DNA of 35,233 nucleotides, taken from the NCBI GenBank assembly GCA_002839355.1, contig PGXW01000033.1:1-35233 (forward strand), in the 5' to 3' direction. Under the pieces are notes generated by a model that saw only the letters and a program-made list of their open reading frames with translations, was not told the DNA's origin and did no database searches. Each line of letters begins with the position of its first letter. Position 1 is the first letter of the stretch. Source of the DNA: Spirochaetae bacterium HGW-Spirochaetae-2. GTDB lineage: Bacteria > Spirochaetota > Spirochaetia > Sphaerochaetales > Sphaerochaetaceae. The translations under genes were made by a program, and so were the position numbers. Below are positions 1-35,233 of this stretch, piece after piece.

Positions 1-2139
1 ATGGCGAAGAAACCGATCGGAACTCCAATGCGCAGGACGGATGCCTTAACCAAGGCCTCTGGCGCGGAGAAGTACTTATCCGACATGCATTTCGATGGCA
101 TGCTCTATGCACGTATGGTGCGTTCGGGCATCCCCAGGGGGACTATCACCGATATTTCCCTCCCACCATTGCCAGACGGCTACCGATTCATCACCTATAA
201 GGATATCCCTGCCGGTGGCAACAATGAATTGGTCATGATAAAGAAGGACTACCGCTGCTTCGCGGAAAAAGACGTACGGTATGTCGGTGAGACTATCGGA
301 CTGCTTGTCGGTCCGGACCGGTCGGTCCTGGTGGACCTGCTGGAACAGATTTCCATTTCATATGAGGAGCAGGTTCCCGCCGTTACCATCGACGAAGGAC
401 TTGCCTGCAAAGGCGGTGCGTTCGTTGGGGAGAACAACCTCTTCTGCGATTTCACCATCCACAAGGGTGATATCGATTCTGTCCTCGCCGATGCACACCG
501 TATTTTCGAGGATGAGATCATAACCGGGTGGCAGGAACATGTGCACCTGGAGACCAACGCGGCACTCGTGATGCCCGACGGCGACAAGTTCGTGGTGTAT
601 GCCAGTGCCCAGTGTCCGTTCTACGTTCGCAAATCGATCGCAGGATTGTTGAACAGGCCATACGAGGACATTGTCGTTCGCCAGACCACCACAGGTGGAG
701 CCTTCGGTGGAAAGGAACACTTTCCCGATGTCTTGGCCGGACCCCTTCTGGTTGCGGCGAACGTCATTAAAAAACCCATCCAACTGGTGTTCGACCGGCA
801 TGAGGACGGAGCCTACAGTGTGAAACGGCACCCCAGCCGGACCCGTTTCAAGACAGCCCTCGATGCCCAAGGCAATATCCTGGGAATGGATATCGATGTC
901 GTATACAACGCCGGCGGGTACGAAAGCTGTTCGTATGTCGTATTGCAGCGTGGTGTCTTCCACGCGACCGGCGTGTACAACATACCCGCCTCCCGGGTAC
1001 GGGGACGCGCCGTGGCGACCAATACCTTCCCCAGCGATGCATTCCGTGGATTCGGGGCTCCGCAGACCTTGTTTGCGGTCGAGACCCACCTGTGCCATAT
1101 CGCAGCTGCACTTGGAGTGGATCCCTTGGCATTGAAGAGCAAATACTTCTTGCGCCAGGGGGATCCGACCGTGACGAACGGCCATGTGTTCGAGAAGGTG
1201 GTCCTTCCCGAAATGGTGGACCAAGTGTTGCAGGCGAGCGGATACAAGCAGAAGGCGGCCGAATACACGCGTGGAAGTGGCAAAGGTATCGGAATCTCCA
1301 TCTACAACCATGGTGGTGCGTTCACCGGAAACGGCGAGCAGATGATCATCAAGGCCAAGGCACGCTTGCATAAGCGCGCCGATGGTTTTGTCGAGATCCT
1401 GGTCGGAAGCACCGAAATGGGTCAGGGGCTGCAGACGGCATTCACCAAGATTGTCGCCGAGAGTTTGGGAATCGGAGAGGACAGGGTGCTCTACCCGAAT
1501 CCCGATACCGCCAATGTCGCCGACAGCGGGCCTACGGTGGCCAGCCGTTCGACCATGATTGTCGGCAAGATATTGGAAGGCGCCGCATTGAAGATGAAGG
1601 AGCGCTGGAACGAGTCCGAGGACTTCTTCACAGAGGACGAATACAAGCATCCCGAGGGACATCCTTGGGACCAAACCACATTCCAGGGTGATGCATATAT
1701 CGCGTACGGGTGGGGTGTCTGTGCCGTTGAAGTCGAGGTCGACCCCCTTACACATGAAGTTGTCACCAAGGGAATCTGGTCGAGCCACGATATTGGTGTC
1801 CCCATCGACGAGTTGGTCGTCCATGGCCAGATAAACGGGGGAATCATCCAAAGCCTCGGCTATGCCGCGATGGAGAAACTCGACTTCCATCCCAAGAAGG
1901 GGTTCAAGCAGGTCGGGTTGTCCGACTACATCATACCGACCAGTATGGATTTCCCCTCCCAGGGAGCATCCCTGGTCCACAATCCGTATCCTTATGGCCC
2001 ATCGGGAGCAAAGGGAATGGGTGAATTGGTATTCAATGGAGCTTCGGCGGCATTTATCGATGCTGTCTCGCGAGCTGTCGACAAAGATATCCGGGCGATT
2101 CCCATTCCGCCCGAAACCCTGACGGAGCTGATGGCATGA
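1..2139 (+). CDS. xdhA: Xanthine dehydrogenase-type molybdenum-binding subunit
   Basis: Large molybdopterin subunit of a xanthine dehydrogenase-family hydroxylase, which inserts oxygen from water into purines such as hypoxanthine or xanthine. Visible family motifs are GGAFGGKE (residues about 232-239), AFRGFGAPQ near 345-355, STEMGQG and GAKGMGE close to the C-terminus, where E675 is at the catalytic glutamate position. At 712 residues it is near the usual 700-770 for stand-alone Mo subunits. The window starts exactly at an ATG. The N-terminus (MAKKPIGTPMRRTDALTK) suits the family, so this is probably the true start, but upstream sequence is absent. It overlaps the next gene by ATGA (2136-2139), so the 2Fe-2S and FAD subunits follow in the same transcript. 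The exact substrate (xanthine, hypoxanthine, nicotinate or another heterocycle) cannot be read from sequence; the purine neighbours favour a purine. The symbol follows E. coli naming. Confidence 0.9.
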   Translation: MAKKPIGTPMRRTDALTKASGAEKYLSDMHFDGMLYARMVRSGIPRGTITDISLPPLPDGYRFITYKDIPAGGNNELVMIKKDYRCFAEKDVRYVGETIGLLVGPDRSVLVDLLEQISISYEEQVPAVTIDEGLACKGGAFVGENNLFCDFTIHKGDIDSVLADAHRIFEDEIITGWQEHVHLETNAALVMPDGDKFVVYASAQCPFYVRKSIAGLLNRPYEDIVVRQTTTGGAFGGKEHFPDVLAGPLLVAANVIKKPIQLVFDRHEDGAYSVKRHPSRTRFKTALDAQGNILGMDIDVVYNAGGYESCSYVVLQRGVFHATGVYNIPASRVRGRAVATNTFPSDAFRGFGAPQTLFAVETHLCHIAAALGVDPLALKSKYFLRQGDPTVTNGHVFEKVVLPEMVDQVLQASGYKQKAAEYTRGSGKGIGISIYNHGGAFTGNGEQMIIKAKARLHKRADGFVEILVGSTEMGQGLQTAFTKIVAESLGIGEDRVLYPNPDTANVADSGPTVASRSTMIVGKILEGAALKMKERWNESEDFFTEDEYKHPEGHPWDQTTFQGDAYIAYGWGVCAVEVEVDPLTHEVVTKGIWSSHDIGVPIDELVVHGQINGGIIQSLGYAAMEKLDFHPKKGFKQVGLSDYIIPTSMDFPSQGASLVHNPYPYGPSGAKGMGELVFNGASAAFIDAVSRAVDKDIRAIPIPPETLTELMA

Positions 2140-2612
2140 CACGTGATATACAGTTTGTGTTGAATGGCAAGGATGTCGCGATCACCTGTGATCCCTTGAA
2201 ACGGTTGCTGGATGTATTGCGCGATGATTTTGGTCTTTTCGGTACCAAGGAAGCCTGCGGAGAAGGTGAATGCGGTGCGTGCTCGGTACTCAAGGACAGC
2301 AAGATAATCACGACATGCATGGTCCCCATGGGGTCTGTGCAGGGGTGTGAGATCATGACGATCGAAGGATTGCGGGAAACGGCACGTGGAAAATGCATCA
2401 TCGAGGCATTCGCCGACGGAGGGGCTGTCCAGTGCGGATTCTGCATCCCGGGTATGGTGGTCGCAGCCGAAAGCCTTCTCGCCTCGAATCCGGATCCATC
2501 CGAAGAGGATATCCGTCTGGGGATCTCCGGGAACCTGTGTCGGTGTACCGGTTACGATTTGATCGTGGAGAGCATCAGGCTCGCCGCAAAGCGGGGGAAG
2601 GGATTATGGTAG
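2136..2612 (+). CDS. xdhC: Xanthine dehydrogenase-type [2Fe-2S] subunit
   Basis: Small iron-sulfur subunit that passes electrons from the Mo centre to FAD. The 158 residues carry both [2Fe-2S] motifs of the family: a plant-ferredoxin-type cluster with C41, C46, C49 and C61 (CGEGECGAC) and a second cluster with C100, C103, C135 and C137 (CGFC and CRC). All eight ligands are present, in contrast to XdhD downstream. Length matches the usual 150-170 residues. The start ATG overlaps the Mo-subunit stop as ATGA, and the end overlaps the FAD-subunit start by 7 nt, so the three subunits are translationally coupled. The order here is Mo, FeS, FAD. The symbol follows E. coli, where xdhC is the FeS subunit. 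Confidence 0.93.
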   Translation: MTRDIQFVLNGKDVAITCDPLKRLLDVLRDDFGLFGTKEACGEGECGACSVLKDSKIITTCMVPMGSVQGCEIMTIEGLRETARGKCIIEAFADGGAVQCGFCIPGMVVAAESLLASNPDPSEEDIRLGISGNLCRCTGYDLIVESIRLAAKRGKGLW

Positions 2613-3475
2613 AGACTTGTTACATACCGAAAGATTTGGCCGAAGCCTTGCGGATCAGGAAGGAGACCGGTGCGCATCCGATAGCGGGAGGCACCGATCT
2701 GATGGTATCCCACCGGAGAGGTACCGGTGTCGTTCCGAAATTCCCCTGGCCTGTGATAATCATCACCCAGTTGAAGGAGTTGCAGAAGATCGAAGTGGAA
2801 GATGGGGAAGTGAGCATCTATGCCGGCTCCACCTGCCACGAGATCGAGGTTTCGGAATTGGTACCGTATCAGGTACGGAAAGCGGCGAGTCTCATGGGAG
2901 CCCAATCGCTGCGTAACCTGGCTACTATCGGAGGAAACATCTGCAATGCTTCCCCAAAGGGAGACTTGCCGGTCCCACTCATCATGCTCGATGCCCGTGT
3001 GGAGCTTGTAAGTGCCACCGGCAAACGGCAGATGTTGCTCGACGAGTTCATCGACGGGCCTAAAAGGACCAAGTTGCAGGATGACGAGCTGCTGGCCCGC
3101 ATCATCATTCCACAGCCGAAGGCTCCCTTCACGTACCTGTGGTACCGCAAGATCGGAACACGGCGGGCGAACGCGATCAGCAAATTGAGCATGAGTGCGG
3201 CCGCTACTGTCGATACCCATGGGATTATCGTAGATTTCAGAAGTGCCAACGGTGCCTCGGGTCCGAAAGTCGCCCGTAGCCGCGCTGTCGAGGAGACAAT
3301 CATCGGATTGTCGGTCGATGTGTTGGCCGAGCGGTTGCCGGCATTTCTCGATGCCTACGATGCGATCCTTTCTCCGCAGGCAATGCCGCAATACCGGCGT
3401 TCATCGACTCGGAAGATGCTGGAACACTTCTTGTCCGAGGTCTCCAGGAGACCCGACACGACGATTATCGAATAA
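2606..3475 (+). CDS. xdhB: Xanthine dehydrogenase-type FAD-binding subunit
   Basis: FAD-binding subunit (CO-dehydrogenase/xanthine-dehydrogenase flavoprotein family), 289 residues against about 290 for E. coli XdhB. FAD-binding motifs are visible: IAGGTDLM at 26-33 and ATIGGN at 106-111 followed by an ASPKGD segment. The frame stays open upstream to 2393, but that extension lies inside the FeS gene and has no family sequence. The ATG at 2606 has a purine-rich GGGGGAAGGG just upstream and begins with a typical N-terminus (MVETCYIPKDLAEAL), so it is chosen. It overlaps the FeS stop by 7 nt. It should pass electrons to NAD or another acceptor. Nothing in the sequence identifies the acceptor. Confidence 0.92.
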   Translation: MVETCYIPKDLAEALRIRKETGAHPIAGGTDLMVSHRRGTGVVPKFPWPVIIITQLKELQKIEVEDGEVSIYAGSTCHEIEVSELVPYQVRKAASLMGAQSLRNLATIGGNICNASPKGDLPVPLIMLDARVELVSATGKRQMLLDEFIDGPKRTKLQDDELLARIIIPQPKAPFTYLWYRKIGTRRANAISKLSMSAAATVDTHGIIVDFRSANGASGPKVARSRAVEETIIGLSVDVLAERLPAFLDAYDAILSPQAMPQYRRSSTRKMLEHFLSEVSRRPDTTIIE

Positions 3476-3484
3476 GGGGTACGC

Positions 3485-4876
3485 ATGCACGAACACGCAG
3501 TACTATTGAAAAACATCTTTTGCCTCATGACCGATCCGGCCAAACCGACCTTGTCGGGAGCCGACGTGTTGCTTACCGGGGGCATCGTGTCACATATCGC
3601 GCCGAAGGGGGGCCTGCAGGCTCCCACGGGAGCACGGGTGATCGATTGCTCCTCCCATGTGGTGGTTCCCGGTTTAGTGAACACCCACCACCATTTCTAC
3701 CAGACCCTGACCAGGAACCATCCGGCTGTGCAGAATGCGGAGCTGTTCGATTGGTTGCGATTCCTCTACAACGTATGGAAGTATGTCGATTCCGATGGCA
3801 TCTACTATTCCTCGCTGCTCGCCATGGGTGAACTGTTGAAGACCGGTTGCACCACCTCCACCGACCACCATTACCTCTATCCGAGGGGGTTTGTCGGAGA
3901 CCTCATGGGTGTGCAGTTCTCGGCTGCCGATACGCTGGGTATGCGTTTCAGTCCGACCCGCGGGTCCATGTCGCTGAGCCAGAAGGACGGCGGTTTGCCC
4001 CCGGATTCGGTCGTACAGACCGCGGACGAGATTCTCGAGGATAGCGAACGGGTGATCAACCAATATCACGATGCGTCCCCGACAGCCATGCACAAGATCG
4101 TGCTGGCACCATGCAGTCCGTTCAGCGTGACAAAGGAACTCATGCGCGACAGCGCACGTCTGGCGAGAGTCCACGGAGTCCGCTTGCACACACACTTGGC
4201 CGAAACCAGGGATGAAAACGACTTCTGCATCCAGATGTACGGGAAACGGCCGGTCGCGCTCATGCAGGAGTGCGAGTTGATCGGTCCCGATGTGTTTTAT
4301 GCCCACGGGATCCATTTCAACGACGACGAGTTGCGTATCCTTGCTGAGACCGGGACCCATATCGCACACTGTCCATCTTCGAATATGCGCCTCGGGTCCG
4401 GAATCTGCCGGGTCAAGGAGATGTTGGAGATGGGAATCAATGTCGGCATCGCCGTGGACGGTTCCGCATCCAACGATTCCTCCGACATGTTGGGAGAGGT
4501 CCGCAACGCTCTGCTGCTGCAACGGGTCGAGAAGGGTGCGGCCGCACTTAGTGCACGCCAAGCCTTCACCATGGCAAGCGAAAATGGAGCCAAGCTCCTC
4601 AACTTCTCGAATGTCGGGCGGTTGGAGGAGGGATGGGCCGCGGATGCCGCCATATTCAATGTCCACACCTTGCCGTATGCTGGATCGCTTTCCGATCCTG
4701 TGGCGGCGTTGTTGTTCTGTGGTGACGACCACACGACCGATTATACCATTGTGAACGGCCAGGTTGTCGTAGACAAGCGTCGGCTGGTCGGTATCGATGA
4801 AGAGGAGTTGGTCTGCAAAGCCAACGCGATTAGTATGGAAATGCTCGCTCAGGCAGAGCGTAAGGAGAAGGTATGA
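3485..4876 (+). CDS. 8-oxoguanine deaminase-type metal-dependent amidohydrolase
   Basis: Member of the amidohydrolase superfamily branch holding 8-oxoguanine deaminase, SsnA, AtzB/TrzA and guanine deaminase, 463 residues. Metal-site residues are visible: the NTHHH motif at 66-70, HTHLAE at 235-240, H274 in AHGIHF and D325 in VDGSASND. The HHHFYQTLTRN and FDWLRFLY segments are most like the 8-oxoguanine deaminase and hydroxyatrazine-hydrolase branch. Deamination of 8-oxoguanine would give urate, which fits its place between xanthine dehydrogenase subunits; guanine or another aminopurine remains possible. In enterobacteria the related ssnA sits in the ygeW-xdhD purine cluster, so this may fill that role. 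The start ATG lies 9 nt after the FAD stop with AAGGGG upstream. The end overlaps ygfM by ATGA. Confidence 0.82.
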   Translation: MHEHAVLLKNIFCLMTDPAKPTLSGADVLLTGGIVSHIAPKGGLQAPTGARVIDCSSHVVVPGLVNTHHHFYQTLTRNHPAVQNAELFDWLRFLYNVWKYVDSDGIYYSSLLAMGELLKTGCTTSTDHHYLYPRGFVGDLMGVQFSAADTLGMRFSPTRGSMSLSQKDGGLPPDSVVQTADEILEDSERVINQYHDASPTAMHKIVLAPCSPFSVTKELMRDSARLARVHGVRLHTHLAETRDENDFCIQMYGKRPVALMQECELIGPDVFYAHGIHFNDDELRILAETGTHIAHCPSSNMRLGSGICRVKEMLEMGINVGIAVDGSASNDSSDMLGEVRNALLLQRVEKGAAALSARQAFTMASENGAKLLNFSNVGRLEEGWAADAAIFNVHTLPYAGSLSDPVAALLFCGDDHTTDYTIVNGQVVVDKRRLVGIDEEELVCKANAISMEMLAQAERKEKV

Positions 4877-5718
4877 TTACCGAATTCATACAAGCTACAT
4901 CACCCCTTGAGGCCCTGGTAGCAATCCAGAAGCATGGAGAAGGCACAGTGTTTCTCGCCGGTGGTACCGAGATACACCGGTTGGGATCTTCGGTCTCCTG
5001 TTCGAAGGTCGTTTCCTTGAAGGGCTTGGCCCTCGACGCCATTACGGAGAAGAACGGTATCGTCACCATCGGTTCCATGGTGACTTTCCAACAGGCATTG
5101 GATAGTGCCTTGGTGCCATCCTACCTGAAGGAATCCTTGCGGTACTGCGCTTCCAGGACGAGACGGAACATGGCTACGATCGGAGGCAATATCACCCTCA
5201 GTCGGGACGATTCCTACCTGTTGCCGACCTTGATCGCAGCGAAAGCCCGCCTGATCCTTGGAGATATCTCCAACGATGGCTCGTATGCCGAGGAAAATAT
5301 TCCCATACGTGAATACCACTCGTTCCGTGAACATTTCACCGGGAGCTTGATTCTTGGCATCGTATTGAACAAGCCCCAGCGGTTCGTGGCTTCCAAGCGG
5401 TTTTCGCGTACCGCCCAAAGTCCCGGTGCCGTCACTGTATCGTTCGGAGCAGATATTTCCAGCGGAGCTGCCCATGATGTGCGCATATGCGCTGCGGTCA
5501 AGGGTAGTGGGCTCATGCGGTTGCTGCAGGTGGAGGAGGGTGTGTCCAGCGGACAATACCAGAGTCCCGAGGATGCGGCCACCCAAGCTGGAACAGATAT
5601 TGCATTTGTCGATGATATCACCGGAGGAGCCGCCTACAAGCGGTACATCCTTGGAACGGCGGTATCGGAACTGTACCGCTCCTGTCTTGGAGCAATGAAT
5701 AAAGGAAGTGCTGTATGA
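4873..5718 (+). CDS. ygfM: Second FAD-binding subunit, YgfM-like
   Basis: A second, divergent FAD-binding subunit of the molybdenum-hydroxylase family, 281 residues. It keeps the two FAD motifs: LAGGTEIHRLG near residues 28-38 and NMATIGGNI near 100, followed by SRDDS. The large C-terminal part resembles the CO-dehydrogenase flavoprotein C-terminal domain. It is clearly distinct from the first FAD subunit at 2606-3475. Position immediately before XdhD, with ATGA overlaps on both sides, matches the role of YgfM as flavin partner of an XdhD-type Mo subunit; that pairing is inferred from order. YgfM-type proteins appear in enterobacterial purine clusters with ygfK, ssnA and ygeW. No separate iron-sulfur gene accompanies this pair, which raises the question of how electrons leave XdhD. 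Confidence 0.83.
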   Translation: MITEFIQATSPLEALVAIQKHGEGTVFLAGGTEIHRLGSSVSCSKVVSLKGLALDAITEKNGIVTIGSMVTFQQALDSALVPSYLKESLRYCASRTRRNMATIGGNITLSRDDSYLLPTLIAAKARLILGDISNDGSYAEENIPIREYHSFREHFTGSLILGIVLNKPQRFVASKRFSRTAQSPGAVTVSFGADISSGAAHDVRICAAVKGSGLMRLLQVEEGVSSGQYQSPEDAATQAGTDIAFVDDITGGAAYKRYILGTAVSELYRSCLGAMNKGSAV

Positions 5719-8594
5719 TTGTACGTTGCACCATAGAGGGAAGACCCGTGTCGGCTACCGTCGAACCGGGTGATTCGTTACGCACCATGTTGGTGGGACT
5801 TGGACATTTCGCTGTCCGTGATAGCGACGATGCCGAAGGTTTCGCCGGAAGCGATACGGTTCTCGTCGACGATGTGCCGGTTTTTGCCAACCTGATGTTG
5901 GCGGCACAGGTCGAGGGTAGTCTTGTGAGGACCTCGGATTCCCTGGCGAATGGAGGACAACTCTCGGCGGTCCAGGAGGCGATGATAGACGCCGGTATCG
6001 TACAGTCCGCCTACAATGCGCCGGCCGCCGCACTGCTGTTGACCTGGTTGCTTGAACACAATCCGAATCCTTCGAGGGAAGAGATCAAGGATGTGCTTTC
6101 CGGCATATTCGTCCGGGACACAGGCTATGAACATTACTTCCTGGCAGTGCAATTGGCACGCGAGCGGATGCAAAAAGGTTTGTACTCCAGTCGGATCGCA
6201 CCAGAATTCCGTGAGGAGCTTTCCTATGTCGGAAAGGTCAAACCGAAGGTCGATGGCCGTCAACTGGTCGCCGGATGGAAATCCTTCGTCGAGGATAGGG
6301 TCGAGCCCGGTGCCTGTGCATTGGTCATGTTGCGAAGTCCGTATGCCCATGCATACATAACCAGCATCGATACGAAGGAAGCCGAGGCGTCCGAAGGTGT
6401 CGTTACCATCATTACCGCGGAGAATTGTCCCGATGTGTTCTACATGTCGGCGGGCCAGGGAAATCCGGAGCCCTCTCCGTACGACCGCAGGTTGTTCAAC
6501 CGCAAGGTCCGGCATGTGGGCGATCGGGTCGCCGCTATCGTCGCCGAGACAGAGGAGTTGGCCAAGGCCGCGCGTGCCAAGATCAAGGTGGAGTACGAAG
6601 TGCTCAAACCTATCTTCACGGTCGAACAGGCCATGGCTCCCGATGCTCCGGTAGTCCAGAATGGTGCGGCTGTGTATTTGAGCGGCGCTCCAGCGAATCT
6701 TGACGAATACAACAAGGATGTGGATCCGAGGGAAGGGCAGGTAGTCTATCCGTTCCCGTTGCATGCAGACATTCGGCACAATGTGGCCGCGGCTGCCCAT
6801 GGGGCGATCGGTGATGTCGAGAGGGGCTTCGCCGAGGCCGATATGGTGTTGGAACGGACGTACCAGAGCTCGCAGATCCAATGTACGCCACTGGAACCGC
6901 ATATCGTCTTTTCCAAGATCGACAACGACCGGTTGGTGATCCATGCCTCGACCCAAGTTCCGTTCCACCTCCGGCGTATCGTGGCGAAGGTGTGTGGCAT
7001 CGAAGAGAACAAGATCCACGTGATCAAGGAGAAGGTCGGTGGCGGCTATGGCTCGAAGCAGGATATCCTGGTCGAGGACGTCGCCGGGTACGCCACATGG
7101 CTGACCCGTCGTCCGATCGTCTACCGCAATACCCGTGAGGAAGAGTTTATCGCGAACAGTACGCGCCACCCCATGCGTGTCACCGTAAAGATGGGAGCGA
7201 GCAAGGACGGTACGCTCAGTGCGGTCTACATGGATGTCAGGGCCAACACCGGTCCGTACGGAAACCACTGTCTGACCGTACCCATGAATGCCTGTTCCAA
7301 GACCTTGCCTTTGCTCAACTGTCCGAACATGAAGTTCGATGTGACAACCTACTATACCAACATACCACCTACCGGCGCGTACCAGGGCTATGGCGCACCG
7401 AAAGGTTCGTATGCATTGATGACCTGTCTGGCCGAAATGGCGGATGCTTTGGGAATCGATGCGCTCGAGATGGCCAAGAAAAACCACGTGGAGCGGGGAT
7501 TCATGCTTGAGATCCTCAAGAGTCTCGGGGAAGGCCGGGAAGGAACAGTGGTTCCTGTCGGTAGTTGCGGACTGCGCAAGGCGCTCGATGAAGGGGCTGC
7601 GATGATCGGGTGGGGCACCAAGGAAACTTCCGAGGATGCCGACTGGCGCATAGGAAAAGGGTTTGCCATGATCCAACAGGGTTCGGGTCTGCCGGGTCTC
7701 GACCATGCGACATGCGATGTCGTGCTCAATACGGACGGAACCTTCATGGTCCACAGCGGTGGAAGCGATTTGGGAACCGGTTTGGATACTATCAGCGTCA
7801 AGTGTGTCAGCGAGGTCATGCGGGTCGCCATGGACAAGGTCTCGATCCTTTCGGGCGATACCGACAACACGATGTTCGATACCGGTGCCTATGCATCGAG
7901 TGGAACCTACTTCTCGGGCAACGCCACGCTGAAGGCTGCGTTGCATCTCAAGGAGAAGGTTCTTGCCGAGGCAGCACTCCAGATGGGAGAGGATGTTTTG
8001 GTACTCGAGTTGCGTTCTCCGGGTGAAGTCCATTCCACAAAGAGTGGGAAGACCCTGTCCTACGCGACACTCAGCCACGATGCCCTCACCGGTGTCGGAA
8101 GGGGACAACTGGTCGGATACGGTTCGTTTGTCACCAACAATGCCGCGATTCCCTATGGCGCGCACTTCGCGCAAGTCGCAGTCAATGTGAAGACCGGAGA
8201 GGTGAAGGTTCAGAAATTCTACGCATTGCAGGATGCGGGTACTCCGATCAACCCCGAGCTTGCACTTTGCCAGATGTACGGTGCGGCGTTCAAGTCCATC
8301 GGCCATTCGTTGTACGAGGATATGGTGTTGGATGCGGACGGCGTTTGCCTGGCTTCCGACTTCACGCGGTATGGTGTTCCCATGACCAGCGAACTGCCCG
8401 ATGACTTCAAGGCGGTGTTGATCGACGAGGATGACGAGTATGGACCGTACGGTGCAAAATCGATCAGCGAGATAGCCACCAACGGTGCTGCTCCGGCGAT
8501 AGCGAACGCTATCCACGATGCGGTCGGCGTGTGGATCCGCTCCTGGCCGTTTACACCGGAAAAGATACTCAGGGAGATGGGAAAGATATCCTGA
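5715..8594 (+). CDS. xdhD: XdhD-type fused molybdenum hydroxylase with cysteine-less FeS domain
   Basis: A 959-residue fusion: an N-terminal domain shaped like the [2Fe-2S] subunit (about 1-160) and a C-terminal molybdopterin subunit (about 170-959). The Mo part has KVGGGYGSKQD, GAYQGYGAPKG, GGSDLGTGLD and GPYGAKSISE, with E919 at the catalytic position. The FeS-like part has lost every ligand: GFAGSD stands where CGEGECGAC would be, VQSAYNAPA replaces VQCGFCIPG, and GIFVRDTGYE replaces NLCRCTGYD. The only cysteine there is C5, outside the motifs. As recalled, E. coli XdhD shows the same loss, so it is a family trait and not local decay. XdhD genes are tied to anaerobic purine and urate breakdown. 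ATGA overlap with ygfM; last gene before a terminator at 8616. Confidence 0.88.
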   Translation: MIVRCTIEGRPVSATVEPGDSLRTMLVGLGHFAVRDSDDAEGFAGSDTVLVDDVPVFANLMLAAQVEGSLVRTSDSLANGGQLSAVQEAMIDAGIVQSAYNAPAAALLLTWLLEHNPNPSREEIKDVLSGIFVRDTGYEHYFLAVQLARERMQKGLYSSRIAPEFREELSYVGKVKPKVDGRQLVAGWKSFVEDRVEPGACALVMLRSPYAHAYITSIDTKEAEASEGVVTIITAENCPDVFYMSAGQGNPEPSPYDRRLFNRKVRHVGDRVAAIVAETEELAKAARAKIKVEYEVLKPIFTVEQAMAPDAPVVQNGAAVYLSGAPANLDEYNKDVDPREGQVVYPFPLHADIRHNVAAAAHGAIGDVERGFAEADMVLERTYQSSQIQCTPLEPHIVFSKIDNDRLVIHASTQVPFHLRRIVAKVCGIEENKIHVIKEKVGGGYGSKQDILVEDVAGYATWLTRRPIVYRNTREEEFIANSTRHPMRVTVKMGASKDGTLSAVYMDVRANTGPYGNHCLTVPMNACSKTLPLLNCPNMKFDVTTYYTNIPPTGAYQGYGAPKGSYALMTCLAEMADALGIDALEMAKKNHVERGFMLEILKSLGEGREGTVVPVGSCGLRKALDEGAAMIGWGTKETSEDADWRIGKGFAMIQQGSGLPGLDHATCDVVLNTDGTFMVHSGGSDLGTGLDTISVKCVSEVMRVAMDKVSILSGDTDNTMFDTGAYASSGTYFSGNATLKAALHLKEKVLAEAALQMGEDVLVLELRSPGEVHSTKSGKTLSYATLSHDALTGVGRGQLVGYGSFVTNNAAIPYGAHFAQVAVNVKTGEVKVQKFYALQDAGTPINPELALCQMYGAAFKSIGHSLYEDMVLDADGVCLASDFTRYGVPMTSELPDDFKAVLIDEDDEYGPYGAKSISEIATNGAAPAIANAIHDAVGVWIRSWPFTPEKILREMGKIS

Positions 8595-8615
8595 CCGTAG
8601 ATTTCGCAATGATTT

Positions 8616-8650
8616 GGGCTCTCCCGCGAGGGGAGCCCGTGTTGTTTGTT
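8616..8650 (+). terminator. Rho-independent-like terminator after xdhD
   Basis: A 9-bp stem (GGGCTCTCC paired with GGGGAGCCC, including one G-U) closes a short CGCGA loop at 8616-8638 and is followed by a T-rich stretch, GTGTTGTTTGTT. It lies 22 nt after the xdhD stop and just before the ygeW promoter, so it probably ends the six-gene operon. Confidence 0.72.
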
Positions 8651-8652
8651 AG

Positions 8653-8671
8653 TTGCAACAAACTGCAACAA
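8653..8671 (-). promoter_or_regulatory. Putative operator, TTGTTGC-N5-GTTGCAA (ygeW copy)
   Basis: Read on the - strand, this 19-mer is TTGTTGC, five bases, GTTGCAA. The core TGTTGC repeats with a 10-bp period, one helical turn. The same 19-bp pattern occurs in the opposite orientation upstream of ade (10004-10022). Both copies end exactly 6 nt before the predicted -35 box. Two matching promoter-proximal motifs at purine genes suggest binding by a common regulator, possibly an activator given the position. The factor is unknown. The 5' side also overlaps a 7-bp inverted repeat, GTTTGTT/AACAAAC (8644-8663), so the true site could be palindromic instead. Confidence 0.55.
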
Positions 8672-8677
8672 AATCTC

Positions 8678-8706
8678 TAGACAGCAAACGTGCCCCGTGT
8701 TATACT
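8678..8706 (+). promoter_or_regulatory. Sigma-70-type promoter of ygeW
   Basis: The -35 is TAGACA (8678-8683) and the -10 is TATACT (8701-8706), separated by exactly 17 bp. Both hexamers match consensus at five of six positions. The expected start near 8713 would leave about 40 nt of leader before the ygeW ATG. Confidence 0.75.
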
Positions 8707-8752
8707 GCAGGCCATCTGTACGAAACAACTGGCAAAACCATATGGAGGTTTT

Positions 8753-9952
8753 ATGAAAGACACTGCCACCATCAAGAAAATGATTGAGGAGTTGAAGGGT
8801 CTGAAGACCAAAGACATGTACCTCAACGATTTCTTCCACACCTGGAAGGAGAGCGACGACGAGATCGCCGCAACCTTCGCTGTAGCCGAGATTCTCCGTT
8901 CCATGCGTGAACAGAACATTTCCAGCAAGGTGTTCGACAGCGGACTTGGGATCTCCATATTCCGCGACAATTCGACCCGGACCCGTTTCAGCTTCGCCAG
9001 CGCATGCAACATGCTTGGACTCGAAGTGCAGGACCTGGACGAGAAGACCAGCCAGATCGCCCACGGCGAGACGGTGCGCGAGACCGCGAACATGGTCTCC
9101 TTCATGGCCGACGTCATCGGTATCCGTGACGACATGTATATCGGCAAGGGCCACACCTACATGAAGGAAGTCGCCGAGGCAGTCCAGGAAGGGTATGAGG
9201 ACGGCGTGCTCGAACAAAGACCCACCTTGGTGAACCTACAGTGCGATATCGACCACCCGACCCAGTCGATGGCAGACATGTTGCATGTCATCAACCATTT
9301 CGGTGGTGTCGAGAATCTCAAGGGCAAGAAAGTAGCCATGACCTGGGCATACAGCCCCTCCTATGGCAAGCCGCTCTCGGTTCCCCAGGGAATCATCGGT
9401 TTGTTCACCCGCTTCGGCATGGACGTTGTCCTGGCCCATCCGGAAGGATACAATGTCATGGCAGAGGTCGAGGAAGTCGCGAAGGACAACGCGGCGAAGT
9501 CCGGCGGTTCCTACAAGCGTGTGAACAGCATGGCAGAAGCATTCAAGGATGCCGATATCGTGTATCCGAAGAGCTGGGCTCCGTTCGCCGTCATGGAAGA
9601 GCGGACACAGATGGTCAGCGACGGAAAGTTCGACGAATTGAAGGACCTCGAGAAACGCTGTCTTCTCAACAATGCCAAATTCAAGGATTGGGAATGCACC
9701 GAAGAGCTCATGGCTACCACCAAGGCCGGCAAGGCGCTCTACATGCACTGCCTTCCTGCCGACATCACCGGTGTCAGCTGCAAGGAGGGTGAAGTCGAGG
9801 CTTCGGTATTCGAACGCTATCGGGTTCCCTTGTACAAGGAAGCATCGTTCAAACCCTATATCATCGCCGCAATGATTTTCCTTGCGAAATTCTCCGATCC
9901 CGCCGCCAAGCTTGCGGAATTGGTCGAAGCCGATACCAAGAGAATCAAGTAA
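8753..9952 (+). CDS. ygeW: YgeW-type knotted carbamoyltransferase
   Basis: Member of the aspartate/ornithine carbamoyltransferase superfamily, YgeW branch, 399 residues against 396 recalled for E. coli YgeW. The carbamoyl-phosphate site motif is visible as STRTR at 74-78, and HCLP at 332-335 is the family's second signature, here followed by ADITGVSCKEGE. YgeW proteins are recognised by a knotted fold and are neither classical ATCase nor OTCase; their physiological substrate is unsettled. In gut bacteria ygeW belongs to the gene set linked to anaerobic purine/urate degradation, where carbamoyl chemistry on a ring-opened intermediate would let the cell recover carbamoyl phosphate and ATP. The frame is open from 8690, but ATG 8753 has GGAGG at 8744-8748 and lies downstream of a good promoter, so it is chosen. 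Own terminator at 9977. Confidence 0.9.
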   Translation: MKDTATIKKMIEELKGLKTKDMYLNDFFHTWKESDDEIAATFAVAEILRSMREQNISSKVFDSGLGISIFRDNSTRTRFSFASACNMLGLEVQDLDEKTSQIAHGETVRETANMVSFMADVIGIRDDMYIGKGHTYMKEVAEAVQEGYEDGVLEQRPTLVNLQCDIDHPTQSMADMLHVINHFGGVENLKGKKVAMTWAYSPSYGKPLSVPQGIIGLFTRFGMDVVLAHPEGYNVMAEVEEVAKDNAAKSGGSYKRVNSMAEAFKDADIVYPKSWAPFAVMEERTQMVSDGKFDELKDLEKRCLLNNAKFKDWECTEELMATTKAGKALYMHCLPADITGVSCKEGEVEASVFERYRVPLYKEASFKPYIIAAMIFLAKFSDPAAKLAELVEADTKRIK

Positions 9953-9976
9953 TCATTTGGTACCTGTAGTTTGGAG

Positions 9977-10005
9977 GGTCCTGGTTGAAAAGCCGGGGCC
10001 TTTTT
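9977..10005 (+). terminator. Rho-independent terminator after ygeW
   Basis: A 10-bp stem, GGTCCTGGTT with AGCCGGGGCC (three G-U pairs), closes a GAAA tetraloop and is followed directly by TTTTT at 10001-10005. It lies 24 nt after the ygeW stop. The T-tract overlaps the start of the putative operator of ade. Confidence 0.85.
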
Positions 10006-10022
10006 GTTGCGACATGTTGCAA
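10004..10022 (+). promoter_or_regulatory. Putative operator, TTGTTGC-N5-GTTGCAA (ade copy)
   Basis: TTGTTGC (10004-10010) and GTTGCAA (10016-10022) are separated by five bases, identical in both half-sites to the motif upstream of ygeW but in the opposite orientation. The gap to the predicted -35 box is 6 nt, as at ygeW. This supports common regulation of the two genes by one factor. The regulator is not identifiable from this window. Confidence 0.55.
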
Positions 10023-10028
10023 ATTTGC

Positions 10029-10057
10029 TTGTAACCCTGAAATAGCGATGGTATGGT
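10029..10057 (+). promoter_or_regulatory. Candidate promoter of ade
   Basis: The -35 is TTGTAA (10029-10034) and the -10 is TATGGT (10052-10057), with 17 bp between them. Each hexamer matches four of six consensus bases, a weak promoter that could depend on an activator at the adjacent 10004-10022 motif. The -10 overlaps the first in-frame ATG at 10053, which argues that translation begins at the later ATG, 10077. Confidence 0.5.
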
Positions 10058-10076
10058 AAAACCTAAGGAGTCTTTC

Positions 10077-11798
10077 ATGGGAAAAGATGGGAAAAAGCGT
10101 CTGATAGATGTCGCGGCCGGAAGGATCACGGCGGATCTTGTCATCACTGGAGCCCGTGTCGTGGATGTCTGCAACGGAAGGATAATCGAAGGGGATGTCG
10201 CGATAGTCGACGGCTTGATCGCAGGAATCGGTCCGTACCGGGGCAAGGAGACTGTCGATGCGAAAGGCAAGTACCTGTTGCCGGGTTTCATCGACGGACA
10301 TGTCCATATCGAATCGTCGCTGGTCGACCCCGCATCCTTTTCCAATCTTGTGGTGCCCCATGGTACCACCACAGTCGTTGCGGATCCGCACGAGATATGC
10401 AATGTGGGTGGACTCGATGCGCTCGACTATATGTTGGAGAGCTCGGAGGGACTCCCGTTGTCCGTATTCTTCATGATACCTTCCTGCGTCCCGGCTACCT
10501 CGTTTGAACACTCCGGCGCGATTCTCGATGCCGACGAGCTTGCGAAACGGATTGGACATCCCCGGGTTCTCGGTCTGGGGGAAATGATGGATGTGATGGG
10601 GACTGTCTCGGCGGAAGATTCGATTCTCGATAAGCTGCTGGTCGCCGAAGACGCTGAAAAACTGGTCGATGGGCACGCCCCCGACTTGCATGGTCTGCAG
10701 CTGAACGCGTACGCGGCGGCGCGGATCCATACGGACCACGAATGTGCTACCGCCGAAGAGTTGCAGGAACGGATAGGGCGGGGCATGTATGTATTGCTGA
10801 GGGAAGGATCGGCGTGCCATGACCTGCGCAATCTCCTCGCCGGTGTAACTGAACACAATAGCCGCATGTGCCTGTTCTGTACCGATGACCGCCAACCAAG
10901 GTCCATCTTGGCCGAAGGCCATATCGACAACCACTTGCGCATCGCGATCCAGGAAGGTCTCGATCCCCTGACTGCGATCCGGATGGCGACATTGAATGCC
11001 GCCGAATGTTACCGGTTGCATGACCGGGGGGCGATTGTTCCCGGTCGTCGGGCCGATCTGGTTCTTGTGGATGATTTGAGCGACTTCAATATTGCCCAAG
11101 TCTGGTGCATGGGGAAACCGTTTGTGGAGCATATTTCGTCCATCGTGGATACCATTGCCCCTGCTGTTGCGGGCCGCATGGATATCGGGGACTTTGCACC
11201 TGAAAAACTGGCGCTCCACTTGCGCTCGCCACAGGTGCGGGTCATCCGGATGTTCGCCGAATCGGTTGTCACCGAAGCAGGCACAGCCACCGTGACTCTC
11301 GACCCGGCTGGTACCTATGTGAATGATCCGACACAAGATATCGTCAAACTGGCTGTGATCGAACGCCACAAGGGGACTGGAAACGTTGGGTTGGCTCTGC
11401 TTGGAGGTTACGGCTTGCATGACGGGGCAATCGCAACAACGATAGCCCATGATTCGCACAATGTGATTGTCGCGGGAGACAACGATTCCGATATGGTCAA
11501 GGCTATCGAAGTCCTCATCGAGCTTGGCGGTGGCATCGTCATGGTGCGGCAGGGAGAGGTCCTCGACGTATTGCCGTTGCCGATCGCGGGTCTTATGACA
11601 AACCTGGGAGGAACACACGTGGACGGAAAGTTCGAGCGGATGCACACGGTTGCTCTGCAGGAACTGGGCATACATGCGGGCCTCGATCCGTTTATGAGCC
11701 TGAGCTTCATGGCACTGCCGGTGATTCCCCACTTGAAAGTCACCGACATGGGGCTGTTCGATGTCGATACGTTCTCATTTGTCCCATTGGAAATTTGA
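10077..11798 (+). CDS. ade: Adenine deaminase
   Basis: Adenine deaminase of the Ade amidohydrolase type (adenine to hypoxanthine plus ammonia), 573 residues, close to the usual 570-600. Metal-site motifs are visible: HVHIESS from about 75, HGTTTVVADPHEI from about 95 to 107, and TDDR further on. The C-terminal domain has the family's AVIERHKGTGN and HDSHN segments. Its hypoxanthine product could feed the xanthine-dehydrogenase operon upstream, and the NCS2 permease opposite could supply substrate. An in-frame ATG exists at 10053, but it lies inside the predicted -10 box; ATG 10077 has AAGGAG at 10065-10070 with 6-nt spacing and is chosen. It forms its own transcription unit, ended by the hairpin at 11822-11848. 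Confidence 0.93.
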   Translation: MGKDGKKRLIDVAAGRITADLVITGARVVDVCNGRIIEGDVAIVDGLIAGIGPYRGKETVDAKGKYLLPGFIDGHVHIESSLVDPASFSNLVVPHGTTTVVADPHEICNVGGLDALDYMLESSEGLPLSVFFMIPSCVPATSFEHSGAILDADELAKRIGHPRVLGLGEMMDVMGTVSAEDSILDKLLVAEDAEKLVDGHAPDLHGLQLNAYAAARIHTDHECATAEELQERIGRGMYVLLREGSACHDLRNLLAGVTEHNSRMCLFCTDDRQPRSILAEGHIDNHLRIAIQEGLDPLTAIRMATLNAAECYRLHDRGAIVPGRRADLVLVDDLSDFNIAQVWCMGKPFVEHISSIVDTIAPAVAGRMDIGDFAPEKLALHLRSPQVRVIRMFAESVVTEAGTATVTLDPAGTYVNDPTQDIVKLAVIERHKGTGNVGLALLGGYGLHDGAIATTIAHDSHNVIVAGDNDSDMVKAIEVLIELGGGIVMVRQGEVLDVLPLPIAGLMTNLGGTHVDGKFERMHTVALQELGIHAGLDPFMSLSFMALPVIPHLKVTDMGLFDVDTFSFVPLEI

Positions 11799-11821
11799 GC
11801 CACCGATCCAAGAGCACAAAC

Positions 11822-11848
11822 AAAGCCGCCCCATGTGGAGCGGCTTTT
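11822..11848. terminator. Bidirectional terminator between ade and the purine permease
   Basis: A perfect 8-bp inverted repeat, AAAGCCGC (11822-11829) with GCGGCTTT (11840-11847), lies between the convergent ade and permease genes. On the + strand TTTT follows; on the - strand TTTGTTTG follows. It can serve both genes. Confidence 0.8.
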
Positions 11849-11868
11849 CCATGATTGGAAATACGGGA

Positions 11869-13152
11869 TTAACCGAGCAGCAGCTTGAGCAACAACAACA
11901 CGGCGATGATCACCATGGTCGGGCTGATTTGCTTTGCCTTTCCGGTGAAGATTTTCAGAAGGATCCAGCTGAGGGCACCATACATGATTCCGTTTGCGAT
12001 CGAATAGGACGTGACCATGAGTAGGATTGTCAGGAACGCCGGAAGGGCCTCCGTTGTATCTTCGAAGTCGATATCCTTTACCGGAGAAATCATGAACAGC
12101 CCTACCAGAATCAGGGTAGGCGCTGTTGCGGCACCGGGAATGGAGATGAACAGCGGTGACAGGAACAGTGAGACGAGGAACAGGACAGCGACAGTGAGGC
12201 TGGTCAAACCAGTCTTTCCGCCTTCGGTCACACCGGCCGAGCTTTCGACGTAGGTGGTGACGGTCGAGGTTCCGAGCATGGCGCCGACTGTGGTGCCGAT
12301 CGCATCCGCGAACAACGCTTCCTTGCACTTGGGAATCGATCCATCCTTCTCGAGGATGTCGGCCTTGGTTGCACAACCGATCAGGGTACCGACTGTGTCG
12401 AACATGTCGACGAAGAGGAAGGTGAACACGATCACGATCATATCGACGCTGAAGATGTCTTTGAACGAGAAGGCGAGGAATGTGGGCGCCAAGGAGGGTG
12501 GCAGGAAACTGCCGCCGGCCCAAGAGGTAACACCCATCGGAATACCAACGATGGTGGTTGCAACGATACCGAGCAGCAATGCGCCACGTACCTTGAAGGC
12601 GACCAGGATGCCGGTGATGACCAATCCGATCATGGCAACCAATGCGGTTCCATGGGTGACATCGCCCAGTTCGACCAAGGTCGCGCCACCGACAATGATT
12701 CCCGCATTCTGCAGACCGATGAAGGCGATGAACAGGCCGATACCGACACTGATCGCTTTCTTCATGTTGTTGGGAATCGAGTTGACAATCGCTTCACGGA
12801 TGTTGAATGCGGTCAATAGGATGAAAATGATTCCTTCGATGAACACAGCTGCCAGGGCCTGTTGCCAAGAATACCCCATGGTGATGACGACCGTATAGGC
12901 GAAGAATGCATTCAAACCCATTCCGGGAGCCAAGGCGAAGGGCAGATTGGCCAGGAACGCCATGACCAACGTGGCAATCGCCGCAGAAAGCGCGGTGGCA
13001 GTGAAAACTGCACCAAAATCCATACCCGCGTCAGCCAAAATCAATGGGTTGACAATAAGGATGTAGGCCATCGTAAGAAACGTGGTCGCACCCGCGAGCA
13101 GCTCGGTCCGCACGGTTGTCTTGTGCGCGGTTAGCTTGAAAATTTTTTCCAT
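11869..13152 (-). CDS. NCS2/AzgA-type purine permease
   Basis: Polytopic inner-membrane permease, 427 residues, of the AzgA/PbuG-type branch of the NCS2 (nucleobase:cation symporter 2) family, which imports hypoxanthine, guanine and/or adenine. Family marks include an N-terminal amphipathic stretch MEKIFKL, GATTFLTMAYILIVNP near residues 21-36, ALAPGMGLNAFFAY, VDMFDTVGTL near the middle and GTSTVTTYVESSAGVTEGGKTG. About 12-14 hydrophobic segments can be counted. ATG 13152 has AAAGGAG at 13161-13167 with 8-nt spacing. It converges on ade and shares the hairpin terminator. The likely job is to feed adenine or hypoxanthine to Ade and the dehydrogenases; the exact purine cannot be read from the sequence. 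Confidence 0.92.
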   Translation of the reverse strand: MEKIFKLTAHKTTVRTELLAGATTFLTMAYILIVNPLILADAGMDFGAVFTATALSAAIATLVMAFLANLPFALAPGMGLNAFFAYTVVITMGYSWQQALAAVFIEGIIFILLTAFNIREAIVNSIPNNMKKAISVGIGLFIAFIGLQNAGIIVGGATLVELGDVTHGTALVAMIGLVITGILVAFKVRGALLLGIVATTIVGIPMGVTSWAGGSFLPPSLAPTFLAFSFKDIFSVDMIVIVFTFLFVDMFDTVGTLIGCATKADILEKDGSIPKCKEALFADAIGTTVGAMLGTSTVTTYVESSAGVTEGGKTGLTSLTVAVLFLVSLFLSPLFISIPGAATAPTLILVGLFMISPVKDIDFEDTTEALPAFLTILLMVTSYSIANGIMYGALSWILLKIFTGKAKQISPTMVIIAVLLLLKLLLG

Positions 13153-13190
13153 CTGAATTACTCCTTTGCAGTGGATACTTCAATGCCAAC

Positions 13191-13219
13191 ATTCTATCTG
13201 CACCCATGCAATTTGTACA
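13191..13219 (-). promoter_or_regulatory. Candidate promoter of the purine permease
   Basis: On the - strand TGTACA (13214-13219) and TAGAAT (13191-13196) are separated by 17 bp and match sigma-70 hexamers at four and five of six positions. The permease ATG is about 30 nt downstream of the expected start. The spacer holds TGCA repeats but not the TTGTTGC-N5-GTTGCAA motif of ygeW and ade. Confidence 0.45.
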
Positions 13220-13281
13220 GAAAAAAATGCGGTAAGTCACCCTTGAACGCTGCTTTTTTGCTCTTTTCCCAAACGAAGCGA

Positions 13282-14058
13282 TCAGTGTACCCGGGTGACC
13301 ATGAGACGGTCTCCGTGTCGGAAGGTTTCCATCGGAGTTCCGTAGAGCTCCGAGAGCAACGGGGGGGTGAGCGCATCCGTAGCCGGACCGCTGAACAACA
13401 GTTCGCTATGTGAAATCATGGCCACATGGTGCGCGCAGTCGGCGGCAACGGTAGGGTCGTGGGTGGTGAAGAACAGGGTGATACCTTGTTCCGAGAGTTG
13501 CCGCAGGATACGGATGACTTTCGCGGTGTTGCCCGGATCGAGACTGCTGGTAGGTTCGTCCAACAGCAAAACCCTCGGTTGTTGTGCCAACGCACGGGCG
13601 AGGAGGACCAACTGGTGTTCGCCTCCACTGAGTGTGGTAATGGGACGGTGGGCTATTTCCTGGATCCCCACCTGTGTGATCGCGGCCTGGGCGATCTCGA
13701 CATCCGCATGTGTCGGCGACGCCAACTCGTGCAGATAGGGGGAGCGGCCGAACAGCACATATTCCAACACGGTGAAGGAAAACCGCGCACCCTCCTCTTG
13801 GGGCACCAGGCTTACCGTACGTCCCAGACTACGTTTGGTATACGATGCGAGCGGTGCGTCGAACAGATGGATACAGCCATGGTCCGGTTTTCTCCACCGC
13901 AGCAATAGGTCCATGAGGGTTGATTTTCCAGCACCGTTCGGACCGAGCAGCACCGTGGTCCGGCCCTCGGGAATACACAGGTCCAAATTCGATACCGCTG
14001 GATTCTCACGCAAAGGATAGGTATAGGTGACCTGCTCGAGACGATAGGCACATTTCAT
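13282..14058 (-). CDS. FecE-type ABC transporter ATP-binding protein
   Basis: ATPase subunit of a FecBCD/BtuCD-type importer, 258 residues. Walker A is GPNGAGKST at 39-47, the Q-loop is in VPQEEG at about 85-90, the signature is LSGGEHQ at 143-149, Walker B is LLLDEP at 164-169 followed by the D-loop, and the switch histidine is H200 (TTHD). The frame runs open up to 14517, but that part lies inside the permease gene and has no ABC sequence. ATG 14058 overlaps the permease stop as ATGA and gives a normal N-terminus (MKCAYRLEQVTYTY), so it is chosen. Third gene of a binding protein, permease, ATPase operon. The FecE family transports siderophores, haem, cobalamin or molybdate; the substrate is not readable. 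Confidence 0.9.
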   Translation of the reverse strand: MKCAYRLEQVTYTYPLRENPAVSNLDLCIPEGRTTVLLGPNGAGKSTLMDLLLRWRKPDHGCIHLFDAPLASYTKRSLGRTVSLVPQEEGARFSFTVLEYVLFGRSPYLHELASPTHADVEIAQAAITQVGIQEIAHRPITTLSGGEHQLVLLARALAQQPRVLLLDEPTSSLDPGNTAKVIRILRQLSEQGITLFFTTHDPTVAADCAHHVAMISHSELLFSGPATDALTPPLLSELYGTPMETFRHGDRLMVTRVH

Positions 14059-15098
14059 AATTTTGCCTCCGTTTGCGGGCGAGTCAGTATGATGATGAAC
14101 AATACGGCTCCAATCAAGCTTGTCAACACGCCAAGGGGGATCTCGCTGGAAAGCAGTGTCCTGCCGACGGTATCGCAAGCGAGCAGGAACAAAGCTCCCA
14201 GCAACATGGAACCGGGAAGGGCGAATCGGGCATCGGCACCGAAAAGGCGGCGGGCGAGGTGGGGGATGATGAGTCCGACCCACCCGATCAGGCCTGCGAC
14301 GGAGATTATTGCCGTGGTCGCGATAGTTGCGACAAACAGGACCAGTGATTTTTCCCGGCTTACCGAGATACCGATCGCATGTGCGGTGCGCTCGTCGAGC
14401 GAAAGGAGGTTGATCCGCCAGCGTATGGCGAAAAGCACCACAAGGGCTGTCCACATGACCGGCATGACACTCCACGCCGTCTTCCATGTGCTGTTCCATA
14501 ATCCCCCCATCATCCAAAAGGTGATATCCTGCAAACTCGTGGTGGGGTCGGCTACCAGCTTAATGATGGAAAGTCCTGCTGAAAACATGGCTCCCACTGC
14601 TATTCCCGAGAGCACCAGGCGCAATATCCAGCCGCCGAATCGGAACCGTTTCGCCAACCAGTAGGACGTTGCCAATGCCAAAAGTCCGAATAGCGAGGCA
14701 CTTACCTGTACTGCGAGGGCTGAAAACCCAAAGAGGGTGATGGCTGCGGCAGCTCCGAACGCCGCACCTTGCGAGACACCGAGGAACCCCGGTTCGACCA
14801 ATGGATTGGCAAACAGCATCTGGAATACGAATCCTGCGGCTGCAAGGGAGGCTCCTCCCGTTATCGCAAGGAGGATACGTGGGAGCCTGACGTTCAGGAC
14901 AACCTTTGCGAACAGGGCATCCTCCAACAGGTGCAGGGGATTGGCAATTCCCGCACTGGGATACCGTCCGGTAAGCAATGCGACGGTTGCCAAGACAACG
15001 AGAAGCAAGGCGAAGGCCAGCAACCGGTACCGGTAGAGGGTGATGCGACTTGCATAGCGGTGTGTTTCTCCCGTTCCAGGTTTCTGTTTCATCGTCAT
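14055..15098 (-). CDS. FecCD-type ABC transporter permease
   Basis: Membrane subunit of the FecCD/BtuC family, 347 residues, with about ten hydrophobic segments. Family marks are RLPRILLAITGGASLAAAG near the N-terminus, NPLVEPGFLGVSQGAAFGA, and GLIGWVGLIIPHLARRLFG before the last helices, the region that contacts the ATPase. The frame is open to 15263, but that stretch lies inside the binding-protein gene. ATG 15098 (MTMKQKPGTG) overlaps the binding-protein stop as ATGA and is chosen; ATG 15092 is an alternative. ATGA overlaps at both ends show translational coupling with the binding protein and the ATPase. Confidence 0.9.
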   Translation of the reverse strand: MTMKQKPGTGETHRYASRITLYRYRLLAFALLLVVLATVALLTGRYPSAGIANPLHLLEDALFAKVVLNVRLPRILLAITGGASLAAAGFVFQMLFANPLVEPGFLGVSQGAAFGAAAAITLFGFSALAVQVSASLFGLLALATSYWLAKRFRFGGWILRLVLSGIAVGAMFSAGLSIIKLVADPTTSLQDITFWMMGGLWNSTWKTAWSVMPVMWTALVVLFAIRWRINLLSLDERTAHAIGISVSREKSLVLFVATIATTAIISVAGLIGWVGLIIPHLARRLFGADARFALPGSMLLGALFLLACDTVGRTLLSSEIPLGVLTSLIGAVLFIIILTRPQTEAKL

Positions 15099-16201
15099 CG
15101 GCTTACCGAAGAGCGGTACGCATGCACCAATGCCTCGAGTATCTCCTCGGATTCGAGGCCATAGAAATCGGTGTAGAACGAGCGGATCTCCGCTTCCATA
15201 TCGAAATCGGGAAACAGGTTCGGATGCAGTTCGGCGGCTAACCATTGCAAGGCCAATATCCACCGGCTATCCGACTGGAAGTAGTTCATGACATCGGCGG
15301 GAGTCGAGCCGATGGTTCCTGTCCGGGTCGCCGCCAGTTGTTGCCATTGGGGGCTCGCACCGATTGCCTGCAGGAACGCCGATGCAGGAGACTTGTAACT
15401 GATAAGGAACATGGTGCTGGGATTCCATGCGGCTATCTGTTCGAACGACACTTTTCGCCAGGAATTGGCGGCCAGATTCGCATCCATCCACACCGGACTG
15501 CCTCCTGCGCGGAGGGTGATGCTTGTCTGTATCCAATCCTTGGGAGAAACGCTGAACGCTGTCACGCCATCGGAGGCTGCGGCTTGCATCATCAATACAC
15601 TCGGACGTTGCGATTCGTCCAAGGTCGCAATAGCTGCATCGACCGCTTGTTCTCGTTCTTCGAACGCCTCGATTATGCGCCGTGGCGTTTCGGCATCATC
15701 CAACAGCCTTCCCAACTCGACAATTTCCGATTTCCAGGCTTGGGGAGTCTCCAGGTCCATGACGAATACGGGTATCCCGAACGGTTCCAATAGGGCGACC
15801 ACCGAATCGTAGTTGCTCGATTTGGTGAGCACGAGGTCGGGACCATGCGCTATGATCTCCTCCGCTCCGACTTGCTGCCCCAGGCGGCCGGTTATCTTGT
15901 ATTCGGGTCTGATCAGGTCGAAATAGTCGCCCAACCCCTGGTCCGTCTTGGCCAACACGATCTCCATGTTCTTCGCAGCGGGAAACAGGAACAAGGCATC
16001 GGCGGGCATCACCGCGGCCCTTCCCACCACCAGGACCCGTCCCAGATCTCCCGAGACAGTTACTTTCCGTCCCAGGGCGTCGATTGCCGTTCGGGTTTCG
16101 GGTGGTGTCGACGTCTCGATCGCACCCCGGGCAACAAGTGGCTGGGATACCAAAAACACACACATTAGGACCAGTAGGATCCTGGACAACTTCGGTTTCA
16201 T
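15095..16201 (-). CDS. Periplasmic metal/chelate-binding protein of the FecB/BtuF type
   Basis: Solute-binding protein of a FecBCD-type importer, 368 residues. The first 26 or so residues form a Sec signal peptide (basic MKPKLSR, then ILLVLMCVFLVS). The mature part follows the family pattern: VTVSGDLGRVLVVG, GAEEIIAHGPDLVLTKSSNYD, FGIPVFVMDLETPQAW, and a C-terminal lobe starting near SVLMMQAAASDG. No lipobox cysteine is seen at the cleavage site, so a soluble periplasmic form is likely. Start ATG 16201 has GAGGAG at 16209-16214. The substrate is unknown: iron chelate, cobalamin, haem and molybdate/tungstate (as in Haemophilus MolA) are all possible. Its closeness to Mo-hydroxylase genes favours molybdate weakly. 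Its upstream region contains a 160-bp foldback element. Confidence 0.82.
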   Translation of the reverse strand: MKPKLSRILLVLMCVFLVSQPLVARGAIETSTPPETRTAIDALGRKVTVSGDLGRVLVVGRAAVMPADALFLFPAAKNMEIVLAKTDQGLGDYFDLIRPEYKITGRLGQQVGAEEIIAHGPDLVLTKSSNYDSVVALLEPFGIPVFVMDLETPQAWKSEIVELGRLLDDAETPRRIIEAFEEREQAVDAAIATLDESQRPSVLMMQAAASDGVTAFSVSPKDWIQTSITLRAGGSPVWMDANLAANSWRKVSFEQIAAWNPSTMFLISYKSPASAFLQAIGASPQWQQLAATRTGTIGSTPADVMNYFQSDSRWILALQWLAAELHPNLFPDFDMEAEIRSFYTDFYGLESEEILEALVHAYRSSVSR

Positions 16202-16230
16202 GACAGACTCCTCGGATTGATGGGAAAATT

Positions 16231-16390
16231 AGTGTCCTGTAAACTGTAATCCTTTAATTTCCTTCGGTCTAAGCGGTGTGTGGCGGCGTTCGCGTCGAAT
16301 CAGATATGATAATATCTTCTTCTCCTTGGCCTAGCCACGCTCCGCTTTCACTCGAAGTCAATTGACAAGTATTAAGCTTTACAGGACACT
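16231..16390. repeat. 160-bp foldback element with 13-bp perfect terminal inverted repeats
   Basis: AGTGTCCTGTAAA (16231-16243) and TTTACAGGACACT (16378-16390) are perfect inverted repeats. Inside them a second pair, AAGCGGTGTGTGGC (16271-16284) and GCCACGCTCCGCTT (16334-16347), is complementary at 12 of 14 positions, and the segments between are partly complementary. The apex holds AGATAT-gata-ATATCT. The whole is one imperfect palindrome without an open frame. It looks like a MITE or an internally deleted IS that keeps both ends. No target duplication is visible in the flanks (GGGAAAATT left, TGCCGTTAG right). It lies between a candidate - strand -10 box and the binding-protein start, so a structured 5' leader is an alternative reading. 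Confidence 0.7.
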
Positions 16391-16419
16391 TGCCGTTAGT
16401 CTACCATTATATTTATAAA
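16390..16419 (+). promoter_or_regulatory. Candidate original promoter of proA, now upstream of the IS
   Basis: TTGCCG (16390-16395), an 18-bp spacer and TATAAA (16414-16419) match sigma-70 at four and five of six positions and point towards proA. The IS starts at 16477, about 50 bp beyond the expected start. If this was the proA promoter, the IS now sits in the proA leader. Confidence 0.45.
16406..16411 (-). promoter_or_regulatory. Candidate -10 box for the ABC importer operon
   Basis: TATAAT on the - strand is a perfect -10 match, but no good -35 hexamer stands 16-18 bp upstream. Transcription from here would start near 16399 and run through the 160-bp foldback element before reaching the binding-protein ATG at 16201. 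Confidence 0.35.
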
Positions 16420-16471
16420 AATACAACGGAAAGTTCAAGACAATCGGGTACAACCGACGCTATATCGGTAT

Positions 16472-16476
16472 CTACC
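16472..16476. repeat. Left copy of the IS target-site duplication (CTACC)
   Basis: CTACC directly abuts the left end of the IS and is repeated at 17889-17893 directly after the right end. A 5-bp direct repeat at both borders of inverted repeats is the mark of a transposition event. Confidence 0.7.
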
Positions 16477-17888
16477 CGTAATGCCTCATTAGAAAATCTA
16501 ACTTTAGGGAAGTTTCCTCAGAATCAAAAAACCTAACCCAAAGGGAATCGAATCCTTCATGCTGGGAGTGTGGAGGAACTGGGTATGGGGTTGACGATGG
16601 ACGAGAGGAAATCCTTGGTACGGGAGACCGCGAAGCGGTATCGGCAGGCAGGCAAGAGGCAGAAGGGCCTCATCCTTGACGAGTTTGTCCAGAGCACCGG
16701 CTACAACCGCAAGTACGCCATCCACATCCTTGCGAACGAGGGGAAGGTGAGCTGGTCCAAGGCGCCCGGACAAGTGGTGGGGGTGCGCATGAAGGCCACC
16801 TACCGGGGCGGGCGGCGGCAGAAGTCGGGCCGCAAGCGGGTGTACGGCGCGGAGGTGTGCGGCTCGGTCCTGAAGATATGGCGGCATTTCGACCACATGT
16901 GCTCCAAGCTGTTGAAGGAGTTCATCCGGGTGAACATCGACGACCTGTACCGCAGCAAATGGCTGCGCCTCGATGCGGCGCACCGGCAACCGCTGCTGGA
17001 TATCAGCGCCGCCACGATAGACCGGGCCGTGGCGGCGGAGCGCAGGCAGTACCGGCAGATGCGCGGGAGTTGCACAACCAGGGCGGGCAGCATGCTGCGC
17101 AACCAGATCCCCATCCGGGTCTACTTCGATTGGGACGAGCGGGCTCCCGGGTTTTTCGAGATGGACACGGTGAGCCATGACGGCGGGTTCGAGGCCAGGG
17201 AATGCTGCCACACGCTGACGATCACGGATGTGGGGGTGGGATGGATCGAGCTGGCCTCGGTGATGAACAACGCCTCCAGGTGGGTCGCCGAGCAGCTGGA
17301 GCGGATGAGGCGGACGGTCCCCTATCCGGTGCTCGGCCTGGACAGCGACAACGGCAGCGAGTTCATCAACCACCTGGTGTCAGCCTGGACGGAGGGCCAC
17401 GGGATCATGTTCACGCGTGGCAGGGCGTACCGGAAGAACGACAACTGCTTCGTCGAGCAGCAGAACTTCCACGCGGTGCGCAAGGTCGTCGGCTATGGGC
17501 GGTACGAGGGGCGGGAGGCCCACGAGGCGCTGGAAGAGGTCTACCGGCACCTGTGTCCCCTGCGCAACTACTTTTTTCCTTGCGTGCGCCTGGTTTCCAA
17601 GCAACGGATCGATGGGAAGACGAGGAAGGTCTACGATCCGCCGCAAACCCCGTACTCCCGGCTGATGCGGGACCCGCGGTTGAGCGACCAGCAGAAAGGC
17701 ATCATAGCGGCGCAAAGGGAAAAGTATGATATGATCGAGTTGAAGAGGGGCTTGGACCATGCGGTGAAGCGGCTGCTTGAGCTGCAGTACCGGTACCGGA
17801 GGACCTGAGGTGTCGGGCAACGGCTTGGGTTAGGTTTTGATTATGAGGATTTCTCCTTTTACGGTTAGATTAATATTGAGGCAATGCG
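16477..17888 (+). mobile_element. Complete 1412-bp insertion sequence with ~65-bp imperfect inverted repeats
   Basis: The element is bounded by imperfect terminal inverted repeats (left 16477-16541, right 17825-17888). The outermost 12 bases are CGTAATGCCTCA on the left and CGCATTGCCTCA on the right, read inwards. Further in, both ends share AATCTAAC, TCCTCA, AATC and AACCTAACCCAA. A 5-bp direct repeat, CTACC, flanks both ends (16472-16476 and 17889-17893). One transposase gene fills the inside, read in the same direction as proA. Size, single D,D(35)E gene and 5-bp duplication would fit the ISNCY/IS1202-like groups, but no family is assigned. The element appears intact. It lies between the ABC importer operon and proA. 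Confidence 0.85.
16585..17808 (+). CDS. IS transposase, rve-type D,D(35)E integrase core
   Basis: A 407-residue transposase. An N-terminal helix-turn-helix-like part (about 1-60, with TAKRYRQAGKRQKG and TGYNRKYAIHIL) should bind DNA ends. A basic linker with GGRRQKSGRKRVY follows. The retroviral-integrase-like core has D194 (EMDTVSHDGG), D255 (DSDNGSEF) and E291 (CFVEQQN), giving the D,D(35)E spacing. After the core come a Tyr/Phe-rich segment (PLRNYFFPCVRLV) and a basic tail. A GTG at 16570 keeps the frame open, but ATG 16585 has GGAGG at 16572-16576 with 8-nt spacing and is chosen. The catalytic triad is complete, so the protein may be active. Codon use is visibly richer in GCG/CGG than in the flanking genes, which fits acquisition from elsewhere. 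Confidence 0.9.
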   Translation: MGLTMDERKSLVRETAKRYRQAGKRQKGLILDEFVQSTGYNRKYAIHILANEGKVSWSKAPGQVVGVRMKATYRGGRRQKSGRKRVYGAEVCGSVLKIWRHFDHMCSKLLKEFIRVNIDDLYRSKWLRLDAAHRQPLLDISAATIDRAVAAERRQYRQMRGSCTTRAGSMLRNQIPIRVYFDWDERAPGFFEMDTVSHDGGFEARECCHTLTITDVGVGWIELASVMNNASRWVAEQLERMRRTVPYPVLGLDSDNGSEFINHLVSAWTEGHGIMFTRGRAYRKNDNCFVEQQNFHAVRKVVGYGRYEGREAHEALEEVYRHLCPLRNYFFPCVRLVSKQRIDGKTRKVYDPPQTPYSRLMRDPRLSDQQKGIIAAQREKYDMIELKRGLDHAVKRLLELQYRYRRT

Positions 17889-17893
17889 CTACC
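17889..17893. repeat. Right copy of the IS target-site duplication (CTACC)
   Basis: Second copy of the 5-bp direct repeat found at 16472-16476. It abuts the outer end of the right inverted repeat. Removing the IS and one copy joins TATCTACC to TTGCATCACC. Confidence 0.7.
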
Positions 17894-17922
17894 TTGCATC
17901 ACCACCAAATTCAGAGTAATCT
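17894..17922 (+). promoter_or_regulatory. Weak candidate promoter for proA beside the IS end
   Basis: TTGCAT (17894-17899), 17 bp and TAATCT (17917-17922) could form a promoter, but the -10 matches consensus at only three of six positions. The rest of the 83 bp between the IS and proA shows no better site. Confidence 0.25.
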
Positions 17923-17971
17923 GTGACCAATCGTACGTTAAGCGAGGCCCGTTTTGGAAGACCGTGGAATC

Positions 17972-19273
17972 ATGGAACAGCTCACGCGAGTACCTGCGCA
18001 CCAGCGGGTGTTGGGCGCGTTGGCATCGAAGGACAGGAATGGCATGTTGCTGGCTATGGCGACTGCCTTGGAACAGCATGCACAGCGGCTTTTCGCCGCC
18101 AATAGGAAAGATATCGCAGCTGCGGACCAGGCTGCTCTCGCCACCCCATTGCGCAAGCGGCTGGTGTTTGACGAGAAGAAGTTGGCCGGTGTGTGTGACG
18201 GGATCCGACAGGTCGCATCGTTGCGTGACCCCATTGGACGGATCCGGGAACGCCGGTTGCTGGATGACCAATTGCTTCTGGAACGTGTGGATGTTCCCAT
18301 CGGTGTGATTGGTATGGTATTCGAGTCGAGACCCGACGCCTTGGTCCAGATCATCTCCCTTTGCCTGAAAAGTGGAAATGCGATCATCCTCAAGGGGGGA
18401 CGGGAGGCTTTGAACACCAACAGGGAGTTGGTTGCGGTTATCGGGGAATCGCTGCAGCCCTTTGCCGCGGGAAGCGCCTGGATAGTCCACTTGGAGAGTC
18501 GCGAGGACGTGAGGTTCCTGCTGGAACTCGATGATATCGTGGATCTGCTCATCCCCCGTGGCTCGAATGAATTCGTCCGCTATATCATGGACAATACCAA
18601 GATACCGGTATTGGGTCATGCCGATGGAATTTGCGCGTTGTATGTGGATTCCGAGGCTCCGATCGATCTCGCCGTCACGGTCGCCGTCGACTCCAAGTGC
18701 CAGTATCCGGCAGTGTGCAATGCGGTCGAGACAGTACTTGTCCATGCTGCGGTCGCTCCCACCTTCCTTCCCCGGTTCAAGGAAGCGCTCGCACCATGGT
18801 CGGTGATCATCCACGGCGATCGTAGGGTCGGTGCGATTATCGAGTGTATCGAGGCTGTCGAAGACGATTGGGATACCGAATATCTCGGGTACGAGATCGC
18901 CATCCGTATCGTCGACTCGCTTCAGGAGGCTATGGACCATATCGCCGCACATGGCTCGGGACATACCGATTGCATTGTCACCTCCCACGAGGCGAATGCC
19001 CGCAAGTTCATGCGCGAGGTCGATTCGGCCGATGTGTTCTGGAATTGCAGCACCCGTTTCGCAGACGGTTTCAGGTATGGCCTGGGTGCCGAGGTAGGTG
19101 TCAGCACCCAGAAGATCCACGCTCGTGGCCCGGTTGGGCTCGATGGTCTGGTTATAGGAAAATGGTTGCTTTCGGGCAATGGCCATATTGTCGATACCTA
19201 CGAGAAGGGGCGGGCCTTCAAACATGAGGAGTTGCCCCTCGAAGGTGTCGGGCTGCTCGGGGAGGTAGAATGA
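17972..19273 (+). CDS. proA: Gamma-glutamyl phosphate reductase
   Basis: ProA reduces L-glutamyl 5-phosphate with NADPH to glutamate semialdehyde, the second step of proline synthesis. The 433 residues match the family (about 415-435). The catalytic cysteine is C249 in YPAVCNAVET. Other marks are FESRPDA, IILKGGREA, NTKIPVLGHADGICALYVD and GPVGLDGL. The frame stays open to a TTG at 17954, which has GAGG at 17944-17947. ATG 17972 gives the usual N-terminus (MEQLTRVPAHQRVL) but only a weak GTGGA signal, so TTG 17954 remains possible. The stop overlaps proB by ATGA. An IS ends 83 bp upstream and may have cut the gene off from its promoter. Confidence 0.93.
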   Translation: MEQLTRVPAHQRVLGALASKDRNGMLLAMATALEQHAQRLFAANRKDIAAADQAALATPLRKRLVFDEKKLAGVCDGIRQVASLRDPIGRIRERRLLDDQLLLERVDVPIGVIGMVFESRPDALVQIISLCLKSGNAIILKGGREALNTNRELVAVIGESLQPFAAGSAWIVHLESREDVRFLLELDDIVDLLIPRGSNEFVRYIMDNTKIPVLGHADGICALYVDSEAPIDLAVTVAVDSKCQYPAVCNAVETVLVHAAVAPTFLPRFKEALAPWSVIIHGDRRVGAIIECIEAVEDDWDTEYLGYEIAIRIVDSLQEAMDHIAAHGSGHTDCIVTSHEANARKFMREVDSADVFWNCSTRFADGFRYGLGAEVGVSTQKIHARGPVGLDGLVIGKWLLSGNGHIVDTYEKGRAFKHEELPLEGVGLLGEVE

Positions 19274-20382
19274 TGGACCGCGATTTTTCTTCCGTGAAGA
19301 GAATCGTGGTGAAAGTAGGTACCAACCTGCTTTCGGACCATCAGGGAATTGATTCGCATCGGATCGAGAAGGTAGTCGCGGATATCGTGGCGTTGAGGCA
19401 GCAGGGATTGCAGGTTCTGTTGGTCTCTTCAGGTGCGATCGGACTCGGTGCGAAGGAATTGGGCAGGTCGACGGCGGTCAAGCGGACCGCCTTGCGCCAA
19501 GCCTGTGCCTCGATCGGTCAACCGATACTCATGAGCCACTATCGTGCGGCCTTCAAGCGGCATGGGGTCGTTTGTTCGCAGGTGTTGATTACCCGGAGCG
19601 AATTGAACGACCGCAAGACCTATGTGAACTTGAAGAACTCGGTGCAGACGCTGTTGGATCTTGGGGTGGTTCCGATTTTCAATGAGAACGATGTGGTCAG
19701 TACGGCCGAAATCGGTACCGCGATCGGGGACAATGACCGGATGAGCGCATTCGTTGCAAGCAAGGTCGATGCGGACCTGCTCGTGATCCTCTCGGATATC
19801 GCGGGACTGTACACCAAGGATCCCCGCAAGGATGCCGATGCCGAACTCCTTTCGGATATACCGAAAGTCGACGACAAGATATTCTCGTATGCCGGCAGTG
19901 CGGGCAGTGTGTTCTCGACCGGTGGGATGAAGACAAAACTGGTTGCGGCGAGAATCGCCGCCACCGCCGGTTGCGCGACGGTGATAGCAAGCGGTTATGA
20001 GCCGGATATCCTCTGCCGGATACATCGGGGTGAACCTATCGGCAGCCATATCCATGCGGACAAGCGAATGGGCCAACGGTTCCGTTGGATACTCAACAGC
20101 AATCCGACCGGGACCATCTGGATAGATGAAGGTGCACTCAAGGCACTCCGTTCCCATAAAAGCCTGTTGCCTTCGGGAGTTGTCAAGGTCGACGGCATTT
20201 TCCAGGCCGGGGACGTGGTCATGGTCAACAATATTGCCAAGGCTGTTCCGTATTACAATAGTTCGGAGATATTGGAGATGGCCGGGTGTCAGAGCAAGGA
20301 CATGCCCCGTCGTCTGGGCAAGGGAAAGGCGGATGTGCTGTTCCGACCAGAGGATATTGTGTTTTTGGATTATGCAGACTAA
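19270..20382 (+). CDS. proB: Glutamate 5-kinase with PUA domain
   Basis: ProB phosphorylates glutamate, the first and usually proline-inhibited step of proline synthesis. The 370 residues contain an amino-acid-kinase domain (VVKVGTNLLS near 13-22, VSSGAIGLG near 54-62, FNENDVVST and GDNDRMSAFVA near 140-160, GGMKTKL near 217) and a C-terminal PUA domain from about 280. Length matches long-form ProB. ATG 19270 overlaps the proA stop as ATGA, with GGGGAGG at 19259-19265; the next codon is also ATG (19273) with better spacing, so the protein may begin one residue later. The order proA-proB is the reverse of the common proBA order. The 3' end overlaps the next gene by 11 nt. Confidence 0.94.
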   Translation: MMDRDFSSVKRIVVKVGTNLLSDHQGIDSHRIEKVVADIVALRQQGLQVLLVSSGAIGLGAKELGRSTAVKRTALRQACASIGQPILMSHYRAAFKRHGVVCSQVLITRSELNDRKTYVNLKNSVQTLLDLGVVPIFNENDVVSTAEIGTAIGDNDRMSAFVASKVDADLLVILSDIAGLYTKDPRKDADAELLSDIPKVDDKIFSYAGSAGSVFSTGGMKTKLVAARIAATAGCATVIASGYEPDILCRIHRGEPIGSHIHADKRMGQRFRWILNSNPTGTIWIDEGALKALRSHKSLLPSGVVKVDGIFQAGDVVMVNNIAKAVPYYNSSEILEMAGCQSKDMPRRLGKGKADVLFRPEDIVFLDYAD

Positions 20383-21283
20383 TTATCATATATTCCACAG
20401 GAAACAGGACATCGGCAAGCGGATCAGCCTGCTGCACCGCGAGGAGACCATGTCGATCGGATTGATGGCAGTCGATGCCGGGGAGTCCCTGGCCGGTGCG
20501 ATCGAGGCGATCCTCCAGTATTCCTCCTGGTCCGTGCATGTGTTGATGCATGAGGAGCAGGGGAGGATTCCTGAATTGCGCTCCCGTTTTCCACAAGCGA
20601 CGTTCATCGTGTTCGCCCAAAGCGTTCCCTTCGGGACCATGGCCAATGCCATGGCCAACGAATGCTACACCACCTTCTTCTTCCTTACCAGAAGCGATCT
20701 GCGTTGCAGCCGGTTCGATTCGGAGGAGGCGATAGCGCTTCTGCATAGGAGCGACAAACCTGCCGCAATCACCCCCGTCCTGTCGAACAGGCTCGGTGAG
20801 CTTATTCCGGTGATCCAAGCTCCGATGCTCAGGGATGGCATGGTCGATCCAGTCTCTTTCTTGCCAGGCAGTGCCATCTTGCCCACCCTCTATCCATTTT
20901 TGGGTATGGGGTTGTATGAGCGGGCACTGTTCCAGCGTCTGCGGGGTTTCGATGAAGCGGTTGAGAGCGAATACTGGCAAGTGCTCGATTTCGGGCTGCG
21001 CGCCTGGTTGTACGGATATCCGATCCTCAACTCCCCCTGCATCTCGTGTACATTCCTCAACCGCCAGTTCATCATCGAGGACCGGTCCGAGCGGGACGGA
21101 ATCAAACGCGTCCACACCAAAGCTCTCGGGGTCAGGCAAATGAACGGGAAGAACTATCCGAAACGTCCGGGCAAGTATTCCGATGCCCATGTGCATGCCG
21201 AGGTGAAGAAACGGTTGGCGCTGTACAAGACCGATTTCCAGCAACTGGTGGAACAGTGGAAGGCTCCTGGAGATACCCTATGA
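20372..21283 (+). CDS. Putative GT-A/GT2-like glycosyltransferase relative, function unknown
   Basis: A 303-residue protein that is not confidently recognised. The layout recalls family-2 glycosyltransferases: an N-terminal beta strand MSIGLMAVDAGESLAGAIEAIL, a segment rich in FFFLTRSDL where the DXD region would be, and RGFDEAVESEYWQVLDFGLRAWLYGYPI, which resembles the GFDE...EDVDLCLR...G motif of GT2 enzymes. A clear DXD triad is missing, so activity is uncertain. No signal peptide or membrane segment is seen. ATG 20372 overlaps proB by 11 nt but has no good ribosome site; ATG 20450 has GAGGAG only 3 nt upstream and is an alternative start, giving 277 residues. It overlaps the amidase gene by ATGA, so a cell-envelope role is plausible by context. 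Confidence 0.6.
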   Translation: MQTNYHIFHRKQDIGKRISLLHREETMSIGLMAVDAGESLAGAIEAILQYSSWSVHVLMHEEQGRIPELRSRFPQATFIVFAQSVPFGTMANAMANECYTTFFFLTRSDLRCSRFDSEEAIALLHRSDKPAAITPVLSNRLGELIPVIQAPMLRDGMVDPVSFLPGSAILPTLYPFLGMGLYERALFQRLRGFDEAVESEYWQVLDFGLRAWLYGYPILNSPCISCTFLNRQFIIEDRSERDGIKRVHTKALGVRQMNGKNYPKRPGKYSDAHVHAEVKKRLALYKTDFQQLVEQWKAPGDTL

Positions 21284-22056
21284 GTGGTAGAGCACCCGTC
21301 ATTGCCCTCTGTATGGTGGCCATCCTGGTCGGCAGCTCCCTCTATGGTACCGTATCGAAGGTTTCCCCATTTTCATTGCCGATAGGAACGGTCGTGCTCG
21401 ATGCCGGGCATGGTGGGCACGATCCCGGTGCGACGGCCTCTTGGCAGTGGGATGAGCCGGTCTATCTGCAGGAAAAGGCAATCACCTTGGATCTGGTCCG
21501 AAGGACTTCCGATATCCTCCGTACCGCCCGTGCGGATATCGATGTTGTATTGACCCGCGATTCCGACACCTATATGGCCTTGCAGGATCGTGCCGATGTG
21601 GCGGCAAAATTGAATCCCGGAGTTGGGAAATCGATCGTATTCGTTTCGGTCCATGCGAACTCCTCACCGTCGGAAGAACCGTCCGGGTTCGAGGTCCTGG
21701 TGAAGCAAACCGACAAGCGCCTTCGTTTTCTCGATGCACAAGTTCCCGATTGGGCGATAGCGCGGTTCGCGAACCAGACGGCAAGCGAGTTGAACCGGTT
21801 GTTGAACCGTGAGAACCTGTTGTTCGCCACCGCAATGCGGGAGCAGATGGCCAAAAGTTTTCCCCAGGCACGTGACCGGGGAGTCAAGGAACAGGATGTC
21901 TGGGTACTCAATGCCAGCAAGGTGCCTTCCGTGTTGGTGGAGGTCGGTTTTATCAGCAATAGCGACGATGCCTATCTGATGACCCAACAGACATGGCTTG
22001 ACCGGATGGCGAACACGCTGGCCGCGGGAATCCTGGCATACATCAATCCCTATTGA
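21280..22056 (+). CDS. N-acetylmuramoyl-L-alanine amidase (Amidase_3 type)
   Basis: A zinc amidase that cleaves the bond between N-acetylmuramic acid and L-alanine in peptidoglycan, 258 residues. A signal peptide covers about residues 1-23 (VIALCMVAILVGSSLYG), so it acts outside the inner membrane. Zinc and catalytic residues are H44 (DAGHGGHDPG), E65, H125 (SVHANS) and E221 (VLVEVGFISN). There is no visible AMIN or LysM domain, so it is a minimal AmiA/AmiC-type enzyme. ATG 21280 overlaps the preceding stop as ATGA; the frame continues upstream to 21046 within the neighbouring gene and is not used. Its last 14 nt overlap the end of pncB on the opposite strand. Confidence 0.9.
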   Translation: MSGRAPVIALCMVAILVGSSLYGTVSKVSPFSLPIGTVVLDAGHGGHDPGATASWQWDEPVYLQEKAITLDLVRRTSDILRTARADIDVVLTRDSDTYMALQDRADVAAKLNPGVGKSIVFVSVHANSSPSEEPSGFEVLVKQTDKRLRFLDAQVPDWAIARFANQTASELNRLLNRENLLFATAMREQMAKSFPQARDRGVKEQDVWVLNASKVPSVLVEVGFISNSDDAYLMTQQTWLDRMANTLAAGILAYINPY

Positions 22057-23491
22057 GCTTGCTTCTTCCTTCGATTGCCAACTGGGTCTTCAGCGTCTTC
22101 AATTCCTTGGACAACGAGACCTTGTAGAAGTGTGGGTTTATCATACGCTTATAGCTGCCGTGGAAGGTCGCCAGGCTTTCCTTGACATGCCGTTGTATAT
22201 GCACCAGTTTCGGTGCATTCGCGATTCTCGTTCCATCGGTCATGACAAGACGGAGTAGAGGCGCGACCGAAGCATAACGCGATTGCTTGAGCGTGAAGTA
22301 ATCGGCTTCGTTGAACGGGTGGTAGAGGATGATATCCGATTTCGTGGTGATCTCTTCATGGTCCAGTGCTATCAGGTCTCCCAAGGAGGATCCCTCCGAA
22401 TCGACAAAGCGCCAGACTTGCTTGCGTCCGGGATTGGTGGCCTTCTCAAAACTGTTGCTGATCTTCATGGTCGGCAACCATGTGCCGTCGGACAGTTGCC
22501 GGGCTGCCAGCTTGTAGACGCCATTGAGAGAACTTTGCGATCCTCCGGTCACCAGATGGGTGCCGATTCCCCACGAGTCGATCGGGACGGCATCGTGCAC
22601 CAACGTCTCGATAATCTCTTCGGTCAGGTCGTTCGAAACGTATATCCGGCAACCCTCCAGTCCCGCGCGATCAAGCTTCTTCCTGATTTCCCGGGACAGG
22701 TAGCTCAAGTCTCCGCTGTCTATGCGGACACCGATCTGCTTCCCTTTCGCTTGCATCTCCTTACCCACGACAATCGCATTCTCGATACCGGAACCGAGCG
22801 TATCGTACGTATCGATCAGCAGCACGGAGTTGTCCGGGTAGATATCTGCGAAAGCCCTGAAGGAATCGAGTTCGGACTCGAAGGACATGACCCAGGAATG
22901 GGCCATGGTTCCTGCGACCGGAATGCCGAATATCTTGCCGGCGAGCGTGTTGCTGGTCGCGGCGCACCCCCCGATGAAAGCTGCACGGGAAGCGGAGATC
23001 GCACCGTCGGGACCCTGTGCCCGGCGCAGACCGAATTCCATGATCTGCCCACCTCCGGTAGCCTGGTACATGCGCGAGGCCTTGGTCGCGATCAGCGATT
23101 GGTAGTTGATCGTATTCAAGAGCATCCCCTCGATCAACTGGGCCTCCATCATGGTGGCCTCGACACGAATCAAGGGTTCTCCGGGAAATGCCACCGTTCC
23201 CTCGGCCATGGCATGGATTGTCCCGGCGAAACGGAAATCGGTTAGGTACGATAGGAACGCTTCATCGAACTTGTGCAATGAGCGCAGGTAATCGATATCC
23301 CCTTTGCTGAACGAGAAGAGTTCTATGCGCTTGAGCAGATCGTTGAGGCCGGCGAAGACCACATAGCCACCATTGAACGGGTTTGTCCGGTAGAACATGT
23401 CGAATACCACACGGGGGTTGTTCCTGGTGAGGAAATACCCCTGCATCATGGTCAGTTCATAGAAATCGGTGGAAAGGGCAGATACGGTCAT
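22043..23491 (-). CDS. pncB: Nicotinate phosphoribosyltransferase
   Basis: PncB joins nicotinate to PRPP, with ATP, to give nicotinate mononucleotide for NAD salvage. The 482 residues match the longer bacterial type. Family marks are TDFYELTMMQGY near the start, FGLRRAQGPDGAISASRAAFIGG, the GTMAHSWVMSF motif around 220-230 at the active site, and IDTYDTLGSG and IRIDSGDL-like segments. The frame is open to 23635, but ATG 23491 has a strong AAGGAGG at 23497-23503 with 5-nt spacing and is chosen. It lies 16 nt after serS in a seven-gene series of housekeeping genes. The 3' end converges on the amidase gene with a 14-nt coding overlap and no terminator hairpin between them. Confidence 0.93.
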   Translation of the reverse strand: MTVSALSTDFYELTMMQGYFLTRNNPRVVFDMFYRTNPFNGGYVVFAGLNDLLKRIELFSFSKGDIDYLRSLHKFDEAFLSYLTDFRFAGTIHAMAEGTVAFPGEPLIRVEATMMEAQLIEGMLLNTINYQSLIATKASRMYQATGGGQIMEFGLRRAQGPDGAISASRAAFIGGCAATSNTLAGKIFGIPVAGTMAHSWVMSFESELDSFRAFADIYPDNSVLLIDTYDTLGSGIENAIVVGKEMQAKGKQIGVRIDSGDLSYLSREIRKKLDRAGLEGCRIYVSNDLTEEIIETLVHDAVPIDSWGIGTHLVTGGSQSSLNGVYKLAARQLSDGTWLPTMKISNSFEKATNPGRKQVWRFVDSEGSSLGDLIALDHEEITTKSDIILYHPFNEADYFTLKQSRYASVAPLLRLVMTDGTRIANAPKLVHIQRHVKESLATFHGSYKRMINPHFYKVSLSKELKTLKTQLAIEGRSKLNRD

Positions 23492-23507
23492 ATCGACCTC
23501 CTTGGTG

Positions 23508-24782
23508 TTATCGGCGGATCTCCGAGAGGCCCATGTACGGTACCAGTGCCTTCGGCAAACCCACCGAACCGTCTTTCCGTTGGAAATTCTCAAGAATAGC
23601 GACGATAGCCCGTGATATGGCAATAGCAGTTCCATTCAACAGGTGGACGTGTTGGATCTGTCCCGCCGAATCCTTGTATCGGATATTCAACCTGCGTGCC
23701 TGGTAGTCGGTGCAGTTGCTGGTGCTCGTCACTTCACCATATTCGCCTTGTTCTCCGCGGCCCGGCATCCACGCCTCGATATCGAACTTCCTGTATGCGG
23801 GAGCGCCAAGGTCTCCGGTACAGGTGTCCACGACATGGTAGGGGATCTCGAGGCCTTGGAATATCTCTTCCTCGATCGCCAGCAACTGGTCGTGTATCTG
23901 TTCCGACTGGGTCGGCAGGCAATAGATGAACATTTCAACCTTCGAGAACTGGTGGACACGGTACAACCCCTTGGAATACTGTCCCGCCCCTCCCGCTTCC
24001 CTGCGGAAACAGTGCGAGAGCCCCGCCATGCGGATGGGCAAGTCGTTCTCTGACAGTATCTTGCCGGCATGGTAGCCGCCCAGGGTGATCTCTGCGGTTC
24101 CCACCAGGCATGTACCGGTTCCCTCTATGGTGTAGATGTTGCTCTCCTCGCCACGGGGGTTGAATCCGATACCTTCCAGGACTTCCTCGCGTGCGATATC
24201 GGGGGTAATGGTGAGGGTGAACCCATGTTTGCGCAGGATGTCGAGGGCATACCGCTCCAATGCCAACTCGAGCAATACTGCTTCGTTCTTCAAATAGTAG
24301 AACTTCGGGCCCGAGACACGTGTGGCGGTGTCGAAGTCGATCAAGTCCAATGTCTCGCCCAATTGGACATGGTCCTTAGGTGCGAAGGGGAATCGGGTTG
24401 GCTCTCCCCACTTCCGAATCTCCAGGTTCTCCGTATCGAGGCTACCGACAGGTGCCTGCGGATGGGCATAGTTCGGAATGGTCTTCGCAAGGGTAAGGTA
24501 ATTGGATTCGATTTCGCCCAAGGTCGATTCCTTGGTCGCGATCTCCTCTTTCAGGGCTTTGCCTTCGGCGATGAGTGCCGAGCGGGCATCGGCATCCAGT
24601 TTTCCCTTCATCTTGGACGCATTCTCGTTCCTGCGCGAACGGAGTGCCTCGGTCTCCTGCAACAAAACCGAACGCTGTTCCTGCAACGCTATGATAGCGT
24701 CGATATCCACATGCATGCCCCTGTTGGCGATATTCGCTGCGATCTCATCCCGTCTGGTTTTCAGCTCTTTCAGATCTATCAT
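23508..24782 (-). CDS. serS: Seryl-tRNA synthetase
   Basis: SerS charges tRNA-Ser with serine, 424 residues, the standard bacterial length. The N-terminal 100 or so residues form the coiled-coil tRNA-binding arm (MIDLKELKTRRDEI and a long charged stretch). The class II core follows: LVGTAEITLGG, motif 2 in FRREAGGAGQYSKGLYRVHQF, and motif 3 with LNGTAIAISRAIVAILENFQ. The TSTSNCTDYQARR segment contacts serine and ATP in this family. ATG 24782 has GGGGAAA just upstream. It lies 19 nt after proC and 16 nt before pncB. Confidence 0.96.
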   Translation of the reverse strand: MIDLKELKTRRDEIAANIANRGMHVDIDAIIALQEQRSVLLQETEALRSRRNENASKMKGKLDADARSALIAEGKALKEEIATKESTLGEIESNYLTLAKTIPNYAHPQAPVGSLDTENLEIRKWGEPTRFPFAPKDHVQLGETLDLIDFDTATRVSGPKFYYLKNEAVLLELALERYALDILRKHGFTLTITPDIAREEVLEGIGFNPRGEESNIYTIEGTGTCLVGTAEITLGGYHAGKILSENDLPIRMAGLSHCFRREAGGAGQYSKGLYRVHQFSKVEMFIYCLPTQSEQIHDQLLAIEEEIFQGLEIPYHVVDTCTGDLGAPAYRKFDIEAWMPGRGEQGEYGEVTSTSNCTDYQARRLNIRYKDSAGQIQHVHLLNGTAIAISRAIVAILENFQRKDGSVGLPKALVPYMGLSEIRR

Positions 24783-24801
24783 ATGTTTCCCCGTTGGTAT
24801 T

Positions 24802-25602
24802 TCAATTGCCTGTCTTGGCTTTCAGTTCCAATTCCAATGCCTTCTGGCTTGCCGCTTCAACCGATTCCATGAGAATGCCCATGAATCCATTCTCATACAG
24901 TACCTGCATCGTCTCGATTGTCAGGCCGCCTGGAGAACACACCTGTGTCAGCAATTCCTCGGGATGCTTCTTCGATTCCCGGACAAGGGAGGTGGCACTC
25001 TCCACCGTATCCCGTATGAGAGCGAGCGCGGTGGTATACGGCAATCCTTCATGGACCCCACCCATCGCAATGCCGTGCAGAAAGGAGAACGTGGTGGCGA
25101 TCGCGGATCCGGATACCCCGATAAAGGCCGCGAAATGCTTCTCGTCAATCCTATGGGCCGCACCGAACAGGTTGGCGAATTCCATGGTGGTGTCTATCAG
25201 GGTCTTGTCGGCATTCGGATGAGGGGTGACGGCTGTGACCGCCTTTTTCACCGAGGCCGCGATATTCGGCATGATCCGCACCACTTGCTCCGTGTGCAGT
25301 TGGGCAGCCAGGGTTTCGAGCGAGATGCCCGCAGCCATGGATATCCACTGCTTGCCGGCGTGTTTACGCAAGGTGGCATACAGGTCGGGAAGTATCTGGG
25401 GTTTCACCGCAAGCACCACGATATCGGAGGTTTTCAACAACTCGTCCAGGGGAGCGTATTCGGCACCGGTTTCACTGGCCAAGGCCCGGGCGGTTTCTTC
25501 CAATACATCATGGACCAATACTTGCCACTTCTTCGCGGGAGCGACACTGCGGATAATCGCTCCACCCATGTTTCCGCATCCGATAAACCCCATTGTCTTC
25601 AT
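24802..25602 (-). CDS. proC: Pyrroline-5-carboxylate reductase
   Basis: ProC reduces pyrroline-5-carboxylate to proline, the last step after ProB and ProA, which lie on the other strand in this window. The 266 residues fit the family. The Rossmann motif is GFIGCGNMGGAI at 5-16. VLAVKPQ near 70 and GVSGSAIATTFSFLHG and VCSPGGLTIE further on are typical. The frame is open to 25722 inside trmL, but ATG 25602 has AAGGAG at 25609-25614 and is chosen; this ribosome site overlaps the trmL stop codon. The 10-nt gap to trmL and 19-nt gap to serS suggest one transcript. Confidence 0.95.
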   Translation of the reverse strand: MKTMGFIGCGNMGGAIIRSVAPAKKWQVLVHDVLEETARALASETGAEYAPLDELLKTSDIVVLAVKPQILPDLYATLRKHAGKQWISMAAGISLETLAAQLHTEQVVRIMPNIAASVKKAVTAVTPHPNADKTLIDTTMEFANLFGAAHRIDEKHFAAFIGVSGSAIATTFSFLHGIAMGGVHEGLPYTTALALIRDTVESATSLVRESKKHPEELLTQVCSPGGLTIETMQVLYENGFMGILMESVEAASQKALELELKAKTGN

Positions 25603-25612
25603 GTGATACTCC

Positions 25613-26128
25613 TTATTGTGCCTGGGTTGCCGATGGCCAGACGAGGCGATGCAAGTCGCCTTCGGCCGAAAGGCCCGAGAACTGTTGTTGCCGTTCGAAC
25701 TCATATGCACCCACAGCGACACTGTTGGATAGATTCAATGACCGGGCTTCGTGCCGCATGGGAATTCGGATGCATCGGGAAGGGTATTCGACCAGAATCG
25801 ATTCGTCGATGCCTGCCGATTCCCTGCCGAAGACCAGGTATGCCGTATCGCCATAGGTGACGTCGGCATAGGTGTGTTTGGCTTTGGTGGTGAAGAACCA
25901 CAACGGAGCGTCGGTATGGGCATCGAGGAATGCGGCGATGCTGTCATGATGGCGTATGTCCAGCATGTGCCAATAATCGAGCCCGGCCCGTTTCAGCTGC
26001 CTGTCCGTGATGGTGAATCCGAGGGGGTGGACGAGATGCAGGGTTGCCCCCAATGCAGCACATGTGCGGGCGATATTGCCGGTATTCTGAGGAATTTCGG
26101 GTTCGAAAAGTACAATGTGCAGCCCCAT
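25613..26128 (-). CDS. trmL: tRNA (cytidine/uridine-2'-O)-methyltransferase, TrmL/SpoU type
   Basis: A small SPOUT (knotted) methyltransferase that 2'-O-methylates the wobble nucleotide of tRNA-Leu species in E. coli. The 171 residues match TrmL (about 155-170). Motif 1 is FEPEIPQNTGNIARTC near 8-23, motif 2 is LVFGRESAGI, and motif 3 is IPMRHEARSLNLSNSVAVGAYE. The frame is open upstream to 26191, but ATG 26128 gives the family N-terminus MGLHIVLFEPE, with GGAGG about 10 nt upstream, and is chosen. The 85 nt separating it from dinB hold a GC-rich repeat (CCCC-TTGCA-GGGG) without a T-tract and no convincing promoter. Confidence 0.92.
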   Translation of the reverse strand: MGLHIVLFEPEIPQNTGNIARTCAALGATLHLVHPLGFTITDRQLKRAGLDYWHMLDIRHHDSIAAFLDAHTDAPLWFFTTKAKHTYADVTYGDTAYLVFGRESAGIDESILVEYPSRCIRIPMRHEARSLNLSNSVAVGAYEFERQQQFSGLSAEGDLHRLVWPSATQAQ

Positions 26129-26213
26129 GGTGGAACATCCTCCCCACATTTGATCACTCGGTACTTTAGCACCATTGGGCACCCCCTGCAAGGGGAGTAG
26201 GGGATTTGGAATG

Positions 26214-27392
26214 CTACTGTTGCCCCGGTTCGTGCGTATCGAGGAGGCTGGCCTTCTGCAACGCCCGGCCTTTCGAGCGCAAGGTCAGGATCGTCCTCTC
26301 CAAGTCGCGTTTCCGCTTGAAGGGATTGTCGAACAACTCCTGCTGCTGTGGGGCGGTACTTGTCGAGGACACGTTGTGCAACCCGACACCGAGCAGGCGA
26401 ACCGGTTGGAACGGTTTCCACCGGTCATGCAACAGTTCCTTGGCCAACGAGTAGACCTGCTCCGCCGAATAGATCGGTTTGTTGGGAGTCGTCTGGGCAC
26501 TAATAGTGGAAAAATCGCTGAAACGCAGTTTGATTGCGACAGTTGGAGCGGTCACCTGCTCCTCGATAGCCCGGAACATGACCTCATGGCTCATTCCAAG
26601 CAGGTTCTGCTCGAGGATATCGACATCGGTTATATCGACAGGAAAGGTCATTTCGGTGCTGATCGAACGCGATTTTGTGACTCCTGTGTGTATTCCCGGG
26701 TCGATGCCATGGCTTACCTTGTGCAAGTACGATCCGGCCGCCTCCCCAAACAGCCGTTGGAGATGTTCCACCGAATATTCCCGCAGTTGGGCGACAGTCG
26801 TAATCGAATGTTTCGCCAAGGCAGAGAGTGTGCTGTCTCCGATTCCCCAGAGCTTGCGCAGGCCGACCGCATCGACAAAGGCAATCTCCTTGCCTGGGGA
26901 GACCCGGCATAGTCCATCGGGCTTGTCGAAGTCGCTTGCCATTTTCGCGATGAAACGGGTCGGTCCGATTCCCACACTGATCACCAGGGCCGTCTCATTC
27001 CTCACGCGGTTCTTCAACAGGATCGCCGCTTGGCGGGGTTTCCCGAATAGACGTTCGGTTCCCGTCATATCCAGGAATGCCTCATCAATGGAAATCTGTT
27101 GTACGACAGGGCTGAAACTCTGGAGAATGGCGACGATTTGTCGGCTCACCTCACTATACCGTTCCATGCGTCCGGGCACGAACTGTGCTTGCGGACAGAG
27201 CCGTTTCGCCTGATACATGGGCATTGCCGAATGGACGCCGAATACCCTCGCCTCATAGGAACAGGCAGAGACAACCCCACGGTTTCCCAGACCACCTACA
27301 ATCACCGGTTTTCCTTGGAATTCGGGATTGTCACGTTGTTCTACCGATGCGTAGAAGGCATCCATGTCGACGTGGAACCATACCGGTTGCAT
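26214..27392 (-). CDS. dinB: DNA polymerase IV, Y family
   Basis: Error-prone translesion polymerase, 392 residues. Catalytic carboxylates lie in VDMDAFYASVE near 8-18 and SIDEAFLDMT near 100-110. VGIGPTRFIAKMASDFDKPDG and WGIGDSTLSAL (helix-hairpin-helix) are typical of DinB. Near the C-terminus QQELF, followed by DNPFKRK, looks like a beta-clamp binding motif. ATG 27392 lies 3 nt after the ddl stop. No LexA-type operator was recognised nearby. Its place between cell-wall and tRNA genes suggests transcription with its neighbours and not as a separate damage-inducible unit; that is inference. Confidence 0.94.
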   Translation of the reverse strand: MQPVWFHVDMDAFYASVEQRDNPEFQGKPVIVGGLGNRGVVSACSYEARVFGVHSAMPMYQAKRLCPQAQFVPGRMERYSEVSRQIVAILQSFSPVVQQISIDEAFLDMTGTERLFGKPRQAAILLKNRVRNETALVISVGIGPTRFIAKMASDFDKPDGLCRVSPGKEIAFVDAVGLRKLWGIGDSTLSALAKHSITTVAQLREYSVEHLQRLFGEAAGSYLHKVSHGIDPGIHTGVTKSRSISTEMTFPVDITDVDILEQNLLGMSHEVMFRAIEEQVTAPTVAIKLRFSDFSTISAQTTPNKPIYSAEQVYSLAKELLHDRWKPFQPVRLLGVGLHNVSSTSTAPQQQELFDNPFKRKRDLERTILTLRSKGRALQKASLLDTHEPGQQ

Positions 27393-27395
27393 CGG

Positions 27396-28535
27396 CTACT
27401 CCACCGCCGTGAACGCCAGGGAGGACCGTTTGCGTTGCCGTTCGAATCCCGCTGTCAACAAGGTATCGACCAAAGCTGGCCAATCGTATCCTATCGACGC
27501 AACCAAAATCGGGAAATGGCTCTGTGCGGTCATTCCAGGTAGGGTATTGATCTCATTGAACCATATCCGGCCGGTTTCGGCGCAGTAGAGGAAATCCACC
27601 CGGGCATATCCTTCCACTCCGATCGCCTGTCCGATGGCAAGCGCCATGTGTTTGATCCGGTTTGCCAATTCGGGTGCGATTGGGGCCGGCAACTGCATGT
27701 AGGCGCAATTGGTTCCAAGGTATTTCTGTTCATAGGTGAGAAACCGGTTATGGGTCTCCGTCGGATCCATCACCAGGCCCGGAAGACTTGACTCGAGAAT
27801 ACCATTGCGCTCGACAAGGGCACATTCGAGTTCCAGGGGATCCTTCACCAAGGGTTCCGCCAACACCGTCCTGGTGAATCGGGACGACGAACGCAGCGCA
27901 TCGAGCAAGACCGTCGGATCCAATGGATCCACCACCTGTACCCCCACTGAGGACCCTCCATCTTCCGGTTTCAATATGATCGACATCCCCAAATCCGTTG
28001 TGATCCGTGTATACAAGGTAGTGAACTCTTGCCCACCGATGGATGTGATGCGGTCGATACATTCCTTTGCGATCCGGATCGACGGCAATGCCGGAACGCC
28101 ATGGTCCCGTGCGAAAAGCTTCGCGGTGTATTTGTGCATACCGATCGAAGATGCTGCCGGATCGCATCCCACATAGGGCAGATGTGCCAGCTCAAGAAGG
28201 CTTTGCAATAGTCCGTCCTCACCACCGGTCCCGTGTGTGACCGGAAAGCAGATATCGACGGGCAATGCGGTGCGTTGCCTCACGTGGTACAGACCATTAC
28301 CCGGTATGACAACGATTTCCCGATCTTCCAGAAACTCGGCGGAAAGGGGGTGCCCCGCATCCTCAGGTCGGTATGTGTGCAACGACCAACGCCCCTCCCG
28401 GCTTATACCGATCGGGACCACGGTATGTCCACAAGCCGCAAGCTGTTCGCACATGGTCGCACCCGACCTGCACGAGACGACATGCTCGACCGATTGTCCA
28501 CCGAATAGTACCGCAACCCGTCGTGACTCATGCAT
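27396..28535 (-). CDS. ddl: D-alanine--D-alanine ligase
   Basis: ATP-grasp ligase joining two D-alanines for the peptidoglycan stem, 379 residues. The N-terminal domain begins with VAVLFGGQSVEHVVSCRSG, the family start motif. The ATP-grasp part includes GCDPAASSIGMHKYTAKLFA, ILKPEDGGSSVGVQ and the metal and substrate segment NEINTLPGMT. ATG 28535 has GAGGAG about 8 nt upstream; the frame is open to 28556, but that start has no comparable signal. The start overlaps the murE stop by 8 nt, so the two murein genes are translationally coupled. Confidence 0.94.
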   Translation of the reverse strand: MHESRRVAVLFGGQSVEHVVSCRSGATMCEQLAACGHTVVPIGISREGRWSLHTYRPEDAGHPLSAEFLEDREIVVIPGNGLYHVRQRTALPVDICFPVTHGTGGEDGLLQSLLELAHLPYVGCDPAASSIGMHKYTAKLFARDHGVPALPSIRIAKECIDRITSIGGQEFTTLYTRITTDLGMSIILKPEDGGSSVGVQVVDPLDPTVLLDALRSSSRFTRTVLAEPLVKDPLELECALVERNGILESSLPGLVMDPTETHNRFLTYEQKYLGTNCAYMQLPAPIAPELANRIKHMALAIGQAIGVEGYARVDFLYCAETGRIWFNEINTLPGMTAQSHFPILVASIGYDWPALVDTLLTAGFERQRKRSSLAFTAVE

Positions 28536-30051
28536 TGGCGGGACTCCTCTGTGCAAGCAATTCCTCTACGACCTTGCGTTCATTCCACGGTTGCGGTCCA
28601 TCGGGATATTGGATACTGCTTTCATGGCCTTTGCCCAGCAACAGCAAGACATCCTCCACACGGTCGCAGAGGTCCAACGCCGATCGGATGGCGCATCTTC
28701 GGTCATGTATGCGGATGATGCGTGTGGAGGTTTGCGCCGACTCGATTCCCTGCTGCAAATCGGCGAGGATCTGTGCGGCGTTTTCCTTCCGTGGATCCTC
28801 GTCTGTCAAAAAAACCACGTCGCACCAACGTCCGGCAGCCCTGCCCATGGGTAGCCGTTTGCTGCTGTCACGTTCTCCCGCTGCCCCGAACACCGCGACC
28901 AGGCGTCCTTCGGGGTGACTCGAGCGTACATGGGAGAACAGACGTTCGAAGGCATCCGCCGTATGGGCAAAGTCTATCAGGATCGTACACGGTTCGTTGG
29001 TGCGAACGATTTCGAATCTTCCGGGAACACGTCCGAACGTATTCGCGACCGCGGCGATATTCGCCAACGGTTGTCTTGTCACCAGGTGTGCCGCCAACAT
29101 GGCGCCAAGTGCGTTTTCAGAAAAACAGGAGGGCCCATAGGGAAGGCGGACCGTGGCGGGATCATCGGTCGGGGTTGAAACCGTGATGCTCCGGCTTTCC
29201 AACGAAGACTCCAATGTGGCGGCACAGAGTGCTGTCCCGTCATGGTCCTCGTCGAGGGCGTGGAGGTATAGGGGAACGTCGGAAGGGGAGGCCGAAGCCA
29301 CCCACCCCCGGTACGGAAATGTCTTGGGAAGTACGATCCATCCGCCGGCGGCCACTTGCCGGGCAAGATTCATCTTTGCCTCGATGTACTGCTCCAGGCT
29401 CTTGTGGAACTCCAAGTGCTCGCTGGTGAGACTCGTATATACCGCGCCTGCAAAGGATATGTCCGCAAGACGAGCTCCCGTATCGGACAGTCCATGGCTG
29501 GTTGCCTCCAAGACTACCGTGGAAAGGCCGTTTTCACTACATGCACGGAGAAATGCATACAACTCGGGGACTTCCGGGGTACTTTGTCGATAGGGGCTTA
29601 TTCGATGTCCAGTACCGTCATCGAATGAAACGGTCGACAACAGACCGCACCGGATTCCGAGATCGTTCAGCAGTTTCCAAAGGAATTCGCACGTGGTCGA
29701 TTTGCCGTCGGTACCGGTCACCCCGAGTATGGATTGTGGCAACGGCAAGGCCAATGCATGGGCGAACAACGAGGCGATCCTTCTCGGATTGGGGTGCCGT
29801 ATGTAGAGGATATCGCTTTGGTAACGGGCGAGTCGAGCCGAGTGGACCACAACCACAGCTCCGCGTTCGATCGCCTCGGGTATGTACGCGTGTCCATCCG
29901 CATGCAGTCCCTCGACAGCGATAAAGATGGATCCTTCGGTACAAGTTGTCGAGGAAAAGGATACAATTGCGACCAAAGGATCGGAATTTCCATGGAACCT
30001 GCATTCAGAACGAACCTTGTCTTTTGTCCATAACACTGATAGTCTTTTCAT
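28528..30051 (-). CDS. murE: UDP-MurNAc-L-alanyl-D-glutamate ligase (MurE)
   Basis: MurE adds the third stem amino acid to the muramyl dipeptide, 507 residues. The N-terminal domain shows FSSTTCTEGSIFIAVEGLHADGH, the P-loop is GVTGTDGKSTT at 110-120, and EATSHGL, TSLTSEHLEFH and IDFAHTADAFE are typical of MurE. The amino-acid specificity loop reads DEDPR (417-421), where DAP-adding enzymes have DNPR. The arginine is kept, but the loop alone does not decide between diaminopimelate, ornithine and lysine; some spirochaetes use ornithine. ATG 30051 has AAAAGGG upstream. It is the first gene of the - strand series and is divergent from the methyltransferase-like gene at 30127. Confidence 0.92.
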   Translation of the reverse strand: MKRLSVLWTKDKVRSECRFHGNSDPLVAIVSFSSTTCTEGSIFIAVEGLHADGHAYIPEAIERGAVVVVHSARLARYQSDILYIRHPNPRRIASLFAHALALPLPQSILGVTGTDGKSTTCEFLWKLLNDLGIRCGLLSTVSFDDGTGHRISPYRQSTPEVPELYAFLRACSENGLSTVVLEATSHGLSDTGARLADISFAGAVYTSLTSEHLEFHKSLEQYIEAKMNLARQVAAGGWIVLPKTFPYRGWVASASPSDVPLYLHALDEDHDGTALCAATLESSLESRSITVSTPTDDPATVRLPYGPSCFSENALGAMLAAHLVTRQPLANIAAVANTFGRVPGRFEIVRTNEPCTILIDFAHTADAFERLFSHVRSSHPEGRLVAVFGAAGERDSSKRLPMGRAAGRWCDVVFLTDEDPRKENAAQILADLQQGIESAQTSTRIIRIHDRRCAIRSALDLCDRVEDVLLLLGKGHESSIQYPDGPQPWNERKVVEELLAQRSPANA

Positions 30052-30071
30052 GGGGTACCCTTTTCATCAGT

Positions 30072-30100
30072 ATGGTACCAATGTTCATGTAGTTTTACAA
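30072..30100 (-). promoter_or_regulatory. Candidate promoter of the murE operon
   Basis: On the - strand TTGTAA (30095-30100), 17 bp and TACCAT (30072-30077) give four-of-six matches each. The 75-bp gap to the divergent gene at 30127 must hold both promoters, but no clear + strand promoter was found in it. Confidence 0.35.
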
Positions 30101-30126
30101 GGCGGGATACGACAAGGAGCGGTGGT

Positions 30127-31773
30127 GTGGCACTCGCATTTCCAAAGTACGAAACAGACCAGTTGATCTCGATGATCGGCAGCAAGCGTCCAATTGCCGA
30201 ACAGTTGCGTATACTCCTGTCGTCGCTGGTCCCGAAGCGGGGAAATGCGGTGTTCGTCGATCCTTTTTGCGGTTCCGGAACCGTGTCCCGCATAGCCCGG
30301 AGCATGGGCATGGAGGTGTTTGCCAGCGATCTCGAACCGTTTTCCTACATCACCAACCGCGTGTATCTCGGCTTGGGCTCGGATGACCTGCTGCCAATGT
30401 TTGTCGAAATGGGTGGAATCGACGCCTATCTGTCCCTGCTCAACCTGCAGGGTTTGTACGCCGCCAAGACTGGGGGAGGACTCTCCAGGGCGTTCCTCAG
30501 CCGGCATTACGCCCCTGTGGACGACAACTCATATGATGGCGACAGGGAACGATTGTTCTTTACCGGCGCGAACGCTCGGTTTCTCGATGCGGTGAGGGAA
30601 GAAATCGAGGAAAGCTGGATCCATAGGAAAATCTCTGCCACGGAGAAGGCGGTTATCCTCGTCTCAATCCTGTACGAAGCTTCCAGGAAAGCGAATACCT
30701 TGGGATCGTTCACAGCGTACCACAAGCGATTCTCCTCCCCTGGAGGGGGCGGACGAGCCCGGATTTTCGACAGTTGCATGCTTCGGGCTCCAGTATTGCC
30801 CGATGCCGATCTTCCTAAGGGTGAGATGCATCTGTGCGAGGCTTCCGAATTCGTGAAACGGTATCGTGCCGATATCTGCTTTCTCGATCCTCCGGCGACA
30901 GTCCACCAATACGGCAGTACCTACCATTTGCTCAACTCGATAACCGTGTGGGACGATATCCTGCCCTCGGATGCACGCGACCAAGCGGGAAACCTGCTGG
31001 ACAAGGCGGGTATCCGGACTGACTGGAAGCGCACCCACAGTCCATACTGCTCGCTGAAGCATGCCGATGCGGCTTTCATCCACCTCTTCGCAAATATCGA
31101 TGCGCGCCATATCGTGGTGACCTACCCAAGTTCCGGAATTGTCGATGCGAACAGGATCCATGAATTGCTGCGTGCCAGGCATGATCCTGTCACGGTCATA
31201 CCGGTTGCGAAGCGGAACCAAGGTGGTCGTCAGGGCTCTGGGGGCAAGCGGAACATCGAACAGGTCTTCATCACCGGCAAACCGGCATCCTTGCATCTTC
31301 CCGTTGGGGAAGGTTTGGACCGGTTGCCCTGGATGGAGCGTCTCGATGCGCTGACCTCGGTGGTGTTCAAGGAGCCGCAACATGTGGAGCCGTTCCGGTT
31401 CATTGGCGGTGTTGTGCTGGACCGGTTGCCCCAAGCCGATATCCTGTTGGGCCAGAGCCTGCATCTGTTGCAGGAACAAGTCGAAACCTTGGAAGCCGCC
31501 GTTTGCTCGACTGTCGAGGAAACGCTGCAGGTTCTCGTTTCGGTTTGTATGGCTCCCCTTCCGAATGTCGATGGAGTTGCGCGCGCCAAATTGGAAAAAC
31601 GGTTGTTCTCGCTGCTGAGGAGTCTTCGGGAGAATCGGGGGAAGGAAGGGTTCCGCTCCATCGGATCCTTTGTCGAGGATTTGGCCAAGAACCTGGAACA
31701 TTCGACTTCTGTTGCCCAGAAGGTGGGCGAGCGATTGGATTGTTTCCTTGCAATAGCGTATGATGAATCGTAG
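30127..31773 (+). CDS. D12-class adenine methyltransferase-like protein with altered motif IV
   Basis: A 548-residue protein related to D12-class N6-adenine methyltransferases. The N-terminus has the MIGSKRPIAEQL segment and the SAM motif DPFCGSGT at 45-52. The catalytic motif IV region reads FLDPPATVHQYGSTYHLLNSI: DPP is kept at 254-256, but the aromatic residue of DPPY is A257. The following QY...YHLLN segment is typical of D12 enzymes. After about residue 365 comes a roughly 180-residue C-terminal part with no recognised domain. No restriction endonuclease lies beside it. GTG 30127 is the start, with AAGGAG at 30114-30119. Target (DNA or RNA) and activity are unknown. The stop is embedded in the ribosome site of the next gene. 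Confidence 0.72.
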   Translation: MALAFPKYETDQLISMIGSKRPIAEQLRILLSSLVPKRGNAVFVDPFCGSGTVSRIARSMGMEVFASDLEPFSYITNRVYLGLGSDDLLPMFVEMGGIDAYLSLLNLQGLYAAKTGGGLSRAFLSRHYAPVDDNSYDGDRERLFFTGANARFLDAVREEIEESWIHRKISATEKAVILVSILYEASRKANTLGSFTAYHKRFSSPGGGGRARIFDSCMLRAPVLPDADLPKGEMHLCEASEFVKRYRADICFLDPPATVHQYGSTYHLLNSITVWDDILPSDARDQAGNLLDKAGIRTDWKRTHSPYCSLKHADAAFIHLFANIDARHIVVTYPSSGIVDANRIHELLRARHDPVTVIPVAKRNQGGRQGSGGKRNIEQVFITGKPASLHLPVGEGLDRLPWMERLDALTSVVFKEPQHVEPFRFIGGVVLDRLPQADILLGQSLHLLQEQVETLEAAVCSTVEETLQVLVSVCMAPLPNVDGVARAKLEKRLFSLLRSLRENRGKEGFRSIGSFVEDLAKNLEHSTSVAQKVGERLDCFLAIAYDES

Positions 31774-31783
31774 GAGGTCTCCA

Positions 31784-32869
31784 TTGGGAAAGTTGCACCG
31801 GATCCGATATACGATACTCCTTTTGAGCGGCCTATGCCTTGCTTCTCCCTTGTTCGCCGCGATCGACGATACCGATACGATCGCACGGTATTCAGACTTG
31901 CGCTCGTTGGCGATGGGTTCGGCCGGTATCGCCTTGTCGGAGGTGAACGGGTCCTTCCACAGAAACCCTGCGGCGCTGTTTCGGCGGGAGGAGCCGTTGT
32001 TCAGGATCGGTGCGCGCTATGGCGAGCTGATTGTCGGGAGTCCCGAGGCAAACGATCCGATACCATGGATCCAGCGGCCTGCGACTGCATTCGAGATGTT
32101 GTTCAGCAACCGATATGTCGCCTTGTCCCTGGGTTTGGGCAATGTATTGGATCAGGAGCCCCTGGAGCTGAACGAAGCGAATTCCAAGGCATTCACCGCG
32201 TACAACGATTCGCGTATCCAAATGACCGCGGCGTACGGATGGGAGCACATATCGGTCGGTTTGTTCGCGCGGGGAGGCAACAGGACCCAACGGGATGTGG
32301 TTATCCGCGAAGGCAGTGCGGTCGCCGACTATATCACCAGGACGTACTTGGAGCGATATGACCGCAAAAGTTCCGACGGACAATTCTTCTCCTCGGGTGT
32401 GGGATTGCTGCTGTCCTACCAATGGGTATCGATCGGATTACTCACCAATTCACTGTTCAACCTGGACTACGAGACGAATGAATTGATCCTTGATGGTGCA
32501 GATGTGTTCAACGGCGCCGCGATCGGCCTCGCGTTCACATCTCCTGTGTTCGACAGGAACAACGAATTGAACAGGTTGGTGGTCAATGGTGTCTTCGATG
32601 TCACCGACCTGGGGGATTCCGACAAGCGGGCCGTTCGTTTCGGCCTAGAAGGCAAGGTGCAGTTCCTCAGCAACTTGTGGGCCGCGTTGAGAACCGGCTA
32701 TGCGGAGCACAGGCCAGCCGGCCAGGCCCTTTTCGGATTGTCCGGAACCGGAAGCCTGACCTTCGGAGCCGGCGGTCGAATCGGGAATATGGGAATAGAT
32801 CTCGGTGTCGAGATTCCCTTGGATACCGAGGCTGTCGCAATTTCCGCAGGATTGACTTGGGGTATGTAA
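31784..32869 (+). CDS. FadL/UPF0164-like outer-membrane beta-barrel protein
   Basis: A 361-residue exported protein. After the TTG start the sequence MGKLHRIRYTILLLSGLCLASPLFAA is a clear signal peptide, probably cleaved after AA or FAA. The mature N-terminus has LRSLAMGSAGIALSEVNGSFHRNPAALF, the MGGAG...NPA pattern of FadL-like and UPF0164 barrels. The rest alternates polar and hydrophobic residues in beta-strand fashion and ends GLTWGM. The frame is also open to ATG 31760, but that would put basic residues before the signal peptide and inside the preceding gene. TAGGAGG at 31771-31777 stands 6 nt before TTG 31784, which is therefore chosen. Cargo is unknown; hydrophobic small molecules are transported by FadL relatives. 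Confidence 0.78.
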   Translation: MGKLHRIRYTILLLSGLCLASPLFAAIDDTDTIARYSDLRSLAMGSAGIALSEVNGSFHRNPAALFRREEPLFRIGARYGELIVGSPEANDPIPWIQRPATAFEMLFSNRYVALSLGLGNVLDQEPLELNEANSKAFTAYNDSRIQMTAAYGWEHISVGLFARGGNRTQRDVVIREGSAVADYITRTYLERYDRKSSDGQFFSSGVGLLLSYQWVSIGLLTNSLFNLDYETNELILDGADVFNGAAIGLAFTSPVFDRNNELNRLVVNGVFDVTDLGDSDKRAVRFGLEGKVQFLSNLWAALRTGYAEHRPAGQALFGLSGTGSLTFGAGGRIGNMGIDLGVEIPLDTEAVAISAGLTWGM

Positions 32870-32872
32870 CGC

Positions 32873-32901
32873 TTGACAATCTTTTCCTTGCTCACTATAG
32901 T
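32873..32901 (+). promoter_or_regulatory. Near-consensus sigma-70 promoter of the zinc-ribbon unit
   Basis: TTGACA (32873-32878, perfect), exactly 17 bp, and TATAGT (32896-32901, five of six). Transcription should start near 32908 and run to the terminator at 33098-33130, a transcript of roughly 220 nt. It is one of the best promoters in the window. Confidence 0.85.
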
Positions 32902-32937
32902 CATACCGTATCGATTTTCATTCGCAAGGAGAGGTTC

Positions 32938-33079
32938 ATGGCTAAAGCACATAGAGGAGCCGGGAGATTGTCCGGTTTGTAAAAGGACTGCGATCAAGGT
33001 TATGTACGAGCAATCGCTTGACGGAGCCAAGACAATGGTTTGTAAGCAGTGTAACGCGGCTCTCAAGCACGCAAAATAA
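32938..33079 (+). CDS. Small CxxC-x20-CxxC zinc-ribbon protein with an apparent +1 frameshift
   Basis: Strong initiation signals (AAGGAGAGG at 32926-32934, ATG 32938) begin a frame that reads MAKAHRGAGRLSGL and stops at 32982. Shifted by +1, another frame gives CPVCKRTAIKVMYEQ and ends MVCKQCNAALKHAK at 33079. Its four cysteines form CxxC-x20-CxxC, a typical zinc ribbon. That second frame has no start codon with a ribosome site before its first cysteine. Joining the frames anywhere between about 32941 and 32968 gives a basic protein of 46-47 residues. Possible explanations are a programmed +1 shift, a real inactivating indel or a sequence error. Strong promoter and terminator make a decayed gene less expected. 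Function unknown; nucleic-acid binding is likely for a basic zinc ribbon. Confidence 0.6.
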
Positions 33080-33097
33080 CAACATATACACGCTTGA

Positions 33098-33130
33098 AAG
33101 AGACTGTCATTCCAAGGCAGTCTTTTTTTT
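33098..33130 (+). terminator. Strong rho-independent terminator between the zinc-ribbon gene and murC
   Basis: AGACTGTC (33101-33108) pairs with GGCAGTCT (33116-33123) around a 7-nt loop, followed by an uninterrupted T-run to 33130. The murC ribosome site starts only 7 nt later, so murC has no room for its own promoter here and may depend on read-through. Confidence 0.9.
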
Positions 33131-33147
33131 AGCCAGCGGAGAGGTTC

Positions 33148-34590
33148 ATGGGTTTTTTCACCCGGTTGCGGGGTAAAGAGATATTCCTTGTCGGCATCAA
33201 GGGCACCGGAATGGCGTCCCTCGCGTGCCTGCTCTCGCAATTCGGTGCCCATATCCACGGGTCCGATGTTCCTGAACAATTCTCCACCGATGTGGTCCTC
33301 GCCGCGGCAGGTATCGGGTGGGTCGCGACCTTTTCAGCCGATGCGTTGCCAAGCGATACCGATTTGGTCATCCATTCGGCAGCCTATGATACCACCGGTT
33401 GTCCACAGCTGGCACGTGCGGTCGGTTTGGGGTTGCCGGTCTACAGTTATCCCGCTTTCTTGTCGGAGATCAGCAAAAACGTCGGCACATTCGGTGTGGC
33501 GGGAACCCACGGCAAGACGACCACTTCGGGATGCCTCGACTGGATTCTCCGAAAAACGGGATTGCCATACTTCGCGATCTACGGATCCCGAATCCAAGGC
33601 GAGCCGATCGGTCGCATGCCGAATGGAGACGAGATCGCAATCCTCGAATCCTGCGAGTATCGGGACCATTTCCTGACATATCGGTTCCGGGGAGTCCTGA
33701 TCACAACTATCGAGCATGATCACCCCGACTGGTTTGCCGACGTGCGACAGACACTCGATTCCTTCAAACACCTGGTCATGGGCCTACCGCAGGACGCCTT
33801 CGTCGTGTGCGGGATCGATTCCGAGTATTCCCGTAACCTGGCAAGTTGGATACGGACGGCCCGACCGAAATTGTCGTTTACAACCTTCGGCACAAATCCT
33901 TCGAGCATGTTCAGGATTTCCAGCCATGAGGATGGTCCACAGGAAAGCTCCTATTCCTTGGAGCCCTTGGATGGCCATTTCCACTGTCGGTTGGCTTCGG
34001 TTCCCCTCTGTCTCGATATCGTCGGAGCGGCGATTTTCGGCGCGTCACTTGTTTTGCGTGAAATGGGGCTTCCCGTCGATATGGAAACATTGGCCTCCGA
34101 TCCCGTATTGCCTGCACTACTTGGTGAGGCCTCCACCTTTCCCGGTTGCGCAGGACGTCTGGAGACGATCCTGCAGGAACGTGGTGTGGTGTACGTCGAC
34201 GACTATGCGCATCATCCGACGGAAATTTCCACATCGTTCGCGAGCCTGCGTGCCACCTATCCCGAACGCCGGCTGGTTACCATCTTCTTTCCCCATACGG
34301 TGTCACGCACCCGAACTTTTTTCGATGGATTCGCGGATGCGTTGCGACAATCCGATGTGTTGGTTGTCCGACCGGTGTACGCTTCGGCGCGGCATGACGG
34401 GAATATGGAAGATGGGCAAGCCATAGCCGGTGAACTTGCCGCTGCCGCTGGTGGTCGGCTTTATGGAGACGAGGAGACCTTGGTATCGGATGTCGCCAAG
34501 TTGTTGCGTCCGGGGGATGTCTGCATTACGATGGGAGCAGGAAACAATAGCGGTTTGGCGAGACGGATCGCCGACGTGAGAAGGAGTTGA
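33148..34590 (+). CDS. murC: UDP-N-acetylmuramate--L-alanine ligase
   Basis: MurC adds L-alanine to UDP-MurNAc, the first stem-peptide step, 480 residues. The N-terminal Rossmann-type domain starts with FLVGIKGTGMASLACLL and GSD; the P-loop is GTHGKTTT at 119-126. ESCEYRDHFL, TTIEHDHPDWF, VYVDDYAHHPTEI and TMGAGNN near the end are MurC/Mpl marks. Mpl, which recycles tripeptide, is the main alternative; length and the CEYR segment favour MurC. GGAGAGG at 33138-33144 precedes ATG 33148. The 14-nt initiation region is identical to that of the zinc-ribbon gene (32928-32941). A terminator sits immediately upstream. It ends 2 nt before yicC. Confidence 0.87.
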   Translation: MGFFTRLRGKEIFLVGIKGTGMASLACLLSQFGAHIHGSDVPEQFSTDVVLAAAGIGWVATFSADALPSDTDLVIHSAAYDTTGCPQLARAVGLGLPVYSYPAFLSEISKNVGTFGVAGTHGKTTTSGCLDWILRKTGLPYFAIYGSRIQGEPIGRMPNGDEIAILESCEYRDHFLTYRFRGVLITTIEHDHPDWFADVRQTLDSFKHLVMGLPQDAFVVCGIDSEYSRNLASWIRTARPKLSFTTFGTNPSSMFRISSHEDGPQESSYSLEPLDGHFHCRLASVPLCLDIVGAAIFGASLVLREMGLPVDMETLASDPVLPALLGEASTFPGCAGRLETILQERGVVYVDDYAHHPTEISTSFASLRATYPERRLVTIFFPHTVSRTRTFFDGFADALRQSDVLVVRPVYASARHDGNMEDGQAIAGELAAAAGGRLYGDEETLVSDVAKLLRPGDVCITMGAGNNSGLARRIADVRRS

Positions 34591-34592
34591 AG

Positions 34593-35233
34593 ATGTTGAG
34601 CATGACAGGGTATGGGTATGCGGAAGAGTTGACCGACAATTTTCTCATGGGTGTGGAGGTGAAGTCCTACAACAACCGCTATCTCGAGATCAACCATGCG
34701 ATTCCGAACAGTCTTTCACGTTTTGAGCAGGAAATCGATGCGAGGATCAAGCAAGTCGTTTCCCGCGGGCATGTGGAGTTGGGTATCAGGTTCAAGCAGA
34801 TGAGCACCGACTTGGCCTTGCATGTCGATGTCGCCGCGGTCGAACGGTATCGGATGGCATTCGAACAGATCGGTGACGCGGCACAATTGGTGGCCGCCCC
34901 GACACTGGGGGATTACCTGAATGCGGAGGGAGTGTTGGTCGCATTGCGGGAGACCGACGTCTCCAAGTACGAGGAACCACTCTTTTCACTGTTGGACAAG
35001 GCTTTGGTCGATTATCGGAGCTCCAAGGAACGTGAAGGTGAGGCGACACGCCAAGACCTCTTGCGGTTGGGTGCCCGGTTGGCTGAAGGTTTGGATGCCG
35101 TGGAGGCGAATGCGGGAACGCTGGAGACGAAACTCAAGGAGAACCTGCTCAACCGGTTCGATGAATTGTTGGGGAACAAGGGGTACGACGAGAACAGGTT
35201 TCTCCAGGAAGTGGCGATGCTGCTCTCCAAATA
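34593..35233 (+). CDS. yicC: YicC-family protein, 3' end cut by the window
   Basis: The reading frame MLSMTGYG...VEVKSYNNRYLEIN is the N-terminal signature of the YicC family, and the frame stays open to the last base of the window (213 codons seen of about 290). The YicC N-terminal domain covers about residues 1-155. It is followed by the start of the DUF1732-type region with LLRLGARLAEGL and ELLGNKGYDENRFLQEVAMLLSK. YicC proteins have been described as endoribonucleases. ATG 34593 lies 2 nt after the murC stop, with AAGGAG at 34581-34586 inside the murC end, so it is translated from the murC transcript. The truncation is a window effect only. Confidence 0.9.
   Translation, partial: MLSMTGYGYAEELTDNFLMGVEVKSYNNRYLEINHAIPNSLSRFEQEIDARIKQVVSRGHVELGIRFKQMSTDLALHVDVAAVERYRMAFEQIGDAAQLVAAPTLGDYLNAEGVLVALRETDVSKYEEPLFSLLDKALVDYRSSKEREGEATRQDLLRLGARLAEGLDAVEANAGTLETKLKENLLNRFDELLGNKGYDENRFLQEVAMLLSK

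Follow-up and report, generated by a model that had tools for sequence, protein, structure and literature searches.

Several ribosomal zinc-ribbon proteins are known to occur in cysteine-plus and cysteine-minus forms, and bL28 is a small ribosomal protein with both cysteine-containing and cysteine-free forms. In Borrelia, the ribosomal protein bL38 (BB0162, PDB 8FMW) is small (about 55 residues), basic and was long unannotated (PMC10618245). In Treponema pallidum, where TP0213 is L17 and TP0216 is DnaK, TP0214 was described as an uncharacterised 7-kDa protein with the highest NSAF value of the proteome (PMC5015957). Its top abundance was repeated in PMC9200625, whereas a later T. pallidum proteome did not find TP0214 highly abundant (PMC10600179).

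The window considered here is the whole stretch of DNA that was analysed (35,233 nucleotides, contig PGXW01000033.1 of Spirochaetae bacterium HGW-Spirochaetae-2). Close to its 3' end lies what is very probably a copy of a conserved Spirochaetia zinc-ribbon gene, disrupted by a 29-nt deletion, the intact product of which would be associated with the ribosome. The nearest relative, referred to as the sister species, was HGW-Spirochaetae-4 (G001). The features of the locus were as follows:

32873..32901 (+): sigma-70 type promoter, TTGACA-17-TATAGT, 11/12 consensus matches
32926..32934 (+): Shine-Dalgarno sequence, AAGGAGAGG
32938..32982 (+): remaining 5' part of the gene from its start ATG at 32938, encoding MAKAHRGAG, then RLSGL out of frame and a stop
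32963..32964 (+): junction of the 29-nt deletion relative to the sister species, with a 1-nt positional ambiguity
32964..33079 (+): zinc-ribbon part (CPVC...VCKQC), +1 relative to the ATG frame, 0 substitutions relative to the sister species
33096..33128 (+): intrinsic terminator, hairpin and U tract, -15.4 kcal/mol, z -3.6

Translation from the ATG gave MAKAHRGAGRLSGL (14 codons, stop at 32980-32982), and the four-cysteine ribbon frame (...EEPGDCPVCKRTAIKVMYEQSLDGAKTMVCKQCNAALKHAK) terminated at 33077-33079; within the transcript, no start codon was found for the ribbon frame 5' of its first cysteine. The terminator hairpin was called from its folding energy and was missed by the consensus scanner. 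An earlier note, made from the letters of the window, had described a near-perfect promoter, a strong ribosome site, an ATG frame that ends after 14 codons, a terminator and, in the +1 frame and without its own start, a four-cysteine ribbon; all of these were confirmed at the positions listed. The mini-gene unit is far above chance, since ribbon matches were obtained at a single locus in most related genomes (49/61, own genome counted). In the sister species, promoter, gene and terminator were all present and nearly invariant, with the same promoter; a TATAGTC-like element was also found upstream of many family members, and an AAGGAG-type ribosome site was common to most of them. The start region GGAGAGGTTCATGG of the small gene (32928-32941) occurred again at 33138-33151, at the start of the next gene, which encodes a Mpl-type Mur ligase.

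The gene is a member of an unnamed protein family, about 56 residues long, with the motif MxKAHRGxGIR...GRGxCPVCKRTxIKxLYE...VCKQC. A profile search of the class recovered it in 309/395 Spirochaetia genomes, and the relatives that bear names were all spirochaete metagenome-assembled genomes. Every distinct full-length member that was read (68/68) consisted of one uninterrupted frame: at the loci read, the frame 5' of the ribbon ran to a start codon, began with MAKAHRG, MSKAHRG or close variants, and placed about 20 residues between the start and the first cysteine. Among the matches listed from the class search, which were the higher-scoring ones (other broken copies may exist elsewhere), alignments ran from position 1-2 to 54-56 with no internal stops. 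Across the class the family differed as a protein does: residues were conserved, and synonymous sites were mostly free to change. Codons 3-6 were biased (AAA GCA CAT AGA) in divergent genomes, which perhaps keeps the start region unstructured. The window copy has the family N-terminus (MxKxHRGxG, as MAKAHRGAG from 32938) and the CPxC...VCKxC ribbon at a single locus per genome, but the ribbon is out of frame with the ATG, and the I(R)...GR segment that precedes the first cysteine is absent, having been deleted. Unlike its 68 relatives, it lacks one uninterrupted frame; judged from its sequence, it is a member gene that has been disrupted and not an intact member.

The size and place of the lesion were obtained from the sister species, whose DNA was identical to positions 32924-33164 of the window save for 29 extra bases at 32963/32964. 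Indels were compared base by base over the 7.9 kb at the 3' end of the window, which aligned at 88.9% identity over 7,879 columns with only four gaps (three of 1 base and one of 29 bases). Two of the single-base gaps lie inside a methyltransferase gene and cancel each other, the third precedes that gene, and the 29-base gap was the sole frame-breaking indel in the aligned columns. Positions 8000-27386 could also be located in the sister genome, which they matched at about 92% along most of the region. The region around 16230-17900 gave many scattered short matches in that genome, as a dispersed repeat would. The ribbon is in the +1 frame because 29 bases have been lost, and the lost residues (10 to about 19, IR...GRG, about ten) include I10 and R18, both invariant in an 18-sequence alignment. 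The earlier note had placed a possible indel at about 32941-32968, which was correct, and had named uninterrupted orthologues alongside an indel in this strain as the finding that would speak against its programmed shift; that is what was found, although the difference is of 29 bases and not one. Neither a second intact copy of the gene nor, with up to 3 mismatches allowed, the deleted 29-nt piece was found elsewhere in the genome assembly.

Taken together, the intact gene is single-copy, conserved and probably strongly expressed, and encodes a basic zinc-ribbon protein of about 56 residues. The deletion, after codon 8, takes out about ten residues (IR...GRG) and shifts the frame, and the sequence as written yields only the 14-residue peptide, with no zinc ribbon. 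The event appears either recent or an artefact of assembly or sample. The 116 bases 3' of the junction carry no substitution relative to the sister species, while neighbouring coding DNA differs by 10-13%; promoter, ribbon and terminator are undecayed although losing so conserved a gene should be costly, and the deletion is therefore very recent or not real.

It is given an even chance that this strain has truly and recently lost the 29 nt and that the gene is dead, the strain tolerating its loss or compensating for it. The junction is clean and is not explained by repeats, and the gene is naturally missing in some Spirochaetia lineages, Borrelia among them; such an event must be reconciled, however, with 116 nt of ribbon that have gained no substitution since, and with the lack of a second copy in the genome. 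That the gap is instead an assembly or consensus artefact, the gene of the organism itself being intact, falls somewhat short of an even chance. The assembly is a draft in 86 contigs, with contamination of 3.2%, and one of these contigs, ending 2.2 kb downstream of the locus, is the window itself. The whole unit is identical to that of the sister species, so that reads of mixed strains could tangle there, and loss of so conserved a gene is in itself unlikely. Against an artefact, homology at the junction amounts to only 1 nt and neither repeats nor homopolymers occur there, the missing piece is absent from the rest of the assembly, and the remainder of the 7.9 kb is clean. The earlier note had offered a programmed shift, a real indel or a sequence error: the latter two both stand, now as an indel of 29 nt, and the first is not supported.

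Programmed +1 frameshifting, in which the ATG frame would be joined to the zinc ribbon to regulate the product, is very improbable. In its favour, the two frames overlap, and no base of the downstream part differs from the sister species; but this conservation reflects an unshifted gene in the sister, none of the relatives read needs a shift, and the split frame is not kept among them. A fused product would lack the invariant I10 and R18, and with these residues deleted a +1 shift is unable to rebuild the protein of the family. In addition, a shift at the stop of the 0 frame would forfeit the first CxxC, and inspection by eye revealed none of the canonical +1 signals, for example CUU-UGA. With uninterrupted orthologues and invariant residues deleted, the programmed shift was not supported. 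Still less credible is a structured or regulatory RNA in place of an mRNA. In its favour, the 241-nt run identical to the sister species includes untranslated parts; however, the family varies as a protein, with its residues conserved and its synonymous sites largely free, and ribosomal-protein genes of the same genome pair have identical runs of 475 and 442 nt. The earlier note had also suggested an RNA acting by itself, but there is no need to invoke one: a protein gene as conserved as those of ribosomal proteins accounts for the conservation.

The disrupted-gene reading leaves the function of the intact family to be considered, and here genomic context points to the ribosome. In treponeme-type genomes the family gene directly follows rpoA-rplQ (both nearby at 23 loci), and in a treponeme-type genome of 1.14 Mb the order is rpoA, rplQ, family gene, grpE; in Sphaerochaetaceae-type relatives the gene adjoins the Mur-ligase gene, as in the window. 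Between the sister genomes, genes of the ribosomal operon were 96.5-100% identical (0-3.5% substitutions), ordinary genes near the locus were 87-90% identical (10-13% substitutions), and the small gene was 100% identical, the 29-nt gap aside; it thus behaves like a ribosomal-protein gene. Cysteine-minus members (L077:1018-1215, L091 and L092; CPVTG...VSKVG or ISKIG) were observed in three genomes of one genus, the 1.14-Mb genome among them, and have lost most zinc cysteines. Gene context, conservation, abundance and these cysteine-free variants suggest a ribosome-associated role for the intact family, in which the protein might bind rRNA through its basic N-terminal tail (MxKAHRGxGIR) and its zinc-ribbon body. 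The more specific proposal, that the intact TP0214-like family is an unrecognised Spirochaetia-specific ribosomal or ribosome-bound protein with zinc and zinc-free forms, and that this genome would be a natural deletion of it, is tentative, with a chance just under even.

Databases gave no name to the family: there was no model for it in Pfam or NCBIfam, where zinc-finger matches were sub-threshold only, and a sequence search of the PDB gave nothing significant. Structure prediction gave, with moderate confidence (mean pLDDT 77.9, pTM 0.53), a small zinc finger; a fold search with this model gave weak matches of treble-clef type (FYVE/GATA-type; best Z 4.0, rmsd 1.7, 44 residues), among which no ribosomal protein stood out. 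Identity with two known ribosomal proteins was rejected. For bL38, the Borrelia gene was located and its identity confirmed by a match to 8FMW; its hhalign probability with the family was 0.5%, and both families co-occur in the same genomes. For bL28, a separate gene is present in this genome and in most relatives, and the family gave no match to PF00830. In Borrelia genomes, the family was not found even at a loose threshold. Homologues of bL38 (BB0162) were themselves seen far beyond Borrelia, in 178/198 Spirochaetia genomes searched; the one in this genome (G000:C67:1890-2045, minus strand) lies outside the window.

The split gene was thus a correct observation with an ordinary cause, a deletion of 29 bases, real or artefactual, and more interest attaches to the family than to the split. 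A new recoding device was a false lead, now removed. Attention moves to a small family that has no Pfam or NCBIfam model and lies beside the treponeme ribosomal-protein operon, and whose probable member TP0214 was reported as the most abundant T. pallidum protein by one study and not by a later one. Should the family prove ribosomal, spirochaete ribosomes would have a component specific to this lineage.

Among described proteins, TP0214 probably belongs to the same family, by gene order and size: the homologue in the 1.14-Mb genome (MSKAHRGKGIR...GRGVCPV...) lies between rplQ and grpE, the place expected for TP0214, and its size fits. That protein is intact and has lost the ribbon cysteines, whereas the window copy has kept its cysteines in a broken gene; unlike the gene of the 1.14-Mb genome, the window copy is a solitary gene that has a promoter to itself and is followed by the Mur-ligase gene. 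The family resembles bL28 in being small and in having cysteine-containing and cysteine-free forms. Like bL38, it consists of small basic spirochaete proteins, and bL38 is an example of how such proteins of the ribosome continue to be discovered (PMC10618245).
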